Below are positions 1 to 64,000 of a DNA stretch of 64,000 bases, piece after piece; within the stretch, counting starts at the first letter, position 1; each line of letters starts with the position of its first letter. The DNA is taken from the IMG/VR virus record IMGVR_UViG_3300042907_001080, positions 1-64,000 of that record. One strand, given 5' to 3'. The translations under genes were made by a program, and so were the position numbers. The DNA comes from a virus. The notes under the pieces were generated by a model. It had not been told where the DNA came from and made no database searches. It saw nothing but the letters and a program-made list of their open reading frames with translations.

Positions 1-15
1 CCAGAGCAGATCCCC

Positions 16-330
16 ATGATCGTAGCCGAAGCTGAATTCGCTGCCCACGCCGCAGCTGATCAATACTTTCGCCAAGAGCTGGGCGGCAGGGATCAATTCG
101 CATGCGGCTTTGCCTGGGTGAAGATCTACGGTGTCAAGGGCAACACCAAGTTGGGCCGGGCCTTGAAGGCCGCCGGGATCCGTCCTTCATACTCAGGCGG
201 CTTAGAGATGTGGAATCCATCCAAGTTTGGATGCCAGAACGTGGACACGCTGGAAGCAGGTGCTAGAGCAGCAGCCGGTGTGTTTGAGAAGTATGGCTTT
301 GAGGCCTATGCGGGAAGTAGGTTGGATTAA
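16..330 (+). CDS. Conserved phage-type hypothetical protein (104 aa)
   Basis: I do not recognise a domain. It is a soluble protein of mixed composition with a Gly/Ala-rich middle and a C-terminal half rich in aromatic and small residues, and no membrane segment. The frame stays open upstream to the window edge (codons for P-E-Q-I-P precede the ATG), so the true start may lie outside and the gene may be 5' partial. A sigma70 promoter for the next gene begins 10 nt after its stop. Function unknown. Confidence 0.6.
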   Translation: MIVAEAEFAAHAAADQYFRQELGGRDQFACGFAWVKIYGVKGNTKLGRALKAAGIRPSYSGGLEMWNPSKFGCQNVDTLEAGARAAAGVFEKYGFEAYAGSRLD

Positions 331-339
331 CCCTAGTGG

Positions 340-368
340 TTGACAGGTTATCCAAAAGACGCTATAAT
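340..368 (+). promoter_or_regulatory. Consensus sigma70 promoter (TTGACA-N17-TATAAT)
   Basis: TTGACA lies at 340-345 and TATAAT at 363-368 with a 17-base spacer, a perfect match to the bacterial housekeeping promoter. Expected transcription start is near 375, giving a leader of about 25 nt with an AAGGA ribosome site at 389-393 ahead of the ATG at 400. This is most likely an early promoter served by unmodified host RNA polymerase. Confidence 0.85.
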
Positions 369-399
369 TAACACATACACAAACACACAAGGAAACACA

Positions 400-585
400 A
401 TGACAACTAATCAAGCAATGTTCGTATTCATCGCAGGACTCTTGCTCACCCTGGGTGCAGTAGGTGGTGTAGAGGCCAGCGTAGATGCAGAGCAACTCAC
501 AGGTTCATTGTTGTTGGCAGTGTTGGGCCTCCTAGGCATGTATGCGGGCACATTGGGTTTCCGTAACGCACACTACTTCGACTAA
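400..585 (+). CDS. Small two-helix membrane protein (61 aa)
   Basis: The protein has two hydrophobic stretches, about residues 7-22 and 32-50, joined by a short acidic loop (SVDAEQ), so it should be a small inner-membrane hairpin protein. The start at 400 is chosen because AAGGA (389-393) sits 6 nt upstream; the longer TTG-started frame from 340 would translate the promoter itself. It is the first gene behind a consensus sigma70 promoter, so early and strong expression is expected. Small early membrane proteins in phages often act on host membrane processes, but no function can be assigned here. Confidence 0.7.
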   Translation: MTTNQAMFVFIAGLLLTLGAVGGVEASVDAEQLTGSLLLAVLGLLGMYAGTLGFRNAHYFD

Positions 586-586
586 C

Positions 587-901
587 ATGGAAGCACTGAG
601 AGAGATCACAGGGGGCCAGTTCCCCGCCCACATATACCTTGTAGATGGCACGAATCTAGTATCGTATATCAAACAGGGCGAAACCGAAGCCTTCTACTTC
701 AAGAATCCCATCAAAGGATTTGACAAGAGAGGCCGTAAGTTTGAACCAGTAAAACCCAATCCATTCACAACGAAGAAAGCATCAAATGCAAAAACAGTCA
801 TTGGTAGTAGTGGGCAAGTATACACAGTCACTGAAGACTCGTGTAGCTGTCCCGGCTTCACGTATAGAGGTTCCTGCAAACACTTGGGCCAACATGATTG
901 A
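587..901 (+). CDS. SWIM-type zinc finger-like protein (104 aa)
   Basis: The C-terminal third carries CSCPGF..GSCKH, a Cys-x-Cys-xn-Cys-x-His arrangement like the SWIM zinc finger, expected to bind DNA or protein. The N-terminal part predicts beta strands and a Lys-rich basic segment (GFDKRGRKFEPVKPNP). The start at 587 is one base after the stop of the preceding membrane-protein gene, so translation is probably coupled; the longer frame from 542 would overlap that gene. SWIM-like fingers of this kind occur in small phage proteins of unknown role. Confidence 0.65.
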   Translation: MEALREITGGQFPAHIYLVDGTNLVSYIKQGETEAFYFKNPIKGFDKRGRKFEPVKPNPFTTKKASNAKTVIGSSGQVYTVTEDSCSCPGFTYRGSCKHLGQHD

Positions 902-919
902 ATACCTGCGAGGTGTAGC

Positions 920-1144
920 ATGATCCGGCTAGAAGGCTTATCCAAACAAGACGTGCAGATCTGCACACTGTTGTGGAACTGTGACACAGTAGAAGCAGTA
1001 GAGGTATTGGTCAACGCCATGCCCGCCGCATATAAACAACGTGCTGTGACCATGCGTGAGCTAATGACAGCAGCACAACTAGATACCATAGAGGACATTG
1101 ATGAAGATATCACTGCTTATCTGCAGCATATTAGTAGCCGCTAG
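920..1144 (+). CDS. Small acidic helical hypothetical protein (74 aa)
   Basis: I do not recognise a family. The protein is predicted helical, with an acidic C-terminal region (DTIEDIDEDI). It follows the zinc finger-like gene by 18 nt on the same strand and its 3' end overlaps the start of the lipoprotein gene by 47 nt, which suggests one transcriptional unit from the promoter at 340-368. There is no signal peptide or membrane segment. Confidence 0.55.
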   Translation: MIRLEGLSKQDVQICTLLWNCDTVEAVEVLVNAMPAAYKQRAVTMRELMTAAQLDTIEDIDEDITAYLQHISSR

Positions 1145-1313
1145 CACAGTAACGGGCTGCGCTACACACGATCGCAGGGATGCGCCTTGGGATCCCAATC
1201 TGAGGAGGGGTCAGAGCCTGTTCGATCAGATCCCCAATTGGGAAGGTTCAGCTCAGAAGATATGTTGCGGACATCTTCGAAGCTGCGGTCCGGGACAATC
1301 GCCGAGGTGTTGA
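1098..1313 (+). CDS. Predicted small lipoprotein (71 aa)
   Basis: The N-terminus has a short charge, a hydrophobic core and a lipobox ending V-T-G-C (cysteine 21), a clear signal peptidase II site. The mature part is about 50 residues with a CC pair and further cysteines near residues 56-71. It starts inside the preceding gene in another frame (47 nt overlap), recalling nested spanin (Rz/Rz1) arrangements, although the mature part is not clearly Rz1-like (only modest proline). It should be anchored to the inner face of the outer membrane or to the inner membrane. Role unknown. Confidence 0.6.
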   Translation: MMKISLLICSILVAASTVTGCATHDRRDAPWDPNLRRGQSLFDQIPNWEGSAQKICCGHLRSCGPGQSPRC

Positions 1314-1470
1314 GAGGTCAGGTGGTGGTCATGGTGGGGTGGCCGGTTATGCATGTAGTGTTGTATAATAGCAACAGTAGTGGTAGCAAATCACCACCCT
1401 GAAATGATAAGTAACTCACCCAAATTTTTTACGCAGCTGGTTTTTTTCAACTTCAAACTCTTTTTCTACT

Positions 1471-1740
1471 ATGAATCATTCCTTACAACACAGAGACCTT
1501 GCAGGCCATCATCTCTCACCCGGAGATCATTGCCTAGTCACTGAACACAATAGAATCATCCTAGCCCGTGTCTTAAAACTCTATGATGCCAGCAATCAAC
1601 TACAGTTACAGCCATTATCCAGTGATGCAGGTGGCCGTAGAAGCCGACCCAGTCAAAAACCCATTAGGCGAGAGTGCTACAATGTGTATAAGATTGCTGA
1701 TACAGAGATCACCATGAGCATACTACGAGGGGCCATTTAA
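1471..1740 (+). CDS. Hypothetical protein (89 aa)
   Basis: No family recognised. The protein is rich in His and Leu at the N-terminus and has a basic stretch (GGRRSRPSQKPIRRE) in the middle. No good ribosome site precedes the ATG; the 156 bases before it (1314-1470) hold no gene I can support. The frame is clean and on the same strand as its neighbours, so it is probably real but with low certainty. Confidence 0.45.
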   Translation: MNHSLQHRDLAGHHLSPGDHCLVTEHNRIILARVLKLYDASNQLQLQPLSSDAGGRRSRPSQKPIRRECYNVYKIADTEITMSILRGAI

Positions 1741-1795
1741 AAAACTGCGCAGGATTTTTTTAGGTGCATAGACCCATTTCAGCTGTAAATACAAG

Positions 1796-1990
1796 ATGCC
1801 TAACATCTATCACTTTCTATCACTGTCACCCGCTCCCTTGTTCTTTCTAGGGTTTATATACAGCATCTTCAATCCCATGCACATATGCAGTTCTTGGCCC
1901 TATGAAATGGCAGTGATGTGGTTTGTGATGTTTCTAGCACACCTAACACCGTGGCTCATATGGTTCAAGCAGCGCAACTTTACCAGGTAA
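1796..1990 (+). CDS. Small membrane protein (64 aa)
   Basis: It has two hydrophobic helices, about residues 5-26 and 37-57, separated by a short loop with Cys and Pro, and a basic C-terminal tail (KQRNFTR), so it is probably an inner-membrane hairpin. No strong ribosome site is visible. Its 3' end overlaps a possible opposite-strand gene (1943-2203) by 48 nt. Function unknown. Confidence 0.5.
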   Translation: MPNIYHFLSLSPAPLFFLGFIYSIFNPMHICSSWPYEMAVMWFVMFLAHLTPWLIWFKQRNFTR

Positions 1991-2203
1991 ACTAAAGCAG
2001 CAGTGATATGCACCTTGTATGACTGCCCATGATTCCCAGTAGTATATTGACAGTATGTCCGGTCTATCTTGGGGACACCATACTAGATCGTGTATGCGTA
2101 TCACACCCATGGGACCTTGTATTTCCACTGTGGTGTTGTATTCACCTGTGCTGGCAATCAGAGTTAGCATATGTGTATATAGCTGGTCACGTAAATAACT
2201 CAT
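1943..2203 (-). CDS. Possible hypothetical protein (86 aa)
   Basis: An open frame on the minus strand, opposite the end of the small membrane-protein gene. Composition is balanced (mixed hydrophobic core, acidic and basic residues), which argues for coding, but no domain is recognised and no ribosome site is visible upstream of the ATG. Low confidence; it could be chance. Confidence 0.3.
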   Translation of the reverse strand: MSYLRDQLYTHMLTLIASTGEYNTTVEIQGPMGVIRIHDLVWCPQDRPDILSIYYWESWAVIQGAYHCCFSLPGKVALLEPYEPRC

Positions 2204-2436
2204 GCGCTATAATTTGATATTGCCCAGTGGTGCGATTATTTCATTTAATCTGCTGAGCTGTGCTGAAATATATCGTCGTGCTTTGGGCGGGCACATAGAG
2301 CAGGTAGAGCCCAAAACATAGACTGTAAAAAATCTTGCGCTGTGTGCTTTGCACAAAAAAAATTTTGCGCTGCGCTTCGCAAGGAATAATCTCCACCTTG
2401 ATCCCTATGGATAATTAAGCGTAGCAAGGATCGTTA
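2204..2436. other. Intergenic region with two similar hairpin-forming repeats
   Basis: No convincing gene. Two similar GC-rich units, TTGCGCTGtGTGCTTtGCA at about 2335-2353 and TTGCGCTGCGCTTCGCAA at 2365-2382, flank an A8TTTT tract. The second unit can fold (TTGCG with CGCAA) and on the minus strand is followed by AATTTTTTTT, so it resembles a minus-strand intrinsic terminator, although no obvious minus-strand gene lies directly upstream. Confidence 0.4.
2355..2382 (-). terminator. Possible minus-strand intrinsic terminator
   Basis: Read on the minus strand, a hairpin with arms at 2378-2382 and 2365-2369 is followed by a run of eight T (complement of 2355-2362). It may stop antisense transcription from the 3290-3727 gene before it reaches the accessory region. 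Confidence 0.4.
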
Positions 2437-3045
2437 ATGGAAATTTTAAATTTATTCCCCACAGCAGTTTTACAAGATAATCTAGGCAAAGATTTCACTG
2501 ATGCTGAGCAGGCATCGTTTTCTAAACTTCAGTCCCAAACAAGAGGCAATGCTGAAAACACCACCAGCATTAGTTCTGAAATTTTAGAACGTCCTGAATT
2601 TGCAGCGTTAAAACAGTTTTGTTTAGACAAGACCAAGTTCTACATGAAAAACATCCTTGCTGTGCCGGATACTGTGGAACCTTACATCACACTGAGCTGG
2701 TTGAATTTTACCAACAAAGGTCAACAGCACCATAGGCATGCTCACAGCAACAGCATTTTGAGCGGAGTGTTTTATATCCATGCCAAAAAAGACATGGACA
2801 AGATTCATTTTTTCAAAGATCGATACGTGGCCATTGACCTAGGATCAACTAGTTATAATCCGTTTAATTCAGAAACTTGGTGGGTTCCTGTGGGCACAGG
2901 AGACATTGTTATATTCCCGTCGTCGTTGTGTCACGGTGTTATACCAACAAACAACGATCACACTCGCGTCAGTCTAGCATTTAATGTGTTTGTTCGAGGG
3001 GAGATTGGCAGTAGAAGCGATCTAAAATGGTTGAATATCAAATGA
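2437..3045 (+). CDS. Putative 2OG-Fe(II) oxygenase (202 aa)
   Basis: It resembles the phage putative 2OG-Fe(II) oxygenase family: an N-terminal LFPTAV motif, a central HxHSNSILSGVFYIH segment, a distal histidine in FPSSLCHGV and an arginine in TRVSLAFNVFV. These fit a double-stranded beta-helix with metal ligands and a 2-oxoglutarate-binding arginine. It is clearly related to the proteins at 55823-56509 and 58961-59560. An AAGGA-like ribosome site precedes the ATG. The substrate is unknown. It stands alone on the + strand, away from the main oxygenase cluster. Confidence 0.75.
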   Translation: MEILNLFPTAVLQDNLGKDFTDAEQASFSKLQSQTRGNAENTTSISSEILERPEFAALKQFCLDKTKFYMKNILAVPDTVEPYITLSWLNFTNKGQQHHRHAHSNSILSGVFYIHAKKDMDKIHFFKDRYVAIDLGSTSYNPFNSETWWVPVGTGDIVIFPSSLCHGVIPTNNDHTRVSLAFNVFVRGEIGSRSDLKWLNIK

Positions 3046-3066
3046 CCTGTATAGTTGATTCTAGAA

Positions 3067-3074
3067 GATAAATA
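3067..3074 (+). promoter_or_regulatory. Late promoter box GATAAATA
   Basis: GATAAATA ends exactly 5 nt before the ATG at 3080. With T4 late geometry (box at about -13 to -6) transcription would begin at the A of the ATG, giving a leaderless message. No ribosome site is present. Confidence 0.65.
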
Positions 3075-3079
3075 TCTGT

Positions 3080-3289
3080 ATGAGCGAACAATTCCTATTA
3101 CCCATGGCCCGCAACATGATTACCGGGCAAACTGTGAAAAATCAAGATCTCACTGGCGACAGATTCACGCAGCGTCAACGTGTGTTAGCCGAAGACATGG
3201 CTGCGCAGTTGGCGCAACGAATGACAGCTAGAACCGGTGAAACGTGGCAGGGCTTTGTAAAACTGTATACCCCATCAGTTCGCAGTTGA
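3080..3289 (+). CDS. Conserved T4-like phage hypothetical protein (69 aa)
   Basis: A short soluble protein with an N-terminal segment (PMARNMITGQTVKNQDL) followed by a basic/Gln-rich helix and a Trp-containing C-terminus. I believe it belongs to a small conserved family in marine T4-like phages, but its role is unknown. It has its own late-promoter box 5 nt upstream. Its stop abuts, base to base, the stop of the convergent gene at 3290-3727. Confidence 0.65.
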   Translation: MSEQFLLPMARNMITGQTVKNQDLTGDRFTQRQRVLAEDMAAQLAQRMTARTGETWQGFVKLYTPSVRS

Positions 3290-3727
3290 TTATCTGTAGA
3301 GATAGTTCACTGTATCAGCGTTTTCTCTAAAAACTTCTGCACCGTTTTTCAAGTGGAATCTACGAGCCATTTCAGTCTTGGGACTCAGAGTCACATAGGT
3401 ATTGATCTCAGGCTGCTCACGTTGGATTTCCCGCTGTGCTTCTTGAATCAATCTACGCCCTGCACCTGCAGCATATGACCATATGGTATAGAACACAGCA
3501 GTATTGGTGTTTACTGCAAGATCTGCTAGATCATCGACATCCTGCGGAATCTCACTGAGAAACTTCACACAGGTCACTGCTAGGGGTTGTTGTGTTTGAT
3601 CATCCCTCAGCACAAAAATTCGAGAATTGTTGTTGACTCGAAACTCTGCAGGCAGTTCGGGTCTTACTGGATCGTCTTTGATTAGATCAAGCAGGTTATC
3701 TCTAAGGTCTGTGATGATGTGTAGCAT
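3290..3727 (-). CDS. GNAT-fold acetyltransferase-like protein (145 aa)
   Basis: The middle (IFVLRDD...PLAVTCVKFL) and the segment with AGAGRRLIQEAQREI look like a GNAT beta-strand and acyl-CoA-binding loop, followed by TYVTLSP and a C-terminal strand with ARRFHLKNGAEVF, as in Gcn5-like and malonyl-CoA decarboxylase-like folds. Substrate unknown. The start at 3727 lies downstream of an AATAAATA-like sequence near 3750-3760. It is convergent with the 3080-3289 gene and divergent from the BI-1 gene. Confidence 0.55.
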   Translation of the reverse strand: MLHIITDLRDNLLDLIKDDPVRPELPAEFRVNNNSRIFVLRDDQTQQPLAVTCVKFLSEIPQDVDDLADLAVNTNTAVFYTIWSYAAGAGRRLIQEAQREIQREQPEINTYVTLSPKTEMARRFHLKNGAEVFRENADTVNYLYR

Positions 3728-3799
3728 GATGGGTGGTTCCTATTATATGCGTATTTATTGATATCGGTGTGATTTGGCGGTTTTTGTCAAAATCACATG

Positions 3800-3828
3800 T
3801 TGACTGTTAGTATATTATACAGTATAAT
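3800..3828 (+). promoter_or_regulatory. Sigma70 promoter (TTGACT-N17-TATAAT) for the BI-1 gene
   Basis: TTGACT at 3800-3805 and TATAAT at 3823-3828 are separated by 17 bases. Expected start is near 3835, leaving a 25-nt leader with AAAGGAG at 3847-3853 before the ATG at 3860. It should be read early by host polymerase. Confidence 0.8.
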
Positions 3829-3859
3829 TAAATATACAGCAACCACAAAGGAGTTCAAA

Positions 3860-4558
3860 ATGTTCGGAACAAATTACACAGGCGGGGACGTATTAAGTTA
3901 CCGCTCAGCAGAACAAGTCAACGCAGCCATGGGCCGTGTCTACGGACACATGAGTCTAGCAGTCATAGTATCAATGTTGGTGAGTTTTTGGGTGGGCACC
4001 ACACCTGAGCTGCTGCAATTCTTCTTCACAGGTGTGCTAAAATGGATCGTGATCTTTGCACCCCTGGCCGCCATATTTGGCGTCAGCTATGTGCTAGGTA
4101 ACAATCCCAGCAAAGGTGTAGCGCAGTTATGCCTACATGGTTTTGCGGCCTTGATGGGCTTGAGCTTTGCAATGATTTTTGCAGTGTTTACCATGGGCAG
4201 CATTGTTAGTGCATTCATGGGAGCAGCCGTCTTGTTTGCCGTGATGAGCGGATATGGATACTTTACCAAACAGAATCTAGACAGCATGGGCAAGTTCATG
4301 TTTGTGGGTTTGATAGCCATCATCATTGCCAGCATTGTTAATATCTTTATTGGTAGCACAGTCATGCAGATGGTGATCTCAGCATTGGCAATTGTCATCT
4401 TCCTTGGACTAACTGCCTACGACACACAAAAGATACGTGAAATGGTTTCAGTGGATACCAGTGATGCGGTAGAAGTATCGGGTGCATTGACCCTTTACAT
4501 GGACTTTATCAACCTGTTCCTAAATCTCTTGCAGTTGTTCGGCGATAGAAAAGACTAG
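3860..4558 (+). CDS. Bax inhibitor-1/YccA (TMBIM) family membrane protein (232 aa)
   Basis: Seven hydrophobic segments (about residues 29-48, 58-79, 88-109, 112-133, 145-166, 168-187 and 210-227) and the family signatures AYDTQKI (D188) and LYMDFINLFLNLLQLFG (D215) identify the BI-1 family. D188 and D215 correspond to the paired aspartates that gate calcium leak in the bacterial homologue YetJ. The start at 3860 is set by AAAGGAG 6 nt upstream; the longer frame would translate the promoter. E. coli YccA binds and restrains the FtsH protease, so one inference is a phage modulator of FtsH or of membrane ion leak. It has its own sigma70 promoter, so it is probably early. Confidence 0.9.
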   Translation: MFGTNYTGGDVLSYRSAEQVNAAMGRVYGHMSLAVIVSMLVSFWVGTTPELLQFFFTGVLKWIVIFAPLAAIFGVSYVLGNNPSKGVAQLCLHGFAALMGLSFAMIFAVFTMGSIVSAFMGAAVLFAVMSGYGYFTKQNLDSMGKFMFVGLIAIIIASIVNIFIGSTVMQMVISALAIVIFLGLTAYDTQKIREMVSVDTSDAVEVSGALTLYMDFINLFLNLLQLFGDRKD

Positions 4559-4812
4559 TCCAGCCTGTGCCAATCGGGCCACGTTGAACGCCATATCAGA
4601 GCAAACTGGGTCAACATCGACCCAGTTTCAAAAACCACAGTAATGATATTATGTTGTCTGGTTTCTGTAAATCTAATCCAAGGATAACAGCGCCGTATAG
4701 ATCTCAATCCTGACCTGATTCTCTTGATCCTACTCCACCGTCGATGAGGCAAGATCAAGTCCGTGGTTCTAGGATTGAAAACTATTGATACTGAGTCCAA
4801 AATTGTATCCAA
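4555..4812 (-). CDS. Basic hypothetical protein (85 aa)
   Basis: No family recognised. It is Arg-rich in the centre (HRRWSRIKRIRSGLRSIRRC) and has several Trp and Phe residues. It overlaps the end of the BI-1 gene by 4 nt (convergent) and the end of the next minus-strand gene by 31 nt, so the true start may be internal. Coding is plausible because the reading frame continues the minus-strand operon. Confidence 0.4.
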   Translation of the reverse strand: MDTILDSVSIVFNPRTTDLILPHRRWSRIKRIRSGLRSIRRCYPWIRFTETRQHNIITVVFETGSMLTQFALIWRSTWPDWHRLD

Positions 4813-4979
4813 AAATACATGCCGATGACTATCACAGCAAACTCTATACGCTCACGCCAATATCCTCTAGGACGCTGTGATTTTTCTACTGTCGCAGGTT
4901 GAGGTTCTGGACGTTGCTGCGCCAGCTTTAAGGGCTGGCTCTTAGTCCAAGGCGGTCTAGGTTTATCTGGAAAAATCAT
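4782..4979 (-). CDS. Small tail-anchored membrane protein (65 aa)
   Basis: A Pro/Gln/Lys-rich N-terminal 40 residues (PRPPWTKSQPLKLAQQRPEP) is followed by one C-terminal membrane helix (about residues 45-61, IEFAVIVIGMYFWIQFW), so it is predicted to be tail-anchored with the N-terminus in the cytoplasm. Its ATG overlaps the stop of the coiled-coil gene (4 nt), so the two are translationally coupled. Function unknown. Confidence 0.6.
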   Translation of the reverse strand: MIFPDKPRPPWTKSQPLKLAQQRPEPQPATVEKSQRPRGYWRERIEFAVIVIGMYFWIQFWTQYQ

Positions 4980-5839
4980 TTCCCGGGAGCGATACGATTA
5001 GCAATGCGCTTCTGTGTACCGTCTACTTTTTCTCTGAGATTAATAACTTCGTCTCGGAGTTCATTGCCGTGATCCTGGCATTCTTGTAGATGATCACCTA
5101 GGCTGTCTGCTAGTCCTGCTAGAGCACGGATTTCTAACTTGTTGATTTCTGCTGCTTTGAGTAGAATATCGGTTTCAGTTTCCGATGCGGTTACACGCTC
5201 TGCATTACCGTCTGCGGTAGATGCCTTCATCGTGCGATCTAGTTCGCCATCAAACCAGACTGCATTCTCGTTGCTGATGTCATCACAGTGTTCTACCATC
5301 AGCTCGTTGACAGCATAGAAACGCTCTGACACATCTCCAATAGCACGGATAGCTGCTGCCATTTCTTTGATGATCTCTACCATTTCTTGATTGACATGAT
5401 TACGATGATGTAGATAATCCAGTTTAGTTTTGGTAATCATCGAATCCTGGAACAATGCCTGTTGTGGATTCTGTGGTTGTAGCTGTGTCAACATCATCAT
5501 GCGATTACGATAGACATCGTCTGTGGTACGCATAATCAGCTCACGATTGCCGCCAGCATTGATGGTATAGCTCTGCATAGCATCAGTAACATTTTCTTCG
5601 ACAATCGATCGTGCTACTTGTACCTGGGCTACATTGAACTGTACCAGAGCTTCTGAATCCCAGGCACGTCGAGTATTACGAGCAACCAGTTCTTGCTGTC
5701 TGCGGATCTGATCAGGATCCTGAGAACGGCTTTCGCGCTCTATACGTAGGAATTTTAGTTCTTCTTGCAGCTCACGAATCGTGTCGTGATCCGTTTTGTT
5801 TTCTACAGGGGCTGCTTCCTGCTTTTTGATTCTGGCCAT
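4976..5839 (-). CDS. Coiled-coil hypothetical protein (287 aa)
   Basis: It is mostly helical with heptad-rich stretches near residues 18-45 (HDTIRELQEELKFLRIERES), 150-180 and 215-285, so an elongated coiled-coil or core-type protein is likely. The start is supported by AAAGGAG at 5847-5853. A CTAAATA late-type box near 5891-5897 could drive it. It is coupled by a 4-nt overlap to the tail-anchored protein downstream. No enzymatic motif is seen; a structural or scaffolding role is a guess. Confidence 0.6.
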   Translation of the reverse strand: MARIKKQEAAPVENKTDHDTIRELQEELKFLRIERESRSQDPDQIRRQQELVARNTRRAWDSEALVQFNVAQVQVARSIVEENVTDAMQSYTINAGGNRELIMRTTDDVYRNRMMMLTQLQPQNPQQALFQDSMITKTKLDYLHHRNHVNQEMVEIIKEMAAAIRAIGDVSERFYAVNELMVEHCDDISNENAVWFDGELDRTMKASTADGNAERVTASETETDILLKAAEINKLEIRALAGLADSLGDHLQECQDHGNELRDEVINLREKVDGTQKRIANRIAPGK

Positions 5840-5897
5840 CTAAATCTCCTTTGGGTTGATTTAGGCCTAGCTCAGATCGCCTCACACGCAGGGATAT

Positions 5898-6608
5898 TTA
5901 GTCGAGTATATTAGTCTGCTGTTCTAAACTGAGTTCTTGATCTTCCAATTCACGGATCTTGTCTGTGATTTGATCTATCAGTCCTAGATTGCGCAGGATC
6001 TTAAACACCACATTTTCCACCGAGTATTCCCCAGCACGATCAAGCCCAGCTCGGCGCATGGTAGTAATCTTGTCTTTGACGGTTCTCAGCTTGTCGAGAT
6101 CTTTTGACAGCAGAGCCTGTTCTATCTGCGAGAGCATGCTGTCTTTTTTAGCTTCCACTGCTTGATCGTCTAGATCAGGTTCTGTCTTCTGAGGCTTGAG
6201 AATCCATGTGTTATTGACCACGCTGTAGACACCTGTGCTGTGATGTGTTTCTGATTCACCTTGCACATAACATTCCACAGGCAGGCCTTTGACAGTGATA
6301 TCATGGTATTCTGCCCACAGTGCCTTTTTTGCTGAAAACAGCTCTCTTTGTGCATCTGAGACTTCACCTTCAATGATCACATGTAGATCAAGGTCGCTGT
6401 ATTTGCTCCAGGTATAATTGGCATTTGATCCAGTTATGGTGTAGTCTTTGACATCTAGATCTACACCCACAAAATCCACAAATGCACGAGCAATCTGCAA
6501 GAGTTTAAGACGAACTTCACCGTCCAGTCTCCCGCCTTGCCATAGCTTGGGATTCAGCTCTGAGTTTACCGTGACAAAATCTGTTTGGGAAAATTCTCGC
6601 AGTCGCAT
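5898..6608 (-). CDS. Nucleotidyltransferase-like protein (236 aa)
   Basis: Residues 60-80 carry GSNANYTWSKYSDLDLHV, the GS-xn-S-D-x-D signature of the polymerase beta-like nucleotidyltransferase fold; a third acidic residue may lie in the strand with LPVECYV. The C-terminal half is helical with charged coiled coil. A GGAG ribosome site precedes the ATG at 6608. The N-terminus MRLREF resembles MRAKEF of the next upstream gene, recalling the T4 capsid-targeting leader. Substrate unknown (tRNA, nucleotide or protein modification are all possible). Confidence 0.65.
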   Translation of the reverse strand: MRLREFSQTDFVTVNSELNPKLWQGGRLDGEVRLKLLQIARAFVDFVGVDLDVKDYTITGSNANYTWSKYSDLDLHVIIEGEVSDAQRELFSAKKALWAEYHDITVKGLPVECYVQGESETHHSTGVYSVVNNTWILKPQKTEPDLDDQAVEAKKDSMLSQIEQALLSKDLDKLRTVKDKITTMRRAGLDRAGEYSVENVVFKILRNLGLIDQITDKIRELEDQELSLEQQTNILD

Positions 6609-6609
6609 A

Positions 6610-6969
6610 TCAAACTCCGTAGCGATTACGTTTAACCACAGCTACTGTGCTCTGTGTATTAACATTGTTTGTTTCTTCTGAGCCTTTACCAGTGACTTCT
6701 TGACTAGGTGCACCCATTAGTTTTTCGGCGCTGCGTCGAATTGCTGCGTCGCCTTCTGAATAGTCCACCGTGATAAAGTTACTGCCTAGAGGACCTTCCT
6801 GATCCATCGTGGATCCTGGACTGCCAGCCATAGCCACACCCATTCTATAGGCTAGATAGGGATTATTATTGTTGTCTAGATATGTGTTTTTACGGAGACT
6901 GCTGATACTAGCCTTAGCACTTTTACGTAAGGGTTTTGTAGTCTCATTGATAAACTCTTTTGCTCGCAT
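6610..6969 (-). CDS. Hypothetical protein with capsid-targeting-like N-terminus (119 aa)
   Basis: The N-terminus MRAKEFINE resembles the T4 internal-protein leader (MKTYQEFIAE), which targets proteins into the prohead and is cut after the glutamate by the gp21 protease. The rest is polar, with Asn/Gly/Ser-rich low-complexity regions and few hydrophobic cores. A GCTAAATA box at 6974-6981 lies 4 nt from the ATG and could be a late promoter. Packaging into the capsid is inference. Confidence 0.55.
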   Translation of the reverse strand: MRAKEFINETTKPLRKSAKASISSLRKNTYLDNNNNPYLAYRMGVAMAGSPGSTMDQEGPLGSNFITVDYSEGDAAIRRSAEKLMGAPSQEVTGKGSEETNNVNTQSTVAVVKRNRYGV

Positions 6970-6972
6970 CCA

Positions 6973-7212
6973 TTATTTAGCCCACATTAAGTGATAAGCT
7001 AATAGTGTTTGCTGATCGTAGAATTCTGCTACGAGCTTGAAATCGTCGTTGAGTTTATCTACAACTAACTGACATTTTTCTTTGGGCTGTTTATTGATCC
7101 AATTTATTAGATCTACTCCTACAGTTTTATGTACTTTGGGCCAGTCTACTTCTATTATATCTTTACCGTTGCGTGTGTGCCAATGATAAAGTTCAAACCT
7201 ACTACTCTTCAT
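6973..7212 (-). CDS. Hypothetical protein (79 aa)
   Basis: A small alpha/beta-like protein with several Trp and Lys residues (FELYHWHTRNGKDIIEVDWPKV at the N-terminus). No family recognised. Its start overlaps the end of the helicase gene by 11 nt, so it is the next cistron of the helicase operon. Confidence 0.6.
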   Translation of the reverse strand: MKSSRFELYHWHTRNGKDIIEVDWPKVHKTVGVDLINWINKQPKEKCQLVVDKLNDDFKLVAEFYDQQTLLAYHLMWAK

Positions 7213-8659
7213 CTGTGTTCATGCTGTTTAATATTTCACGTAGTTTGGTGCTTTCTACCTGTGCTCGCACCTTGGGTTTATCTAGGCTGAATCCGTCTTT
7301 GGGTTCAGCACGTTCCCAACTAGGTTTGCTGTCACCGGGCTCTTCACGTGAAGTAAGTTCGGTCTTGCGTTTGATCTGTTCAATAATGCTGGATCCACCG
7401 CGTCCTGCGCCGTTGTGACTTTCTTGTTCATCTTCTGGAAGATCACTGATTCGCAGACTTTCAAGATTAAACTCTAGATCAATCTTCATGCCCACGCCAC
7501 TCGATGAGCGTGTCTTCATTAACTGTATTTGATAACGACCACGCTCACGCATGGCACGGCTTGTAAAGATACCAAACACGTTATCCGCAGTTTGAATCTT
7601 TGACAAACCGCCTGAAATGTGACTGTGATCAAATTCAACTTCTTCAACAGCGCCTCGATTCAACTGTGCCGCGGTGACAAATACACAGTTCTTTTCTACT
7701 GCTAGGTTACGAAGTTCTTCTGACACATACTTGTCTTTGATAAACAAGTCTGCTGGACTAATTTTCTTGCTCACTGGCATCAACAAGTCCAAATAATCAA
7801 CCAACAGCACATCGACTTTCTTGCCTACTTTGATTTCATATTCTTTCAAATATGCACGAATGTCGTTGGCAGTCTTGCCGCTAGGCATGTATTTGATCTG
7901 CAACATACCTGACTTCTTGCCAATCATTTTAACTTTCATTTCAACATCATCTAGCTCTTTGAAAATATCCTTGGTTGACGTTCCGGTGATCATTGCATCA
8001 ATACGCATACTAACTAGTGCTTCTGAAAGTTCAAGAGTTAGGTATACCACATTTAATCCTGCCAATGCCCAGTTCACGCCTAGATTAGCCAAGAATAAGG
8101 ATTTACCTGCACCTGACCCGCCTGCAAAGATGTTCAACTCTCCTCGATTCATTCCGCCAAACAGTTTACGATCCATACAGGGCCATCCTGTGCTCACTTG
8201 ACCGTTTTTGTCTTTGATGCCCATCAATCTTCCACGGGGATCAGCAAAATAGTCTGTGCCCATGTCTCGAGCAAGACCAATCTGCACAGCTTCTTTGATC
8301 AATACTTCTACTGCTCCGTAGTCATGTTTTTCTAATAAATCAGCACTTTCAATAATAGCACGTTCTAATGCCTTGTGTTGAGTGAACTTTTCGAATTCGT
8401 CCATGAACCAATCCATATGACCATCTTTGAGATCGTCGGGTCGTTTAAGTTCAGTTCTACAGGTGGCATTGACCATTTCATAGTCTGGCAATACATTATA
8501 GCCCTTGGCATATTCATTTATGAATTCTGCTGCATCTTGTAGTTTGCGATCAAACAGGCTGTGATCAAAAATACCTTGACATCGAACAAATACTTCTGCA
8601 TCTGCCAGCATGAGTTCAAGATATAATTTTTGCACTTCGTAATCGTATGTTTTTATCAT
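7202..8659 (-). CDS. 41: Replicative DNA helicase, gp41-like (485 aa)
   Basis: DnaB/T4 gp41-type hexameric helicase that unwinds the fork with the gp61 primase. An N-terminal helical domain (1-145) is followed by a RecA-type core with Walker A GGSGAGKS (180-187), Walker B LLVDYLDL (about 285-292) and a sensor/arginine segment (FGIFTSRAMRERGRYQ). Length matches T4 gp41 (475). A TATAAT-like -10 (8667-8672) lies 7 nt before the ATG. The gene sits next to the carbamoyltransferase and primase genes on the same strand. Confidence 0.9.
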   Translation of the reverse strand: MIKTYDYEVQKLYLELMLADAEVFVRCQGIFDHSLFDRKLQDAAEFINEYAKGYNVLPDYEMVNATCRTELKRPDDLKDGHMDWFMDEFEKFTQHKALERAIIESADLLEKHDYGAVEVLIKEAVQIGLARDMGTDYFADPRGRLMGIKDKNGQVSTGWPCMDRKLFGGMNRGELNIFAGGSGAGKSLFLANLGVNWALAGLNVVYLTLELSEALVSMRIDAMITGTSTKDIFKELDDVEMKVKMIGKKSGMLQIKYMPSGKTANDIRAYLKEYEIKVGKKVDVLLVDYLDLLMPVSKKISPADLFIKDKYVSEELRNLAVEKNCVFVTAAQLNRGAVEEVEFDHSHISGGLSKIQTADNVFGIFTSRAMRERGRYQIQLMKTRSSSGVGMKIDLEFNLESLRISDLPEDEQESHNGAGRGGSSIIEQIKRKTELTSREEPGDSKPSWERAEPKDGFSLDKPKVRAQVESTKLREILNSMNTDEE

Positions 8660-8666
8660 ATATTAT

Positions 8667-8695
8667 ATTATACACTCTAGTTGAACACAGGTAAA
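8667..8695 (-). promoter_or_regulatory. Probable sigma70-type promoter upstream of gp41
   Basis: On the minus strand TTTACC (8690-8695), 17 bases, then TATAAT (8667-8672), 7 nt before the ATG at 8659. The -35 is weak. The geometry predicts little or no 5' leader. Confidence 0.45.
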
Positions 8696-10146
8696 CCATG
8701 CAGTTGGGTCCAGCTTTCTGCATCAGCAGCATCATTAACCATAGGCTTGCCTTTGATGTTTAGGCTGGTATTCAACAACATAGGACAACCAGTCTTTGCA
8801 TACCAAAGCTCTAACAAGGCGCGGAACTGAGGATTATCAGTCTTATTAACCGTCTGCACACGGCTGGTATTGTCTAGATGCACTATGGCCGGAAAAGACT
8901 CAGATTTCAAACAAGGCGAAATATATTGCATGTAAGTCGTTGATTCTGTTGGCATTTTAAAGTACTGATTTGCGAATTCTTCTAATATTGCAGGAGCGAA
9001 GGGTCTGAACTGCTCACGATGCTTTATCTGGTTAATTGCGACCTTGATTTCCGAACCACGTGGATCGGCTATCAAACTGCGGTTACCCAACGCTCTGGGC
9101 CCAAACTCTGCAGGGCCTCGAGCAAGACCACACATCTTGTATTCGAGTAAATGTGTCACGATATCTTCGTTGCTGGAGATATACCCCATGTCATATCCCA
9201 AATACGGACCAGTCCATTCTATGTGTTTTTTCTTATGTGCCAATACTGCACCAATACTGCTGCCACTGTCGCCGGGTGCAGGCATGATCCAAACTCGATC
9301 AAAATATTTGTAGGCTATGGGATTAGCTGCACAGTTTAGAGCGCAACCGCCCATCAACACTAGATTTCTACTTGAACTAGATCTTACGGCCTGCTGCAAC
9401 GCTCTCTCAAATGCCATTTCATACACAGCTTGTGTGGCTGCTGCTATATCGTAAAAATCTTGCTGTGTTGTTAATTCAGGTCGCCACCATGTGCATCCAC
9501 GATGTAGATTTTGTTTGATCCTGTAAACATGCTCATAATCGTCATTGGGTAAACTAACAAAATCATCTAGTAGATCTCTGAGAAATCTTTTTGGATTTCC
9601 CAATGCTGCCATGCCCATTAAGATATATTCTTCTTCGTTGGGTTTTAGTCCGCAGCGTTGTGTCATTGCGGAATAAAACAATCCTAGACTATTTGGATAT
9701 TCTAGACTATACCGTTTATGTAAGTTATTACCAACAGCATCCCATTGTGTTAGGCATTCAAATTCACCAATGGCATCGATTACTAGCACACAGGCATTGT
9801 CAAATTCGCTGGTATAATATCCTGCGGCGGCATGTGTTTGATGATGTCCAAAAGTTTTGATTGGTGCTCGAATGTTAAACTTTCTAAGATAATCTTTTAC
9901 ATTATTATTCTGCCATCCTTGCCCGGCAGTGAGCTGTCTTAGGGTTTTTAACCAAGGACGTTCATACCAACACACAAGATCAGGCTCGCCAAACGTTCGT
10001 GCATGATCTACTAGTTTTTGATCTAGATCGGCATCGTTTTTTATTCCGCTGAATCTTTCGCTTTCACTAGCGAAAATCAATTTGTCGTCTTCAAACACTG
10101 CTAATGCAGCGTTGTGACTAGCGGCAGAAATTCCCCAGGTAATCAT
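8677..10146 (-). CDS. Carbamoyltransferase, NodU/CmcH family (489 aa)
   Basis: Transfers carbamoyl from carbamoyl phosphate, via a carbamoyl-AMP intermediate, to a hydroxyl group. The N-terminal ASKHA-like domain starts ITWGISAASHNAAL, with HHQTHAAAGYYTS near 101-113; the C-terminal domain has the family signature GPRALGNRSLIADPR and ends with the NTSLN...P segment. Length is somewhat short of the usual 560-600. It overlaps the 38-codon upstream gene by 4 nt. Phage carbamoyltransferases have been linked to carbamoylation of hydroxymethylated DNA bases; a glycan substrate is the alternative, since many sugar enzymes are nearby. Confidence 0.88.
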   Translation of the reverse strand: MITWGISAASHNAALAVFEDDKLIFASESERFSGIKNDADLDQKLVDHARTFGEPDLVCWYERPWLKTLRQLTAGQGWQNNNVKDYLRKFNIRAPIKTFGHHQTHAAAGYYTSEFDNACVLVIDAIGEFECLTQWDAVGNNLHKRYSLEYPNSLGLFYSAMTQRCGLKPNEEEYILMGMAALGNPKRFLRDLLDDFVSLPNDDYEHVYRIKQNLHRGCTWWRPELTTQQDFYDIAAATQAVYEMAFERALQQAVRSSSSRNLVLMGGCALNCAANPIAYKYFDRVWIMPAPGDSGSSIGAVLAHKKKHIEWTGPYLGYDMGYISSNEDIVTHLLEYKMCGLARGPAEFGPRALGNRSLIADPRGSEIKVAINQIKHREQFRPFAPAILEEFANQYFKMPTESTTYMQYISPCLKSESFPAIVHLDNTSRVQTVNKTDNPQFRALLELWYAKTGCPMLLNTSLNIKGKPMVNDAADAESWTQLHGLPVFN

Positions 10147-10259
10147 TTGTAGATAAAAGGATCACGTTTACGTAGCTCTTTTAATCTACGTTTGAATCTT
10201 CGGTGTTCTTGATATCTGTTCCAAGGGTAGAGCAGAAAATCTATAATTTTTTTAAACAT
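10143..10259 (-). CDS. 38-aa basic amphipathic small protein, carbamoyltransferase companion
   Basis: A short gene: M-F-K-K-I-I-D-F-L-L-Y-P-W at the N-terminus, then a highly basic helix (RRFKRRLKELRKRDPF) and stop. Its stop overlaps the ATG of the carbamoyltransferase as ATGA (10143-10146), and its start overlaps the end of the primase gene by 8 nt, so both ends are translationally coupled. The hydrophobic N-terminal face plus basic tail suggests a membrane-surface or protein-binding peptide. Tiny genes beside carbamoyltransferases occur elsewhere; the function here is unknown. Confidence 0.7.
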   Translation of the reverse strand: MFKKIIDFLLYPWNRYQEHRRFKRRLKELRKRDPFIYK

Positions 10260-11271
10260 TTTCTAACCTTTCTAATTTATGTTCTTGTTGTTTCTTGGCC
10301 ATGTTAATTTTAATCTGTCCTTGTTGTGCTGTTTTTATTGCATCTACAAGCACAAATAACTTCCCATAACGATATACTGCATCTGCTACATCTTTGACAT
10401 CGGCATCCCAATTTGGTATAGCCACTGACCAACCAAGTTCTGCTGCACGATCATACAACACCAATCCTGCTCGATCTTGGTCTGGGATCACAATAACTTC
10501 TGCACCTAGACTGTTAATTATTCTACTTTGTTGTTCGGCAATCTCGTTGGTAAGAAGGGCTACACCGTCAATGGCCAAGGCATCAAACGGGCCTTCACAC
10601 ACAAATATATACTTCTGATTTTCTTTTTGTTGATCAAAATTGAAAACAAAATGAGGATGCTGATCTGATAGATATTTAGGTTTTCCGGCAGTTACTTTTC
10701 TTGCAGTATTACCTACAATACGTCCTTGCCACCTAAAGGGAATAATTACTCTATCAACATATCCTGGTGCGGGACTCCAGTAGAAGTTTTCGCTAGTGGG
10801 ATCGTATCCTCTACTAACTACATATTCAACAACTTCTACTAACTTTTGCTCTTCTTCAGTAGTTAATTTAGCATCTAGCCATTCTAACAAAGGCATTGCA
10901 CCCTCTGGTAATTGTTTGTCTGTGAATTCTAGCTTGATTTCCTGGTGTTCTGGGCGGTAATCATCGCCTTCTGTTCTCATGGCTTCGAACACTAGTTCTT
11001 TAATAGTGTCTTCGCTGGCGCCTAACCATCTGCACAGCGTTTTCATCTTTTCGCCTATGGTGCTACCAGGTTGCCACCCTGTGGTAAATTTGCAATTGAA
11101 ACAGTTATAGATTACACCATCACCGTCAAATCTTATGCCGGCACGTTTGCGAGTATCAGGACTATGCCCTCGATGTTGACAGCAGGGTGCATTGAATGAT
11201 GTCCATCCTGATGGGCTCGATTTAGCACGAGGTGGGAGCAGTGTTCGAAATTTATCAACGACAAGAGTCAT
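10252..11271 (-). CDS. 61: DNA primase, gp61-like (339 aa)
   Basis: Synthesises RNA primers with the gp41 helicase. An N-terminal zinc-binding module has Cys/His ligands C30/C31, H33, C57 and C60, followed by a TOPRIM domain with E226 in FVCEGPFDAL and the acidic pair D264/D266 in IPDQDRAG. Length equals T4 gp61 (342). The promoter TTGACA-N17-TATACT ends 6 nt before the ATG. Downstream cistrons are the 38-codon gene and the carbamoyltransferase. Confidence 0.88.
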   Translation of the reverse strand: MTLVVDKFRTLLPPRAKSSPSGWTSFNAPCCQHRGHSPDTRKRAGIRFDGDGVIYNCFNCKFTTGWQPGSTIGEKMKTLCRWLGASEDTIKELVFEAMRTEGDDYRPEHQEIKLEFTDKQLPEGAMPLLEWLDAKLTTEEEQKLVEVVEYVVSRGYDPTSENFYWSPAPGYVDRVIIPFRWQGRIVGNTARKVTAGKPKYLSDQHPHFVFNFDQQKENQKYIFVCEGPFDALAIDGVALLTNEIAEQQSRIINSLGAEVIVIPDQDRAGLVLYDRAAELGWSVAIPNWDADVKDVADAVYRYGKLFVLVDAIKTAQQGQIKINMAKKQQEHKLERLENV

Positions 11272-11277
11272 ACTACA

Positions 11278-11306
11278 AGTATACTATCTATACAGTATCT
11301 TGTCAA
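11278..11306 (-). promoter_or_regulatory. Sigma70 promoter (TTGACA-N17-TATACT) placed 6 nt from the primase ATG
   Basis: On the minus strand TTGACA (11301-11306), a 17-base spacer, TATACT (11278-11283), 6 bases, then ATG at 11271. The predicted transcription start is the A of the ATG. The same arrangement occurs at 26283-26311. Confidence 0.8.
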
Positions 11307-12366
11307 TGGTTCCAACAGGAATATTAGAGTCATTTAACACAAATGTTTTGACTCCATTATATGAAAGGCCGGTATATGTAAATCCAGTAATGCCGCCGTC
11401 TGCATTAACAGCAGAAACCGTGATAGTGAGATCATTGGTTCCCAATTCTCCACCCAATTTATTACCTGTGATGACAATAATATCACCTACATCATAACCT
11501 TTGCCAATCTCACCAATAGTAACATTATATGTTAGTAGAAGAGTTTGAGCTATGGTAAATCTTGCGACGCTGGAAATTTCGCCTGGAGTGTGTTTGATTC
11601 TAAACCAATTATACTTGCCTGTGACGTTTTTATACTGTTCGGTATCAAGATCCACGGTAGACACTGTGATCCATTTAGTCTCTCTTGGTGTGGCTCCTTG
11701 ATCGTCTAAACTGGCCTGTATCTCTACTGTGCCTTTGTAATTAGTAGAGTAAAATTGAAATGTGTGAATAGGATAGGCTGGCGATGTTTTAGGACGAGCA
11801 TCTATAATAGCACTGGTGTAAAATGGTTGAGGATCAGTGGCACCTTGAGTGAAAGGATTGGTATAATTAAATGTGTCTACTATTACACTGTCTGCTACCC
11901 CGCCGTATACATCGCCAGTGATTTCTAAGGTGCCTATAGTATCATATTGGCTGTCCATATATAAAGGCATTTTAGAATTTACTATATAGTCTGTGCTGTC
12001 TACTGTAGATCGAACTTCTTTGACTATGCTGTAGTTATAGAATCCTGTATTAAGATCCAGCAGTTCGTCGGCAGTAACAATCACAGTGACCTTGCCGGTA
12101 GCAAGATCCATAGCAGTGAAGTCTTTTTGTAGCACTAAATCTTTAGTGTCTTGACTGACGAGATTAAATACCAAAGTGCTGCCCGCAATGTTGCTGGCCT
12201 TTTGATCACTATTACGAACTTGGATGTCAATGCGATTATCAACACCTCGAAATATTTTTAGATTTCTGTTATACACTCTGCGATACCTCTCAGTTGACCA
12301 AGTGTCCGCCGGGGTGGTAAATACATCGAGTTTGTTGACATATAAATAAACAGGATTAAATTGCAT
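11284..12366 (-). CDS. Virion structural protein with Ig-like N-terminal domain (360 aa)
   Basis: It is predicted almost entirely beta. Residues 35-130 (FRGVDNRIDIQVRNSDQ ... NTGFYNYSIV) resemble the beta-sandwich of phage baseplate upper/fibre-adaptor proteins; later parts contain strands with GKGYDVGDIIVITG, common in marine T4-like structural proteins. No enzymatic motif. A GATAAATA late box at 12388-12395 gives a leader of about 16 nt. It is likely a tail or baseplate decoration, placed away from the main structural block. Confidence 0.65.
   Translation of the reverse strand: MQFNPVYLYVNKLDVFTTPADTWSTERYRRVYNRNLKIFRGVDNRIDIQVRNSDQKASNIAGSTLVFNLVSQDTKDLVLQKDFTAMDLATGKVTVIVTADELLDLNTGFYNYSIVKEVRSTVDSTDYIVNSKMPLYMDSQYDTIGTLEITGDVYGGVADSVIVDTFNYTNPFTQGATDPQPFYTSAIIDARPKTSPAYPIHTFQFYSTNYKGTVEIQASLDDQGATPRETKWITVSTVDLDTEQYKNVTGKYNWFRIKHTPGEISSVARFTIAQTLLLTYNVTIGEIGKGYDVGDIIVITGNKLGGELGTNDLTITVSAVNADGGITGFTYTGLSYNGVKTFVLNDSNIPVGTIDKILYR
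12341..12348 (+). promoter_or_regulatory. Late promoter box TATAAATA (for the 12398 gene)
   Basis: A perfect T4 late box on the + strand, located inside the 5' end of the divergent structural gene. It would give a leader of about 44 nt before the ATG at 12398. Confidence 0.5.
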
Positions 12367-12387
12367 ACACTAACGGACCTTTAGCAG

Positions 12388-12395
12388 TATTTATC
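12388..12395 (-). promoter_or_regulatory. Late promoter box GATAAATA (for the 12366 gene)
   Basis: The minus-strand box ends 21 nt before the ATG at 12366, the ordinary T4 late spacing with a short leader. It nearly touches the ATG of the divergent 12398 gene. Confidence 0.6.
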
Positions 12396-12397
12396 GA

Positions 12398-12769
12398 ATG
12401 AGAATAACAACTAACCTACAAGAAAATTTTCCCTTTATCAGTGTTATAGTGCATGTTAACCATGAATATGTGGGCATCATTATTAACCAAGATGCTCAAG
12501 TCACTAGTATGTATGACTATTCTATGATAAAAACAGACGAGGAAAAACAGCGATTTCTAGAACTAGGCGAAGCCTGGTGGTGGGAGTCGAACAGGCAAAT
12601 TCCTATCAACATTTTCTTGGCCAGAGAAATCATTGAATTTCGATACGTAATTAGAAATTTTTCAACTAAAGATGTCAAACTCATGCACGGTCCCTGCACT
12701 AGTTTAAATGACATTATTGTCAAACGAATCAAGCGTAAGTCGATTACTCTAGTTAGAAAGATCGGTTAA
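12398..12769 (+). CDS. Conserved phage hypothetical protein (123 aa)
   Basis: A soluble alpha/beta protein. The N-terminal strands (FPFISVIVHVNHEYVGIIINQD) are followed by an acidic helix with an unusual Trp run (GEAWWWES) and a basic C-terminus (VKRIKRKSITLVRKIG). I do not recognise a function. It is a single + strand gene between minus-strand operons; its 3' end overlaps the convergent glycosyltransferase gene by 17 nt. Confidence 0.65.
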   Translation: MRITTNLQENFPFISVIVHVNHEYVGIIINQDAQVTSMYDYSMIKTDEEKQRFLELGEAWWWESNRQIPINIFLAREIIEFRYVIRNFSTKDVKLMHGPCTSLNDIIVKRIKRKSITLVRKIG

Positions 12770-13514
12770 CTTGTTTTTCTAATAATTTTTTTATATCGGG
12801 ATTCTTTTTCCAAGGACCTGTTAGAGACCAAATCTTAGAATCTTGCTTTTTAGTTACAAAATTTTCTAAATTGCACAAATTAAAAAAATCGTGTTCTTGA
12901 GTTATTAGTTCCGACATGCAGACCTGATCTAATCCATACATATTCGCTCTTTGCAGTTTTTCCATATTTTCGGTAATAGTTTCAAACGGAATATGTTGAA
13001 TTTTTTCGTTGTATAAATTTACAATATTTTTTATAAAGTTTTTTCTTTTGTCAGTAACATAAAGAAAATTAGCTCCGGTTTTCTTCCACAAAGTATCATA
13101 CTGTGGATAATATAGAATACCCAACTCTACGCTATTGTCAAAATTTATTCTTTCATTAAAAATAATATCTGCGTCTACTATGTATGCTTTAGAAATTAAA
13201 TTTTGTTCGAACAATAGATTAGAAATAAAATATCTCGAACAAAAATAATAACTTTTTAGTTTATAAAAATTAATATTTGTAGTTGTTAACTTCTCTTTAC
13301 TAATTGAAAGATCGATTGATAATTTTAAATTTTTAATTTGCTCAAGTAGTAAATCGGAAGGATTTATTAAATGTAAATGAACGTCGTGACCGTGATTGTC
13401 GCAAGAAAATAAATTATAAATTCCATAATTTATAAAATAATTCTCATCACATTGAAAAATTACTTTTTCTCTACCGTTTGGTCTAGAAATTAATTCTACA
13501 TCTTGAAAAAACAT
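12753..13514 (-). CDS. Glycosyltransferase family 8-like protein (253 aa)
   Basis: The segment AYIVDADIIF contains a D-x-D-type metal/nucleotide-sugar site, and YGLDQVCMSEL resembles the second GT8 motif. The N-terminus (EKVIFQCDENYFINYGIYNLFS) matches the start of GT-A folds in this family, as in the paralogue at 15938-16621. The gene is more AT-rich than its neighbours, which may mean recent acquisition. It abuts the mini-DnaE gene by a 1-nt overlap. Acceptor unknown. Confidence 0.65.
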   Translation of the reverse strand: MFFQDVELISRPNGREKVIFQCDENYFINYGIYNLFSCDNHGHDVHLHLINPSDLLLEQIKNLKLSIDLSISKEKLTTTNINFYKLKSYYFCSRYFISNLLFEQNLISKAYIVDADIIFNERINFDNSVELGILYYPQYDTLWKKTGANFLYVTDKRKNFIKNIVNLYNEKIQHIPFETITENMEKLQRANMYGLDQVCMSELITQEHDFFNLCNLENFVTKKQDSKIWSLTGPWKKNPDIKKLLEKQVNRSF

Positions 13515-14092
13515 TAACTATACCCGTAACTGATCTGCTCACAGATCAAATTCATCTGCACCACAATAGCTACAGCATAGGCAGTGGCATGCGATTGTTT
13601 GAAGAAATATTCTTCATTGTCGGGTTTCGTCCAAACTTCCGTCATCACCGTGGTCCATTCTTTCCCAATCAGATAACGTTTCGCTGGTCGGATCATCGCT
13701 AAAACGGCTGCTAGTTGTTCGATAGATTTTGGTTCCATCTTTCTTAGTATAGATCCATGACCGTTCACATGAAACAGATTCTGGATAAACTCTTCGTCTT
13801 GTAGTAGATCCCATAATGGCTCAGTCTCCATGAGTTGAATAAGGTGCGCCTCATCTCGAACACCTTTGTAAATGCCAACATTTAAAAAATCAATCTTGAA
13901 ATATTCTTCGGCTGCTGCATGATCGTATGGTATACTGCACACAGCTTTCTCAGCATTCATTGGAACACTATGTAAATACACACCGGTGTTGTGTTTGGTC
14001 AGAGTTTCGTTGTCAACACGGCTGGCTGGCACATGCTTGAATAACTTTAGAGCATGGGCTCTGTCTACAAAGTCTATGTCGATATCAGGCAT
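13514..14092 (-). CDS. Miniature DnaE-like (C-family polymerase palm) protein (192 aa)
   Basis: Four motifs of bacterial DNA polymerase III alpha occur in order but compressed: PDIDIDF (2-8, catalytic-type aspartates), KIDFLNVGIYKGV (about 66-78, like the third palm aspartate region), EPKSIEQLAAVLAMIRPA (120-137) and KQSHATAYA (165-173). Normal DnaE is about 1,100 residues, so fingers, PHP and the rest are missing. The start at 14092 (MPDIDIDF) is chosen because it overlaps the upstream gene by only 8 nt. A decoy, a DNA-binding relic or an active small nucleotidyltransferase are possible. Confidence 0.65.
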   Translation of the reverse strand: MPDIDIDFVDRAHALKLFKHVPASRVDNETLTKHNTGVYLHSVPMNAEKAVCSIPYDHAAAEEYFKIDFLNVGIYKGVRDEAHLIQLMETEPLWDLLQDEEFIQNLFHVNGHGSILRKMEPKSIEQLAAVLAMIRPAKRYLIGKEWTTVMTEVWTKPDNEEYFFKQSHATAYAVAIVVQMNLICEQISYGYS

Positions 14093-14297
14093 TGTTTTTG
14101 ATCTCTGCGGGTGGAGTCCATGTAGCATAGTCTATCTTCTTCCACTGTCTAGGCCCGGGTGTGGTGTAAGGAGTATATATCTCGCCAGTCTCTCTATCAA
14201 CCAACAACCATTTCTCTGGGCATTTAGTTGTAATTGTTAATTCTACTGCCGTATTGTATTCTTGAACTGTGGTTCCGTCTATGAGTTGTCTTGACAT
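14085..14297 (-). CDS. Conserved phage hypothetical protein (70 aa)
   Basis: A small beta-rich protein with KWLLVDRETGEIYTPYTTPG and a C-terminal TWTPPAEI. No function known to me. It overlaps the upstream acidic gene by one base and the downstream mini-DnaE gene by 8 nt, so it is a tightly coupled operon member. Confidence 0.6.
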   Translation of the reverse strand: MSRQLIDGTTVQEYNTAVELTITTKCPEKWLLVDRETGEIYTPYTTPGPRQWKKIDYATWTPPAEIKNNA

Positions 14298-14494
14298 TAC
14301 TGCATCCTTGTTGTTTCGAATAGCAACAACGGAAGTGTCTCTGCTAAAAATGCTGCATATTCTTCTGCAGATTCTTCATCTGCAAAGTTTGAAAATTTAA
14401 CATATACACAGTGTTCACTATCTTCTTCTGTAGTCATTACTTCTATATCTATGTCATCACTAGAAATTAATTCTTGTTTGTTTTCTTCAGTCAC
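14297..14494 (-). CDS. Small acidic protein (65 aa)
   Basis: Very acidic (SSDDIDIEVMTTEEDSEH, then FADEESAEEYAAFLAE). One helix with Leu-rich end. No family recognised; the charge suggests protein binding or DNA mimicry, which is only a guess. Start overlaps the upstream zinc finger gene by 4 nt. Confidence 0.6.
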   Translation of the reverse strand: MTEENKQELISSDDIDIEVMTTEEDSEHCVYVKFSNFADEESAEEYAAFLAETLPLLLFETTRMQ

Positions 14495-15174
14495 AGTATT
14501 TTGGCCTCCTTGATGACATCTTTTACTAATTCATGATCTGCTGGCAGAGCTTTAAATCTACGCAACCAAAACTGAGGATCTATCATAGGCCCGATGATTT
14601 CTAATTGTTCATCGTTCATGCGGGTCAACATTTCTTTGCCTGATCGAGTATTCAATATCATCCAAGGACTTACTAATCCTTCTTTGATATCATGAGTGGC
14701 TCTGTTTAGATTTACATAGGCAAAATAATGTTCCCATGCTGCAGAGTTTGATTCCGCCCATGACATCATGGTCATGATACTGCGTTGTATGGCACCATCA
14801 GCAGGCTCTACTTTGATTAAATCTGCGATATAGCTTTGATACAATTCATCTCTGCACCAATGATCTAGTTTAACTCCGCTCTTGACCACGTAGTCTACAA
14901 ATCGCTCAGGATATATAGGCGCTGTATTAACCAAGAAACTGCCAAATTTCACAAAGGCTGTATAGAAACTAGAAGTGGCAAACTCTTCAAAGGTCTTGGG
15001 CTGTTGTGCTTTTTGTGTGAGCTGATAGAATCTTTGGAATGTCAACAATCCCATTAGCACATGTTTTTCATTGCGGCTAAGATGGCGACGCTTTTGTTCA
15101 CAAATATGCACTACCAAAGTTTTTTCTTTGGCAAATAATTTATTGCAATGTTCGCACTTAAAATTTAATTGCAT
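14491..15174 (-). CDS. C2HC/C2H2 zinc finger protein of the replication block (227 aa)
   Basis: Starting at MQLNFKCEHC, the first 30 residues form a compact finger (C7, C10, H23, C25; CEHCNKLF..EKTLVVHIC). The rest is helical, with Trp-rich segments such as LVSPWMIL and DPQFWLRRFKALP. The start at 15174 is preferred over 15255 because it overlaps the likely gp62 gene by only 17 nt. I do not know the function; the position suggests replication or late transcription. Confidence 0.6.
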   Translation of the reverse strand: MQLNFKCEHCNKLFAKEKTLVVHICEQKRRHLSRNEKHVLMGLLTFQRFYQLTQKAQQPKTFEEFATSSFYTAFVKFGSFLVNTAPIYPERFVDYVVKSGVKLDHWCRDELYQSYIADLIKVEPADGAIQRSIMTMMSWAESNSAAWEHYFAYVNLNRATHDIKEGLVSPWMILNTRSGKEMLTRMNDEQLEIIGPMIDPQFWLRRFKALPADHELVKDVIKEAKIL

Positions 15175-15637
15175 TGACTTCTTTTTTGTCCCATCCAAGG
15201 GTTTGACAATAGTCTTTGATTTCTCGATCTGTAGTGATGGCTGCAAGTGTAGCAATGTCTGCCCTTTTCATAGTTGGAAATATCGTGGCAAGAAATTCTT
15301 CTTTCCTGTTCTTTTCTTTTTTCAGAGGAATCCATTCATGAAACTGTTTGGCTTTAGATTCGTGACTGCAAGCCACTAATGTCAGCCATTGCAGTTTAGG
15401 GTGTTGGCTAATGTTGGCCCAGTTTTTGTTGTAGTATTGATTTACAGTGAGCAGATAGTGTTCTTGTATTTCTCTATCAGAGCCCGATACACTGCTGATA
15501 TATCTGTTGAGATTCCACAGATCTCCTTTGATTTCTTTTCGGCCTTCTTCTGTGGCAGCGTCCCAGAGTTCTTTGATTCCCTGATCAACACAGGGTATGA
15601 TATCTTTGAATAGATCTACGTGTTTATTTTTGGCCAT
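15158..15637 (-). CDS. 62: Likely sliding-clamp loader small subunit, gp62-like (159 aa)
   Basis: Helical protein beginning AKNKHVDLFKDIIP, with NRYISSVSGSDREIQEHYLLTVNQYY and HPKLQWLTLVACS, a pattern I associate with gp62 of the cyanophage/pelagiphage branch. T4 gp62 is 187 residues and also all-helical. The gp44 partner is not in this window, so this rests on family resemblance. It overlaps neighbours on both sides (14 nt with the 86-aa gene, 17 nt with the zinc finger gene). Confidence 0.5.
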   Translation of the reverse strand: MAKNKHVDLFKDIIPCVDQGIKELWDAATEEGRKEIKGDLWNLNRYISSVSGSDREIQEHYLLTVNQYYNKNWANISQHPKLQWLTLVACSHESKAKQFHEWIPLKKEKNRKEEFLATIFPTMKRADIATLAAITTDREIKDYCQTLGWDKKEVNAIKF

Positions 15638-15884
15638 GGTCTTTGCTCAAGTGATACAATATTTTAACACGTTCTAGGGCTTCTTGTAAAGTGGGATTCG
15701 TCCGAGATTCTCTTAAAATATCTTTCCAAGTATTTTCTAACTCATAATTGATGGTTATATTTTCGTTAAATGGGTCGATATATTTTCCAATCATCGTTCG
15801 TTCTAATTTACCAACTTCTCTGGCATAGATTTCTTCGCCGTTGCGTTCGTAGATATATGTAGCACTTGGTGTTAATTTTCCCAT
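15624..15884 (-). CDS. Conserved T4-like phage hypothetical protein (86 aa)
   Basis: Starts MGKLTPSATYIYERNGEEIYARE, a leader I associate with a widespread small protein of marine T4-like phages. The second half is helical and charged. AGGAAATAAAATG gives a good ribosome site. It is the promoter-proximal gene of the block down to 13514. Function unknown. Confidence 0.65.
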   Translation of the reverse strand: MGKLTPSATYIYERNGEEIYAREVGKLERTMIGKYIDPFNENITINYELENTWKDILRESRTNPTLQEALERVKILYHLSKDHGQK

Positions 15885-15937
15885 TTTATTTCCTAATCTA
15901 TAAATTTTAACACAAATTTCGAACCCTGCTAACCTTT

Positions 15938-16621
15938 TTATACCTGCGAATTATAAAAATTTAATAAGTTTACATACTGTTCGTTTTCATGTTTTCTAGA
16001 TCCTTTAGCAGTCCATATCATTCGTTCGGGGGTCATTTTTGTACCGGTCCATTCAGAACTTAATCGAGGTATTGATTTTTCTATCATCATAGCATCTAAT
16101 ATATCTTGATCTAAAAACCAATAAATGTTTCCTTGTTTGAAACTTTCTTGTAATCTAGTGCTATAAGTATTTCTAAAATCATCATCTCCAAACGATATTG
16201 CACTGGCTAACGATTTGCCACCTTTTCTAATAGTAATTTTACTAATGTTAGTTGCCTCTAAAAATTTAATTAATGGAATTGTTTTATTGGCAATCACATC
16301 ACAATCAAAACTTATAATTTTTGCAGCTGGATCAAATATTTCCGGAATTCGTATAAATCGAATGCAGGCACATAGGGTATTAAATTCTTTATCATCAACA
16401 TCTAGTAATTCGTTGGTGTAACTTATATTTTTTTGAGAACACCATTCTAGTTGTTTGTCTGTTGGATTATACAAGTGAACATGAACTTTTGCCCACGGCG
16501 CATGTTGTAGTAAACTTAAGGCCAGTGCTTTACCATATAGATCAAAATATTTTGAATCTGCCGCAAAATAAAAAAAGTTACCCGTTAATCGAGCCGGTAT
16601 ATTCAAAGAAGGAAGAATCAT
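15938..16621 (-). CDS. Glycosyltransferase, GT8-like (227 aa)
   Basis: N-terminal NFFYFAADSKYFDLYGKALALSLLQH and the motif KIISFDCDVIANKTI (D-x-D) fit a GT-A fold glycosyltransferase related to the protein at 12753-13514; a further motif FLDQDILDAMM resembles the acceptor-side region. It overlaps the upstream RmlD-like reductase gene by 4 nt, so it is the last cistron of the sugar-nucleotide operon and probably uses that operon's product. Confidence 0.68.
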   Translation of the reverse strand: MILPSLNIPARLTGNFFYFAADSKYFDLYGKALALSLLQHAPWAKVHVHLYNPTDKQLEWCSQKNISYTNELLDVDDKEFNTLCACIRFIRIPEIFDPAAKIISFDCDVIANKTIPLIKFLEATNISKITIRKGGKSLASAISFGDDDFRNTYSTRLQESFKQGNIYWFLDQDILDAMMIEKSIPRLSSEWTGTKMTPERMIWTAKGSRKHENEQYVNLLNFYNSQV

Positions 16622-17433
16622 AGATTTTTTAATTCAATAAGCATTTGATCGTAATCGGAAATATTAAACTCTAATAATTTACGTGTGTCAATTAAGATTT
16701 TGTTTACGGGCTTTGGACCTTGTGTTTGTATAATGGTTTTGTTAAGAGCAAATATATCGTTTATTTTACACAACAAGTCATATTTGTTAATCTTATTATC
16801 ATTGTTAACAAGATGATACACTCCCGTAATTACCGGAGTTTGCATGTATTGATCAATGCATTTTGCCAACTGTAAGGTAGTGATGCCGTTCCACCAAGCA
16901 TTGTTCCATCCTTGCAATTCACTTGCAGAATTATTGACAATCCAATTAAAGAGTCCTGTGCCATTTGATTTTATTTCAGGTCCGATGATACTCATTCTAA
17001 AAGTAACGTCTTTATCGTTGTTAATTTCACCTAGAGATTTCGACTTGCCATACAAGTTAGTTTCGGTGTGTGTATCTAATTCAACATAGTTTCCTTTCTT
17101 GCCATCAAACACACAATCAGTTGATAAGTGAACCACTCGTGTTTTGCTTTTTAAAAAGGTATGTTCTAAAAAGTGTGGAAACCAACCATTGATCAATGCA
17201 GCACGATCCGGACGATCGTTACTATCTTTAACTAACAATCCCACACAATTGATCACAAAGTCAAAAATATTTGTAACTTCACCGAGGCGTTGTATTTCTG
17301 CAAAATTCTCAACATCTATAATAAGATCTGCATTAGATCTTGCCAGTGTGCTTACATCGTGGCCTTGTTGTTTGAGATATCGAGTGATAACATGACCGGC
17401 CATACCGTTACTGCCAACTACTAAGATTTTCAT
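16618..17433 (-). CDS. RmlD-like NAD(P)-dependent sugar-nucleotide reductase (271 aa)
   Basis: A short-chain dehydrogenase fold: GSNGMAG (7-13) binds NAD(P), STDCVFDG (104-111) holds the catalytic Thr region and Y128-xxx-K132 is the active pair. It resembles dTDP-4-dehydrorhamnose reductase. Between a 4,6-dehydratase and a 2-epimerase it would be the 4-keto reductase of UDP-L-QuiNAc synthesis (like WbvR) or of UDP-L-FucNAc synthesis (like WbjC/CapF). It lacks the C-terminal cupin of CapF-type enzymes, which favours the WbvR role. It is coupled by 4-nt overlaps on both sides. Confidence 0.78.
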   Translation of the reverse strand: MKILVVGSNGMAGHVITRYLKQQGHDVSTLARSNADLIIDVENFAEIQRLGEVTNIFDFVINCVGLLVKDSNDRPDRAALINGWFPHFLEHTFLKSKTRVVHLSTDCVFDGKKGNYVELDTHTETNLYGKSKSLGEINNDKDVTFRMSIIGPEIKSNGTGLFNWIVNNSASELQGWNNAWWNGITTLQLAKCIDQYMQTPVITGVYHLVNNDNKINKYDLLCKINDIFALNKTIIQTQGPKPVNKILIDTRKLLEFNISDYDQMLIELKNL

Positions 17434-18422
17434 ATAAAATTGCCTTTCTTAAGCATTTCTTTAATGGCATTGCGTTGCATAATAAATGTTTTAGAACTAA
17501 ACTCTTCTTCTGAAAACTTCTCTAAGCTGCTATACTTGTCTATTAATGTTTGTTTAGGATTAAATGGTAGTATCACAAAATATGCATCGTCATATTTGTA
17601 TGACATTACTGCTTCGTGTTTTGATATCAGCATCTCATCTAATTTTTCACCGGGTTTACTCCCCATCTCTGTAATTTCTGCATCGCCGTAGACATCTATC
17701 AAAATGTCTGCGATATCTTTGATGTATGCCGCTGGCATATTCATTACAAATGTTTCACCACCTATACTTTCTTCGGCAGCTTTAAATAGTAAACCAATAG
17801 CTTCTTCGAGTGTTAAGAAGAATCGAGTCATTCTTAGATCAGTGATAGTAACCGGTCCACCGTTACGGATCTGTTCTATAAAGTATGGAATAACACTGCC
17901 ATTAGATCCCATAACATTGCCTCCACGTACACAGACAAATCTAGTATGATCGGTTAGATCGTTGGCTTGAATAATCAACTTTTCACCCACAGCTTTAGTC
18001 ATTCCGTATAAGTTCAATGGCTCAACTGCCTTGTCGGTGGATACATCGATGACTTTTTTAACACGATTTTCAATCGCAGCATTAACAACATTTGTTGTAC
18101 CTATTACATTTGTTTTAATAGCTTCCTGAGGTTGATCTTCGCAGATAGGTACGTGTTTAAGAGCAGCCATGTGAAAAATATAATCAACATTCTTAGTAGC
18201 AAACTTAACTGCTTCGTAGTCTCTAACATCTCCTATGATGTATTTGATATTGAGATTTTTAAACTTACGTTGCATTAATACCTGCTGAAGTTCACCTCTT
18301 GAAAAAATAATAATTTCTTTAGGGTTGTGTTTTTCAAGCATTAATCGAGTCAGTGTTTGCCCCCACGAGCCAGTGCCGCCTGTAATTAAAATTCGTGCGT
18401 TGTCAAAAATACTATCATTCAT
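17430..18422 (-). CDS. UDP-GlcNAc 4,6-dehydratase / 5-epimerase family (330 aa)
   Basis: Polysaccharide biosynthesis family like FnlA/WbjB/CapE and PseB: GGTGSWG (15-21), STDKAV (128-133) and Y139-xxx-K143; RGGNVMGSNGSVIPYF and GSKPGEKLDEMLIS are family landmarks. It converts UDP-GlcNAc to a 4-keto-6-deoxy sugar, with C5 epimerisation in the WbjB type. The nearby WbjD-type 2-epimerase argues for the L-FucNAc/L-QuiNAc path rather than pseudaminic acid. Overlaps the upstream oxygenase gene by 8 nt. Confidence 0.82.
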   Translation of the reverse strand: MNDSIFDNARILITGGTGSWGQTLTRLMLEKHNPKEIIIFSRGELQQVLMQRKFKNLNIKYIIGDVRDYEAVKFATKNVDYIFHMAALKHVPICEDQPQEAIKTNVIGTTNVVNAAIENRVKKVIDVSTDKAVEPLNLYGMTKAVGEKLIIQANDLTDHTRFVCVRGGNVMGSNGSVIPYFIEQIRNGGPVTITDLRMTRFFLTLEEAIGLLFKAAEESIGGETFVMNMPAAYIKDIADILIDVYGDAEITEMGSKPGEKLDEMLISKHEAVMSYKYDDAYFVILPFNPKQTLIDKYSSLEKFSEEEFSSKTFIMQRNAIKEMLKKGNFI

Positions 18423-19173
18423 ATTTTACTCCGATGTCATCTGGGTTGTGGAATAATGCTCTATGTTTGTTATCCAAAGATTCCACTTCCTCTGCAGGTC
18501 TTGTATTTGTATAGTAATACAAAATTAATGATCTACGACTTCTATCTTCGGGGCATTTTAACGGAGTAGGATGACCGTGAAAACTAAAATCGTCAGTTCT
18601 AAATACAACCAGTCTGTTAAGTAATGGACTAATTTTATCAACGCATACTCCTGGTTTGTTGTCGGGGGTTCTAGACCACATTTCTAAATGGCCTCCCCAT
18701 TCTTCTTGCCAATTATCGTTTAAGTATAGGATAACATTTAATCTTCTGTGTACTCCCATTAGATCGTGCCAGTTGCCGTCTGCGTGTACTGCTAGTGTGC
18801 CGCCTGTATTGATCTGGTTAAATCCGCCGCCTGTTAGATAGGGATCAGGAATAAGCCCATTAATTCCAGTTAGCTTAGATAAGAATCTTAAAAATGTTCC
18901 ACCATTTAAAAAATTAATTAAATCCAATGTGTTAGCAGGAACATCACTATCGTCTTTCCAATCACTACGCCATTTAATTTGAATCTTATCGTGATTACGC
19001 TTGTCCCAACTTTCAAAATTTTCATTGTTGAAGTCAGTTAGTGTTTCATTAATAACTTTTTCTGTAAAAAAATCATCTATAGCAATATAGTTAAACGGTT
19101 GCTTAGATTGAAATTCGTTAGAAAGATCTTCTAGATCAAATTTGTCAAATTCTACATATTTCTTTTTCATCAA
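18415..19173 (-). CDS. 2OG-Fe(II) oxygenase, prolyl-hydroxylase-like (252 aa)
   Basis: HADGNWHDLMGVHRRLNVILYLND gives the H-x-D metal pair, FHGHPTPL the distal histidine and RRSLILYYYT the 2-oxoglutarate arginine. The enzyme would couple 2OG decarboxylation to hydroxylation of an unknown substrate. It sits between the 2-epimerase and the 4,6-dehydratase genes, so a sugar nucleotide or a glycan is a reasonable candidate, by position only. It has 8-nt and 6-nt junctions with its neighbours. Confidence 0.8.
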   Translation of the reverse strand: MMKKKYVEFDKFDLEDLSNEFQSKQPFNYIAIDDFFTEKVINETLTDFNNENFESWDKRNHDKIQIKWRSDWKDDSDVPANTLDLINFLNGGTFLRFLSKLTGINGLIPDPYLTGGGFNQINTGGTLAVHADGNWHDLMGVHRRLNVILYLNDNWQEEWGGHLEMWSRTPDNKPGVCVDKISPLLNRLVVFRTDDFSFHGHPTPLKCPEDRSRRSLILYYYTNTRPAEEVESLDNKHRALFHNPDDIGVKYE

Positions 19174-19179
19174 TTGTCC

Positions 19180-20253
19180 TTAGTTCGACAGTAGTATGTT
19201 AACAACTACGTCTGATACATTATTTTGATTGTACTCTTCAGGTATTTTCCAGTTCCTGTCAGCTGACTTCATTCTGTTAAAGCAGGCAACAATATTTTCT
19301 TTATCCAAGCCGCTAATTACGTTAGAGCCGCACCAAACTGTTTCTGGTCTTTCTGTTGTATCTCTAATGGTAATTGTTGGTATACCGAATAAACACATTT
19401 CTTCTTGAACCGTTCCTGAATCGCTAATTGCCATATGTGCATTTTTTTCTAAGTTGACAAAATCAAAAAACCCCAAAGGTTCCGTTATTATAATGTTTGG
19501 ATTATCAACTAAAATATTAAACTTTGCTAATTTTTGTTTGGTTCTAGGATGACAACTAAACACTATCTTATATTCTTTAGATATTTCTTCAAAACTTTCA
19601 AAAATATTAATCAACCGATCGTTAACATCAACATTTTCTGCTCGATGCGCTGTGGCTATAATGTAGTTATTTTTTTCAAGATTAAGTGCTGATAATATAG
19701 GAGAACTGTCTATTTCATTTGCATAAAAATCTATTACTTCTTTAATTGGATTCCCCGTGACAAATACTTTGTTGTTTGCAGCACCTTCACGCAATAAATT
19801 TTGACGGCTTAACTCAGTATAAGGTAAATTTATACTAGACACGGCATCAATAATTTTTCTATTCTTTTCTTCAGGAACTTTAAGATCATAACAACGATTG
19901 CCAGCTTCCATATGATAGACCGGAATGCCTAATCTTTCACATATAATTGCTGCTAGGCCTGAATTGGTGTCGCCCAATATCAAAACTTTATCAGGCTTAA
20001 ATTCGTTTACAAATTTTTCAACACCTACAAATGTATTACCAATTTGTTCTGCAAAGGATACAGATTTATTGTCAATTACATAATCTGGGTTTCTTAAACT
20101 CAATTCTTTGAAGAATACATCATTTAAATTTTTATCATAATTTTGACCGGTATGCAATATTTTATGATCAACAATGTTATCAAGTTTAGGAATAATTCTA
20201 GATAGTCTTATAATCTCAGGTCTTGTTCCTAAAATTGTTAGAACCTTAGTCAT
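19180..20253 (-). CDS. Non-hydrolysing UDP-sugar 2-epimerase, WecB/WbjD-like (357 aa)
   Basis: The GT-B-fold epimerase has GTRPEIIR (9-16), HTGQNYD, GDTNSGLAA and HMEAGNRCYD. The EAGNRC form, in place of EAGLRT, is what I associate with WbjD/CapG/FnlC, which invert C2 to give UDP-L-FucNAc or UDP-L-QuiNAc, rather than with WecB (UDP-ManNAc). The start at 20253 is used because it overlaps the upstream gene by 8 nt, against 26 nt for the longer frame. Confidence 0.82.
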   Translation of the reverse strand: MTKVLTILGTRPEIIRLSRIIPKLDNIVDHKILHTGQNYDKNLNDVFFKELSLRNPDYVIDNKSVSFAEQIGNTFVGVEKFVNEFKPDKVLILGDTNSGLAAIICERLGIPVYHMEAGNRCYDLKVPEEKNRKIIDAVSSINLPYTELSRQNLLREGAANNKVFVTGNPIKEVIDFYANEIDSSPILSALNLEKNNYIIATAHRAENVDVNDRLINIFESFEEISKEYKIVFSCHPRTKQKLAKFNILVDNPNIIITEPLGFFDFVNLEKNAHMAISDSGTVQEEMCLFGIPTITIRDTTERPETVWCGSNVISGLDKENIVACFNRMKSADRNWKIPEEYNQNNVSDVVVNILLSN

Positions 20254-20779
20254 TTGGAAATACCCCAACAAAATAATGGCAAAGACTAGGTAAGTCTAAT
20301 GGTGTCCAGTCTGTAAAATCTTCTTTATGCCAAAGACTTTTATGTATGTCAAAAGTATTACCATAGCACCATAATCTTGGATCATTTACATTTTTATGAT
20401 TATCATCCCAAATTTCTTCTAACGGAGTCAATAATACAATTTTTTTAGTGGTAAGAGTTTTCACAGAATCTAAAAGACGAATGCCTGCATCTTTATCAAG
20501 GTGTTCGATAAAATCTATCATTAAAACATAATCAAATTTCTCACCGCCTAATAAGGTGTTTAGATCAACAGTTTCTAGGTCTGCTACAAAATCTGGATTC
20601 ACTGACTCCCATGCATCAATTGTGATAATTTTGCTACATCTGTCTTTAAATGGATCTGAATATAATTTCGGACCGCATCCGAGATCTAAAATAGAATCTC
20701 CTTCTTTAACAACGGAGTGTAGATATCTCATTAGCTCGTCGTTCGATGAAGCTCGTTTTCCGTTTATATTGTGTTTCAT
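20246..20779 (-). CDS. SAM-dependent methyltransferase (177 aa)
   Basis: Class I Rossmann fold: ILDLGCGP (30-37) binds SAM, IITIDAWE is the acidic strand-2 end and FDYVLMIDFIEHL the post-motif. Acceptor unknown; sugar methylation is likely by context, between a GT2 glycosyltransferase and the sugar-nucleotide genes. A ribosome site (AAGGACA) precedes the ATG, although the upstream gene already overlaps by 4 nt. Confidence 0.75.
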   Translation of the reverse strand: MKHNINGKRASSNDELMRYLHSVVKEGDSILDLGCGPKLYSDPFKDRCSKIITIDAWESVNPDFVADLETVDLNTLLGGEKFDYVLMIDFIEHLDKDAGIRLLDSVKTLTTKKIVLLTPLEEIWDDNHKNVNDPRLWCYGNTFDIHKSLWHKEDFTDWTPLDLPSLCHYFVGVFPND

Positions 20780-21546
20780 TTAATATTGTCCTTATTATTA
20801 GCTCTAATAGTGGGGGGAACAGATGCTTGCAATTTGGCAAGTAATTGTTGATTATTAACAGTTGCTGGCGGCGCCAGCGGGTTATTATACATTTTAGGGT
20901 GCCATTGATGTATAACATACGGTGCTTCAACAAACGTTACATTTAATTTTTTATTTTTAATTCTTTGTAAAAATTCGTCGTCATCATAACTATGACCGAA
21001 AGCAAATTCTTCGTCAAAACCATTTAATTCACACAAGTTCTTCCTAGTAATTGCCGAGGTATAGTGATATCCCACTGGATGGTGAACACTATGATTAACC
21101 CATTTTGTTTTACTAGATTTTGTTCCGCCTACATCTATTGTACCGCCTTGATGTAGAATTCTTACATCGCCTTTGTTACATGCCCAGCAATGAAAGGTTA
21201 GATAATTGTCATCAGTTAATGTTTGATTCACATATGAGATTACATCGCCTTGATGACAGCACTCTGGATTTTGAATAATAATTTTGTCACCAGAACTTTC
21301 ACGGAATCCAACATTATACGGCACACAGGGATTAAACCAAGTCTTAGATCCTCGATCTGACATTTTAATTATTTTAATATTCAGCGACGGAAATTCACTA
21401 GGAACAGTATCTAAACTGTTTTCTAAATTGCTAAAATCATCTACAATTATTACTTCAAAGTCTTTTTCCCGACTTTGAATAAATGTTTTTAGAGTATGTC
21501 TTAATAATTCTAATCGATTATAATATGCCATTACTATTGATATCAT
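20776..21546 (-). CDS. Glycosyltransferase family 2 (256 aa)
   Basis: GT-A fold: ISIVMAYYNRLELLRHTL at the N-terminus, VIIVDDFS (nucleotide-binding Asp pair), a central GDKIIIQNPEC in the place of the usual DxD segment and GFDEEFAFGHSYDDDEFLQRI as the acceptor/catalytic ED-type motif. It transfers an activated sugar to a glycan in the cytoplasm; no membrane helix. Overlaps of 4 nt on both sides couple it to two methyltransferase genes. Confidence 0.8.
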   Translation of the reverse strand: MISIVMAYYNRLELLRHTLKTFIQSREKDFEVIIVDDFSNLENSLDTVPSEFPSLNIKIIKMSDRGSKTWFNPCVPYNVGFRESSGDKIIIQNPECCHQGDVISYVNQTLTDDNYLTFHCWACNKGDVRILHQGGTIDVGGTKSSKTKWVNHSVHHPVGYHYTSAITRKNLCELNGFDEEFAFGHSYDDDEFLQRIKNKKLNVTFVEAPYVIHQWHPKMYNNPLAPPATVNNQQLLAKLQASVPPTIRANNKDNIK

Positions 21547-22142
21547 GATAGTTTTACCTCAGCCATTATATATTTGTTTCGTTGATTAATCACATTAACA
21601 ATTTCTACGCCGTCTTCTTGCTCGGGCATATTAGTCTTTTTGTATATCACTCGCAAATCCATTATAATTCTCGTATTTGCATGTGAATGTTTTAATATCA
21701 AATCTTTATAAGTGTTTACAGGATAGTGAAAACCACAAGACACCCACGACGTAATCAAATCAAATTTAACATCTTCTGGAATATTAATATTATTGCAATC
21801 AATTAAATGATATTTTTTAGTGCCTAATTTTTTTAATTCTGCGTCTACCTCTGACAATGGATGATAGAATAAGAAATCGTTAGCTGTCTTATTATATTTT
21901 CCAGTTGATGCTTCGGGAGATTTAGAGTCGTTATCTTTAGTATCGCCGTCTAACAACCACAGCTCGGAATTATATTTTTCATTGAACATTCTCGATTCCC
22001 AAGCAAGCCCGCAGCCAATATCTAAAATCTTCATTGGTGCGCTGCCTAAGAATTTATCTAGAATTTCAAAATTTTCTTTCTTGTGGCTTTGATATAATTC
22101 TGTTTCCCAGAGCCCGCCACTGCCTAACCACTGTTTTGTCAT
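21543..22142 (-). CDS. SAM-dependent methyltransferase (199 aa)
   Basis: Contains ILDIGCGLAWES (SAM-binding motif I), LWLLDGDT (strand 2 acidic end) and FDLITSWVSCGFHY. Class I methyltransferase without an obvious DNA-methylase catalytic motif (no NPPY or PCQ). Likely part of glycan decoration. Coupled by 4 nt to the cupin gene upstream and the GT2 gene downstream. Confidence 0.7.
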   Translation of the reverse strand: MTKQWLGSGGLWETELYQSHKKENFEILDKFLGSAPMKILDIGCGLAWESRMFNEKYNSELWLLDGDTKDNDSKSPEASTGKYNKTANDFLFYHPLSEVDAELKKLGTKKYHLIDCNNINIPEDVKFDLITSWVSCGFHYPVNTYKDLILKHSHANTRIIMDLRVIYKKTNMPEQEDGVEIVNVINQRNKYIMAEVKLS

Positions 22143-22483
22143 TTTGAATACCCCACAGTTTCACGCTCAATGTCATCGTGATCAAATTCTGCCCAATATA
22201 ATTCAAATGCTACACAGTCTGTGACTGCTTCAAATTGATGATATTCGCCCGGAGCAACCTTTGTATATTCGCCTGCCTTTAACAAAGTTTCGTCTACGAG
22301 ATCATAATTGCCTTTCCATACACGAATAATCATTTCACCGGACTCGACAAAGAATCCATTCCACTTGTATTTGTGTTTATGCTTAGAACATACTCCACCG
22401 GCGTTGGCTTCAATACGATGAAATTCTAATACACCGTTGGCTTCTAACAATTCTGTCTGTCCCCATACTTTTCCTGCTTTCAT
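22139..22483 (-). CDS. Cupin-domain protein (114 aa)
   Basis: A single cupin barrel: SKHKHKYKWNGFFVESGEMIIRV carries the H-x-H...E metal motif and PGEYHQFEA the second motif. It resembles the mannose-6-phosphate isomerase/sugar-binding cupins frequent in marine phages. A strong ribosome site (AAGGAG) and a TTAAATA box near 22500 suggest it starts a transcript. A sugar-phosphate isomerase or sugar-binding role is possible. Confidence 0.7.
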   Translation of the reverse strand: MKAGKVWGQTELLEANGVLEFHRIEANAGGVCSKHKHKYKWNGFFVESGEMIIRVWKGNYDLVDETLLKAGEYTKVAPGEYHQFEAVTDCVAFELYWAEFDHDDIERETVGYSK

Positions 22484-22509
22484 GCTATCTCCTTAATGTG
22501 TGTATTTAA

Positions 22510-23016
22510 TCAGATCAATTTATGTAATTGCAAAACTTCGCTTTGTCTTGAAACTTCTTTGACAAAGAACACGCAAGGTGGATTGACCTCCTCGCTGAGC
22601 GGCACAGTTAATAATTGTCCGTTTTTCATCTTAGGAAAATACCAACGCACATCCTGATAGATATTAACAATTTCTATAGGCATATATTCTGCTCTAAAGC
22701 CTTTGATCGGATTAAACACTAGTGCGTCAAATCCACGCTCATTGATACTAGTCAACGGTAACACTTCGGGATCAAGCCCACAATCTTTGTCACCTACTAC
22801 CATGCACCAATCCAAAGGCATTTGCACTTCATAGCCTCCTATGTTCAGCACTATAGCCGGTGAATTAAACGATTCTAAAAATATCAAAGGCATGAAATAA
22901 AAATCTGGATCCTGTGGATTTGAATTATCCAGCACCGAAAATCTTGTATCTTCGTCTACTTGATCCGGCAATTCGTTTAGATCAAATGCTTCATTGTTTA
23001 GTGTGAGTATTCTCAT
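22510..23016 (-). CDS. Conserved T4-like phage protein of unknown function (168 aa)
   Basis: A beta-rich protein with MPLDWCMVVGDKDCGLDPEVLPLTSINERGFDALVFNP in the centre, a block I associate with a conserved family in marine T4-like phages. There are no catalytic motifs and no membrane segments. It overlaps the FkbM gene by 4 nt. It sits between UvsW and the glycan block; a regulatory or RNA polymerase-related role cannot be confirmed from sequence. Confidence 0.6.
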   Translation of the reverse strand: MRILTLNNEAFDLNELPDQVDEDTRFSVLDNSNPQDPDFYFMPLIFLESFNSPAIVLNIGGYEVQMPLDWCMVVGDKDCGLDPEVLPLTSINERGFDALVFNPIKGFRAEYMPIEIVNIYQDVRWYFPKMKNGQLLTVPLSEEVNPPCVFFVKEVSRQSEVLQLHKLI

Positions 23017-23654
23017 TTTAATTTTCCTAGTATTACGTTTCGGTGATCAGCATCCCATGCTAAAATGTCATAGTTAAAATTGATCTTACAGAAATCAATT
23101 GCTCTAGTATCACTGTTTTCTTGTTCTACAACCAACAGAGGATTGTATTTTTTAATGGTGTTAACTGCACCTTGTAAAACATTTAATTCGTATCCGTCTA
23201 CATCAATTTTAATATAATCAATATCTGAAAAATTAAATTCATCTATAGTGTATAGCTGTTCATCATACCACTTTTCTTGCGGTACTTTTCCAGCAGTTAT
23301 ACTTCCACCACCGCTTACCTTTATAATTTTATGTTCTTCACCCAACGCACATTTAAAATGTGTAATTTTAGATAGGTCAACATTTTTATGAAATAATTTT
23401 CTTCTTCGATAATCAAAACAAAAAACATGATTAAAATCTTTGTGAAGATATCTTGTATATTCGCCGTCTCTACAACCAACATCTATAGCATTTCTTTTTT
23501 CTGTAATAAAAGGAAGACTAGCTACCCACGTTTTTTTACAATGGTGATTAGGGAATTCTTGTGTGCCATCTGGGCTAAAGAAAAAATCAGTATCGTAAAA
23601 ATCCCAGTTAAATGTGTTTTCAGAAAACTGAGTAGGTTCAAGAGGATGTATCAT
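23013..23654 (-). CDS. FkbM-family methyltransferase (213 aa)
   Basis: NAIDVGCRDGEYTRYL (motif I), HVFCFDYRRRK, a central ITAGKVPQEKWYDE and IDYIKIDVDGYELNVLQGA followed by LLVVEQE identify the FkbM fold, which O-methylates sugars or other hydroxyls. Context is glycan decoration. It overlaps the end of uvsW by 4 nt. Confidence 0.8.
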   Translation of the reverse strand: MIHPLEPTQFSENTFNWDFYDTDFFFSPDGTQEFPNHHCKKTWVASLPFITEKRNAIDVGCRDGEYTRYLHKDFNHVFCFDYRRRKLFHKNVDLSKITHFKCALGEEHKIIKVSGGGSITAGKVPQEKWYDEQLYTIDEFNFSDIDYIKIDVDGYELNVLQGAVNTIKKYNPLLVVEQENSDTRAIDFCKINFNYDILAWDADHRNVILGKLK

Positions 23655-25144
23655 ATATTAACCTTGGTAATGGTAAAGGGGTATTTGGCCTCTTTATAAA
23701 ACTTTTTTCTTTCTGTTAGGTGCCGCTTGGCATATTTGCAGGTGCTGGTAATATCCCAGATCTCTACGTGATCTTTGTCTTCTGCTTTTCTAATGCCTCG
23801 CCCAATGCTTTGTATAACACGGACAAAGCTCTTTCCGGGTTCAAGAAGAACCAAATTAAAAATACGTGGAATATTAATACCCACAGCGGCCACACCATAA
23901 GTCGCCAAAATAATCTTGCCATCACTTGTTTTAATTTCATCATATTCTTCCTTGCGATCATCGAGTTTCATACCGCCGCTGACAAACACTGCCTCTGGTA
24001 TTAAGTCAATTAATTTTTTTCCTGTATCGATTCTGTTAATTAACACCAGAGTATTACCGGTAGCAGATAACGCAGTGATCTTACCGGCGATCCATTGTAG
24101 CCGATTATCGTCTGTGACAAGAAATGAGTATTCGTCCTGGAATGAATTAAACACCTGCACATCTGTGGTCTGTAACACATTGATATTCAATTGTGCTAAC
24201 ACACCTTTTTCCTGTAAATCATACGCAGATACTTGATTTATCACAGGACCTATACTGGCCAATATACCTTGAAACTCCCACTGTTCTTTAGGCACAGTTC
24301 CGGTGAGTCCCCAGCGTATGGCACAGTTACGAAAGTTTTGTGTCAGTAGTTTGGTCAATACTTCTGCCTTGGCTTGATGCACTTCGTCAACAATGATCGC
24401 GCAGACTCCTTCACAGAATTCTGCCAATGTCATGGTGTCGTTGTCATAGCTTTTCTTGTCTAACACATTCAAACTTTGCCAGGTGCATATGGTATGTGTC
24501 TTACCTAATTCTTTTCTATCTCCGAAGTAAACACCAACATCCAGGCCTAGGTTCTTGTAATCTTCTTCAGTTTGAACCACCAACGATTTATTAGGAACAA
24601 CTACCATTGTGCGACCATAAGGTTCGCATAGATGGCTTAAAGTTGCTGTGGTAATTGTTTTTCCAGCACCAGTGGCTACTTCTTGCAAGGCCTGAGGATT
24701 CTCTAAAAACTTGTTGATTACCTCATACTGATAGTCTCTTAGAACAATAGGTTCTCCTGCCTGTTGATGTCCTTTGGGCCAGACTTTGCCTTTGTCGGCC
24801 CAGTAATTTTCATCGATAGCAGCAAATTTTAATTCCTGATGCGGTCTAAGATCTTCGACTTCGATGTCATAACCTTCATCATCAATTACTGCTAGAATCA
24901 CATCAAGGTGTGCAAGATATCCACTGCCGCCAATGTTAAAATAAGTTTTAGTTCCGTCCCAACGTCCTAGTTTATAGGCCGGCATGTGTCGGGCATAAGG
25001 TAAATCGAACTTTAATTTATTGACAATTTTCCGTCGTGTTTCAACTCGTAGCCCTTCTACCTTGATGTTTACTTCGTCTTTGATTGTTAACTTACAGTTC
25101 AACAATTTTTTGTCCTTTGGTTTCTGTTGGTCTAGTATCACCAA
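23651..25144 (-). CDS. uvsW: UvsW-like RNA-DNA/Holliday-junction helicase (497 aa)
   Basis: Superfamily 2 helicase that unwinds R-loops and reverses forks, switching T4-type phages from origin- to recombination-dependent replication. An N-terminal DNA-binding domain (1-110, with YKLGRWDGTKTYF) is followed by ATGAGKT (157-163), DEVH (253-256), LTGT and the motif VI segment QSIGRGIRKAE near the end. The length matches T4 UvsW. The start overlaps the upstream gene by 53 nt in another frame, and the frame inside the overlap is needed for the N-terminal strand. Confidence 0.88.
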   Translation of the reverse strand: MVILDQQKPKDKKLLNCKLTIKDEVNIKVEGLRVETRRKIVNKLKFDLPYARHMPAYKLGRWDGTKTYFNIGGSGYLAHLDVILAVIDDEGYDIEVEDLRPHQELKFAAIDENYWADKGKVWPKGHQQAGEPIVLRDYQYEVINKFLENPQALQEVATGAGKTITTATLSHLCEPYGRTMVVVPNKSLVVQTEEDYKNLGLDVGVYFGDRKELGKTHTICTWQSLNVLDKKSYDNDTMTLAEFCEGVCAIIVDEVHQAKAEVLTKLLTQNFRNCAIRWGLTGTVPKEQWEFQGILASIGPVINQVSAYDLQEKGVLAQLNINVLQTTDVQVFNSFQDEYSFLVTDDNRLQWIAGKITALSATGNTLVLINRIDTGKKLIDLIPEAVFVSGGMKLDDRKEEYDEIKTSDGKIILATYGVAAVGINIPRIFNLVLLEPGKSFVRVIQSIGRGIRKAEDKDHVEIWDITSTCKYAKRHLTERKKFYKEAKYPFTITKVNI

Positions 25145-26276
25145 GATATATCACACAGGGATGACACATAAACCAATCCCGTGCCATGGTATTTGTTGGT
25201 GGGAAAATGTTATTTGTTACTACTAGTGTAACATCATTGCTTGTCTTAAACAACCACTTAGCCGGCTTTGATTCAAAAATTAATATCCTACCAGTTTCGA
25301 CTTTGCCGCCAACTCCTGCAACCTTGATCCAGTCATTCAGCCCAGTAGTGGATTCTTTGTTTTCTCTAAAACACACCTTGATTTCTTCACGATCAACTCC
25401 ACTTTTTTCAGCATCGGCTACAAAACTTTGCAGCCACGGCAATGTGGCGCTGCTTCGATCTAGCAATATACATATTTGTCCGGAAAAAGATTTAGATAAC
25501 TCAAAAAAATCTTGATTGGTTTTCAACCAGAAGCTGTTTTCTTGGCTGGCTGCGATTTTTTCCACTAAAGTATGTGGTTTTTCTTGGTATAAAAACCCCA
25601 TACTTTTAGCTAATAACAAATCTTTGCTGATGTTACTAGTTTTATTACTTTGCCACCACTCCGCTGTTTCGTCACTGGCGTTTTTCAATTGAACGCCATT
25701 TATATCAACTTCGCTGTAAGGTGTAGCATCCTCAGAATTTTGCCAAATTTCTTCTACATCCGACAACACGTTCATAAAAGTATCGTCAATTTCAAAATTA
25801 TGCTTACAGACAAATTCATATAATGTGATTAAGTTATACTGATACAAATCTAAGCGTCTTACCTTATCATCGGGATCCCAAAAGCTGTAAGCGTAAAGAG
25901 TTTCTCGACGTTCAATCTCATCTTCAAATTCTTTTTTCAGCTGATACGGAAATTTTAGACAAATTTCCAGTTTGTTTTCACGCAGTTCTACATATATTTT
26001 TTTACTGAGATCCAACACTCTAAACGGCTTGCGCCATTTGAGATCTTGTAGTTGCGACCTATAATCAAAACCTGCCTGAGCAGATACAATCTTGTATTTT
26101 TCCAATAATTTTATGAGAAAATTCGCCTGATTTTTGGTCAGCTCACCGCTGTTGATAATTTTTTCATGAAAACTTGAGATGGGTGAAAAATCTTGACCTT
26201 GTATGGAGATTTTTTGTTGAGCAACAAGTTTATAAAACTCAACAAATATGTCTTCGGCAAATTCTGATGGTAACAT
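25092..26276 (-). CDS. Conserved phage hypothetical protein, UvsW partner by position (394 aa)
   Basis: A mixed alpha/beta protein with charged helices in the N-terminal 150 residues and a Rossmann-like C-terminal half (FSGQICILLDRSSATLPWLQSFV, ILIFESKPAKWLF, VTLVVTNNIFPPTNT). No nucleotide-binding loop recognised. It is the first gene behind a consensus TTGACA-N17-TATACT promoter placed 6 nt from its ATG, and it overlaps uvsW by 53 nt, so the two proteins are probably produced together early. Function unknown. Confidence 0.6.
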   Translation of the reverse strand: MLPSEFAEDIFVEFYKLVAQQKISIQGQDFSPISSFHEKIINSGELTKNQANFLIKLLEKYKIVSAQAGFDYRSQLQDLKWRKPFRVLDLSKKIYVELRENKLEICLKFPYQLKKEFEDEIERRETLYAYSFWDPDDKVRRLDLYQYNLITLYEFVCKHNFEIDDTFMNVLSDVEEIWQNSEDATPYSEVDINGVQLKNASDETAEWWQSNKTSNISKDLLLAKSMGFLYQEKPHTLVEKIAASQENSFWLKTNQDFFELSKSFSGQICILLDRSSATLPWLQSFVADAEKSGVDREEIKVCFRENKESTTGLNDWIKVAGVGGKVETGRILIFESKPAKWLFKTSNDVTLVVTNNIFPPTNTMARDWFMCHPCVIYLGDTRPTETKGQKIVEL

Positions 26277-26282
26277 TATTCA

Positions 26283-26311
26283 AGTATACAGCCTTGATTT
26301 CTGGTTGTCAA
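26283..26311 (-). promoter_or_regulatory. Sigma70 promoter (TTGACA-N17-TATACT), 6 nt from the ATG
   Basis: On the minus strand TTGACA (26306-26311), 17 bases, TATACT (26283-26288), 6 bases, ATG at 26276. The predicted start is the A of the ATG, so the message should be leaderless. The TGA within TTGACA is the stop of the upstream gene (26308-26310). Confidence 0.82.
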
Positions 26312-27132
26312 CTGAATAATCTAGAAATTGGTATGCCTTGACGTATTTCGTCCACGGTCCACTCGGTGTGACATAGTTTTAAAAACCATTCAGTTCTGTC
26401 TGGCACATAGGGACTGTCTAATTCTGACCATTTGATGCTGAGATCTGCAGCTAGACTAGACGAATCACACATTATAGGAACACCATTTATGGCTGCTTGA
26501 ATAGCTGGTCCGCTGTTATGGTTGATCACGCAATGATAATTGTAAAAAATATCAAAACTGTCATAGGTATCGGGTATAAGCACGGGTCTTTCTACCTCCA
26601 CCCCAGATTGCTTGAACGGAAATGCTGACCGAGGATGATATCTCACACGGATTCTTCTATGAGTATGTTGTTTTATTTTTCCAATGGTGTCTGCTACCCA
26701 GTCTTTCATGGCAGGCATTCCTTGCCATTGTAGACTTTCTTGATGTTGGCAGGCTATTAATATTTCGCCACGACGTGTGGTGGCAATTGGCTGCAATTTA
26801 ACACCTAATTTTTCAGGTCTAGTTGGATCGAGATTGATATCGTTGCCGAATCTGCCAAGATTGTTGATATGGTCGAGACTGATGCGCCAAGTTTCGCCTC
26901 TTTTCAGATTTCCTACTTCTATGATCATCACAGATTTGCCTGATTGTCGACACTGTTCGTAGATTGTTTTATTTGAACGCATTCTACCGGCCCATAGCAC
27001 AGACCAAATCACAGACACGTCTTCGTTGTCATGCACAATGGTATGCCCTAGTTGTTTTAAACCTTGTTCTAGAGCGTCAAACACAGGAGGACTGTTTAAC
27101 GCACCGTATTCTCGATATAATTTGAAGCGCAT
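26308..27132 (-). CDS. GT-B-like glycan protein, paralog 1 of 5 (274 aa)
   Basis: The C-terminal half matches the four paralogs at 28408-31979: a strand with GEILIACQ, a W-x-n-IKQHTHRRIRVRYHP segment, then HNSGPAIQAAINGVPIMCD and the closing WTVDEIRQGIP. This looks like the nucleotide-sugar-binding lobe of capsule/LPS-type GT-B transferases. It is the most diverged member. A TATAAATA box at 27171-27178 would drive it with a leader. Acceptor and donor unknown. Confidence 0.6.
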   Translation of the reverse strand: MRFKLYREYGALNSPPVFDALEQGLKQLGHTIVHDNEDVSVIWSVLWAGRMRSNKTIYEQCRQSGKSVMIIEVGNLKRGETWRISLDHINNLGRFGNDINLDPTRPEKLGVKLQPIATTRRGEILIACQHQESLQWQGMPAMKDWVADTIGKIKQHTHRRIRVRYHPRSAFPFKQSGVEVERPVLIPDTYDSFDIFYNYHCVINHNSGPAIQAAINGVPIMCDSSSLAADLSIKWSELDSPYVPDRTEWFLKLCHTEWTVDEIRQGIPISRLFS

Positions 27133-27170
27133 AATGTTGATAAATAATCTACGTAGTTAATACTGCCATA

Positions 27171-27178
27171 TATTTATA
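27171..27178 (-). promoter_or_regulatory. Late promoter box TATAAATA (minus) in a divergent region
   Basis: Perfect late box 38 nt before the ATG at 27132. The 50-base divergent region also holds GATAAATA on the + strand (27139-27146), which could serve the 27183 gene. Confidence 0.55.
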
Positions 27179-27182
27179 GATC

Positions 27183-27581
27183 ATGAATAAGATTAAAAAA
27201 AGACTGAGTAAATTGTCAAAAAACGCAGACAATGCGTTGGTAATTGGTGCCGCATTTGGTCAATTAGAACAACTGTTAGACTTATATTCAACAATTTTTG
27301 TTGTGAACGAAGACAACACAGAACTAAAAGCAAAAAATCTCATTTATAGACAAAGCATTGACAGATTAGATAGCATTGTAAATGTCAGGGCAGTATTTTT
27401 TGACATCAAACACATCTCTAAATTAGAAAGTCTGCAAACATTTTGGAAGAAAAATAATTCGTTGATATTCATTGAAGGCGGCGACGCTTTGCCTAGGGAT
27501 CTATCAACGCCGTTATACGATTCAGGGTGGCGATGCACCAGTCTCCAAGGAGCATTTCACGTATGGGAAAAACAACAATGA
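27183..27581 (+). CDS. Rossmann-like hypothetical protein (132 aa)
   Basis: The pattern NALVIGAAFGQLEQLLDL, TIFVVNEDN, VRAVFFDIKHI and SLIFIEGGDALPRDL follows a methyltransferase-like alternation of strands and helices, but without a clean GxGxG motif. It may be a degenerate methyltransferase. Its stop overlaps the start of the next glycosyltransferase gene as ATGA, so the two are coupled. Confidence 0.55.
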   Translation: MNKIKKRLSKLSKNADNALVIGAAFGQLEQLLDLYSTIFVVNEDNTELKAKNLIYRQSIDRLDSIVNVRAVFFDIKHISKLESLQTFWKKNNSLIFIEGGDALPRDLSTPLYDSGWRCTSLQGAFHVWEKQQ

Positions 27582-28411
27582 AAATAGCAGTAGTAACAAC
27601 CTTTCACGAAGACGGACTTAACAAATATGCACAGCGTATGATCAACACCTTCTGCGAGAACTGGCCTACTGAGGTCATACTTCATTTATATCCCGAAAAG
27701 TGCAACCCTGCGATCCGTGATCACAGTCGTGTCACACTGAAACGTCTAGAAGAAGTTGCAGAACTAATGACTTTTAAAAACACATGGAAAGATGTGCCTA
27801 AGGCCAACGGCGATGTGTCGGCGGATCCTGTGAGATCTCTAAGAAAAGATTCAGGCAAAGGATTCAAATGGCATGCTGTGAGATTTGCACATAAAGTTTA
27901 TGCCATATTTGATTGTGTCAAAGAAACAGATGCGGATATTTTAATATGGATGGATGCAGATACTATTTGCCACAGTCCTATCACCATGACCGATCTATAC
28001 AAGATGATTCCCACTGATAGTGAGCTGTGCTATCTGGGTCGAAGGGGCAAATATTCAGAGTGTGGTTTGTATGCAATGAATCTACGATCGCCTAACATTC
28101 AACTTTTTCTCAAAGAATTTCAAAGAGTCTATGATCAAGCCGAACAAGGAATTTTTCAGTTAGCTGAGTGGCATGACAGTTTTGTGTTTGATGCGGTACG
28201 AGTAAAATTTCCGCAGATGCGACAACTAGATTGGGCAGCACACTTGCATGACCTACGTCCAGCACCAGGAATGACGTCGGGCGAAGGACACCCATTAATT
28301 AATAGCCAATGGGGCGCATGGCTGGATCACCTCAAGGGTGGTAGAAAGAAATTAGGTCGTAGTAAACCTGAAGATCTAAAAGTTCAAAGAACAGAAGCGT
28401 ATTGGCGTTAG
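27578..28411 (+). CDS. Glycosyltransferase-like protein with DxD motif (277 aa)
   Basis: Starts MKIAVVTTFHEDGLNKYA and has ADILIWMDADTICHS, a D-x-D metal/nucleotide-sugar site, then a GLYAMNLRSPN segment and AEWHDSFVFD, typical of GT-A enzymes. The start at 27578 (ATGA overlap with the upstream stop) is preferred to the 27527 frame. Its 3' end overlaps the convergent paralog gene by 4 nt. It and its upstream partner form a two-gene + strand island within the minus-strand paralog array. Confidence 0.7.
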   Translation: MKIAVVTTFHEDGLNKYAQRMINTFCENWPTEVILHLYPEKCNPAIRDHSRVTLKRLEEVAELMTFKNTWKDVPKANGDVSADPVRSLRKDSGKGFKWHAVRFAHKVYAIFDCVKETDADILIWMDADTICHSPITMTDLYKMIPTDSELCYLGRRGKYSECGLYAMNLRSPNIQLFLKEFQRVYDQAEQGIFQLAEWHDSFVFDAVRVKFPQMRQLDWAAHLHDLRPAPGMTSGEGHPLINSQWGAWLDHLKGGRKKLGRSKPEDLKVQRTEAYWR

Positions 28412-29334
28412 AGATACTGTTTGAAAAATTGCCAAGCTTCTCCGGATCGAAGTTCATTAAAATTCCAATGGCACATAGATATCTGTTCAATCCATGATTT
28501 TCTCTCGGGCATCTCGGGATTTTCTAATCGACTTAAATCTGTATTCGCTACTTGGTAACTTTGACTACGCTGTGGATTATGATCTGTAAGAAATGCCGGA
28601 ACTCCTTCAATAATACTAGCCACGCTTGGACTACTGTTGTATACTACTGTGGCCCATGCACCTCTTAAATCGTCGACTAATCTTTCATTAACACTTAATC
28701 GTACACCTTTGCCGTAAATTTTTAAAATTGATTTAATTTTTTTATCTCCGGGGTGTGTTCGAACAACAATCTGACGTTTTCTACTATGCTGTCTAATTTG
28801 TGCAATAGTTTGATCTAACCATGTCTGAACATCTAGCCCACCCATGCTCCACCCACCGTGTCGCTGTAGGCAAATCAATATGTGCTCTCCCTGTGTTCTC
28901 CAAGGCTGCAAACTTATGCGTAAATCGTGACTAATTTTTTGCCAACGTCCAGGATCGATATCTCGATCAAAGTAAAATCCAGTAGTAGGAAAAACTCCAT
29001 CAAAACTGTATCTCAGATAGGTTTTGGTATTATTCGGATCAGCATATAAAAACAAATTGCTGTCTACGATTAAACTTCTCCGATTGTTTTCTTTCTGCAA
29101 TGCAACGGCATCTTGTCTCAATTGAAGATGAGGAGCCGATTTACCATGTTCGTGAACAAACCCCTGTATCAATGCTACATCACAAGGCACAGCATTCATC
29201 CCAGTGTGTGCAATGGCATGATCCCCGGACGATTTCACTCCCTGCAAAAAATTATCCAAGATCAAAGGTTTTTCTGGATTCTTGTTTGTAGGCGGGATTC
29301 CACCATAATAGGCCACAGCGGTGATGTTAGACAC
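28408..29334 (-). CDS. GT-B-like glycan protein, paralog 2 of 5 (308 aa)
   Basis: Family features are HILICLQRHGGWS, W-LDQTIAQIRQHS-RKRQIVVRTHP, VVYNSSPSVASIIEGVPAFLTD and CHWNFNELRSGEAW. The N-terminal part (residues 1-140) differs and starts with ITAVAYYGGIPP. Overlaps the next upstream paralog by 8 nt. It is the last cistron of a four-gene paralog operon. Confidence 0.65.
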   Translation of the reverse strand: MSNITAVAYYGGIPPTNKNPEKPLILDNFLQGVKSSGDHAIAHTGMNAVPCDVALIQGFVHEHGKSAPHLQLRQDAVALQKENNRRSLIVDSNLFLYADPNNTKTYLRYSFDGVFPTTGFYFDRDIDPGRWQKISHDLRISLQPWRTQGEHILICLQRHGGWSMGGLDVQTWLDQTIAQIRQHSRKRQIVVRTHPGDKKIKSILKIYGKGVRLSVNERLVDDLRGAWATVVYNSSPSVASIIEGVPAFLTDHNPQRSQSYQVANTDLSRLENPEMPERKSWIEQISMCHWNFNELRSGEAWQFFKQYL

Positions 29335-30421
29335 TGTGATATTCCTTTACTATATTGTATGCAGTTCCGTCCATGAGTTCATTGTAGGTAAACTGACAAT
29401 AACTAAGCCATGCTAGCCAATCGCCAAGCGGGCCATAATATAAATCATTGATCTGTGCTAGATTATTTCTAGTAACAGAGTTACTAACATGTTTGTCAAG
29501 AGTGATAGCAGGAATGCCTGCCCAGATAGATTCCACAGCACTGTTTGAATTGATACTAACCGTGCAATAGTAGTCTCCATCTAGCAGTGTTTGATAAAGA
29601 CTAGTGCGTGTTTTCTTATTAGTTTTAGATCTAATTTCTATAGGTCTATCTGTGTGTTTTTTCAGTTCATCGACGATTTGTTTGGTCCAAGATTCCACAT
29701 CTACATGCATGATGCTGGCTGCAAACTCGCCGGGCTCTACCACTAATATTTTTTTGCCAGTGTTACGCCAAGGTCTAGGAAATTCTGTGAAATTTTTCAA
29801 TCTATCTGCAGGTGCAACAAATTGATTATTAAAATGCAGGTGATTTCTTGTAAGCCTATGCCATTTTTTATTAGATTCAACAAAATTAGTATACCCGCTA
29901 TCTATGAACCAGAACGGAAGATGATTATCAATTTTATCTACAATGATATTTTCATTGCCTACTGTGTTTCGTAATAGACAGTCTTCTGCGCTGTTCAAGA
30001 AATCTCTGCGACGAATCATAGTTGCTGTGGGATCAATTTGTAGTCCAACGGTTTTGATAAAATATTGTTGATCACTATTCATATAGGCGTCAATGATATT
30101 TTCAGCACCTAATTTTTCTATCACGTATTCAGCCTTTTTGTGTATTTGGCCGAAATAATTTTTTCTGTAATTTTCTAAAACTGTGTTGACTTTACTGCGC
30201 CATTCTATAGCATCCGCAGAGACTCCCCGCCATAGTTTTTCTTTAAACTTATCACGGAATTTTTCAATATCAAATTTATGATGATCTCTTTTTTCGATGA
30301 TAAAGTGTATAGCTTCTGCAGTTTTACGCTCATCTAACTCAATGTGTGCGCAATGATCTTTTAAATCTATCAGACTGATAAGATAGTGTGCAAGTTCTTT
30401 GTCGTTTACTAGTAATTTCAT
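29327..30421 (-). CDS. GT-B-like glycan protein, paralog 3 of 5 (364 aa)
   Basis: The longest member: an extra helical N-terminal region of about 130 residues (LDERKTAEAIHFIIEKRDHH...) precedes the shared core, with PFWFIDSGYTNF, KKWHRLTRNHLH, KKILVVEPGEF, KHTDRPIEIRSK, NSNSAVESIWAGIPAITLD and YCQFTYNELMDGTAY. The ATG overlaps the upstream stop as ATGA. Probably a transferase acting in the same glycan route as its siblings. Confidence 0.65.
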   Translation of the reverse strand: MKLLVNDKELAHYLISLIDLKDHCAHIELDERKTAEAIHFIIEKRDHHKFDIEKFRDKFKEKLWRGVSADAIEWRSKVNTVLENYRKNYFGQIHKKAEYVIEKLGAENIIDAYMNSDQQYFIKTVGLQIDPTATMIRRRDFLNSAEDCLLRNTVGNENIIVDKIDNHLPFWFIDSGYTNFVESNKKWHRLTRNHLHFNNQFVAPADRLKNFTEFPRPWRNTGKKILVVEPGEFAASIMHVDVESWTKQIVDELKKHTDRPIEIRSKTNKKTRTSLYQTLLDGDYYCTVSINSNSAVESIWAGIPAITLDKHVSNSVTRNNLAQINDLYYGPLGDWLAWLSYCQFTYNELMDGTAYNIVKEYHSV

Positions 30422-31188
30422 TGATTTAATATTTTCCAGGCTGTACCGTTGGTAATTTCTTCTTGGGTGAACTGGCCATACGCCAAGGTCTTACACATTT
30501 CGGTTATATTTTCTGTCGAAGGTTTGAATGGATTTCCGAGTGTGGATAGATCGGTAGATGCCAGAGTGCTGGCTGCGCAAGGCACCGAAACAAATGCCGG
30601 GATGCCGTATAGCACACTTTCCAATGATGCTATGCTGTTGAATGACACCGTGGCGTAAACTCCAGAATTAAATGCGTCGTAAATTGAATATCCATGTCCC
30701 CTTTCACTTCTTGATCCTTTCGCCCTGATTTCAATCGGCAAATTAGAATATGTTTTTATTTTTTCAGTAGTTTCTTTAATCCATGTATCACAATCAATAT
30801 CAAAATATCTACAGGCTTTGGGATTCGGCAATACCAATAATATCTTTTTATTAAAAGGTTTCCAGCCTTTCCAACTCAATCTAGGATCTTGGTTAAGAAG
30901 ATTGATCCATCGATCGGCGGGAACTGATTGAGGGGTAATATGTTGTAGATCATTTTTTACAATTCGGTGCCACCATTTTTTACCTGACTTGTTTCCTACA
31001 CTTGGAAAATTACCTACATAACCAGTATCTATGTAATAAAAATCTCTGTTCGTCTTTTTGCACTCTACTATTTCGCTTTTGCTTGTTACCCCACGAACAA
31101 CCATAGGGTTATCAATGTTGGACATATCCGTAGTACAAAAATGATTCGACCCTACGACCAGAGATTCTTCTAAAGATAGTTCTTTCAT
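30418..31188 (-). CDS. GT-B-like glycan protein, paralog 4 of 5 (256 aa)
   Basis: Shares RDFYYIDTGYVGN, KKWWHRIVKNDLQH, KKILLVLPNPK, TYSNLPIEIRAKG, FNSIASLESVLYGIPAFVS and YGQFTQEEITNGTAW with paralog 5, its closest relative. The shared FYYIDTGY..WHRIVKN-LQH block suggests a conserved acceptor-side or membrane-facing lobe. Coupled by 4-nt overlaps on both sides. Confidence 0.66.
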   Translation of the reverse strand: MKELSLEESLVVGSNHFCTTDMSNIDNPMVVRGVTSKSEIVECKKTNRDFYYIDTGYVGNFPSVGNKSGKKWWHRIVKNDLQHITPQSVPADRWINLLNQDPRLSWKGWKPFNKKILLVLPNPKACRYFDIDCDTWIKETTEKIKTYSNLPIEIRAKGSRSERGHGYSIYDAFNSGVYATVSFNSIASLESVLYGIPAFVSVPCAASTLASTDLSTLGNPFKPSTENITEMCKTLAYGQFTQEEITNGTAWKILNQ

Positions 31189-31979
31189 AATGTTAATAAC
31201 ATCTCCATGGCTTTGCCGTTTCTCAATTCTGAATTATGAAACTGCCCGTATGACAAATGACAGGCCCACGCATATAATTTATCTTGGTCGGGATAGTAAG
31301 GTTCGTTTATTTTAGATAGATCCTGCAAACTAACAGGACTAGCTGCATTAGCCGGTGCTAGAGTAAATGCAGGTATTCCAAGGAATACAGCTTCTGTAGC
31401 TGCTACACTGTTGAATGTAACTAATGCAAATACATCATCATTGAGGGCCTGTTCTAGTGTATCGTTAACTGTTCTATCTAATCTTTTAGGTGCCCGCTCT
31501 CTAACTACCACAGGTCTATCTGTGTATTTTTTTATTTCATTTACTGTATGTTCTAACCAAATATCTAGATTGTAGTCATAGAATCGCATGGGTTTTTCAT
31601 CTGGTTTCGCTACTAGTATCTTTCTTCCATCTTTCTTCCAGGGCTGAAACTTTTTATTAAAATGTTTAAATCTATCATCTTTTCTTGGCACGATCTCGCC
31701 ATGTTGTAGATTGTTCTTTACTATACGATGCCAATTTTTCCAACCATTGGGATTTGAATCAGTTCTCTCATTGCCAAAATATCCCGTGTCTATATAATAG
31801 AAATCACGACTATCTTCCCAACATTGGTGTATCCACTTTTTCTTAAGTATACCTCTTAATACAATAGGATCAATACTGTCGTTGTAATTAAAATCTTCAG
31901 TTGAAGTTGTTCTAGTGTTGCACCCCTGTGCAAACATGTTAATATATGGATCTTTGCCGTCTTTGCTTAAAAAGATCAT
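31185..31979 (-). CDS. GT-B-like glycan protein, paralog 5 of 5 (264 aa)
   Basis: Shares RDFYYIDTGYFGN, WKNWHRIVKNNLQH, RKILVAKPDE, KYTDRPVVVRERAP, FNSVAATEAVFLGIPAFTL and SYGQFHNSELRNGKA with its neighbours. The start at 31979 is set by an ATGA overlap with the stop of the upstream glycosyltransferase (31976-31979). It is the first of four paralog genes read as one minus-strand unit. Confidence 0.66.
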   Translation of the reverse strand: MIFLSKDGKDPYINMFAQGCNTRTTSTEDFNYNDSIDPIVLRGILKKKWIHQCWEDSRDFYYIDTGYFGNERTDSNPNGWKNWHRIVKNNLQHGEIVPRKDDRFKHFNKKFQPWKKDGRKILVAKPDEKPMRFYDYNLDIWLEHTVNEIKKYTDRPVVVRERAPKRLDRTVNDTLEQALNDDVFALVTFNSVAATEAVFLGIPAFTLAPANAASPVSLQDLSKINEPYYPDQDKLYAWACHLSYGQFHNSELRNGKAMEMLLTL

Positions 31980-32656
31980 AGACCGTGCTGTAGACAATAA
32001 TCTACGTAAATTTTTTCTCTATGCCATTCGTTGGAGAAATCACCCTGGTCTGAAAATTCATGGAAGCAAGGTGTTCCTAGGGTATAGTGAACTAATTTTG
32101 CTTGAGGGTTCCACTCGTATTCAATATCCAGCCAGTTCCATTCTACTGGAAGTTCGCCGACTAAGTCGTCAGTAAGCCATGTAAATCTATGTACCTGTGC
32201 TCCAGTGGCATTTTGTATAAACTCCGGAGTAACCACAGCATTGGCAGGGTGCCCACAGTTCCAAAGTATCACACTAGACCAATTTTTACAAGGATAGTCT
32301 TCGTTCTTGGCACCAAGATACTTTTCAGACATTTTAGTTTTGTAGTCGTGTTTAACAACCATAACTGCTTTTGAATTATCTCTTAATGCCCATAGTTTTT
32401 CAATGTCGTCACGCAATAACATATCGCCGTCCATGAATATTGCCCAACCTTTATATTGCATTAAGTGTGGAACAAGGAAGCGACTGTAGATAAAATGATT
32501 ACTACCGTCGGTGTGTTTTTCTTCGTAGTCTTTTAATATGTTCAATGCCAACGGGTTAATACTCACTGGATGACTAGAATGTCTAATAATACTGTTTGAA
32601 CACACATGGTATGCTATGGCTTCTCGGGGATCATACCCAATAAAAATTGGAATCAT
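31976..32656 (-). CDS. Glycosyltransferase-like protein with DGD motif (226 aa)
   Basis: Starts MIPIFIGYDPREAIAYHVCSNSI, a signature of phage and bacterial GT8-like proteins. WAIFMDGDMLLRDDI supplies the D-x-D site and SSVILWNCGHPA the following GT8-like strand. The start at 32656 gives a 4-nt overlap with the nucleotidylyltransferase-cupin gene; the longer frame would overlap it by 85 nt. It probably uses a nucleotide sugar made nearby. Confidence 0.72.
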   Translation of the reverse strand: MIPIFIGYDPREAIAYHVCSNSIIRHSSHPVSINPLALNILKDYEEKHTDGSNHFIYSRFLVPHLMQYKGWAIFMDGDMLLRDDIEKLWALRDNSKAVMVVKHDYKTKMSEKYLGAKNEDYPCKNWSSVILWNCGHPANAVVTPEFIQNATGAQVHRFTWLTDDLVGELPVEWNWLDIEYEWNPQAKLVHYTLGTPCFHEFSDQGDFSNEWHREKIYVDYCLQHGL

Positions 32657-33414
32657 TTTCTTTCTATATCCTCTTCTATGCACTGATCTCCGTATTGTAT
32701 TTCTACAACTTTCAGAGGCTGATCGGTTTCGTTGCATAACTTATGCCATTGATGCTTGTTGATGTGTATATGTTGAAATCGAGTAAATTCACCTAGCAGA
32801 TCCATGTCTGTAGATTGGTCAACAGTATAGACTGTAGCGATGCCTTCAGACACGAACCAATGTTCTGCTCGATTTTGATGGCGTTGCATGCTGAGACAGG
32901 TTTTAGGTAATACCGTAAGTTCTTTGACTTTGACTTCTTGACCTTGTTCATGCAAGACACGATAGTATCCCCAGGCCCTACCGGTCTTAGGAGCCTTCCA
33001 TTCTTGAAGAATCCACGAACTAGAATTCATTTTATTTTCGCCGCCCACACCAAATACAAATGACAAATTGGAATCTACAACATCCATCTCTGGAATGTTA
33101 TCTTTGGTCCTATCGCCGCCATTGGCAAATATCAGTTTGGCATCGGGATAATGTGCTCGCACTTGTTGAATAAAATGTTTTGCTGATCCGTCATCGTCAT
33201 TAAAGGTATAAACTTCGTCAACCATCGATAGATTATTGATGATGCACAGTCGTTCGTTCCACGGCATAAAGGCCGCGCCTTTTTTACGGACAAGCCAATC
33301 GTCAGAATTTAATCCAACAATTAACATGTCTCCTAGAGTTTTTGCAGCTTTGAAGTAGGCAATGTGCCCGGAATGTAGGGGATCAAATCCACCAGTAATT
33401 AAAACGATTTTCAT
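32653..33414 (-). CDS. Nucleotidylyltransferase-cupin fusion (253 aa)
   Basis: Residues 1-140 are an RfaE/TagD-type cytidylyltransferase: GGFDPLHSGH with H14-x-x-H17 (HxGH), and the MPWNERLCII segment. Residues about 165-245 form a cupin like the C-terminal part of type II mannose-6-phosphate isomerase (SMQRHQNRAEHWFVSEG and HINKHQWHKLCN). The fusion suggests activation of a sugar phosphate to an NDP-sugar with isomerisation in one polypeptide. A GATAAATA box lies exactly 5 nt before the ATG. Confidence 0.8.
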   Translation of the reverse strand: MKIVLITGGFDPLHSGHIAYFKAAKTLGDMLIVGLNSDDWLVRKKGAAFMPWNERLCIINNLSMVDEVYTFNDDDGSAKHFIQQVRAHYPDAKLIFANGGDRTKDNIPEMDVVDSNLSFVFGVGGENKMNSSSWILQEWKAPKTGRAWGYYRVLHEQGQEVKVKELTVLPKTCLSMQRHQNRAEHWFVSEGIATVYTVDQSTDMDLLGEFTRFQHIHINKHQWHKLCNETDQPLKVVEIQYGDQCIEEDIERK

Positions 33415-33419
33415 GCAGA

Positions 33420-33427
33420 TATTTATC
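33420..33427 (-). promoter_or_regulatory. Late promoter box GATAAATA
   Basis: The minus-strand box ends 5 nt before the ATG at 33414; no ribosome site intervenes. It predicts a leaderless transcript for the glycan operon running down to 28408. Confidence 0.68.
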
Positions 33428-33446
33428 TGCGTATATTATCTAGTAT

Positions 33447-33902
33447 TTAAAGACTGGCGTCTTCTAGTCCAGATACTCGTAGTTTAACAATGTTGCTGAG
33501 ATGCCATTGTTTTTGGTCAAGTGCTTTGATAATGCCCAGCCATTTGTTGCGTAGAAGAGCGAAATCGTTGATAATTTTTTCAAAGTCTACAACGTCAGCT
33601 TCACCTTCAACGAACTTTTCACAGTCCCTTGAAGATAAAGCTCGTTGATAATTTTCGAGATACTTGCGAAAATGTTGACTGCGAAGTCTACGAAGTTCAA
33701 TATTTAAGTATTCAAGGATACCTTCAATTTCTTGAAGTTGATTAAAGCGTTCTTCCACAATGCCGGGCATCTGCGAACTTGCCTTCTCGATGTTACCCGC
33801 TATGCGGACATCTTGTTTTGCTTCGATTAACTCAGCTTCATAATAGGCCGCAGCATCTGGAATGTTGCTTATATCTTTACTAACCTTGTCGTACCAATTC
33901 AT
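33447..33902 (-). CDS. uvsY: UvsY-like recombination mediator (151 aa)
   Basis: Helical protein with GILEYLNIELRRLRSQHFRKYLENYQRALSSRDCEKF and FALLRNKWLGIIKAL, matching the UvsY family of marine T4-like phages (T4 UvsY 137 aa). UvsY loads the UvsX recombinase on gp32-coated single-stranded DNA. It lies directly downstream of the small conserved gene and UvsX, as in related phages. Confidence 0.85.
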   Translation of the reverse strand: MNWYDKVSKDISNIPDAAAYYEAELIEAKQDVRIAGNIEKASSQMPGIVEERFNQLQEIEGILEYLNIELRRLRSQHFRKYLENYQRALSSRDCEKFVEGEADVVDFEKIINDFALLRNKWLGIIKALDQKQWHLSNIVKLRVSGLEDASL

Positions 33903-34136
33903 TTATTCCTCTTCGTCGTAGCTGTCTACATCTTCTTCGATCTCTTCACCGTCGATGGCGTATGTGATAGCTTCGTCAAGAAAAGGATCTACTCCTTGCA
34001 AACTGTCTAACACACTTTCTTTGATACCGTAGTCAAGCAATGTGTTTACAAAATCAGTGGCCACATCCGGTCTTTGTTTTTCAGGAATATGTCCAATTAC
34101 CACGTGCCACAGGTCAGCGATTAAATCTTCTTTCAT
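33903..34136 (-). CDS. Small conserved protein between UvsX and UvsY (77 aa)
   Basis: Helical with a very acidic tail (IDGEEIEEDVDSYDEEE). It overlaps the end of uvsX by 4 nt and abuts uvsY with no gap, so it is co-translated with the recombination pair. Such a small gene recurs at this position in related phages as far as I know. A role in recombination is inferred from context only. Confidence 0.65.
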   Translation of the reverse strand: MKEDLIADLWHVVIGHIPEKQRPDVATDFVNTLLDYGIKESVLDSLQGVDPFLDEAITYAIDGEEIEEDVDSYDEEE

Positions 34137-35212
34137 TGTGCTTCCTCCAAGTCTGGTTCAACTGTAGTAGTTATCTCAGATGTGGAAATTTCACCATGTT
34201 TGGAAATATCTTCCATGGCAATGTCTAGGCCGTCTTTCTCATTACGTTCCCAAGCCTTGCGGAACTGCTTGATGATCTCGCCGTCTTTGGTAGTGTAGAC
34301 AAGGCTGTTACCTTCTTTCTTGAGCATGCCTTTGGCTTCGAACAGGTCGACTAATCCACTATATGGACTCATACCTGTTTCATAAGGAATCTCGACCTGC
34401 ACACTTTCAAACGGCTTTGCATAACGAGTTTTCATGATCTTACAAGCAGCACGAATACCTTGCACAGTTGTGGTCTTGTTGCCATCAGCATCGAGTTTCA
34501 GTTTCAATTTACGCATGGCAACCACGATTGAACTGGCGTAGATAAAGCCTTGACCGCCACTGATCTTGTCGTCTGGATCAAACATGTCTTGGCTTGCGTA
34601 TGTGTGATTGGTTGCGACTAGACCAATACCTAGACTACCAAACATGTTTACACAATTACGAACCAGTGCTGTGAGTGCTTTAGGTTTACGGCCCATGTCA
34701 CCTTTGAGATCCCCGGCTTGAAACTGGTTAACATCAGTGGGAGTCAGTAACATTCCAAGACTGTCAATGATGAACAATACTTTAGGACGCTCGTCTTCTG
34801 GCATTGTCTTGTATTCTGCAACAAATTCTGTAATAGTTTTTGCCACATCGTCAATCATGGCCATGTTAAGTTTCAACAACTTATCTGGACTTGTATCAAC
34901 TTCAAGTGCGTGTAACCATTTCTCGTCAAGCGCATTTTCTGTATCAATCAAGATCGGAAAGATACCTTGTGCTTGTGCATTCTTAACTAGATTGCCTGAA
35001 CAGATAAAACTCTTACCTGCGCCACTTTCGCCTGCAAATACTGTAACTTTACCTAGCGGAATACCACGTTTAAAGTCTCCGCTAATAAGATAATTTAATG
35101 CATAGTTGTTTGTACTGACCCAATCAGTTGGGTCGTTAAAGCCAATACTTAAACCGTCAATAGATTTAGTAATTGACTTTCTAAATTTAGAAATATCAAA
35201 TGCTTTTGCCAT
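34133..35212 (-). CDS. uvsX: UvsX-like RecA-family recombinase (359 aa)
   Basis: Strand-exchange ATPase. Walker A GESGAGKS at 61-68, Walker B VLFIIDSLGML near 145-155, and a loop region GGQGFIYASSIVVAMRK. The C-terminus is acidic. T4 UvsX is about 391 aa. With UvsY and gp32 in the same block it forms the recombination core. Only a weak ribosome site is seen. Confidence 0.9.
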   Translation of the reverse strand: MAKAFDISKFRKSITKSIDGLSIGFNDPTDWVSTNNYALNYLISGDFKRGIPLGKVTVFAGESGAGKSFICSGNLVKNAQAQGIFPILIDTENALDEKWLHALEVDTSPDKLLKLNMAMIDDVAKTITEFVAEYKTMPEDERPKVLFIIDSLGMLLTPTDVNQFQAGDLKGDMGRKPKALTALVRNCVNMFGSLGIGLVATNHTYASQDMFDPDDKISGGQGFIYASSIVVAMRKLKLKLDADGNKTTTVQGIRAACKIMKTRYAKPFESVQVEIPYETGMSPYSGLVDLFEAKGMLKKEGNSLVYTTKDGEIIKQFRKAWERNEKDGLDIAMEDISKHGEISTSEITTTVEPDLEEAQ

Positions 35213-35213
35213 A

Positions 35214-35405
35214 TTAATTGTCCAGGTCCATTGCGTTGTATTCTTTGATTAACGCAATTAATTCTTCTTCTGTGTTGCAGACTGTTTTAGAATTCTTCCA
35301 TTCTTCTTTTTTATCACGCCCGCTAATTTCAACCATCCAAGCATTATCATAACGATTGATCGTGATTGATTCGCTCACTTTTGTTAATTTAGTTAGTTTT
35401 GCCAT
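35214..35405 (-). CDS. Small conserved phage protein (63 aa)
   Basis: Starts MAKLTKLTKVSESITINRYDNAW, with a predicted beta-hairpin and an acidic C-terminus. AGGAAAATAATAATG fixes the start at 35405. It sits between gp32 and uvsX and is separated from gp32 by a hairpin terminator. Function unknown. Confidence 0.6.
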   Translation of the reverse strand: MAKLTKLTKVSESITINRYDNAWMVEISGRDKKEEWKNSKTVCNTEEELIALIKEYNAMDLDN

Positions 35406-35420
35406 TATTATTTTCCTAGA

Positions 35421-35453
35421 AATGAAAGAGAGTGCGAGATTGCCTCGCACTCT
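35421..35453 (-). terminator. Intrinsic terminator downstream of gp32
   Basis: Arms AGAGTGCGAG (35429-35438) and CTCGCACTCT (35444-35453) form a perfect 10-bp stem with a 5-base loop. On the minus strand it follows the gp32 stop and is followed by a T-rich run. It may limit read-through into uvsX. Confidence 0.75.
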
Positions 35454-35466
35454 ATGTTTAGTCTAA

Positions 35467-36435
35467 TTACTTCTGACGATTGCGAATCATGGCAAGAATG
35501 TCTTGCGCACGACTAGCAGATTCTGTTGAAGCTGCCGGAGCGGCTGCTGGAGCGGCCTTAACTACAGGAGCTGGTTCGTCATCTGCATCTGCAATAGGAG
35601 CAGCAACAGCCGTTGGTCTATTAGGATCACCAGTGGCTTGGCTCATGCCTGCTGGTTTAAAATATTGTCCCCAACGTTCCATGTCATAGGCTTCACCATC
35701 TACAGAAGCTTCAAACATTTCTTTCATGACTTTAAGTTCAACATCAGTGGGTTTCTTTGGCAAGAAGCCGCTGAGATCAAAAAGACCATGTGACTCTACT
35801 GCCGCTGATTCAACATCTGTCAGTGAACGCTCACGTCGGCTCCACTTTGATGTAGAGTAGTCAGCAAAGCCACCTTTTGATGTCTTGGCAATACGGAAGT
35901 CGAGACCTTTCAGATAGTCTGTTGGCAACTCATCCAATTCCGGATCCATCAACGCTGAACGGATGATAGCATAGATCTGAGGTCCGATAATAAATCTACG
36001 GATAGGGTTGTCTGGAAGTTTATCTTCCTTGAGTGGATCTTCAACCACAAAGCCTTGGAAAATGTATGAACGCTTTTTCCAATATTTACGACCCATTTCT
36101 TCCAATGATTTATCTTTAAACCAACCACGCACTTCTGATAGGATTGGACATGCTGTGCCGTCGTTATACATTTCCACACAGGGAACTTGTACCTGCACTG
36201 CTCTGCTGTCTGTTTCACCTTTGATGCCAGCGAATGGCAATTTGATCATCGCACGTTCTACCCAGAAGAATGTGTTGTTAGGATTGCCATCAGGTAAGAA
36301 ACGTACAACGGCTTCTTTGCCTTCTTGCATATTCCAGTGTGGGTAAATTGCGTTGTCTCCACCGCCAGTGGATTGTCCTGTGGACTTTGATTGTGCTTCT
36401 TGAAGTTTAGCACGGATTTCTGATAATGTTGCCAT
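35467..36435 (-). CDS. 32: gp32-like single-stranded DNA-binding protein (322 aa)
   Basis: Cooperative ssDNA-binding protein for replication and recombination. The N-terminus (MATLSEIRAKLQEAQ) carries the cooperativity helix, the core has the OB fold with AVVRFLPDGN and a zinc-like region (CVEMYNDGTACPI), and an Ala/Pro-rich acidic tail ends with SASRAQDILAMIRNRQK. T4 gp32 is 301 aa. A strong AAGGAGG ribosome site is present. Two promoter types lie upstream. Confidence 0.9.
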   Translation of the reverse strand: MATLSEIRAKLQEAQSKSTGQSTGGGDNAIYPHWNMQEGKEAVVRFLPDGNPNNTFFWVERAMIKLPFAGIKGETDSRAVQVQVPCVEMYNDGTACPILSEVRGWFKDKSLEEMGRKYWKKRSYIFQGFVVEDPLKEDKLPDNPIRRFIIGPQIYAIIRSALMDPELDELPTDYLKGLDFRIAKTSKGGFADYSTSKWSRRERSLTDVESAAVESHGLFDLSGFLPKKPTDVELKVMKEMFEASVDGEAYDMERWGQYFKPAGMSQATGDPNRPTAVAAPIADADDEPAPVVKAAPAAAPAASTESASRAQDILAMIRNRQK

Positions 36436-36492
36436 TTTAAATGCCTCCTTGTGTTATGCCTAAAATGTTTATATGCCTTATGCACATGTTTT

Positions 36493-36521
36493 ATTATGCG
36501 CTTTTTATTTATCAAGGTCAA
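36493..36521 (-). promoter_or_regulatory. Sigma70 promoter (TTGACC-N17-CATAAT) with embedded late box, gp32
   Basis: On the minus strand TTGACC (36516-36521), 17 bases, CATAAT (36493-36498). The spacer itself contains GATAAATA (36506-36513). Leader about 50 nt with AAGGAGG. Dual early and late use fits the need for gp32 throughout infection. Confidence 0.75.
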
Positions 36522-36544
36522 CGATTATCTACGTATTTTTTGAT

Positions 36545-36590
36545 TTATCTTACCAAAAGAAAAAGCGGGTCAGGCCCACTTTTTCTTATA
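36545..36590 (-). terminator. Terminator at the end of the 36570 gene
   Basis: On the minus strand AAAAAGTGGG - loop - CCCGCTTTTTCTTTT forms a hairpin flanked by A and T runs, so it can act in both directions. The stop codon of the 36570 reading frame lies in the loop. Confidence 0.7.
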
Positions 36591-36752
36591 TGCTGCCATG
36601 GCTCGTTGCCTAGCTAGCCATAATCTAAATTTTACATACTCTGATAAGTCATCATCAACTACCTTACCAAAGTCTCGAGCCTTTAGATTACGACCAAATG
36701 TGACTTCATCATCAACAACGAAGTCACTATCGTCTAACCCGAAATTACTTCG
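36570..36752 (-). CDS. Conserved acidic C-terminal domain lacking its own start codon (60 aa)
   Basis: The segment FGLDDSDFVVDDEVTFG...ARDFGKVVDDDLSEYVKFRLWLARQRAM has the look of a conserved phage protein, but no ATG, GTG or TTG precedes it in frame after 36760. It lies in the +1 frame of the secreted-protein gene and begins at that gene's stop. A +1 slip at AAG-TAA-T (36744-36750) would join them; an indel error or lost start is the alternative. The full-length frame from 36920 also exists but encodes implausible His/Leu/Gln repeats. Confidence 0.55.
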   Translation of the reverse strand, partial: RSNFGLDDSDFVVDDEVTFGRNLKARDFGKVVDDDLSEYVKFRLWLARQRAMAAYKKKWA

Positions 36753-36942
36753 CTGGAGTAGCGGCTTTTGCGTCTGCTTTAGCTGGCTCTTTCTTAGCAG
36801 GTTCACTTTTTGCAGGCGTTGCTGCCTTTGCAGGAGCAGATGCAGCTGGTTTAGCTTCTTCTTTCTTAGCAGGTGCAGCAGGTGCTTGTGCAAATGCTGA
36901 TACTGCAAATGCTGATACAATGATTGCGATTACTGATTTCAT
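36745..36942 (-). CDS. Secreted Ala/Lys/Pro-rich protein (65 aa)
   Basis: A Sec-type signal peptide (MKSVIAIIVSAFAVSAFAQA, cut after AFA) is followed by repeated APAKKEE/PAKAATPAK units, giving an extended, highly charged mature peptide of about 47 residues. AAAGGAAACTTTAAAATG provides a good ribosome site. It resembles small periplasmic proteins of beta- and gammaproteobacteria more than phage proteins, so it may have been acquired from the host. A role in the envelope is inferred. Confidence 0.7.
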   Translation of the reverse strand: MKSVIAIIVSAFAVSAFAQAPAAPAKKEEAKPAASAPAKAATPAKSEPAKKEPAKADAKAATPAK

Positions 36943-37046
36943 TTTAAAGTTTCCTTTAGGTTGTTTTACGCAAAGAATATTCCCTACGTATATATATAAC
37001 GCTTTAATAAGACTAAACGTTTACATAAAAGTTTGATTTCATTTCG

Positions 37047-37073
37047 CCAAAAAGAAAGGGCACCTAAGTGCCC
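37047..37073 (-). terminator. Intrinsic terminator after the 37095 gene
   Basis: GGGCAC (37058-37063) and GTGCCC (37068-37073) pair around a 4-base loop; on the minus strand the T-rich run TTTCTTTTT follows. It closes the packaging operon. Confidence 0.8.
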
Positions 37074-37094
37074 AATCTAACTGCGACGAAACTT

Positions 37095-38987
37095 TTAATA
37101 GCCTGCTAATTCTCTAATGCGTGATAGTTCTTGAAGTTCTGGATTTTGATCGGTACTCTGCTGTGGTGCCATACGTTCTACAAATTTACGAGCAACTTGT
37201 TCTGCCTGTTCGCCAAACTTCTTGCCTACCATAATAGCAACACCTTCTGGGCCTTTGGGAAATGTGCCTGTGTCACGATCATAAAATGATGTGATAAACT
37301 CTGCTAACTCTTCGGTGTTTAATCTTTCTTTTCTCTTTTCAAAATCACGTTTGGGTTTGTCGTCTTTGTATTCTACATCTTTCATAGTTAACGGTGACTG
37401 GCCTGCTTTTTTTCTATCTACTGCTGGTCTTTCGTAGTCTCTTGGATTGTCGGGATCCACAGCTTCTCGCGGCAATGGCTCTTGTGCAGGCGCAACCGCT
37501 GCCGCTGGATCAACTGGTGCTGGTTCCGCTTCCGGAGCAGTTTGATCAACTCCCTGGGTCGCTTCCGGGTCATCTACCATATCGCCAAAATCCAACTGTT
37601 CTAGTGTTTCAGGTGCATTGAATTCCAACCAATCTTTGACCAATGGTCTTACACATGCATCTGGATCTTGTGCTGCCTGTTCTTTGATTCTTTTATACAA
37701 TTCTGGATCTTCGATTAATCCTTTAAGACTTTCAATGGCGTTGGTTCCATCGACACCTGCTGGGAAGTGTTGTCCTACAAGTTCTTGTAGTCCCTGTAAT
37801 GCTGCTGCCTGCTCTTCAGGATCTTCACTGGTTACCGCACTTTCTTCGCCTAGTGCCATTACCCAATTTTCAAATTGAGCAAATGGGTCATTGTCTTCTG
37901 TTTCAACTGTAAGGTCTTCGTTGTTGATTTCTTCTTGTGTCATAGCGACTATGTCGTCATAGCCTATAGTGCTTCCTTCTTTCATTAGTCTGTATAAGAC
38001 CGGAAACACAGTTGCAATATCTTCTTTAAACGATCTGACTGTGAATTTTTGTTTAAAATCTTCTACCACGTCTTGAGGTATTTCCTCGTTGGGGTTTGCC
38101 TGGAATGATTCTCTGTAAGCCTCGTAGTGACTTTGTTTGCTCAATGCCTTGATCTGTTCTCTAAGATGATTTAGATATTCTGTGCTTCTTTCGACCACTG
38201 AGTTGGTTTCGGAATTCATTAGATCGTTACGGACCACATAGTTACCAAAACTTTTCAACTGTGCAATTTCTTCGCTCATTTGCGTAATACTTTTGCCTAG
38301 ATCATCGTAAGGCAGGCCGCCATTGGCCACATGGCGCTGCATGGCTCTAGCACCAGCTAGATGAATAAATGGATATTTGAATCTTTCACCGTCTTGATTT
38401 TCTACAAACAAGGCACCGATATTTCTGGTTCTAGAACCTGGTTGTGTGTCATCCATCACTGCTTGATTATGTTTAATGATCAAACGTGTGTCCATTAATT
38501 TTTGATAGCTCATTGTTTTGCTACCATACATTGAGCTTTCGCTCATTATGTTTTCACTCATTGTGCTTTCTCCAACTGGTTTTTGTATCGTATTTGTCTG
38601 TGGTTTAGGTTGTGCGTTCTGACTAAGGAATTGATAATCTCGTTTGTCAAGATTGTCTTTGGCAATGTCTCTGGTGTCAAAACTCAATAATCTGCGTTTG
38701 GCAAATTGACGCAGTTCTTTTAAGAATCCGTACCAATTTGTTTTTTGTCCATCATCCATGCCTTCGGTAATTCCATTGGAAAAATACACTTTCATGGAGT
38801 TGGGTTCAGCAAGACTGATGCTGACATGCCCTATGGGATTCTGGCCTTCTGTGTAGTCAAAATCAAAGAATCTTGCCTGTTCCGGATTGATGGTTATCTC
38901 ACCGGTTTCGGCACCTAATTTCAGCCCAGAGAAGCGGCTGCGTACTTTGTAGAATAAATCGGTGGCTATGTTGTTTGTTGCGTCCAT
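37095..38987 (-). CDS. Large conserved virion-associated protein (630 aa)
   Basis: Starts MDATNNIATDLFYKVRSRFSGLKLG, with a beta-rich N-terminal 130 residues, a helical middle (SITQMSEEIAQLKSFGNYV...), an acidic Pro/Ala/Glu-rich linker near 480-530 and a C-terminal helix ending ELSRIRELAGY. The start at 38987 is used because a GATAAATA late box ends 5 nt before that ATG; the longer TTG-started frame would cross the box. It lies directly after the terminase. I think this is a structural protein of marine T4-like phages; function unproven. Confidence 0.65.
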   Translation of the reverse strand: MDATNNIATDLFYKVRSRFSGLKLGAETGEITINPEQARFFDFDYTEGQNPIGHVSISLAEPNSMKVYFSNGITEGMDDGQKTNWYGFLKELRQFAKRRLLSFDTRDIAKDNLDKRDYQFLSQNAQPKPQTNTIQKPVGESTMSENIMSESSMYGSKTMSYQKLMDTRLIIKHNQAVMDDTQPGSRTRNIGALFVENQDGERFKYPFIHLAGARAMQRHVANGGLPYDDLGKSITQMSEEIAQLKSFGNYVVRNDLMNSETNSVVERSTEYLNHLREQIKALSKQSHYEAYRESFQANPNEEIPQDVVEDFKQKFTVRSFKEDIATVFPVLYRLMKEGSTIGYDDIVAMTQEEINNEDLTVETEDNDPFAQFENWVMALGEESAVTSEDPEEQAAALQGLQELVGQHFPAGVDGTNAIESLKGLIEDPELYKRIKEQAAQDPDACVRPLVKDWLEFNAPETLEQLDFGDMVDDPEATQGVDQTAPEAEPAPVDPAAAVAPAQEPLPREAVDPDNPRDYERPAVDRKKAGQSPLTMKDVEYKDDKPKRDFEKRKERLNTEELAEFITSFYDRDTGTFPKGPEGVAIMVGKKFGEQAEQVARKFVERMAPQQSTDQNPELQELSRIRELAGY

Positions 38988-38992
38988 AAGTA

Positions 38993-39000
38993 TATTTATC
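38993..39000 (-). promoter_or_regulatory. Late promoter box GATAAATA overlapping the gp17 stop
   Basis: Minus-strand box, 5 nt before the ATG at 38987; its first two bases (GA) are part of the TGA stop of gp17 (38999-39001). Predicted start equals the A of ATG. Confidence 0.7.
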
Positions 39001-40585
39001 AAAGACCCATACTGACAAAGATCGGCATAGGCATGGATTCATCGGTGATTTTTTCTGTCATTTTATCGTAGATCTGCGGATCCCAGTCCGCTAACACATC
39101 TGCCATGCGCATGATTAACAGTGTTGAACTGACTAAATCGTCATGTTCTCCACTCTTGGCTTTAAAACCCAGCCCTGAAGCAATATATGTTTTTAGCTCA
39201 GATATCAACGGTTTGCTGTTGATAGTCATCTTGTGATTTTCGATCATGTTTTTTAGTTGACTGCAAGCAGATATTTTACTTCTGTGCGTGGTATTAAATC
39301 CTTTACGGAACTTGCGTATGTGTCCTTTGCGGATGGGCTCACTAAGAAACAGTCCATGAAAGTTTTCTTCGCCTATATCGTTGATAACTATCAGAGCAGA
39401 TTCACCTATTGTATTATTTTCAACACTGTAATACATGATAGGTGCACCGCCTCGTTCTTCGCCTCTGTCATGTATGTATTTTAGTATTTCTCTCAAGACT
39501 CTGACCTGTTGCTGCACAGGCGTGGTATTGTGATGCCACTCTGCTACTTGTATCATTTCAGGCATTTCGTAGACTTGGATGGCTCCGTAGTCACCACCTG
39601 TGCCTAGGCTGGGATCTAAAGCTATTAGATATGTGGCTTTGGGATTTATATCTTTATACCAACGAGTCTGCCCCATGTTCATCATAGGGTCTGAACCTGC
39701 AAGTTCAACCAACTTCACAGAGTTGATTAAAGTTTCGTCATAGATCAAGAACTCGCATTCAAACTCTCTACGGAACCGTTCTTCGCCAATCTTGGCACGT
39801 TCTAATCTAGCCCACTCGTCATCCCTGTCTGGATGTTCCTTCCAGTGTGCGAAGAAGGGGAAGAAACCGTTGACTCCTAGTTTAGTTTCATTGCCGAAGT
39901 CGTCAAACCGTTTGTTGGCTTCTAACCAAATCATAGCAAATTGATCTTCGTCACTGTTAGGAGTTGATGTGATAATAGCTTTACCGCCTGTGGCCAGCGT
40001 AGGTGATAATGCTGTCCAGAATTCTTTGGCTTTTTCCGGCGGCTGCACGAATGCAAACTCATCGCAATAGATTAGAGAAAGAGATTTACCACGACCTGTG
40101 TTTTCTGTGGTAGTAGTTGCTTGTATACGTGATCCGTTGTCGTATTCAATGGTGTTTCTGTTGTATGAATACACTCCAGCTCGAATAAAGTCGGGTAAAT
40201 TTTCATAGGCGTATCTATAACGATCCATGATGTCTCGAGCACCTTCATACTTGTGTGCCGCTATCAATACCTGCACATCTGGCATAAACTGTGTATACCA
40301 CAACAGGTATGCCACTGCACATGTAGTCTTACCCATCTGGCGCGGCAACATGGCTATGCATTCTTTGTTTGTGTGATATGCGTCAATCAACAATTCTTGA
40401 AACCCGTAGGGCTCAAATGGTATTGATCCTCTAGTAGGGTGTTGTATCTTGATAAAGTTTTTAGCAAAGTATAGCGGACCGGTTACTGGATCCATACAAG
40501 CTTCTAGATGCTTGACTTCGTCGAGATTATAGCGTATCTGTGCATGGGCTTTCTTAATTAGATTGCCGTCTAAGGATTTTGACAT
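38999..40585 (-). CDS. 17: Terminase large subunit, gp17-like (528 aa)
   Basis: Packaging motor ATPase and nuclease. A Walker A-like RQMGKT at 82-87, Walker B LIYCDEFAF with D175/E176, an ITSTPN coupling motif and the C-terminal RNase H-fold nuclease beginning LIALDPSLGTGGDYGA. T4 gp17 is 610 aa. The promoter ATTAAATA is 5 nt before the ATG at 40585. Confidence 0.92.
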   Translation of the reverse strand: MSKSLDGNLIKKAHAQIRYNLDEVKHLEACMDPVTGPLYFAKNFIKIQHPTRGSIPFEPYGFQELLIDAYHTNKECIAMLPRQMGKTTCAVAYLLWYTQFMPDVQVLIAAHKYEGARDIMDRYRYAYENLPDFIRAGVYSYNRNTIEYDNGSRIQATTTTENTGRGKSLSLIYCDEFAFVQPPEKAKEFWTALSPTLATGGKAIITSTPNSDEDQFAMIWLEANKRFDDFGNETKLGVNGFFPFFAHWKEHPDRDDEWARLERAKIGEERFRREFECEFLIYDETLINSVKLVELAGSDPMMNMGQTRWYKDINPKATYLIALDPSLGTGGDYGAIQVYEMPEMIQVAEWHHNTTPVQQQVRVLREILKYIHDRGEERGGAPIMYYSVENNTIGESALIVINDIGEENFHGLFLSEPIRKGHIRKFRKGFNTTHRSKISACSQLKNMIENHKMTINSKPLISELKTYIASGLGFKAKSGEHDDLVSSTLLIMRMADVLADWDPQIYDKMTEKITDESMPMPIFVSMGL

Positions 40586-40590
40586 ATGTT

Positions 40591-40598
40591 TATTTAAT
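40591..40598 (-). promoter_or_regulatory. Late promoter-like box ATTAAATA
   Basis: Minus-strand variant of the late box, 5 nt before the ATG of gp17 at 40585, just after the terminator of the upstream gene. Confidence 0.5.
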
Positions 40599-40599
40599 G

Positions 40600-40627
40600 A
40601 AAAAAATAGGCTCCGAAGAGCCTATTT
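40600..40627 (-). terminator. Intrinsic terminator after the 40644 gene
   Basis: AATAGGCTC (40605-40613) and GAGCCTATT (40618-40626) form a 9-bp stem with a 4-base loop (TTCG on the minus strand), followed on the minus strand by a T run. It separates the 40644 gene from gp17. Confidence 0.82.
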
Positions 40628-40643
40628 GATTTATTAGTTTATA

Positions 40644-41288
40644 TTAACTGTCTATGGTTTCTGCTGCATCAACAAGGGTTACGGCCACGTCTTTGTAAAT
40701 GTCCGCAAGTGAGTCGGGCAACGTAACAGTCAAAGATTCTTGTATTTCAGCACCTTGACTGCCATCAAACACTCTCATGCTTTTAACGTGATTGGTTCTG
40801 CCAATGGCCTGACCAATTTGATAGCGTAGAGCTTTGGCTGTTGTATCAACTGTAATTGTACCGTCTGTGGTAGCTGTAAATTGGAATGGTGTTCCAATTT
40901 CTGCTCTTGTGCCGCCCAATACGCCGTCTGCTGTGCCTGCACCTGCTGCACCTGCACGATCATATCTCACTGTAAAAGTCACTGCTGTTGCCTGGTTGTC
41001 TGCCACCGTTGCACCAGCACTGGTAAACTGCACGTCTTGAATCTGTGCATCAGCATATTTTTGTAGATTTTCGATAATGGCTAAGAAACGTTGATGAGCT
41101 CTGGCTACACGACGACCAATGGCTAATGTAGTTGGTTTGGTTGTAAATGCACTGTGATCTTGTGGGCATACCGCTCCGTTATCGTTGCCATCTGCTGTAG
41201 GATATGTTCCTGCACCACCAGACAATGTGATTACCACTTGATAAAATTCTGGTCTTAGCGACTCAGTTGAAATTTTAAATCCTGACAT
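40644..41288 (-). CDS. Virion structural protein, beta-rich (214 aa)
   Basis: A beta-rich Ala/Thr/Gly-rich protein beginning MSGFKISTESLRPEFYQVV, with many T-rich strands and a C-terminal acidic end. No enzymatic motif. An AAGGAG ribosome site lies before the ATG and the gene abuts the acidic 225-aa gene by one base. It sits between head-assembly genes and the terminase, so a capsid or tail decoration role is probable but unproven. Confidence 0.62.
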   Translation of the reverse strand: MSGFKISTESLRPEFYQVVITLSGGAGTYPTADGNDNGAVCPQDHSAFTTKPTTLAIGRRVARAHQRFLAIIENLQKYADAQIQDVQFTSAGATVADNQATAVTFTVRYDRAGAAGAGTADGVLGGTRAEIGTPFQFTATTDGTITVDTTAKALRYQIGQAIGRTNHVKSMRVFDGSQGAEIQESLTVTLPDSLADIYKDVAVTLVDAAETIDS

Positions 41289-41965
41289 TATTTTGCTCCT
41301 TTAGCTTCTGACAATCTTTGAAGCAGTTCTTCTCGTATACTAGCACGTAGTTGTTCTTTGCTTTCGTAAGCGCCAGCTGCCATAGGGTTGTCACCGCGAT
41401 ATGGTTTGCCACTGAAGCTTTTCTTAGGCTTGTTTAGATCATTCCCGTCCGGGATAGCAGCGTCAATACCTGCATATTCTGTCTCTGATCCGTTTAGTGA
41501 ATTACCAAATGCTTCTTCTTTGTCTTTTTTCTTTTCCATGTCATGATCATCCATGTCATGGTCACCGTCGTCGTCTTGATCTAGAGTTTTGATCAAGGGT
41601 TTTTCATCTGCGTGATCTTTTTCGTGTGCATCAAGATCTCCGCTGTTATCATAATCGCTGTCCATGTCTGGCAGCATTTTCAATGGAGGTAGTCCGCCCA
41701 TAGGCTTGTCCATAGGTTCGATGCTGATAGAATTCATCGGTGCTGGCTGATTAATCATGTCTGGATTAACTTTGGTCATCAGCTTCATTAGTTCTTCGAT
41801 GTTGTCCATGCCTTGTGCATTGAGATTTAAACTCATGCTTGGTGGCGGTGTGTCTGGTTTCTCTGGCATCGATGGCATGCTCATTGGCATAGGTGAGTCA
41901 CCACAGGCTTCTGTGGCGGGCCTGTCTAATTCCTGCATCTTTGCCATTAGTTCTTGAAAGTTCAT
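41288..41965 (-). CDS. Acidic, Met/Pro-rich head-module protein (225 aa)
   Basis: Starts MNFQELMAKMQELDRPATEACGD. The middle is Met/Pro-rich (PMPMSMPSMPEKPDTPPPS) and then strongly acidic (DQDDDGDHDMDDHDMEKKK), with a C-terminal helix REELLQRLSEA. Such compositions suit scaffold or core proteins that fill the prohead, a role I infer from composition and place. Tightly packed with the neighbours on either side. Confidence 0.58.
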   Translation of the reverse strand: MNFQELMAKMQELDRPATEACGDSPMPMSMPSMPEKPDTPPPSMSLNLNAQGMDNIEELMKLMTKVNPDMINQPAPMNSISIEPMDKPMGGLPPLKMLPDMDSDYDNSGDLDAHEKDHADEKPLIKTLDQDDDGDHDMDDHDMEKKKDKEEAFGNSLNGSETEYAGIDAAIPDGNDLNKPKKSFSGKPYRGDNPMAAGAYESKEQLRASIREELLQRLSEAKGAK

Positions 41966-41967
41966 AG

Positions 41968-42564
41968 TTAATTTCCTTTGCGTGGATCTTGTTTGCCAGC
42001 AGTTGACATTGGACTCATAGATCCAGCTTTGTCTGTTTTTTGCTTGGGTATTTTATATTCAGCAGCAAATCCATCTTTGGTTCTCTGCTTGGCTGTTTTG
42101 CTTAAATCTTTAAGAAACCCTTTGTTAAAATCATCACCAAAATAATCTTTGTGTTTGATTTTTCCTGTGCCTTTGTCTAAATCTTGTTCATCCAACATGG
42201 CTTCACCGCTGGGTTCATCGTCCAGTAATACCTGATCTGCTTCTGTAGGCTCGCCACTGTTTCTAACACGGAAACAATCTTCATCAATGCCCATGGCTTT
42301 GACATGAGTAGCAATTTCAGGCGGTGTTGTAGGATATTCGCAGATCACTTCATATATAGTAACCTGCATGTTTTCTTTGCCTGGAAAATCTAAGGGCAAT
42401 TTTTGTATAGGTGTTGTTGACAGCTTTTCAAAGGTCATAACCTTGCAGCTGTCCAGGCGTGACTTTAGTGCTTCTTGGAATTTTTCAGGAACATCGCCCG
42501 CAACTTTGATCTTAAAGCTGTAAATTTTTTTGTTTTCGACGAGATATTCTTTAAAAGTTTTCAT
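41968..42564 (-). CDS. Hypothetical head protein with capsid-targeting-like leader (198 aa)
   Basis: The N-terminus MKTFKEYLVE matches the shape of the T4 capsid-targeting sequence (MKTYQEFIAE), cut after Glu by the gp21 prohead protease. Residues 15-100 form an alpha/beta domain (IYSFKIKVAGDVPEKFQEAL, VTIYEVICEYPTTPPEI) and the rest is charged, low-complexity and disordered. Inference: an internal head protein that is packaged or processed. A CATAAATA box is 5 nt from the ATG. Confidence 0.65.
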   Translation of the reverse strand: MKTFKEYLVENKKIYSFKIKVAGDVPEKFQEALKSRLDSCKVMTFEKLSTTPIQKLPLDFPGKENMQVTIYEVICEYPTTPPEIATHVKAMGIDEDCFRVRNSGEPTEADQVLLDDEPSGEAMLDEQDLDKGTGKIKHKDYFGDDFNKGFLKDLSKTAKQRTKDGFAAEYKIPKQKTDKAGSMSPMSTAGKQDPRKGN

Positions 42565-42569
42565 ATGAG

Positions 42570-42577
42570 TATTTATG
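42570..42577 (-). promoter_or_regulatory. Late promoter box CATAAATA
   Basis: Minus-strand box 5 nt before the ATG at 42564; predicted leaderless start. It lies inside the 3' end of gp16. Confidence 0.68.
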
Positions 42578-43043
42578 CTTTTCCGCTTAATTTTTTCAGC
42601 AGTTCGTTGCGATCGGTGATCACATAGCCCTGTCCATTTATCACGTTGTTGGGATCTACCCCAGCATCGTTGTCTATTTTTAGTTTTTTCAGCTGTAGAT
42701 CTACAGCTTTGAGTTTCTTTTCTATCTTGTTGCTTTTGGCAGTGATAGCATTGCCCATCATTGAGCTAGCTACTTCAAATATCCTACCCGAATATCTCAC
42801 TTCCACGTTCATACCAAGGTCCATGAGATCGTCGTAGGCTTGTTCTGCTTTTTTGGCAAGATTGTCTAGTTCTTGCTCATCAAGATTTTCTAGTTCTTGT
42901 ATATGTGGCAGTGTTTGCACGATCTTTTGCACTGCTTGATACTGATCATCGAGACTGTTAATTTCTTCATGCACAGGCGGTGGTGGTGCTGTAGGCTCGG
43001 CTTGAGATTCTAAATCAAATAGTTCTTCTAATTTTTTCGTCAT
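42573..43043 (-). CDS. 16: Terminase small subunit, gp16-like (156 aa)
   Basis: A central helical hairpin (LGMNVEVRYSGRIFEVASSMMGNAITAKSNKIEKKL) with flanking acidic N-terminus resembles T4 gp16, which forms rings and regulates gp17. Length is close to T4 gp16 (164). It is separated from gp17 by three structural genes. A GATAAGTA variant box lies 4 nt from the ATG. Confidence 0.75.
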   Translation of the reverse strand: MTKKLEELFDLESQAEPTAPPPPVHEEINSLDDQYQAVQKIVQTLPHIQELENLDEQELDNLAKKAEQAYDDLMDLGMNVEVRYSGRIFEVASSMMGNAITAKSNKIEKKLKAVDLQLKKLKIDNDAGVDPNNVINGQGYVITDRNELLKKLSGKA

Positions 43044-43618
43044 ATCATACTTATCTGTGTTTTAACCCAGTCTCTATATTCTACAGTTTTAAATTCTATA
43101 TCTTTATTCACATACCAGGTTTCAAAATGACATTCACCTGTCCAAGATTTTCTTCTTCTAATAGCAAACACATTATTTACTGCAACTTTGTATCCTTTGC
43201 TATCTAGATATTCTTTTGCAGAATTACATGTTTCCAAAAATCCTTTTTCTTCTCGCCAATAATCGTCATGTTCAAAAGTTATACAGTCAAAAACAATACC
43301 CTGATTGATTACATTTTTAAGTGCCTGCAATGTTAATTCTGGAGGATTAATGTCACAACTCAAATATCCTATTCGATCTTTTAAATTATACTTGTAATTA
43401 ACTGCGTCTGTATAATAGCAAGAATTACCCCTGATGTTAGACCAGTCTGCTTTAAAATCTGCATTAAGTTCTAAACTAATACCCGACCAGCCCTGTTTTT
43501 CTAACAAAAACGTATTACTCAGTTTTATAGGATCTGCTGCACCAATTTCTACATATGATTTGTGATTGCAAATTTGAAGCGCAAAGATATCTTGACCAAC
43601 CTGTGAATAATGCATCAT
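43040..43618 (-). CDS. FkbM-like methyltransferase inserted in the head module (192 aa)
   Basis: Starts MMHYSQVGQDIFALQICNHKSYVEIGA, the FkbM start with motif I, then LEKQGWSGISLELN and FDCITFEHDDYWR. A SAM-dependent O-methyltransferase fold is likely. It lies between gp16 and gp4 with 4-nt overlaps on both sides, an unexpected place for a decorating enzyme; the target could be a virion protein or a sugar on it. Confidence 0.68.
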   Translation of the reverse strand: MMHYSQVGQDIFALQICNHKSYVEIGAADPIKLSNTFLLEKQGWSGISLELNADFKADWSNIRGNSCYYTDAVNYKYNLKDRIGYLSCDINPPELTLQALKNVINQGIVFDCITFEHDDYWREEKGFLETCNSAKEYLDSKGYKVAVNNVFAIRRRKSWTGECHFETWYVNKDIEFKTVEYRDWVKTQISMI

Positions 43619-44055
43619 TTTCTTTTTGATCCTTGATGGAAAATATCACCTTCATTGACCACCCTGAATCTAAGGCCCTGCTGTTTGCACCAAGCTGTGG
43701 CAGCTTCCCATTTGGCCATGTTTTTAATATATTGCTCTTGGTTGTATCGGCTTTTGCCCACCGACTCTCTTAGTGTTTGACTCTGCGGTTTTACTTCAAC
43801 AACTTCTGCATGTTTCTTACCAGTTTTGTCCTTGTAGACCACAAAGAAATCAGGCACATATATTGTGTATTTGCCCGTCAAGGGATCTCTATACGGTATC
43901 TGTATGCTTTCGCTGGCCCAATTTTCTACACCTTGATGCTCATCCAACATGCGCATGAACACAAATTCCCATGAACTACGAGCCAATGGTATTTTCTTGC
44001 CGACATACTTGTCGGGATTTTTCATTTCAAATCGTCCCTGTGCAAATTTAGACAT
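43615..44055 (-). CDS. 4: Head completion protein, gp4-like (146 aa)
   Basis: NPDKYVGKKIPLARSSWEFVFMRMLDEH and WASESIQIPYRDPLTGKYTIYVPDFFV with VVEVKPQ are the gp4 landmarks (T4 gp4 150 aa, nuclease-like fold with E-x-K). Finishes the packaged head before tail joining. It starts within a base of the upstream gene's end. Confidence 0.85.
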   Translation of the reverse strand: MSKFAQGRFEMKNPDKYVGKKIPLARSSWEFVFMRMLDEHQGVENWASESIQIPYRDPLTGKYTIYVPDFFVVYKDKTGKKHAEVVEVKPQSQTLRESVGKSRYNQEQYIKNMAKWEAATAWCKQQGLRFRVVNEGDIFHQGSKRK

Positions 44056-44420
44056 TAGGCAGCGATATTTCTAGTCTTATTGTTATCGACGTTTTGAGTT
44101 CTATATCCCAATATAGATGTAGGCACGCGATTGTTGTTAAGTATTTCTGCAACTATCTGGCTCAATGAAACTCCTGGAAAATTCTTTAGTGTATCTAAGA
44201 TTTGAAAAATAGGTGTATTGTCGAGCTTGGCCTGTCTTAGTACCACTGCTGCAGAAGTTGAGGCAGCATCAAGATCAAATCCAGCCTGTTGAAAAAAGCT
44301 CACTGCGGCAGAGACATCGTTGGAGGGAAACTCTAGAGCAGATTCGCCATAGTTTTCAAAATACAATTTGGTAGCAGCGGCGCTGTCTTCAATGGTCTGT
44401 GATGGTAAGTTTGTAGCCAT
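44055..44420 (-). CDS. Conserved structural-module protein (121 aa)
   Basis: A helical, Ala-rich protein with SNDVSAAVSFFQQAGFDLDAASTSAAVVLRQAKLDNTPIFQ. It lies between gp4 and the tube-like protein in a tight operon. Role unknown; perhaps a small tail-joining or baseplate component. Confidence 0.55.
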   Translation of the reverse strand: MATNLPSQTIEDSAAATKLYFENYGESALEFPSNDVSAAVSFFQQAGFDLDAASTSAAVVLRQAKLDNTPIFQILDTLKNFPGVSLSQIVAEILNNNRVPTSILGYRTQNVDNNKTRNIAA

Positions 44421-44422
44421 GG

Positions 44423-45511
44423 TTAATTACCTGTGATATTGCGTTGTCTAGCATTAGTAGTAGCTTCTGTTGTAGCACTTTTAGGAAACACAGTTCCGAC
44501 AACTCCGCTGACCTTATCAATTGCTGTTGAAATATTTCCTGGGTTACTTAGTATGTTAATGGCTTCGCTAGCCAATTGCTCTTTGCTGAGATTATTGAAA
44601 TTTTTGTAGGTGTTAAAAGTTTTGGCCAAGGTGCCTATAAAACCTCCGGGCGTGTTAAAGGCAGCGCCTGTTCCAACATCACCAAAAATCTGTTCAAGCC
44701 CATCTAGCACACCACCCTCGCCCGTTAGTGTGGCAACACCTCCACCTGCCACACTCAGTGGACTTGGCACAGTGTCATAATGCAAGGTTGCAAATCCTTT
44801 AGGTGTTCCCACAGACACATTGCCTGTGCTGTATCGCACCGCTTCGTATTCCAAGGTCATGGTGCTTTCGTTGAATTCGCTGGCAGAGTAATCCATACCG
44901 CCATGGCTCCATGATTTGATTCGGGGGTTTACTAATGTGTAACCGACAAATCGTCTACGACTCATGGTATAGATAGTTACAGATTTAAAAAAATCCACAC
45001 TCTTGTCATTGTCTAGGCCATATCGAAAATTGTCTTTGTTAGTACCAGTGGCTCTATAATGATTGGATTCGTAGGCAGCGTTGGGATTATGCCTATCGCC
45101 GATGTAGTAGCCATAATACAAAGCCCACATGGCACTTATAACATTGTTGCTGTCATCGTGCATGTTGATGTTTACTGGATCATAATTTATCTGTTTATAT
45201 ACGATCTTTTTTCGATTGTATTGATTCTTTATTACAGAATCAAAATTAAATTTCGGAAGATCGGCACTCTTGACCAATAACCCTGCTTCGTTCTTGTGTT
45301 TGGCACTGAATGGTGACATGCCTCGCACTGAATTATCCATTTCGAAATATACATAAAACAGGAATTTGGTTTTTGGGCTTAATCGTAGATTGTTGTCAAT
45401 AAACAATCTAGTAGCGTGGCGATAATTACTCATTTGACCTTTGGGTTTGGTCACACCCTCAATCAAGCCGGAACCGAATTCTGATAGATATCTTGTGAAT
45501 TTATTTGCCAT
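44423..45511 (-). CDS. Tail tube-fold protein, gp54/gp19-like (362 aa)
   Basis: Residues 40-230 contain a tube-type beta-barrel pattern: NRLSPKTKFLFYVYFEMD-like strands, GLLVKSADLPKFNFDSVIKNQYNRKK, NINMHDDSNNVISAMWALYYGYYI and NESTMTLEYEAVRY. The C-terminal 130 residues are Gly/Ala/Asn-rich. The length is closer to T4 gp54 (320) or gp48 (364) than to gp19 (163), so it is probably a tube initiator or cap. It follows gp19 in the operon. A late box is 5 nt from the ATG. Confidence 0.62.
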   Translation of the reverse strand: MANKFTRYLSEFGSGLIEGVTKPKGQMSNYRHATRLFIDNNLRLSPKTKFLFYVYFEMDNSVRGMSPFSAKHKNEAGLLVKSADLPKFNFDSVIKNQYNRKKIVYKQINYDPVNINMHDDSNNVISAMWALYYGYYIGDRHNPNAAYESNHYRATGTNKDNFRYGLDNDKSVDFFKSVTIYTMSRRRFVGYTLVNPRIKSWSHGGMDYSASEFNESTMTLEYEAVRYSTGNVSVGTPKGFATLHYDTVPSPLSVAGGGVATLTGEGGVLDGLEQIFGDVGTGAAFNTPGGFIGTLAKTFNTYKNFNNLSKEQLASEAINILSNPGNISTAIDKVSGVVGTVFPKSATTEATTNARQRNITGN

Positions 45512-45516
45512 ACAAA

Positions 45517-45524
45517 TATTTATG
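45517..45524 (-). promoter_or_regulatory. Late promoter box CATAAATA
   Basis: Minus-strand box 5 nt from the ATG at 45511; predicted leaderless start. It lies just downstream of the terminator of gp19. Confidence 0.68.
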
Positions 45525-45526
45525 CC

Positions 45527-45559
45527 ACAAAAAAAGCCCGATTTTTAGTCGGGCTTTTT
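45527..45559 (-). terminator. Bidirectional intrinsic terminator between gp19 and the 44423 gene
   Basis: AAAAAGCCCGA (45531-45541) and TCGGGCTTTTT (45549-45559) form an 11-bp stem with a 7-base loop, flanked by A and T runs in both orientations. Confidence 0.85.
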
Positions 45560-45574
45560 GAGCTAATATTACTA

Positions 45575-46225
45575 TTAACCTTGTGCTGTAGAAGCGCCTG
45601 TAGTAGCTGCACCAATAGTTCTTCCTACTGCTGCGCCAATACCACCTATTGGGCTTACTGCTGCCGCACCAGCTGCAAACTGTGATAGATTATCGTAAAC
45701 AATCGACAATGCTACAGTCATATGCTCATTGGTGCTGTAGTTTGCATCACCGTAGTCTGCATTTTGAATGAAACATCCATATAGTTCAAATGTTTCTAAA
45801 GTGCTCGGCACTAACAATCCGTTGCCCCCGTCAAGAACTTCTATGCGTGTGGTAAATTTGTAGTCAATACCTGAACGTGCTGAAGCCTGTTCCATGAAGT
45901 CAAACTGTTTCTGGATCTGCTGTCCTACCATTTTCTGAACTTGACCACTAGCATCATCACGCAATGTTAATGTAATTGGTTCTAATGTGTGTCTGCCAGC
46001 CAATTTAACTTTGGAGTTATAGACATCCAGCGTCATTTCTTCAAACGCCACTTTGGGTCTAGTAACATCTTGCACCTGTTTGGTAAGTTCAGTGGCTGCG
46101 GTAACTCCAAATCCCAACAGTGTAACTCTGAAGCGATATTTTAATTTTGGCATCAACAGCACTTGAGTGCTGCCAGCTGCGTTGGTAGTTGGAATACCAA
46201 TGTTATTAAGCGATGTAATTGCCAT
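45575..46225 (-). CDS. 19: Tail tube protein, gp19-like (216 aa)
   Basis: Forms the inner tail tube. MPKLKYRFRVTLLGFG, QDVTRPKVAFEEMTLDVYNSKVKLAGRHTLEPITLTLRDD and TRIEVLDGG-TLETFELYGCF are gp19 hallmarks. A Gly/Ala-rich C-terminal extension of about 30 residues exceeds the T4 size (163). A strong AGGAGAAATTTAAAAATG ribosome site is present. Confidence 0.88.
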   Translation of the reverse strand: MAITSLNNIGIPTTNAAGSTQVLLMPKLKYRFRVTLLGFGVTAATELTKQVQDVTRPKVAFEEMTLDVYNSKVKLAGRHTLEPITLTLRDDASGQVQKMVGQQIQKQFDFMEQASARSGIDYKFTTRIEVLDGGNGLLVPSTLETFELYGCFIQNADYGDANYSTNEHMTVALSIVYDNLSQFAAGAAAVSPIGGIGAAVGRTIGAATTGASTAQG

Positions 46226-46227
46226 TT

Positions 46228-49200
46228 TTAAATTTCTCCTGTGTTCTTGATACGCAATGGAATGTAAATGAACTCAATGGCTTTCACTGGCTCTATGGCG
46301 ATATCAACATAAAGTTCGTTGCGATCGATACGAGACGGAGTATTATTGCTTTCATCACACACAACCGCAAAGTCGTAGATTGCTCTCAAGCCTACCAATT
46401 CCAACAATAGGCTTTCTGCCGCTTGTTTGATTTCATCTCTGGTAATCTTGTCGTTGGGTTCGAACAAATATGGACGAGCCAACTTGTTCAACTGGCTACG
46501 TAGATATACTACCAATCGTGCTACGTTGATACGATCTAGTGCTGATGCATTTCTTGCACGAGTCTTTTGACCGTAAGCCACAAGTCCTACTCCGTTGAAG
46601 AATGGAATTGGATTGACCTTTAATTCATATAGTGTATCACGTTGGCCTTCGTTGAGTGCTACAGTTTGGAACTCACCTGTGGCAGCATCAATATAACCCA
46701 CTGCTGTGGCATTTGTAATACCGCCACGACGTGTTCCTGCTGGTGCAAACCATGGGAAGCTGACATTATCGCTGAGTGCGATAGTCTTCAGCATCATGTG
46801 ACTTGCTGGAACCACTGCATTAGAACCACTTAGGTCAGTGGTAAATCCATTTGGATAGTATGTAGCCAAGTATTCATCATAGGTTACAATGCCGTCATCG
46901 CCGTTGTCTGTGACTAATTCTGCATTAGTTCCCCAGTTGTTCAATGATGTAGCATCTGCAGGCAATCTCAATGGAGTATCACCTATGACAAATGCTGTGA
47001 TACCTCTGTCAATGTTAAGATTAACTAGATTGCTCATTGTTTCTGGATATCCTGGGCAAGCTATGATGTTGAAGTTTCTGCGTTCTTCATCACGGATCTC
47101 TTGACTTGTGTCAATCACCGACTTCAAGGCCTGTGTAACTACCTTGCGTTGTGCTTTGCGACCAAAACTGCCTGATCCGTCTTCGTTGTTGCCTGACGCT
47201 GTAACCCAACGATCTGGATAGTAGCTTTCCATAGTTTGGCCTGAACCGCTAACAAATGGGTCACCGTTATTAGTACCGCCAGATTGGCTTGTGCGTGGAT
47301 TATCTGTAGCAGTATCAATATAGTTGTTGCGATATTGCTTAACGTTGCCGCCGCTACGTCTTAGATTCCACAGCAACATACCTTTTGGATATAGTGCTGG
47401 ATCTGGAGCATCTGGGTCTAGGAAGTTGTTGGTAATCAAGTCGGCAATGTCATCACTAGGTGCTGTAGTAGCTGTACCACCACTTGTACCTTGACGAGCA
47501 TCTGCAAACAGCACACCTTCTTCTGTGGTTTGATCTGTCTTATCAACCAATTCCCAACGCAGTGTAACATCACCGATGTCGGTCAAATTGCTGTTGTATC
47601 TATAAATTGTTGGGAAGTTTTCTAGATCAGCTGTGCTGATCCACAAATCACCTGTGACAGTAACGCCTGACACATATGGATTGCTGGCAGCTACTATTGG
47701 TAAGTAACCGGTTCTCTTTGTCAACGCTGTGTCGTCAGTTTGATTAAAATATGGTGCTGTGCTGTGTCTATATCCCACCCATGTGTTGCCATTATGAACC
47801 ATAATGTCAACATCAGCAAAGTTAGGATTGTACCATAGTTGTTGATCTGCTGCTTCATTCAATGGAGCATCTGGACTGGCTGAGAATCTTGGATCTTGTG
47901 CGGCTAACGGCTGATAACCTGAAGCTAGATAGTCTTGTGCAGCACCTGCAGCAAGATCTTCTGCGCCTGCAGCACCACTACCCAATGAAATATTGTAGAA
48001 GTTTTCTGTGCCAGCTCTGGTCTTGATGTTGTATGGAGTGAATAGAGTCGACAATGGATTACCTGTGCTGTCTGTGAGTCTAAAATCGCCACCGTCATTG
48101 TGAGTAATTACCAATCTGCTCTGTGTTAGGGTAATCTGCACCACAGAGGCTTCGATGTTTGTGAAGCCGGCTGCGTTGATAGCAGCAGCAAACTTGTCTG
48201 CATCGCTGTTGTCGCCTGTAGGCGCATTTCCCGCGGCTGTTGACAAAGTAATGGTTTTGGCAGCATCTAGAGCCAACTGTCCTACTATGCTTTCAGCCAA
48301 GGTAAATGTTCTAGTAGAAGCAGCGGTAAAGGTTCCACTTTTGATAATGTTGGATGTAATGCTGGTGCCCTGACCTATACCTATATGTCTATACCACATA
48401 CGGAATTCAGCTGTGTCTGGAGTTGCGTCAAATCCACTGTGTTCTTGTGCATTGCTCTGTACAAACACTGTATCTGCTGAGATGTTAGCACCACCTCCAC
48501 TGCGATCTAGATAGTAAAGTGCAGCATTGGTAGATGCATATATAGGAGCTTCTGATGCTACCCACGATAATGTAGCTGAACTCCACTGCTTGGCTCTCCA
48601 TCTAGCGCCGTTGTTTGGCTCTGTGGTTTTAATCCATACAGACCCTGTAGCATATCCCTGCAATGAGGTTGGGTTATCACTGCGCTTGTAAGTCGGCACA
48701 TCTGTGTGCGGTGATTGTTGCAGTTTAGGGCTGAGGTATAATCCGGTGTCAATGCCAATGGTGCTCCAGCTTGCTGTGCCATTTTCTAACTTTATCTGTC
48801 CATCAGCAGACAATGCACTGTCTCCAACTTCAACATTAGTGTTTTCTCCTAATGATCTACCATCGGAATAGATGTATAACTTATTACCCAACATCTTTGC
48901 TGTTACACCCACGATACCGGGTGAATTGATGTTGTTTGCGATTTGTGTTAAAGTTCCTGCAGTAATTTGTTGGGCGTTAACGAATAAAGTGCCCGACAGT
49001 GTTCCCGAGTATGTGTTACTTACTGCTACTGGCCAGCTGGCTTTCCACGCATTGGAACCTATCAATACCCATTCGCCTGCATCAACTGGTGTGCCGCCGG
49101 CACTTACCCCGCCATTGCCTGGAGACTTGTAATATATTCTTGCCAAGTCATTTGCAGTTGTATATGCAGCAGCTTCACCTACAGTTTGAAATACTACTGC

Positions 49201-49782
49201 ATAATCTCCGATCTGTCCTACAGATGTTTTAGGAGCATTGTTTTCAATTTTAGAAGGACTGTCTGCATCTGTTAGCACTAACGGTACTTTGTTAGTAAAT
49301 TTCTGTCCGCCGGCTGTTGATGCTGCGGCACTGTTCCACTCTTGGATACCCCAAGTTGTGGCCTGTGTGTCCATCCACCATTTGCCGTTTACAGGGTTCG
49401 CTCCCGGGGCATCTACTTCTGCTGCGAGTTGGTCTAGATCTACATCAGCTCGAACAATAAATGCCGCGTTGCTTACACCTAGCAAACTATAGGCTGCTAA
49501 TAGTCCATATTCGTTGCGCTCTGAACCATGGATAGGAGTTGAACTCGCTGTCTGTTCAAAGAACGGAATCCCAAAAAGATCTGTGAGATCTCTCTGACTC
49601 GTAATTTTAAATGCCTTGCCAGCATTTGCTTTGGTTGTTGCTGAAGCTGTGTTTGTTCCAGCTCCGTTTGTTTTATCTTGGGCTGTAGCTACGACGATAA
49701 GAGGAACCGTACCAGGTTCTGCTGGTGTATAAAAACTCTCGTCGATTACCGTAACTTGTACGCCTGGTGATGTTAGTGCCAT
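46228..49782 (-). CDS. 18: Tail sheath protein, gp18-like, enlarged (1184 aa)
   Basis: The contractile sheath. N-terminal SPGVQVTVIDES and C-terminal blocks (NFNIIACPGYPETM, ITAFVIGDTPLRL, FPWFAPAGTRRGGI, NARNASALDRINVARLVVYLR, FVEPNDKITRDEI-type) mark gp18. It is about 1.8 times the T4 length (659), with a large Ser/Thr/Asn-rich insertion around residues 200-820, probably displayed on the sheath surface. AGGAGA lies 10 nt from the ATG, with a CTAAATAT box upstream. Confidence 0.9.
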   Translation of the reverse strand: MALTSPGVQVTVIDESFYTPAEPGTVPLIVVATAQDKTNGAGTNTASATTKANAGKAFKITSQRDLTDLFGIPFFEQTASSTPIHGSERNEYGLLAAYSLLGVSNAAFIVRADVDLDQLAAEVDAPGANPVNGKWWMDTQATTWGIQEWNSAAASTAGGQKFTNKVPLVLTDADSPSKIENNAPKTSVGQIGDYAVVFQTVGEAAAYTTANDLARIYYKSPGNGGVSAGGTPVDAGEWVLIGSNAWKASWPVAVSNTYSGTLSGTLFVNAQQITAGTLTQIANNINSPGIVGVTAKMLGNKLYIYSDGRSLGENTNVEVGDSALSADGQIKLENGTASWSTIGIDTGLYLSPKLQQSPHTDVPTYKRSDNPTSLQGYATGSVWIKTTEPNNGARWRAKQWSSATLSWVASEAPIYASTNAALYYLDRSGGGANISADTVFVQSNAQEHSGFDATPDTAEFRMWYRHIGIGQGTSITSNIIKSGTFTAASTRTFTLAESIVGQLALDAAKTITLSTAAGNAPTGDNSDADKFAAAINAAGFTNIEASVVQITLTQSRLVITHNDGGDFRLTDSTGNPLSTLFTPYNIKTRAGTENFYNISLGSGAAGAEDLAAGAAQDYLASGYQPLAAQDPRFSASPDAPLNEAADQQLWYNPNFADVDIMVHNGNTWVGYRHSTAPYFNQTDDTALTKRTGYLPIVAASNPYVSGVTVTGDLWISTADLENFPTIYRYNSNLTDIGDVTLRWELVDKTDQTTEEGVLFADARQGTSGGTATTAPSDDIADLITNNFLDPDAPDPALYPKGMLLWNLRRSGGNVKQYRNNYIDTATDNPRTSQSGGTNNGDPFVSGSGQTMESYYPDRWVTASGNNEDGSGSFGRKAQRKVVTQALKSVIDTSQEIRDEERRNFNIIACPGYPETMSNLVNLNIDRGITAFVIGDTPLRLPADATSLNNWGTNAELVTDNGDDGIVTYDEYLATYYPNGFTTDLSGSNAVVPASHMMLKTIALSDNVSFPWFAPAGTRRGGITNATAVGYIDAATGEFQTVALNEGQRDTLYELKVNPIPFFNGVGLVAYGQKTRARNASALDRINVARLVVYLRSQLNKLARPYLFEPNDKITRDEIKQAAESLLLELVGLRAIYDFAVVCDESNNTPSRIDRNELYVDIAIEPVKAIEFIYIPLRIKNTGEI

Positions 49783-49874
49783 ATCGCCTATTCTCCTGGT
49801 AATAGTTGCTCATAATATTTAGCATACTATTCCAAAAACAGCAAGTTAGGCACCGAACAAAAGGGGTCTAAAAG

Positions 49875-49882
49875 GGTAAATA
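49875..49882 (+). promoter_or_regulatory. Late promoter-like box GGTAAATA
   Basis: A + strand box 4 nt from the ATG at 49887; a variant of the near-leaderless geometry. Confidence 0.45.
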
Positions 49883-49886
49883 TCAA

Positions 49887-50225
49887 ATGCGACCACTATG
49901 CAAGGCCTGCGCACAGCGACCTAGAGCCATTAATTACTACAAAGACACTCGTGCCTATTACAGAACACTGTGTGAAATCTGTCTAGCACACGGTGCAAGT
50001 GCTCATGTTCCACGTTGGCAACGAGCAGGATACAAACCCAAACCCGTGTGTGAAAAATGCGGGTTTCGATCTCAACACGCCGAAGTATTTCGAGTGTTTC
50101 ATGTAGATGAAAATCTCAACAACTGCAGACCCTCAAATCTCAAAACCGTGTGCTTGAACTGCGCTGCTATCTTAGGCAAAGAGGGTATAACTTGGAGGCA
50201 AGGCGATCTTATTGCTGACTACTAG
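49887..50225 (+). CDS. Zinc-ribbon/HNH-like protein (112 aa)
   Basis: Paired CxxC motifs occur at CKAC (5-8), CEIC (31-34), CEKC (54-57) and CLNC (94-97); the last two frame FRVFHVDENLNNCRPSNLKTVC, which resembles an HNH nuclease (H-D-N...N-L...C-x-x-C). It may be a homing-type or repair nuclease, or a zinc ribbon. The 3' 54 nt overlap the end of the convergent dNMP kinase gene. Confidence 0.65.
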   Translation: MRPLCKACAQRPRAINYYKDTRAYYRTLCEICLAHGASAHVPRWQRAGYKPKPVCEKCGFRSQHAEVFRVFHVDENLNNCRPSNLKTVCLNCAAILGKEGITWRQGDLIADY

Positions 50226-50828
50226 GTTTGCACTCTGCTCGTAAAGTTCATCGATGCTGCCATTGTTGTCGATGATCTTGTCAAAATCACTGCCCAGCCA
50301 TGCCCATTCCGATGCATGTATTTTACGCATCTTCATGGCGTTTAGCCCTACATTATTGCCTTGATTGGCGCTGATAGCATCCTCATACCAGTCAGGCAAC
50401 TCACCACGCTGCACCCAAACAATTTGGCCGCCTGCATCTTTAATTGATTTAATTTCATTGGGGAAACGGCAGTCTGAAATTACAATATGATCTTTGCTGA
50501 GACGCAGTTTGTTTTCTAATGAAGCAATCCATATGTCGTCGTGGAACGACCTACGACAGACTTCTGTTCCCCAGTATTGTAGAACCCATCTAGGAGTTAA
50601 TGTGGGCATGTCTAAACGTGCTGCCCACCAAGGATCTACTTGTTCACGCCATTCTCGAGCCTGTGCTGTGCGCCCTTCCAGCATGGTTCGATCCCAGCCA
50701 AACACGCTGGCCACGGCATCTTTGAGTGTTGAAGCAAAACTTTCTCTGCGAAATTCGTGAAAATTAACTAGATAGTCGGCTACAGTGTCTTTGCCCGAGC
50801 CTATGAAACCGCATACACCTATAATCAT
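50172..50828 (-). CDS. 1: Deoxynucleoside monophosphate kinase, gp1-like (218 aa)
   Basis: Phosphorylates dNMPs for phage DNA synthesis. P-loop GFIGSGKD (7-14), a lid/base region WREQVDPWWAARL and VLQYWGTEVCRRSFHDDIW, VISDCRFPNEI and a final adenylate-binding segment. T4 gp1 is 241 aa. A TTGACC-N17-TATAAT promoter gives a leader with AAAGGGGAC. Confidence 0.88.
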   Translation of the reverse strand: MIIGVCGFIGSGKDTVADYLVNFHEFRRESFASTLKDAVASVFGWDRTMLEGRTAQAREWREQVDPWWAARLDMPTLTPRWVLQYWGTEVCRRSFHDDIWIASLENKLRLSKDHIVISDCRFPNEIKSIKDAGGQIVWVQRGELPDWYEDAISANQGNNVGLNAMKMRKIHASEWAWLGSDFDKIIDNNGSIDELYEQSANLVVSNKIALPPSYTLFA

Positions 50829-50848
50829 AAATTGTCCCCTTTAGAACA

Positions 50849-50877
50849 ATTATAATATAGATTAGTTATAAGGTCAA
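50849..50877 (-). promoter_or_regulatory. Sigma70 promoter (TTGACC-N17-TATAAT) for gp1
   Basis: Minus strand: TTGACC (50872-50877), 17 bases, TATAAT (50849-50854), then a leader with AAAGGGGAC before the ATG at 50828. Unlike the leaderless promoters, it has a ribosome site. Confidence 0.8.
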
Positions 50878-51632
50878 CCAGTTATCCAGGTATATCCGCT
50901 GCCGCCGGGAACCAATTTCATCAGATCGTCGGTGAGTTTTTCCATCTCAGTTTGACCTTCTGTGATCAGTGCTGTACCATTGAGTTGAGTACCACCCTGC
51001 GGACCTGCGATCTGTCCAAACTTGCTTCGAGCCTGTCCTAGCATCATTTTGCAGTTGGCTAACGCATAGTCTTTGATCCACTGTCCGGAATACACATCAT
51101 CAATAATCACAAAGTCAGGTCGGCTATTGTATACCTGCAACATCACAGATTCTTCGCCGCGAGGACGTTGATGTATGATCAGCTTGTGACTCTGTGGATG
51201 CCATGTGTAGTTAATAAATGAACCAAACATCTTGCCTACCAATTCTTGATACTGTGCAAACAGTTCATAGGTTAGCAAGCCGCCCATATTCGTTGAACTC
51301 AACAAATAGGTATTGGCATAGGCCAAGTTAAATGGCTCAAACACCGTTCCACCCGTTCCATTACCCGTTCTTGATCCCACCGATCTGCGGAATATCTGTC
51401 GAACCTGCTGTATTTCTTTGGGCAGGATATATTCGTTGGTGCTTTCTGTGAGGGTTAAAAACGCATAACTTTCTTCCACAGCGTTGTCGCTACGCTGACG
51501 GAAAACTGCTAGAGCACGATTAAGTGCTGTGTCGTAGTGGATGGGATCTAGTTCTACATCTACCATACCATCGCCTAGCATGGTTTTGCAGTAGTTGTAT
51601 ACGGAATTTTTGGCTTGATCTGATGTGCTCAT
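50874..51632 (-). CDS. 13: Neck protein, gp13-like (252 aa)
   Basis: The head-to-tail connector. AKNSVYNYCKTMLGDGMVDVELDPIHYDTALNRAL and the C-terminal WIKDYALANCKMMLGQARSKFG, TQLNGTALITEGQTEMEKL match the gp13 pattern. T4 gp13 is 309 aa. The GATAAATA box is 5 nt from the ATG. Confidence 0.82.
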   Translation of the reverse strand: MSTSDQAKNSVYNYCKTMLGDGMVDVELDPIHYDTALNRALAVFRQRSDNAVEESYAFLTLTESTNEYILPKEIQQVRQIFRRSVGSRTGNGTGGTVFEPFNLAYANTYLLSSTNMGGLLTYELFAQYQELVGKMFGSFINYTWHPQSHKLIIHQRPRGEESVMLQVYNSRPDFVIIDDVYSGQWIKDYALANCKMMLGQARSKFGQIAGPQGGTQLNGTALITEGQTEMEKLTDDLMKLVPGGSGYTWITG

Positions 51633-51637
51633 ACGAG

Positions 51638-51645
51638 TATTTATC
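51638..51645 (-). promoter_or_regulatory. Late promoter box GATAAATA (gp13)
   Basis: Minus-strand box 5 nt from the ATG at 51632; paired back to back with GGTAAATA on the + strand at 51651-51658. Confidence 0.7.
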
Positions 51646-51650
51646 GTAGC

Positions 51651-51658
51651 GGTAAATA
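51651..51658 (+). promoter_or_regulatory. Late promoter-like box GGTAAATA (gp14)
   Basis: A + strand box; with the 5-nt rule the predicted start is at about 51664, two bases before the ATG at 51666. Confidence 0.5.
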
Positions 51659-51665
51659 TATGACT

Positions 51666-53057
51666 ATGCCAAGACTCAGTTTATACCGGCCCGAAAAGGG
51701 CAACGATTTCCGCTTTATTGATAAAACCGCCTGGGAAATGTTCCAAGTTGGCGGCACAGATGTGCTGGTGCACAGATATATAGGTCCTGGCACGGCCATA
51801 CAAGGCGATAGTCCTAGCACTCCTACCTACGCCACTGATAACGTAGCAAACATACAGGATCTGTTATTTTTAGAAAATCGAGATCGCAAATATGATCCTG
51901 ATGTTTATGTCATGCGCGGTGTATACAATATATCTGATATCGATTTTAATCTCAGCCAGTTTGGCCTGTTCCTACAGAATGACACTATTTTTATCACATT
52001 CCATATCACCGATACTGTAGAAAAACTAGGTCGTAAAATTATAGCAGGGGATGTGATAGAACTGCCGCATCTCAAAGACGAATACGCTTTGAATGATTTA
52101 ACTTTTGCCTTGAAACGTTTCTTTGTGATTGAAGAAGTTAGTAGAGCAGCGGAAGGATTTTCAGCCACATGGTATCCACATTTATATCGTGCCAAGTGCA
52201 AACCATTAGTAGACAGTCAAGAATTCAAACAGATTCTAGACGACATTGCAGACCGAGAATTCTTCAAAGGCACTTATAATTCAACCATAACTTACTATCC
52301 CGGCGATGTTGTATTAGCCGACAATGGCAAAAAATATCAAGTCATACAAGAAGTCACTGGTGTGGCTCCGCCTAATAATACCTATTATGCATTGGCAGAT
52401 ACATTGCGAGATGTGATCAGTACCTATGAAAAAGAAATGCAGATCACTGCCGCGGTGTTAGATCAAGCAGAAGCAGACGCACCACGCAGCGGTTACGATA
52501 CCAGCAAGTATTATACTCTACAGAGAACCAACGACGGTACCGCAGAATTAGCCAGTGTAGATGCATCGTTGGTGACTGTTGACGCAGCTACACAAGCCAC
52601 TGATGAAAATGGAGTTCCCCAATTTGACTCAGATGGTAATCCAATATTTGTTGGTCAGACTGCTAGCTCGGTGATATTACCGGCGGATGGTGATGGCTAT
52701 GAAGGTTATCTAACCAAAGACGGTTTACCTCCTAACGGTGCTCCATTTACCGCAGGCATTTCTTTTCCAAACAATCCTGTTAATGGACAATTTGCACTGC
52801 GAACAGATTATCTTCCTAACAGACTGTTTAGATTTGACGGAGTAAGATGGCGCAAGTTTGAAGACAATGTGCGCACGACTATGAGCAATCTTGGAGCCAG
52901 TGATGTAGCAGCCGGCGAACCTTTTGCAGACAAAGATGTGCGTCAGACACAAAAATCTACATTCATAAACAATCCCACTGTGAACACCATAGACGGTCAC
53001 ACAGTTAAAGAAAAGCAGAGTCTCAGCAAGGCTCTAAGACCTGAGGCAGACCTATAA
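51666..53057 (+). CDS. 14: Neck protein, gp14-like, enlarged (463 aa)
   Basis: Completes the neck. The first 200 residues hold the gp14 core (MPRLSLYRPEKGNDFRFIDK, FLENRDRKYDPDVYVMRGVYNISDIDFNLSQFG, GRKIIAGDVIELPHL, FFVIEEVSRAAEGFSATWYPHLYRAKCKPL). The remaining 260 residues, Thr/Asp-rich, have no T4 counterpart (T4 gp14 256 aa). The start at 51666 is preferred to 51660 because the late box would place transcription start between the two. It overlaps gp15 by one base. Confidence 0.75.
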   Translation: MPRLSLYRPEKGNDFRFIDKTAWEMFQVGGTDVLVHRYIGPGTAIQGDSPSTPTYATDNVANIQDLLFLENRDRKYDPDVYVMRGVYNISDIDFNLSQFGLFLQNDTIFITFHITDTVEKLGRKIIAGDVIELPHLKDEYALNDLTFALKRFFVIEEVSRAAEGFSATWYPHLYRAKCKPLVDSQEFKQILDDIADREFFKGTYNSTITYYPGDVVLADNGKKYQVIQEVTGVAPPNNTYYALADTLRDVISTYEKEMQITAAVLDQAEADAPRSGYDTSKYYTLQRTNDGTAELASVDASLVTVDAATQATDENGVPQFDSDGNPIFVGQTASSVILPADGDGYEGYLTKDGLPPNGAPFTAGISFPNNPVNGQFALRTDYLPNRLFRFDGVRWRKFEDNVRTTMSNLGASDVAAGEPFADKDVRQTQKSTFINNPTVNTIDGHTVKEKQSLSKALRPEADL

Positions 53058-54634
53058 TGGATTTTCACTACGACGGACAGATACGACGGTATGTCACGCA
53101 GTTCATGCGTGTGTTCATTGGATTTAAATATCAAGCAGGCGATGGCGAACAACGACAGATTCCTGTAATGTATGGCGATTTGACCAGACAGGTAGCCAGC
53201 ATTATCAAAGATAATTCTGAAAACAAAATGCCTACGGTGCCGAGAATAGCTTGTTATATCACAGGCATTGAGATGGATACTAACAGGCTCAGTGATCCCA
53301 CATTCGTGTCTAAGATACATGTGAGAGAACGCAGATTCACAGACGCCAGTGGCACAAGAGAATATTCGGGCGCACAGGGCGGCAATTACACTGTTGAAAG
53401 GCTCATGCCTACTCCATTCAAACTGACCATGAAAGCTGATATATGGACATCCAACACCGATCAAAAATTACAGTTGTTGGAACAGATATTAGTGCTGTTT
53501 AATCCCAGTTTAGAACTACAGACCACTGACAATTATATAGACTGGACCAGTCTCAGCGCCATGTATCTAACCGGCACTAATTTTTCCAGTAGGACAATAC
53601 CTCAAGGCGCAGAATCAGATATAGACATCTGCAGTCTTGATTTTGAAATGCCTGTGTATATATCACCACCGGCCAAGGTCAAAAAACTAGGCATAGTTCA
53701 AAGCATAATAGCCAATGTGTTCACAGAACAGGGCGATGTGATGGATCTTTCAGATCTAATATACAACACTTCTCAATCCAGTATGACCCTAGTTACTAAA
53801 ACTTATGGTAATTATCGAGTGTTACTGTTCAAATCTAACACAGGAACAGTCAATGATAATCAATATGATCTCACACTCGTGAATCCATTAGATGCTGTGC
53901 AGTCATTGGGGCTGAGTCAGAAAGAATTTAAAAATGGCGAACCGGTAGAGTGGTCAAAGATTCTAGAGATACAAGGCGGCTATGTGCCGGGCAGTGAGAT
54001 ATGGTTCAAAAAAGCCAGTGGCTATGAGATTGTGGGCACGTTTGTGATCAATCCTCTAGACCAGACTGTTCTCACGGTGACTTTAGATGCAGACACATAT
54101 CCTGCCAATGACGACATTGCCAGTAGTATCCCCGGCATAGCTGCTAGAGGCACGGTAGATGCTATCATAGATCCTTACAAGTATAATCCGTTAGAAGTCT
54201 ATGGATCATACTCGCAGATACCAGTAGGTTTAAGATTCTTGATGTTAGACGATGTCAACAACAGTGAGAATCGTGGAGGTTACATTAACCTTCCTTCTAA
54301 TCCTGCAGACAGCACAAACATACCATATAGAGGTCCGCAGGCCTGGCGTGATCCTAGTAATAACGATTCATCATGGGAAAATCAAGACGGCACGGATCCT
54401 GTGATCACAGCCAACTCTATTGTAGAGTGGACTGGGCAAACCTGGGCCACAATTTGGAATCCTGAAGATCATACATTGGAAGATGCAGCTATTGCAGGTG
54501 AAGATTTCTCACCCACACATATTCAAAATATCCGCACAGGCATCAAATACAAATGGGATGGCACTCAATGGCTCAAAGCATTTGAAGGTGAATATCTGCC
54601 AGGAGAGTGGAACTTCAAGACAGTGGGCGGATAA
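53057..54634 (+). CDS. 15: Tail terminator/sheath stabiliser, gp15-like, enlarged (525 aa)
   Basis: Caps the tail. MDFHYDGQIRRYVTQFMRVFIGFKYQAGDG, QIPVMYGDL, MPTPFKLTMKADIWTSNTDQKLQLLEQILVLFNPSLEL and the strand FEMPVYISPP define the gp15 core (1-210; T4 gp15 is 272 aa). The last 310 residues, rich in Asn/Asp/Gly, are extra. It overlaps the end of gp14 by 1 nt. Confidence 0.82.
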   Translation: MDFHYDGQIRRYVTQFMRVFIGFKYQAGDGEQRQIPVMYGDLTRQVASIIKDNSENKMPTVPRIACYITGIEMDTNRLSDPTFVSKIHVRERRFTDASGTREYSGAQGGNYTVERLMPTPFKLTMKADIWTSNTDQKLQLLEQILVLFNPSLELQTTDNYIDWTSLSAMYLTGTNFSSRTIPQGAESDIDICSLDFEMPVYISPPAKVKKLGIVQSIIANVFTEQGDVMDLSDLIYNTSQSSMTLVTKTYGNYRVLLFKSNTGTVNDNQYDLTLVNPLDAVQSLGLSQKEFKNGEPVEWSKILEIQGGYVPGSEIWFKKASGYEIVGTFVINPLDQTVLTVTLDADTYPANDDIASSIPGIAARGTVDAIIDPYKYNPLEVYGSYSQIPVGLRFLMLDDVNNSENRGGYINLPSNPADSTNIPYRGPQAWRDPSNNDSSWENQDGTDPVITANSIVEWTGQTWATIWNPEDHTLEDAAIAGEDFSPTHIQNIRTGIKYKWDGTQWLKAFEGEYLPGEWNFKTVGG

Positions 54635-54642
54635 GTATCTGC

Positions 54643-55038
54643 ATGCAACAGCGTGCCGGATTATTATTTTTAGCTAAAACCACAGGTCGCATATTTCTAA
54701 TCTTAGATGATGAGCGATGGACTGTGCCTACCTTTCAACGCAATAACAGTCTTCTAGAGGATGCAGACGCATTGTTAACTCAATACGCACAGGGGCGTAT
54801 AGTTCCTATCGAACTGTATCTATCTGAAGATCGCGGGTTTGAGTATGGCACCTATGTGTGCGTGGTCGATCAAGAGTTTTTGACTATGGCGTCAAAGACT
54901 GTATGCTGGGCTGATTTAGATTGCCTTCCCAAACAACTACACTCGGGATTGAGAACTACATTAAATAATCAAGTAATACGTGTGAAAATAGAAACCATAT
55001 TGGAGTTAGAAAATGTCAAGTCTGTTACAAAAATCTAG
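54643..55038 (+). CDS. Degenerate Nudix-like protein (131 aa)
   Basis: Starts MQQRAGLLFLAKTTGRIFLILDDERWTVPTFQR, which has the fold opening of Nudix hydrolases, but the catalytic box G-x5-E-x7-REUxEExGU is not present, so it is probably inactive or only binds. A frame from 54607 also exists, but the 54643 start does not overlap gp15. It is coupled to the following 92-aa gene by a 26-nt overlap. Confidence 0.55.
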   Translation: MQQRAGLLFLAKTTGRIFLILDDERWTVPTFQRNNSLLEDADALLTQYAQGRIVPIELYLSEDRGFEYGTYVCVVDQEFLTMASKTVCWADLDCLPKQLHSGLRTTLNNQVIRVKIETILELENVKSVTKI

Positions 55039-55291
55039 TAGATTCCAGGAAGATTATGAGCGATATCGCACAGCCATCGACACAATGCCTGATGGTGCAG
55101 CTAAACAAGAATCTCAACAACTATTGAATAAACTTGTTGCAGAAATAAAAAAATTAGATAGCATGCATATGGAAATGATCTACAGTCGTCAGCTACCTAC
55201 CATGGGCAGTGAAATGAAACAAGATATCACAGCTATAAGAAAAAAATTAGAAACTAGAATCAGAGACTGGTCACAGGCACAAAAAAACTAA
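55013..55291 (+). CDS. Conserved small helical protein (92 aa)
   Basis: All helical with Gln/Lys-rich helices (QESQQLLNKLVAEIKKLDSMHMEMIYSRQL), suggesting a coiled coil. Last gene of the + strand neck/tail unit; the next gene is convergent with a 7-nt gap. Function unknown. Confidence 0.6.
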   Translation: MSSLLQKSSRFQEDYERYRTAIDTMPDGAAKQESQQLLNKLVAEIKKLDSMHMEMIYSRQLPTMGSEMKQDITAIRKKLETRIRDWSQAQKN

Positions 55292-55298
55292 ACAAAAT

Positions 55299-55826
55299 TT
55301 ATTGAGCATTGTGCAAAATTGTTCCTTTTAGAACCCAACTTACACTTATACGTCTAGGTTTAGTTGACGCAATCGGTCTATGACTTAGATTAGAATCAAA
55401 AAATATGCCTGTGTTTTCTTTGTGGAAACATTTTTGATGTTCAAATTCAGTCCCGCCATTGCTATCATCTACATAATAAAGTAAACTATATGTTCCAGGT
55501 AATTTATAAGAGTTATCATTATGCCAGGCAGTGACCTGACCAGCAGTGTAAAAATTTATCATACAGTGATTTAAAAAATCAATTTTAAACCATTCTTTAT
55601 TTTGATCTAACCATCGATCAAGAACATAGGTCAATGATTCTACTCTGTTCCAATTATTGATGTTTTGTTGTTTATTAAATGTTAACTTACCAAATGCCGC
55701 CTTTTCTAAATCGATTTCACCGGTTGCATAACTTGGAAAATTCCAATCTAACATCGGATTTAATACTTGTTCTTTAACTATAGAATGCAACCATTCGTCT
55801 GTGAATTTGTTATACTGTTTAATCAT
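55299..55826 (-). CDS. 2OG-Fe(II) oxygenase (175 aa)
   Basis: WHNDNSYKLPGTYSLLYYVDDSNGGTEF gives the H-x-D metal pair, NLSHRPIAS the distal histidine and PRRISVSWV the 2-oxoglutarate arginine. A compact beta-helix without extra domains. First in a run of related genes; substrate unknown. Overlaps the next gene by 4 nt. Confidence 0.78.
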   Translation of the reverse strand: MIKQYNKFTDEWLHSIVKEQVLNPMLDWNFPSYATGEIDLEKAAFGKLTFNKQQNINNWNRVESLTYVLDRWLDQNKEWFKIDFLNHCMINFYTAGQVTAWHNDNSYKLPGTYSLLYYVDDSNGGTEFEHQKCFHKENTGIFFDSNLSHRPIASTKPRRISVSWVLKGTILHNAQ

Positions 55827-56509
55827 TTTTGCAATCGTTGTCGTTCTATCAACACATTCAAATTGTCTTTGGGCTCAAATTTTAATGTTGGAGCATCTAA
55901 ATTTAAAAAACTGGTCTTATCTAATAGGCCTATTGTTCCATTCACCCAAGTGTTAAAAGATAAACTTATCCTATCAGTGTCAGCTATTGATCTCATTACA
56001 GAATGTTCTAAGTAGGACGGAAATATCAATAATGTTCCTTGTTTGATTTCAACTGTGGTGCTATGAGTGTTATATTGATTATATTTGATAGGAAACATCT
56101 TTAATGAGCCCCAAACACAATTTTTATCTACGTGAAATTCAATAGGTGCAGGATCCTCTGTGAAATATAGAACTCCGCTGACAATGCTATTCACATGATG
56201 ATGTTGATAATGATATGCACCTGTTGTGGTACGATTCAACCAACTGATAGTAGGAAACAACTGATTAGATATAGACATTACCTCTCGAGCATATAGATTC
56301 AACTGTGTTTGCACAAAATCACATACTCTTGACATTTCAGGTAAATGTATGATATCAAATCTATCCGATCCTACACATCTTCCTGGTTCATCTTTGTATC
56401 GAGAATACAAAGATGACTGTTTTACAAATTCTAATTCTTCGTTGGTGAATCCTTGTATCTCTGCAACAAATAATGGAGTTGGAAATAACGGAATAACATC
56501 ATGTGTCAT
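55823..56509 (-). CDS. Putative 2OG-Fe(II) oxygenase, LFPTP family (228 aa)
   Basis: Same family as 2437-3045 and 58961-59560: PLFPTPLF at the start, HYQHHHVNSIVSGVLYF, FPSYLEHSV and RISLSFNTWVNG. A C-terminal extension (about 25 residues, DAPTLKFEPKDNL) is extra. Metal ligands are predicted to be His and distal His with Arg; the canonical aspartate is not obvious. Substrate unknown. Confidence 0.7.
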   Translation of the reverse strand: MTHDVIPLFPTPLFVAEIQGFTNEELEFVKQSSLYSRYKDEPGRCVGSDRFDIIHLPEMSRVCDFVQTQLNLYAREVMSISNQLFPTISWLNRTTTGAYHYQHHHVNSIVSGVLYFTEDPAPIEFHVDKNCVWGSLKMFPIKYNQYNTHSTTVEIKQGTLLIFPSYLEHSVMRSIADTDRISLSFNTWVNGTIGLLDKTSFLNLDAPTLKFEPKDNLNVLIERQRLQK

Positions 56510-56519
56510 AGAAACCGCC

Positions 56520-57041
56520 TTATCTAAATTTTAAATCAAAGCCAATTATAGTTTTGATTGTGTGTGAATTATTAGGCAACGTGTAATGTAAAATATTACT
56601 CGGTACAATAATCATTAATCCTTCACTGGCTTCAATATTCTTTATCTCTGTTTGATCAGTTATGGGATTATTTACAGGATTAATAAAATAAGTTGGACTG
56701 TGTAAGGTTTCATCGTAATCTAAATAGATGATTCCCGAATATCCCACCCCCGAGTGATTATGAGGGATATGAAATTCATCTTTTGCATAAGACACTGTCC
56801 ATACGTCGCCTATATCTAATGATTCTACTTTAATTTCATTAGAAAACAGAGCCAGTTCATTCTTAAAAATTTCAACAAACTCAGACTGATAGCTGTTATT
56901 ACCTCGATCGCTTGCAAACAATTGACCGGGCTTTCTTACCAATGCCGCTGCATTAATTTTTTTTGAAATTTTTTCTTTCTTTGATTCCCAATCATTGATA
57001 TAATAACTATAAAATTTTGTTTCAAACAATGTACTTTGCAC
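56520..57041 (-). CDS. Putative 2OG-Fe(II) oxygenase-like beta-helix protein (173 aa)
   Basis: VSYAKDEFHIPHNHSGVGYSGIIYLDY, GLMIIVPSNILHYTLPNNS and IKTIIGFDLKF reproduce the H..H, distal H and following strand of the family, but the arginine is replaced by lysine in HTIKTII. Part of the oxygenase cluster; shares a base with its upstream neighbour. Confidence 0.6.
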   Translation of the reverse strand: MQSTLFETKFYSYYINDWESKKEKISKKINAAALVRKPGQLFASDRGNNSYQSEFVEIFKNELALFSNEIKVESLDIGDVWTVSYAKDEFHIPHNHSGVGYSGIIYLDYDETLHSPTYFINPVNNPITDQTEIKNIEASEGLMIIVPSNILHYTLPNNSHTIKTIIGFDLKFR

Positions 57042-57769
57042 TATTGATTTCCCTGAAAATATGATTTGATCTTAGCGTAATTTCTTACGAAAGTATTGTT
57101 CATCAATATATAATTTATCGTTAGTTCTTCTTTGCTAATATCAGTTCTGATTTCTAATTCCAAGGAATTCTTAGGAACTGCAATTAATTGTGCAAGGGGG
57201 GTGCCAGCTTTGATCACGGTTTCCTCATTGAGGTTGTGCCAAAATACCGGAACATTTATGTTATTGATTCCGTAGTCACTTGAATAAATCCCACTTAGAG
57301 CAGTGAATCGATTTTCATCGGCGTAGAATACAGAAGTTTGTATTAAAAGATAATCACTGGGAATTTTACAGCACCAGCCAGTGATAAATTTTATCACAGA
57401 TCGGCTAGAATGATTCGGCCAGTTTTGAAATGTTTTAAACAAACTGTCTTGATGTTCCTCAATCGCCGGACTGCCGTTGATTTTTTCTTGATCAATAGGA
57501 GTTCTCCACTGTATTTTATCCTGTGACGAATCTGCTTTGACGTAGATATCTTGCCATGCTCGCACTACAAACCCTTGACTCTGTAAGATGTTGATTCCGG
57601 GACAATTAGAAATGCTGTGTATGGCATGCCCGAGATTATTTTTTTGATTTTTAAATTCTCTAGCTGCTTCCTGTTTCCAATTATGCACGATTTTATCTGC
57701 AGATAAAATCGGCATTGTCTTATCGATGCCAGGTATAGTGGGATAAAATATAATCTTTTGTGCAGTCAT
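57041..57769 (-). CDS. Conserved phage beta-rich protein, cupin-like (242 aa)
   Basis: Predicted beta-sandwich with IYVKADSSQDKIQWRTP, VIKFITGWCCKIPSDYLLIQT and IKAGTPLAQLIAVPKNSLELEIR. The strand pattern recalls a cupin, but no metal motif is clear. I do not know the function. It is placed within the oxygenase cluster. A TTGTAA-N17-TATAAT promoter ends 7 nt from the ATG. Confidence 0.55.
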   Translation of the reverse strand: MTAQKIIFYPTIPGIDKTMPILSADKIVHNWKQEAAREFKNQKNNLGHAIHSISNCPGINILQSQGFVVRAWQDIYVKADSSQDKIQWRTPIDQEKINGSPAIEEHQDSLFKTFQNWPNHSSRSVIKFITGWCCKIPSDYLLIQTSVFYADENRFTALSGIYSSDYGINNINVPVFWHNLNEETVIKAGTPLAQLIAVPKNSLELEIRTDISKEELTINYILMNNTFVRNYAKIKSYFQGNQ

Positions 57770-57776
57770 GTCTTTG

Positions 57777-57805
57777 ATTATAACACATCAACACAGATTT
57801 TACAA
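57777..57805 (-). promoter_or_regulatory. Sigma70-type promoter (TTGTAA-N17-TATAAT), 7 nt from the ATG
   Basis: Minus strand: TTGTAA (57800-57805), 17 bases, TATAAT (57777-57782), then 7 bases to the ATG at 57769. Like those at 11278 and 26283 the leader would be nearly absent. Confidence 0.6.
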
Positions 57806-57812
57806 GCAATCA

Positions 57813-58367
57813 TTAACTCAAAACAGAGTTGTTGTCAACACCCCAGACATTTTGACAAATAATTTCCATGTTAATAGAAACTCTATAATCTAAACTAAAT
57901 GATTGATGAGGCTGATGGTTAAGATATCCTGGAAAAATAATCAAATCACCAACTTCGGGTTTTATATTATAGATTTCATGAAAGTTATTATCATAAAAAC
58001 TTAGAGACCCTTGATGTCTATCTGCAGTCTCGGGTATATTCAAATAGTAAACAGCATTAATTACACAGGTATTTAGGTGATTATGGATGCCACCTTTGTA
58101 AAAAAATTTGTTCGTTACATAACCCCAACAGCTGGCAAGATTTCTTTGATCTAATTCTAGTGGACCAAAATGCTGGTTGGCAATATGAAAAAAATCTTTG
58201 TATAAGGTGTGAAACACTCCCGAAGAATCGTTGATTTGAAAATTATTTCCGGTGTTGTAGTCTGCCTTGTGATGTGCGGCTAACACCTGTGTCTTCATCC
58301 AATCAATTGGATAAGATTTTAACCCTTGGTGTAAAAATATTGGTAGAGTTGAGTCTACTCGATTCAT
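57813..58367 (-). CDS. Putative 2OG-Fe(II) oxygenase (184 aa)
   Basis: GGIHNHLNTCVINAVYYLN supplies a H-x-H pair, GDLIIFPGYLNHQPHQS the distal histidine and YRVSINMEI the arginine. Related to the putative 2OG-Fe(II) family of the neighbours. No clear promoter was found; a TATAAT-like -10 lies 8 nt from the ATG but lacks a -35. Confidence 0.7.
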   Translation of the reverse strand: MNRVDSTLPIFLHQGLKSYPIDWMKTQVLAAHHKADYNTGNNFQINDSSGVFHTLYKDFFHIANQHFGPLELDQRNLASCWGYVTNKFFYKGGIHNHLNTCVINAVYYLNIPETADRHQGSLSFYDNNFHEIYNIKPEVGDLIIFPGYLNHQPHQSFSLDYRVSINMEIICQNVWGVDNNSVLS

Positions 58368-58385
58368 GCGAACAGATTATATAAC

Positions 58386-58916
58386 TTATTCGTTGTCGGG
58401 TGGGGCAGGATCGTAGTATTTCAGCAGGTCTTCGAATGATTTTTTATGAGCAGATGCTCTTCTTGATAATTCAATAAACCACTCTGCTAAATGCGGCAAC
58501 TTGTCTTCTCGAGCATCATCTGCATATTTTGTATACAGCTCAACCGATGCTTGCATTTCAGAAGCAATTGCAGTTTCCAATACCTGGGTAATATGCATTG
58601 ATGGCTTTCCAGTATCTGGATCACCTAATCCACCTAAAATAGCTTCTTTTAAATGGCCTTGAGCAAACATATGTTTTTCTTCGGCAATCTGTTTAAAATA
58701 AGCTGTAGCATTTGCATCTTCATATTTTTCAGCCACAGTAGCAAAATAGTGATATCTATCATTAGATCGTGCCTCGGCAGCAAACGCCAGTTTAAGATTG
58801 GCTGCAGTCTTGCTATTCAATGCCACTGGAATAGCCAACGGTGTATTTGGATCAAGATCAGGGGGCGGAATTAATGGTTCTTGATATCCCTCTGGGACTG
58901 GTAATTCTGTGTTCAT
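58386..58916 (-). CDS. Rubrerythrin-like ferritin-fold diiron protein (176 aa)
   Basis: A four-helix ferritin-like bundle with EARSNDRYHYF (E48), QIAEEKHMFAQGH (E79, E80, H82), ASEMQASVELY (E120, E126) and ELSRRASAHKK (E149 near H157) as likely diiron ligands. Unlike classical rubrerythrin there is no C-terminal rubredoxin domain. It could reduce peroxide or handle iron in the infected cell, fitting the many Fe(II) enzymes around it. CATAAATA at 58953-58960 and GGAGATC give a leadered transcript. Confidence 0.75.
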   Translation of the reverse strand: MNTELPVPEGYQEPLIPPPDLDPNTPLAIPVALNSKTAANLKLAFAAEARSNDRYHYFATVAEKYEDANATAYFKQIAEEKHMFAQGHLKEAILGGLGDPDTGKPSMHITQVLETAIASEMQASVELYTKYADDAREDKLPHLAEWFIELSRRASAHKKSFEDLLKYYDPAPPDNE

Positions 58917-58952
58917 GTAAATGATCTCCGGAATGAGTAAAATTATATAGTG

Positions 58953-58960
58953 TATTTATG
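58953..58960 (-). promoter_or_regulatory. Late promoter box CATAAATA (rubrerythrin-like gene)
   Basis: Minus-strand box 36 nt upstream of the ATG at 58916, with GGAGATC between; ordinary leadered late promoter, in contrast to the 5-nt class. Confidence 0.6.
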
Positions 58961-59560
58961 CTATGCGTTGATCACAAGAGTGTTATTATTGAAATTACCT
59001 TTGATGAAAGTATTAAAAGAAATACTCAATCGTTCGTTGTTTGTGGTATTTACAGGCACACTGTGAAAGAGAGTGGAAGGAAAAAGTATTAACATTGCAT
59101 CTTCAACAGGAATCTGCCATTCTATGCTGTTAAATGGTGTACGTTCGCTGCACTCAAACTCCATAAAAAACGGTGATGTTAGCCTGTTGAAACAGATAGA
59201 ATTTTCACTGTCTGCAACATTCACATAGTATACTCCTGAAATCACGCTATTTCTGTGATTGTGCAGATCGTGTGGTTGTCCTTTTTTATTTTGATTTTTC
59301 CAGGAATTTGTCATATAAAATTGGCAGTTTGTTTTAATCACTTCTCGAGCATAATTATGTACATGCTCCATGAATATGTTTTTCAAATCTGAGAATACAT
59401 CGCTATCAAGCAGGGTTGAATTAACAGATGTCTGATTGCCTTGTCTACTTATAGAGGTTACGGTATTAGTGTCATATGCAATTCGTTCAGCCGCTGATAA
59501 CTTTCTAAGATTGATTCTATAGATAGCTGCAGGAAAAATTGGAATAATTTGTGGATTCAT
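58961..59560 (-). CDS. Putative 2OG-Fe(II) oxygenase, LFPTP family (199 aa)
   Basis: IIPIFPAAIYRI at the start, PHDLHNHRNSVISGVYYVN, FPSTLFHSVPVN and RLSISFNTFIKG match the paralogs at 2437-3045 and 55823-56509. The H-x-H segment and distal His, with Arg, are the presumed active-site residues. Substrate unknown. A TTAAATA-like box lies about 30 nt upstream. Confidence 0.75.
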   Translation of the reverse strand: MNPQIIPIFPAAIYRINLRKLSAAERIAYDTNTVTSISRQGNQTSVNSTLLDSDVFSDLKNIFMEHVHNYAREVIKTNCQFYMTNSWKNQNKKGQPHDLHNHRNSVISGVYYVNVADSENSICFNRLTSPFFMEFECSERTPFNSIEWQIPVEDAMLILFPSTLFHSVPVNTTNNERLSISFNTFIKGNFNNNTLVINA

Positions 59561-59666
59561 GATCTCATATACTTTGCAAACGAGTATTTAATTCAATAAT
59601 TTCAGATTCAAAAATAAATTAGCTATTATCAACTATTTGATTTATAATGTCAGAATTGAAAGAAAA

Positions 59667-61949
59667 TTAAATACTGGCAAAGTTTTTAATCTGAATAGTT
59701 CCAATCATAGCAGCATGAACACTACACTGATATCTGTAGCTACCAGTAATTGAATCTGGAATCTTCCAATATAGTGTGCCCGATGTTTGACCTTGAGCCG
59801 ACGCTCCTGTAGTTACGGTGCCCCCTGTGGTCACGTGTACCAATCCTGTGTTATAATTTGCGCCAGCGCCGTCTTGTATCAAGAATGGATGTCCAGTCAC
59901 ATTGAGATTGAAAGCTATGGTGGTGCCATTGATGGCATAGACTGTAGGATCGTCAGTGGTGCCATATTGGTCAAATCTGTAAGCACTAGCTCCGTTGTTT
60001 GTGACATTAAGTCTTGTTATTGCCTGTAGATAAAATTGGTCTATGGTGAGATCTGCACGATCACTTAGTCCGGTGAATGATGTGGCGCCTGCGCTGACTG
60101 TGCTGGTAATTGTCACTGTGTCTGTGCCGGCATCCGTGGTTATTGAGATCCCTGTGCCTGCAGCTATAGTAAGAGTGTCAGTGGCCGAATCTGCTACCAC
60201 AGAACTCTGCCCAGCTACTGCTATTGTTTCAAAAGTGTTTTGGCCAGTACCTGAGTTGGTAATGGTCACAGTGTCTGTACCTGCATCTGTGGTAATAGTA
60301 ATGCCTGTACCTGCCACCAGTGTTAGTGTGTCTGTGGCTGAATCTGCTACAACATTCGATTGGCCTGCCACAGATATAGTGGCAAAACTGTCAGATGCTA
60401 ATCCTCCGCCCGAAACAGTAGCCCATGTATTGTCGCCTCTAAGGTAGGTGCTGGCACTAGGTGTTCCTGACGACCCGAGTCTTCCGATGGGTACTGTGCC
60501 GCTGGTGAGTTGTGTAGCATTTAATGCTGTGAGATTAGCCCCGCTGGCCGCTGGTAATGTTGCAGGAAGTGCTGTGAGATTTGCGCCACTCACTGCAGGC
60601 AACGTAGCCGGAAATCTGGCGTCCGGTATGGTGCCTGAAGTCAACTGCGTAGCATTTAACGAAGTAAGTGCTGAACCTCCACCACTGAAGTTAGTGGCCG
60701 TAAGTAGTCCAGCATCTGATATGGTTGCAGAGCTGGTTTGTATGATAGTACCGGTAGTACCGTCATAGCGTACAATAGCATTATCGACATATCCGCCACC
60801 ACTGCTAAGAACATCTCCTGTACCTGCTCCCGAAGCTCCTGCTGGCCCTTGCGGTCCTACTGGCCCAGGTACACCTACAGCAGAAGTATTCTGTCTTGTG
60901 CCGTCTGCAAATACGATTTCATTGCCTACTACCACATCTGATTCAAAATTTACAGCAGGAGTTACAGTGATAGCTGTGCTGTCTGTGCTGTCTATGGTGT
61001 TAGCAACAAATGTTATGTTGCCTGTGCTGGCTGTGCTGGTAATTGTAATGGCATCTGTGCCAGCATTAGTTGTGAGGGTTATACCTGCGCCTGCCACTAG
61101 TGTCAGCGTATCTGTGGGGGTGCCCGCAGCCACTGAGCTTTGCCCTGCTACTGCTATTGTGGCAAAACTATTAGACTCTAAGTCTGTATCATTAATCCAA
61201 TTTGTGCCGTTATACTTCAACACCTGGTTAATTGTTGGAGTTGTTAACACAACATCACTCAAGTCATTTAGTGCGCCTCCGCTACCGGTTCCTGATCCAG
61301 GATCTGCTACTGCTATTGACTGACCCATGGCCAAGTGATTCCAACACCAATAGTAGAGCAAAGCTGGCGTAGAATTAGTGACTGTGATACGCACCTGCCG
61401 TGCAGTGGCTGTGGCAAACATATTACTGTTATACACTGCCTGTGTAACATTAACATTATCTAGGTAATATTGCACATCTACAAGATAACTTGTGCCGCCG
61501 CCATTGTTTCCACTGAGATTATCTGCGGAAAAATTCAAAGGATGCTGATTTACTGTAGTTCCATTGACGTTAGGAAAGTAGACGTTGGTAGGATCGTCCT
61601 GAACAAACACATAGGTATAGCCCACTACAAAATTCAGTATAGGACGATAAACACCGTTAAGATTGTATTTGTTGCCTGTATCGCCGCCTTGAGGACCTGT
61701 GATTGTTACCTGATATGTGACTGTAGCCAGTTTAGAAACCACAGACTTAGATCTAAAATCACTGGTTGACACATTGGCAAGATCTCCTCTAGCTAAATTT
61801 AATCCGCCAGTGGATGATCCGTTGTAAATTCTAAGGGTATTAGCTGTTTGATCGTAAAAAACTTCACCTCTTAGCCCTGACTTTCTGTTCAGAAATTCAG
61901 CGTCTCTTGGAATTATTCTTACTGCATCGGATACGGATATTTTGGCCAT
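59667..61949 (-). CDS. Fibre-like virion protein with two cupredoxin-like domains and repeats (760 aa)
   Basis: Residues 1-60 give an N-terminal adaptor. A first cupredoxin-like domain (about 78-212) has H136, C202, H205 and M208; a second at the C-terminus (about 665-758) has H687, C742, H745 and M748, both with the C-x2-H-x2-M spacing of type 1 copper sites. Three near-identical units of about 45 residues at 262-308, 522-568 and 573-620 flank a collagen-like GPVGPQGPAG (362-371). This looks like a tail or whisker fibre; copper binding is inferred. Confidence 0.75.
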   Translation of the reverse strand: MAKISVSDAVRIIPRDAEFLNRKSGLRGEVFYDQTANTLRIYNGSSTGGLNLARGDLANVSTSDFRSKSVVSKLATVTYQVTITGPQGGDTGNKYNLNGVYRPILNFVVGYTYVFVQDDPTNVYFPNVNGTTVNQHPLNFSADNLSGNNGGGTSYLVDVQYYLDNVNVTQAVYNSNMFATATARQVRITVTNSTPALLYYWCWNHLAMGQSIAVADPGSGTGSGGALNDLSDVVLTTPTINQVLKYNGTNWINDTDLESNSFATIAVAGQSSVAAGTPTDTLTLVAGAGITLTTNAGTDAITITSTASTGNITFVANTIDSTDSTAITVTPAVNFESDVVVGNEIVFADGTRQNTSAVGVPGPVGPQGPAGASGAGTGDVLSSGGGYVDNAIVRYDGTTGTIIQTSSATISDAGLLTATNFSGGGSALTSLNATQLTSGTIPDARFPATLPAVSGANLTALPATLPAASGANLTALNATQLTSGTVPIGRLGSSGTPSASTYLRGDNTWATVSGGGLASDSFATISVAGQSNVVADSATDTLTLVAGTGITITTDAGTDTVTITNSGTGQNTFETIAVAGQSSVVADSATDTLTIAAGTGISITTDAGTDTVTITSTVSAGATSFTGLSDRADLTIDQFYLQAITRLNVTNNGASAYRFDQYGTTDDPTVYAINGTTIAFNLNVTGHPFLIQDGAGANYNTGLVHVTTGGTVTTGASAQGQTSGTLYWKIPDSITGSYRYQCSVHAAMIGTIQIKNFASI
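60091..61180 (-). repeat. Three near-identical coding repeats in the fibre gene
   Basis: Units at about 60091-60235, 60250-60395 and 61035-61180 each encode AVAGQSSV-xn-DTLTLVAGTGITITTDAGTDTVTIT with few changes. The two units at 60091-60395 are almost the same and adjacent; the third is 640 nt away. They may be sites for recombination between fibre variants. Confidence 0.7.
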
Positions 61950-61973
61950 TGATATTCTTTGTTATTAGTCTAT

Positions 61974-61981
61974 TATTTATT
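61974..61981 (-). promoter_or_regulatory. Late promoter-like box AATAAATA (fibre gene)
   Basis: Minus-strand box 24 nt from the ATG at 61949; leadered. Confidence 0.5.
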
Positions 61982-62003
61982 CTAAAAATGCAGACTGGAT
62001 ACC

Positions 62004-62011
62004 TATAAATA
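62004..62011 (+). promoter_or_regulatory. Late promoter box TATAAATA
   Basis: A + strand perfect box, 4 nt from the GTG at 62016 and 10 nt from an in-frame TTG at 62022. The expected transcription start is within 2 nt of the GTG. Confidence 0.6.
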
Positions 62012-62015
62012 AACA

Positions 62016-62252
62016 GTGACTTTGACTATCAAAATACTACAAGATGACTGCGCTGTGAGTCCTGTTTTTCTCAAAGCCGTGGAATATCTTATAGAAAAAC
62101 AAAATAATACAGATCAGTTGTCTTTAGATCTACAGTCTGTGATTAGACATCACTGGCAAACAGAATTTAAATCATCAATTTCTGAAGATTGGAGTTGCAT
62201 TGAGTTTTCAAATAGTTTAGATCTGATGACTTTTTCATTGAAATTCAGTTGA
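62016..62252 (+). CDS. Hypothetical protein (78 aa)
   Basis: A soluble helical protein with QSVIRHHWQTEF and an acidic centre. The start is uncertain: GTG at 62016 or TTG at 62022, both close to the predicted late start. Convergent with the 114-aa gene by an 8-nt overlap. No family recognised. Confidence 0.5.
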   Translation: MTLTIKILQDDCAVSPVFLKAVEYLIEKQNNTDQLSLDLQSVIRHHWQTEFKSSISEDWSCIEFSNSLDLMTFSLKFS

Positions 62253-62589
62253 TTTCATCTACCCATACATTGTTGGTAGCAAGATCTATATCATATGTTG
62301 CAAGAAATTCCTGAACCCTATTCGAAGCATCTTTTCCAAAAAATGTCAACGAATGGAACTTTGTTTCCGCTAACACAGGATAATAAACCAAATAGAATTC
62401 ACAATAAGGATCCCAGGCAGCGTATACACCTATTACACCTGGTTTAAAATAAATTTCTTCCCAAACTGTTATATCTGCAACACAAGGAGTAGCAGTAGTT
62501 TGCAAATTGTTAGACGAGATGTTTTGACAATAATTTTTATAAAACTTGTGACTGAATATCTCGTCGCTGGAAATAAAACGGGTGGCCAT
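62245..62589 (-). CDS. Hypothetical protein (114 aa)
   Basis: A beta-rich protein with FKPGVIGVYAAWDPYCEFYLVYYPVLAET and a C-terminal DLATNNVWVDEIN. No known family. A CATAAATA late box is 6 nt from the ATG at 62589. Confidence 0.55.
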   Translation of the reverse strand: MATRFISSDEIFSHKFYKNYCQNISSNNLQTTATPCVADITVWEEIYFKPGVIGVYAAWDPYCEFYLVYYPVLAETKFHSLTFFGKDASNRVQEFLATYDIDLATNNVWVDEIN

Positions 62590-62595
62590 AATCAG

Positions 62596-62603
62596 TATTT
62601 ATG
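62596..62603 (-). promoter_or_regulatory. Late promoter box CATAAATA
   Basis: Minus-strand box 6 nt from the ATG at 62589; predicted leader of one nucleotide or none. Confidence 0.6.
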
Positions 62604-62656
62604 AAATAATTCCGTTGCTCTCTTAAATAGCATAGCTCGTATAAAAGGACAACAAT

Positions 62657-63286
62657 ATGACCGTGGTAATAAACAATTTTTTTCCTGGGGAACTACAGCC
62701 AAGCACTGTGATAGCAGGTTGTATTGCCATTTATGAAAATGCCTGGCCGAACCCAGAGAACACTATCAAGATGGTGGAAAACGCAGCTTCTAATTCAGAT
62801 TCCGGAGTGCATTGGCAACGAGCCGAAACCACTCAGGAAGGACCACATCAAACACACAGAACAAACAAAATGATGGGAGTTACTCATCTAGCAGGAATTA
62901 CCAATAATGCTGTATTACAAAATGTTCATAATCAGTTCTATATGTTATTATTAGCAGCATCAATTCCCTATGCTAAAAGATTTAATATCAAGGAAGGTCT
63001 TTGGCACGAACATTATCAAATGTTAAAATACGATCAAGGCGAAGAATACAAAGGACATTATGATGGCGGAACTCCTATAGGAAGAGCAATATCTTGCTTG
63101 TGTTATTTAAATGACAATTTTGAAGGAGGTGAGTTGGAATTTCCTAATTTTCACGTAAAAATTAAACCTGAACCCGGAATGTTAATTTTGTTCCCATCCA
63201 ACTATGCGTATCTACACATTGCACACCCAATAACATCTGGCACAAAATACAGCATGGTAACGTGGATCAAGGATAGAGAAATATAA
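62657..63286 (+). CDS. 2OG-Fe(II) oxygenase, prolyl 4-hydroxylase type (209 aa)
   Basis: GEEYKGHYDGG (H-x-D), CLCYLNDNFEGGELEFPNF, PGMLILFPSNYAYLHIAHPI (distal His) and GTKYSMVTWI (2OG-binding basic residue) fit the 2OG-FeII_Oxy_3 type. AAAAGGACAACAATATG gives a ribosome site. Followed by another beta-helix-like gene one base later. Confidence 0.8.
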   Translation: MTVVINNFFPGELQPSTVIAGCIAIYENAWPNPENTIKMVENAASNSDSGVHWQRAETTQEGPHQTHRTNKMMGVTHLAGITNNAVLQNVHNQFYMLLLAASIPYAKRFNIKEGLWHEHYQMLKYDQGEEYKGHYDGGTPIGRAISCLCYLNDNFEGGELEFPNFHVKIKPEPGMLILFPSNYAYLHIAHPITSGTKYSMVTWIKDREI

Positions 63287-63287
63287 T

Positions 63288-63956
63288 ATGTATTTTCCTT
63301 CTCTGTGTGTAGATAATTTTTATAACGATCCGAATGTGATCAGAGAGTTTGCGTTATCTTTAGAATTCAAAACAACTTCTAATGTGCCATGGCCTGGCAA
63401 AAGATCACCTTCCCTAGATTCTGTAAATCCTGTATTTTTTAAAAATTTCTGCGATAAGCTATTTTCCCTGACCTTTGATTTTAAAAAAACCAACAGTGTT
63501 AAATGGGCTGTGGAAACCTACTTCCAAATTGCAGAACCAGATCAATACTCATCAATCAATCAAGGATGGATTCATGCAGACTATAAGCCATATGCTGGGG
63601 TGATATATCTCACTCCCGGTATAGATACGGGCTGCGGCACTTCGTTGTTTAGACCAAAAAAACCATTTGATATACCGATCAATCTAGAAGAAAAACAAGA
63701 TATGTTTTTGAACTTTGATAGAACTAAAACTGATTTCTATAATGAAAAGCTACAGGAAAACAACAGTCTATTTGAAGAAACTGTGAATTTTAAAAATATC
63801 TATAATAGAATTGTTGCCTATGACGGATTCCAGTATCATGGTGTAAATAAATTTACAGGGCATGATAACAGGCCCAGACTTACACAGGTATTTTTTATTC
63901 AAGAAGTAAGTTCTGATTATTTTCCTATTCCTGCATCGAGACAAATATTATTATGA
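63288..63956 (+). CDS. Putative oxygenase-like beta-helix protein (222 aa)
   Basis: WIHADYKPYAGVIYLTP gives H-x-D, IVAYDGFQYHGVNKF the distal histidine and PRLTQVFFI the arginine, so it fits a double-stranded beta-helix fold of a phage family of unknown function. It follows the prolyl-hydroxylase-like gene directly and overlaps the next by 4 nt; the three may act as a unit. Confidence 0.65.
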   Translation: MYFPSLCVDNFYNDPNVIREFALSLEFKTTSNVPWPGKRSPSLDSVNPVFFKNFCDKLFSLTFDFKKTNSVKWAVETYFQIAEPDQYSSINQGWIHADYKPYAGVIYLTPGIDTGCGTSLFRPKKPFDIPINLEEKQDMFLNFDRTKTDFYNEKLQENNSLFEETVNFKNIYNRIVAYDGFQYHGVNKFTGHDNRPRLTQVFFIQEVSSDYFPIPASRQILL

Positions 63957-64000
63957 AATTTCCGTATTTTTTTACTAGACAAGAAGAAGTGGTAGTAGAC
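63953..64000 (+). CDS. Start of a further gene, 3' truncated by the window
   Basis: An ATG overlaps the previous stop as ATGA and opens M-K-F-P-Y-F-F-T-R-Q-E-E-V-V-V-D to the edge. Too little to identify; the coupled start suggests it belongs to the oxygenase operon. Confidence 0.5.
   Translation, partial: MKFPYFFTRQEEVVVD

Follow-up and report, generated by a model that had tools for sequence, protein, structure and literature searches.

A Bax inhibitor-1 protein of large T4-like phages forms an apparently undescribed and strongly conserved phage-only branch of its family

Introduction

A study of 2021 counted only two prokaryotic Bax inhibitor-1 (BI-1) homologues reported until then (PMC7876416). 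A gene of this family was observed in the window, bases 1-64000 of a virus record of 281,658 bases (281.7 kb). A preliminary description of the DNA, made from the sequence, had proposed a modulator of the FtsH protease or a lysis-timing protein, and had compared the product with YccA of E. coli.

Gene, protein family and structure model

The BI-1 gene was located at 3860..4558 on the plus strand and encodes a YbhL/YetJ-type TMBIM protein of 232 aa. The Bax1-I profile (PF01027) covered residues 23-227 with 180 bits (E=4.8e-53, gathering cut-off 34.1), and the alignment spanned profile positions 3-207 of 207, which is a match to the full domain and bears out the family named in the preliminary description. 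The longest open reading frame opened at 3797, a start codon which was rejected as its position coincides with the promoter. The start at 3860 was chosen because a Shine-Dalgarno sequence, AAAGGAG (3847..3853, plus strand, read directly), precedes it and the conserved start of the relatives aligns there. AAGGAG or a similar sequence stood before the start codon in nearly all of the 80 best-listed phage relatives.

The paired aspartates D188 and D215 (232-aa numbering) were both present, as had been read from the sequence earlier, and aligned with the D171/D195 dyad in solved chains of YetJ, the chain in the alignment being numbered two residues short. The signature noted before as LYMDF-NLF was found as LYMDFINLF. 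D188 was invariant across 133 phage BI-1 sequences, and the other position was D in 128 of them and N in 5, so the complete dyad is not absolutely required.

An AlphaFold2 model, which was built with 55 window and locus sequences, gave seven long helices (pLDDT 79.8, pTM 0.77), and together with the fold match to YetJ it agrees with the seven helices predicted before. YetJ entries were the sole significant PDB matches of the model (TM 0.56-0.73, about 24% identity). The rmsd to YetJ was high, about 7-9 A, in agreement with a helix of low confidence at residues 141-180. In the model some 16 residues at the N-terminus also formed a flexible tail, partly conserved among phage BI-1 sequences. In addition, the fold search matched giant-virus and cytomegalovirus US12-family proteins, and no phage protein was among its significant matches.

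Comparison with bacterial BI-1 proteins

Phage BI-1 and E. coli YccA, an FtsH modulator, belong to the same PF01027 superfamily, and YccA is a seven-helix inner-membrane protein, as is predicted for the phage protein. However, phage BI-1 scored only 35.2 bits with the YccA equivalog model (NF007765), for which the cut-off is 353 and E. coli YccA itself scored 455.8. YccA has neither aspartate of the dyad, and it formed a separate branch with a support of 100, distant from all YbhL-type and phage rows of the tree. The earlier equation with YccA is thus not supported, and by sequence the phage protein is YbhL/YetJ-type, not YccA. A search of IMG/VR with a YccA-type query yielded no more than five true matches, and these were rejected as phage relatives; two of the five had 98% identity to E. 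coli yccA, lay close to contig ends and are most likely the host flanks of prophages.

The YbhL-type proteins of E. coli and alphaproteobacteria fall with phage BI-1 in the tree and have both aspartates, seven helices and the motifs AYDTQK and LY(M/L)DFINLF in common with it. They differ in sequence (34-49% identity), in the residues fixed in phages, in the long phage stem described below, and in promoter and gene context. YetJ of Bacillus subtilis, for which structures have been solved, has the fold and the D171/D195 equivalents, and its pH-sensitive Ca2+ leak is, by analogy, predicted for the phage protein.

Phage-only clade and its origin

At least 598 IMG/VR stretches encode BI-1 relatives, and the best 80 of these were 83-100% identical to phage BI-1. 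A second scan, started from a member of 72% identity, added further members of the phage clade. The nearest match among 84,980 bacterial and archaeal genomes had an identity of 47%, and no full-length bacterial sequence was above 47-49%. The family itself is common in bacteria, with a match in 123 of 150 Pseudomonadota genomes.

A tree was calculated by maximum likelihood from 92 rows, 42 of them phage sequences, with a bacterial sample that was dominated by Pseudomonadota and biased by the query's own peptides. All 42 phage rows formed one clade with a support of 100, on a stem of 1.65 substitutions/site. Thus the PF01027 search and tree that had been suggested as a check gave a large monophyletic phage clade, and not a position within a single host clade devoid of phage relatives. 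The stem attached beside Rhodobacterales within alphaproteobacterial YbhL-type sequences with a weak support of 81, and the AU p of 0.85 for this grouping is not proof of it. In the present sampling, the sequences point to an apparently single origin of the phage clade. Since 27 positions hold a residue that never varies in the phage clade but is rarely seen in bacteria (39 were common to both), the function of BI-1 may have shifted in phages.

The BI-1 contigs are metagenomic and many of them are fragments. BI-1 was found on 3 of 18 contigs reached through relatives of the tail sheath, most of these 18 being fragments which perhaps stop short of the BI-1 region. No PHROG family matched phage BI-1, and the annotated phage collection gave only eight weak matches (28-45%) in unannotated records, the best of them labelled UNVERIFIED. 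A description of phage BI-1 was not found in the open-licence PMC papers searched, which agrees with the earlier remark that the family has no assigned role in a phage; a subscription paper or preprint may have one. The phage-only branch to which BI-1 belongs is widespread and strongly conserved, and apparently undescribed.

Phage identity and gene neighbourhood

The record encodes a T4-type Gp23 major capsid protein (329 bits), together with T4-type tail sheath and baseplate proteins, a DnaB-like helicase and a primase, which supports the T4-like phage of the preliminary description. Of 20 further BI-1 contigs that were checked, 8 also encoded Gp23, and every one of the five with a length of 278-358 kb was among these 8. 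The sheath was nearest (about 40-44%) to those of jumbo phages of Sinorhizobium, Agrobacterium and Pseudomonas. It is unusually long (1184 aa, window 46228-49782), and the best matches from cultured jumbo phages span just 39-88% of it.

BI-1 was found in several gene contexts. In the first one, shared by the window and seven relatives (L056, L062, L228, L231, L250, L254 and L263), a promoter of its own precedes BI-1, and the gene is neighboured by a convergent block which reaches a DnaB-like replicative helicase (phrog_19, 7202..8659 in the window, minus strand) at its end. The divergent upstream neighbour in the window, a weak malonyl-CoA decarboxylase C-terminal-like gene (3290..3727, minus strand, PF05292 40 bits), recurs in the same context among relatives. 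In the second context the genes for ClpP, DNA ligase and a MazG/PRA-PH-like protein stand ahead of BI-1, and the four seem to form an operon. Both contexts were seen in near as well as deep members of the clade. In four other contigs (L037, L038, L046, L047) BI-1 lies between AhpC and AhpD, and in some of these a gene reading as class II aldolase joins AhpC. An example is the apparent operon AhpC, class II aldolase-like gene, BI-1 and AhpD at L046:8829-11196; the AhpC/AhpD pair is peroxide-detoxifying, and a 347-kb T4-like phage is among these contigs. In three more (L227, L230, L232) BI-1 is flanked by IscU-like and IscA-like Fe-S assembly genes, for example at L230:9616-9999 and neighbours. 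AhpC/AhpD or IscU/IscA neighbours fit a role in stress or redox homeostasis, but the context does not fix one pathway because the neighbours differ between phage groups.

Other genes were also observed. A carbamoyltransferase (PF02543/PF16861) was encoded at 8677-10146 of the window and a 2OG-Fe(II) oxygenase at 2437-3045. An IscU-like protein (L271:12940-13326) was likewise found in the window's phage and is among its most conserved proteins.

Conservation and selection

Proteins shared between phages were taken as reciprocal best hits with the genome of the window. With the 347-kb phage 135 proteins were shared at a median identity of 45%, and BI-1 ranked first of them with 86%, above the major capsid protein (76%). 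It ranked 5 of 168 against a 358-kb phage and 18 of 108 against a 278-kb phage, and its identity among the four large phages was 73-91%. The fourfold-degenerate sites of the gene were only 32-51% identical, where about 28% is expected by chance. Such sites are near saturation, and purifying selection therefore explains why the protein is so alike between these phages; a recent transfer from phage to phage was rejected as the cause. Genome pairs ranked differently by BI-1 and by capsid identity, which makes old exchanges between phages likely. GTP cyclohydrolase, IscU and PTPS were about as conserved as BI-1. In fact BI-1 is one among a small set of highly conserved host-type genes, and since several metabolic phage genes reach about the same level, conservation alone is unspecific.

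Promoters and transcript signals

A sigma70-type promoter, TTGACT-17-TATAAT, was found at 3800..3828 on the plus strand, matching 11 of 12 consensus bases and ending 31 nt before the start codon. Promoter-like sites near the gene were not in excess (9 against 7.3 expected in a 3.5-kb scan). The promoter is convincing because strong sites recur: among 67 distinct regions upstream of the gene in phage relatives, 13 had a site of 11/12 or 12/12, while 200 simulations with shuffled sequence gave a mean of 0.11 and never more than 2. Most of the strong promoters in relatives had a 17-bp spacer and stood 21-49 nt ahead of the start codon. The own sigma70 promoter reported for this gene is real as a sequence, from which early transcription of BI-1 by host RNA polymerase can be inferred.

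Downstream of BI-1 a hairpin with a perfect 10-bp stem and a 6-nt loop, without a U-tract, was found by sequence and folding at 4603..4628, which is a possible end of the transcript. In three relatives (L006, L056, L062) a hairpin followed by ATTTTTT lies just 3' of the BI-1 gene.

Over the whole record 37 strong sigma70-like sites were counted where 11 would be expected, and roughly half of the 37 lay between genes. A 12/12 site was present at 340-368 of the window. A cluster of 11-12/12 promoters on the minus strand at 264-280 kb of the record, mostly with 17-bp spacers, probably marks an early region. A 12/12 site also stands about 210 bp upstream of the gene for a calcineurin-like phosphoesterase (record 264130-264735, L274:130-735), which is 84% identical in the 347-kb phage, where it was the fourth most conserved. 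The T4-type late promoter TATAAATA was depleted in the whole record, with 12 copies against 32 expected for independent bases, so late transcription may rely on another signal.

Possible function

The explanation that fits best, to which we would give nearly an even chance, is that BI-1 is an early YbhL/YetJ-type pH-sensing cation leak which keeps the membrane of the infected cell healthy. The gene would have been captured long ago, apparently once and probably from an alphaproteobacterium, and would now be under strong constraint in large T4-like phages. Its consensus sigma70 promoter would let host RNA polymerase produce BI-1 early, and the modelled seven-helix protein would insert in the host inner membrane. 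There the aspartate dyad could work as in YetJ, as the pH-sensitive gate of a slow cation or Ca2+-H+ leak, which would buffer imbalance of ions and of the proton gradient. In this way the infected cell might keep both its membrane and the proteins in it working through infection, and restraint of FtsH, as seen with YccA and mitochondrial TMBIM5, may form part of the means. A YetJ-like pH-gated leak is the simplest molecular activity because the dyad is present, and it is weakened because the leak was measured in YetJ, a distant homologue of about 24% identity. Membrane protection has a parallel in the alphaproteobacterial BI-1 homologue of Brucella, which preserves the properties of the membrane, viability, and the resistance to acid and H2O2 (PMC7876416).

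The FtsH modulator of the preliminary description is the next candidate and is rather unlikely. BI-1 would here bind FtsH/HflKC and restrain the degradation of membrane or phage proteins, with an effect like that of lambda CIII. CIII is a short polypeptide unrelated to BI-1, and the likeness would lie in the proposed effect only. CIII is described as an inhibitor of FtsH (PMC1838920). YccA, a distant relative, and human TMBIM5 each restrain FtsH-type proteases and are also their substrates; mitochondrial TMBIM5 restrains the FtsH homologue AFG3L2 and is a Ca2+/H+ exchanger (PMC9379554). The leak model and the FtsH model could both be true, because TMBIM5 combines the two activities. The flexible, partly conserved N-terminal tail would suit FtsH modulation too, as such a tail is important in YccA (PMC7876416). 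A BI-1 contig of 138 kb (G179) encodes an SPFH/Band_7 protein (G179:C1:86890-87471, 66 bits) of the superfamily of HflK/C, which are FtsH partners. However, Band_7 was absent from 8 of the 9 large BI-1 contigs, and an HflKC-like partner for BI-1 was rejected on this count. There was no recognised FtsH partner gene beside BI-1, and the low YccA score, the differences at both dyad positions of YccA and its separate branch also speak against such a role. To our knowledge no FtsH role has been shown for YbhL-type proteins, which was counted against it as well. The YccA basis of the proposal failed its tests, and FtsH modulation could hold only as a property of the family as a whole, in view of TMBIM5 (PMC9379554). 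A link through photosynthesis and D1-FtsH was rejected, with no psbA in the nine large contigs.

A role in counter-defence is improbable. The early membrane protein would block abortive infection that acts by membrane depolarisation or leakage, in keeping with the early-type promoters upstream of BI-1 and, by analogy, with the BI-1 proteins that block death programmes in eukaryotes. Viruses of eukaryotes hold proteins of the same fold, namely the poxvirus GAAPs, which are TMBIM proteins, the cytomegalovirus US12 family and giant-virus BI-1, although these have mostly 11-22% identity to phage BI-1 in the fold matches, independent hosts and eukaryotic membranes to act in. Rapid diversification is usual for host-specific counter-defence genes, but BI-1 is among the most conserved proteins, and it has no known defence target.

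Lysis timing, or a holin-like leak, is very unlikely, even if BI-1 is a small multi-helix membrane protein of a family that can conduct cations. Its seven helices are conserved and carry a regulated dyad, the protein as a whole is strongly conserved, its sigma70 promoters are recurrent and of early type, and no lysis gene was recognised beside it, its neighbours being replication, ClpP/ligase, AhpC/AhpD or IscU/IscA genes, which disfavours the lysis role suggested earlier. Host contamination or the recent pick-up of a non-functional host gene, which the frequency of the family in Pseudomonadota (123/150 genomes) might suggest, is hardly credible given Gp23 on BI-1 contigs, including all five of 278-358 kb, the monophyletic phage clade, a bacterial identity of at most 47-49% and purifying selection.

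Meaning for phages and for the family

Bacterial BI-1 proteins are common yet barely understood, and a phage BI-1 with a constraint as strong as that of the capsid protein offers a direct genetic handle on their role. It is possible, if somewhat doubtful, that BI-1 is near-core in a large group of big T4-like phages as a dedicated early factor in the membrane which keeps the host alive and energised. If this is true, the TMBIM proteins in poxviruses, cytomegaloviruses and giant viruses would have in phage BI-1 their counterpart among prokaryotic viruses, and TMBIM capture would be a convergent strategy in viruses of bacteria and eukaryotes. The phage clade, with the strong promoters for host RNA polymerase that often stand upstream of its genes, suggests that phages resemble some animal viruses in managing the infected cell through a stress-protection protein of the BI-1 family.

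Follow-up and report, generated by a model that had tools for sequence, protein, structure and literature searches.

Late transcription of phage T4 is a textbook system, whose late promoters stand at a distance upstream of the genes, so that the mRNA carries a leader. The Thermus phage phiYS40 differs from T4-type phages in both promoter class and phage lineage. Most of its middle and late mRNAs lack a leader, and infected cells have more IF2 and less IF3 (PMC3594737). For leaderless late mRNAs in T4-type phages, no report was found in the open-access literature (subscription papers and preprints lay outside the scope, and absence is not proof), and the word "leaderless" is absent from a review on cyanophage late promoters (PMC2984593).

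Here, we analysed the first 64,000 of the 281,658 nucleotides of a virus record (G000), a window in which an earlier note had described late promoter boxes set about 5 nt before start codons and had predicted leaderless late mRNAs. We consider it highly probable that the position of T4-type late promoters in these phages lets transcription start on the A of the start codon or no more than 1-2 nt away from it, the mRNAs being leaderless and translated from the 5'-AUG, and that ordinary leadered promoters coexist with them. The leaderless late mRNA is a strong inference from sequence, with no mapped transcript 5' ends in these phages. What had been presented as a feature of one window is here a trait conserved across a large phage group, borne by a minority of late genes beside leadered late genes.

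On sequence grounds, the window derives from a T4-type jumbo phage, i.e. an uncultured giant relative of T4. It holds a T4-type structural block (terminase large subunit [TerL], tail sheath, tail tube, head-tail adaptor gp13, head closure and sheath stabilizer) and also encodes UvsX and a single-strand binding protein. The remainder of the record was analysed as 20-kb stretches; a gp55-type late sigma gene was located in the record at 104,078-104,920 (-), matching phrog_12791 (1.7e-80) and phrog_234 (3.2e-24), and no match to the gp45 clamp or the gp33 coactivator was obtained with Pfam models, in searches that lacked a positive control. Megablast against phages returned no close phage record for the window, and the nearest cultured relatives by TerL were the PA5oct-like Pseudomonas jumbo phages (54-59 % identity). 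The only clue to the host was one weakly informative match, to a contig binned as Betaproteobacteria TMED41, whose TerL region carries TAAATA 6 nt before an ATG. The record also has 27 clustered tRNA genes, which serve most amino acids, at about 265.9-272.3 kb (L012:5947-12250), and one tRNA-Glu lies apart in L007.

The boxes located in the window are given in Table 1, where the gap is the number of nucleotides between box and start codon; boxes with a gap of 4-6 nt are referred to as near boxes. All those that the earlier note had placed exactly 5 nt before a start (3080, 33414, 38987, 40585 with TTAAATA, 42564, 45511 and 51632) were found in the sequence. The boxes it had listed at 4-6 nt were likewise present with their spacings (gap 4 at 6969, 43043, 49887 and 62016, gap 6 at 62589), but the GTG at 62016 is weak: it was not called as a gene, and pooled near-box starts in the clade were ATG in 92/92 cases. 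One near box, that of the plus-strand gene at 54643, had been overlooked.

Table 1. Late promoter boxes and associated features in the window.
Feature	Positions	Strand	Remarks
ATAAATA late box	3068..3074	+	Gene start 3080, gap 5
CTAAATA late box	6974..6980	-	Gene start 6969, gap 4; layout also in G009
ATAAATA late box	33420..33426	-	Cytidylyltransferase/cupin gene start 33414, gap 5; kept in 4/5 genomes
Virion structural protein, predicted leaderless	37095..38987	-	phrog_13484, 4.9e-17
ATAAATA late box	38993..38999	-	Head/structural gene start 38987, gap 5; overlaps terminase stop codon; kept in 7/8 genomes
Terminase large subunit, predicted leaderless	38999..40585	-	tblastn to many annotated TerL; Shine-Dalgarno site absent in 10/10 clade members
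TTAAATA late box of TerL	40591..40597	-	ATG 40585, gap 5; layout in 142/145 TerL homologues of at least 70 % identity
Intrinsic terminator TAGGCTC-TTCG-GAGCCTA-T7	40600..40624	-	Adjoins TerL late box; 14 nt left to ATG
ATAAATA late box	42570..42576	-	Gene start 42564, gap 5; kept in 7/9 genomes
ATAAGTA late box	43048..43054	-	Terminase-small-subunit-like gene start 43043 (weak phrog_445 match, 4.8e-4), gap 4; at end of upstream gene; 10/10 genomes
ATAAATA late box	45517..45523	-	Tail-tube-like gene start 45511, gap 5; 10/10 genomes; phrog_4542, 7e-13
CTAAATA late box of tail sheath gene (contrast, leadered)	49816..49822	-	33 nt before ATG 49782; AGGAGAA between; Shine-Dalgarno site in 9/9 clade members
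GTAAATA late box	49876..49882	+	Small cysteine-rich ORF start 49887, gap 4
ATAAATA late box	51638..51644	-	Head-tail adaptor (gp13/Ad2) gene start 51632, gap 5; 8/9 genomes; phrog_211, 1e-34
GTAAATA late box	51652..51658	+	Divergent head-protein gene (51660-53057); phrog_11591, 3.7e-79
ATAAGTA late box	54631..54637	+	Gene start 54643, gap 5; 9/10 genomes
ATAAATA late box	62596..62602	-	Gene start 62589, gap 6

Some of these loci call for further description. Just upstream of the box at 45511, a GGGC-T7 run is a probable terminator (not folded). The cysteine-rich ORF at 49887-50225 (+), HNH-like by eye, runs counter to the structural block, with the sheath and kinase genes on either side, and the motif of its near box recurs at the corresponding place in several relatives. 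For the divergent head-protein gene, a start at 51666 (gap 7) is more likely than one at 51660 (gap 1), because the first ATG, 51660, begins 1 nt past the late box. Divergent pairs with ATGs only 27-28 nt apart, and a spacer filled by two back-to-back late boxes, were seen in two phage lineages: at 51632 (-)/51660 (+) in the window, at 246945 (-)/246973 (+) in G000, and at 18916 (-)/18943 (+), 27 nt apart, in the cultured Pelagibacter phage HTVC008M. Such a pair amounts to a minimal late promoter that works in both directions and serves near-leaderless genes.

ATAAATA followed by 5 nt and ATG was found 6 times in the window, against a mean of 0.43 and a maximum of 3 in 300 dinucleotide shuffles, and ATAAATA alone was not over-represented (16 seen, 20.7 expected). 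Scans for exact 7-mer spacing that were not anchored on genes gave modest peaks only, and the test was therefore anchored on gene starts; these were picked on coding potential alone, with boxes and ribosome sites disregarded, and the expectation was taken from the 40-93 nt background. The TAARTA core stood 4-6 nt before the start of 21 genes in G000 against 0.8 expected (P 4.8e-23), and of 92 genes against 3.9 expected in ten related contigs (P 3e-90). As the ten contigs include near-identical genomes, the pooled P overstates independence, which the single-genome P does not. In the related contigs, no excess was seen at 7-15 nt (12 vs 11.7 expected), and a second, broader excess appeared at 16-32 nt (84 vs 22 expected). 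The observed spacing thus departs from the shuffled control, and the outcome named beforehand as refuting the prediction, a distribution no different from shuffled sequence, was not met. Over the whole window, the TAARTA core was under-represented (64 seen vs 104 in shuffles), as if selection acted against stray late promoters.

The two positions differ in the presence of a Shine-Dalgarno (SD)-like site, which was seen at 3/92 starts of the near class, 58/80 of the far class (16-32 nt, counted at the nearest box) and 300/679 genes without a box (Fisher near vs far, P ~3e-23). The claim that the near starts have no ribosome site also stood, as no SD was present at -18..-5 of those listed starts that the gene caller kept. 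The far class is the familiar T4 arrangement and provides an internal control, i.e. one element at two positions, and the ribosome site is missing only where the late box leaves no room for it. In both classes the core is TAA(A/G)TA, preceded mostly by A (68 % of the near class, 55 % of the far class). The definition of a T4-type late box (TATAAATA-like, 8 bp at -13 to -6, without a conserved -35 element) is met; no fixed motif was seen in the columns up to -16, the -35 region itself not having been profiled.

Bacterial RNA polymerase favours a pyrimidine at -1 and a purine at +1. Among 56 nonredundant genes with gap 5, the base before the ATG was T in 79 % and C in 21 %, and never a purine (0/56); a pyrimidine was found at -1 in 21/21 gene families with gap-5 members, against 53 % at other starts without SD (P ~1.5e-6). 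Wider gap-5 sets gave T136 C15 G1 (TerL identity 50-60 %) and T240 C26 A1 (75 % or more). This strict -1 pyrimidine, taken with the preference of the polymerase, points to the A of the ATG as +1. With gap 4, T was found at -1 in 15/23 clade genes, and the leadered class lacked a sharp start-site signature where one would be expected. The published position of the T4 late box, -13 to -6 (PMC1524935), leads to the same inferred transcript start, since a 5-nt gap then sets the ATG at +1.

The near layout is shared by at least two contigs in thirteen orthologue families, in several of them by 10/10, with a gap sequence that varies (among gp13 orthologues: ctcgt, gttat, cttgt, gtagt, caagc, acagt and ctagc). 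SD sites were found in the clade at the sheath (9/9), tube (10/10), major capsid (5/5) and protease (5/5) genes, and at 0/47 of the TerL, TerS-like, gp13, tube-like and 38987 head-protein genes taken together; the portal and several hypothetical genes followed neither pattern. Both states can be met among orthologues: the baseplate wedge gene, encoding 1143 aa in G000 and 1126 aa in G011, has the leaderless layout with gap 5 in the former (L004:11044-14475 +) and the leadered one, with gap 18 and aggac within the leader, in the latter (L118). This pair offers a natural comparison of the leaderless and leadered modes.

At TerL, the near layout was present in 31/31, 73/76 and 38/38 homologues of 90-100, 80-90 and 70-80 % identity, and in 18/21, 50/67, 48/55 and 1/8 of those at 60-65, 55-60, 50-55 and 45-50 %. 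A TerL tree of 77 rows contained one supported clade (100/98) of 63 dereplicated rows, 47 of which have the near layout. PA5oct is nested inside this clade without the layout and looks like a secondary loss of the trait; T4, Syn9, GAP32, Vibrio 2.275 and Phosso fall outside it, also without the layout. About eight to ten label changes were counted on the tree, and the layout was therefore gained, lost or shifted repeatedly. The terminator upstream of the gene ends two bases before the TerL box, and no ribosome site occurs in the 14 nt between its T-run and the ATG. Terminators abutting the TerL box, with differing stems, were found in 77/84 nonredundant close relatives, 9/16 intermediate and 6/69 distant ones. 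An mRNA from upstream would therefore stop there or carry a hairpin beside the ATG, and the TerL mRNA should be leaderless or nearly so, whatever the exact promoter.

In a wide survey, TAAATAN{4,5}ATG was counted against its reversed control. A phage contig of 499,572 bases and 57 % GC (G020) had 103 matches vs 0 in the control and the layout about 76 times; 60 of its 171 TAAATA hexamers stood exactly 4 nt before a called start, TAAATA at 4 nt was the commonest fixed-position hexamer at starts, above any SD hexamer, and two GTG figured among the 22 examples listed. G020 probably uses a variant of this design with a 4-nt gap. G was found at -1 in 36/60 of its gap-4 starts, so that the pyrimidine rule fails for the 4-nt class; the transcript may begin at this G, leaving a 1-nt leader, or the rule may differ. 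G017 (578,292 bases) had 55 matches vs 0 in the control, yet only 5/154 called genes had the layout in the 120 kb analysed. A clear excess over the control was seen in G012, G013 and G016, and none in T4, KVP40, Cr30, phiM12, PhiW-14, GAP32 and Munch. In the first 50 kb of HTVC008M, 9/62 depositor-annotated starts were at gap 5 and 1/62 at gap 6, and four had boxes at 16-32 nt, all with an SD (4/4). The near-box genes of this phage include those for the tape measure, DNA end protector, head closure, baseplate tube cap and baseplate wedge, SD sites are kept at sheath, tube, portal, protease and capsid, and a terminator-box module like that of the terminase lies at 75559, behind the capsid gene. 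A link with bS21, a phage-encoded ribosomal protein, was rejected: it is absent from G000 and the close contigs and present in phages both with and without the near-box trait, with no simple association.

In the mechanism that we propose, host RNA polymerase carrying the phage gp55-type sigma would read the near boxes, and the first transcribed base would be the A of the ATG or lie at most 1-2 nt away, so that the late mRNAs would have no leader or one of 0-2 nt. Translation, whose mode is inferred, would then follow the 5'-AUG route and not the SD, and leadered late promoters 16-32 nt upstream of SD-bearing starts would operate in the same phages. The leaderless reading put forward in the earlier note thus gains support from the observed spacing, missing SD sites, -1 pyrimidine, kept gap length, gp55-type sigma gene and abutting terminators, with the transcript start itself inferred.

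The near boxes could also be real late promoters, the main mRNAs nevertheless arising by read-through from upstream with coupled translation and the closeness to the ATG reflecting genome compactness, a reading that we regard as unlikely. Coupling is possible at several boxes, which were correctly reported to lie inside the upstream gene or its stop codon (overlapping the stop at 38987, in or next to it at 43043 and 42564), but in 77/84 close relatives the TerL terminator separates the box from the upstream gene, the gene at 51632 is divergently transcribed and has no upstream gene, and compactness leaves unexplained the two-position spacing peak, the fixed -1 pyrimidine and the kept gap length.

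We give very little credit to the view that TAAATA near the ATG is no promoter and acts in the mRNA as an AT-rich translation signal standing in for the SD. AT-rich 5' regions can aid initiation without an SD, which, like the near class being without SD sites, counts in its favour. However, the same box is found at 16-32 nt together with an SD, and T4 and Syn9 show enrichment nowhere else; its sequence agrees with the published gp55 promoter (PMC1524935) in a genome that carries a gp55-type sigma; and the terminators beside it and its occurrence in divergent pairs resemble the setting of a promoter. Just as improbable, in our judgement, is a misassignment of the start codons, the true starts lying downstream behind ribosome sites: the start calls are computational, but the residues right after the ATG are common to homologues (ATGGCAAAATC in TerL, ATGCAACAGCG at 54643), and the depositors' starts in HTVC008M give the same spacing.

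If late transcription is indeed leaderless at the near boxes, its likely use would be a compact promoter-plus-start without 5' UTR, giving modest output for the low-copy terminase, neck and baseplate proteins, with capsid, sheath and tube keeping strong SD leaders. Low output from leaderless genes vs high output from leadered ones fits the SD pattern, but may only be inferred from T4 gene identities, as protein amounts were not measured. We suggest, tentatively and with more doubt than conviction, that in this large and mostly uncultured phage group protein dosage could be set by the position of the gp55 box, a shift of about 20 bp switching a gene between SD-led (high-copy) and leaderless (low-copy) expression, possibly with a late ribosome state favouring leaderless messages. 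The near-box layout is a real, conserved and little-known mode of phage gene expression, in which a promoter of the T4 late type appears to serve as a translation start as well, in phages found in many metagenomes; if so, leaderless translation would be an ordinary feature of their life cycle. The spacing also provides a rule for correct start-codon annotation, and the cultured HTVC008M makes a direct test possible.

Compared with known systems, the present phages resemble T4 in the TAAATA core with a variable upstream base, the lack of an apparent -35 element, the gp55-type sigma and the structural genes downstream. The T4 box, in contrast, stands about 20-30 nt or more before the ATG and a leader is present (0 boxes at 4-6 nt vs 23 at 16-32 nt). 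The NATAAATA late promoters of the cyanophages S-PM2 and Syn9 (PMC2984593) have a box nearly identical to the present one, but in Syn9 none is placed 4-6 nt before any called start (near/far 0/17). PA5oct (Arenbergviridae) shares a gp55-type sigma and a similar structural gene block, whereas its boxes are mostly 16-32 nt upstream, with SD (near/far 3/41). The nearest precedent is phiYS40, likewise a phage expressing many of its later genes without leaders; it has another host, and in the present phages the near-box genes are a subset of the late genes, the high-copy genes staying leadered.
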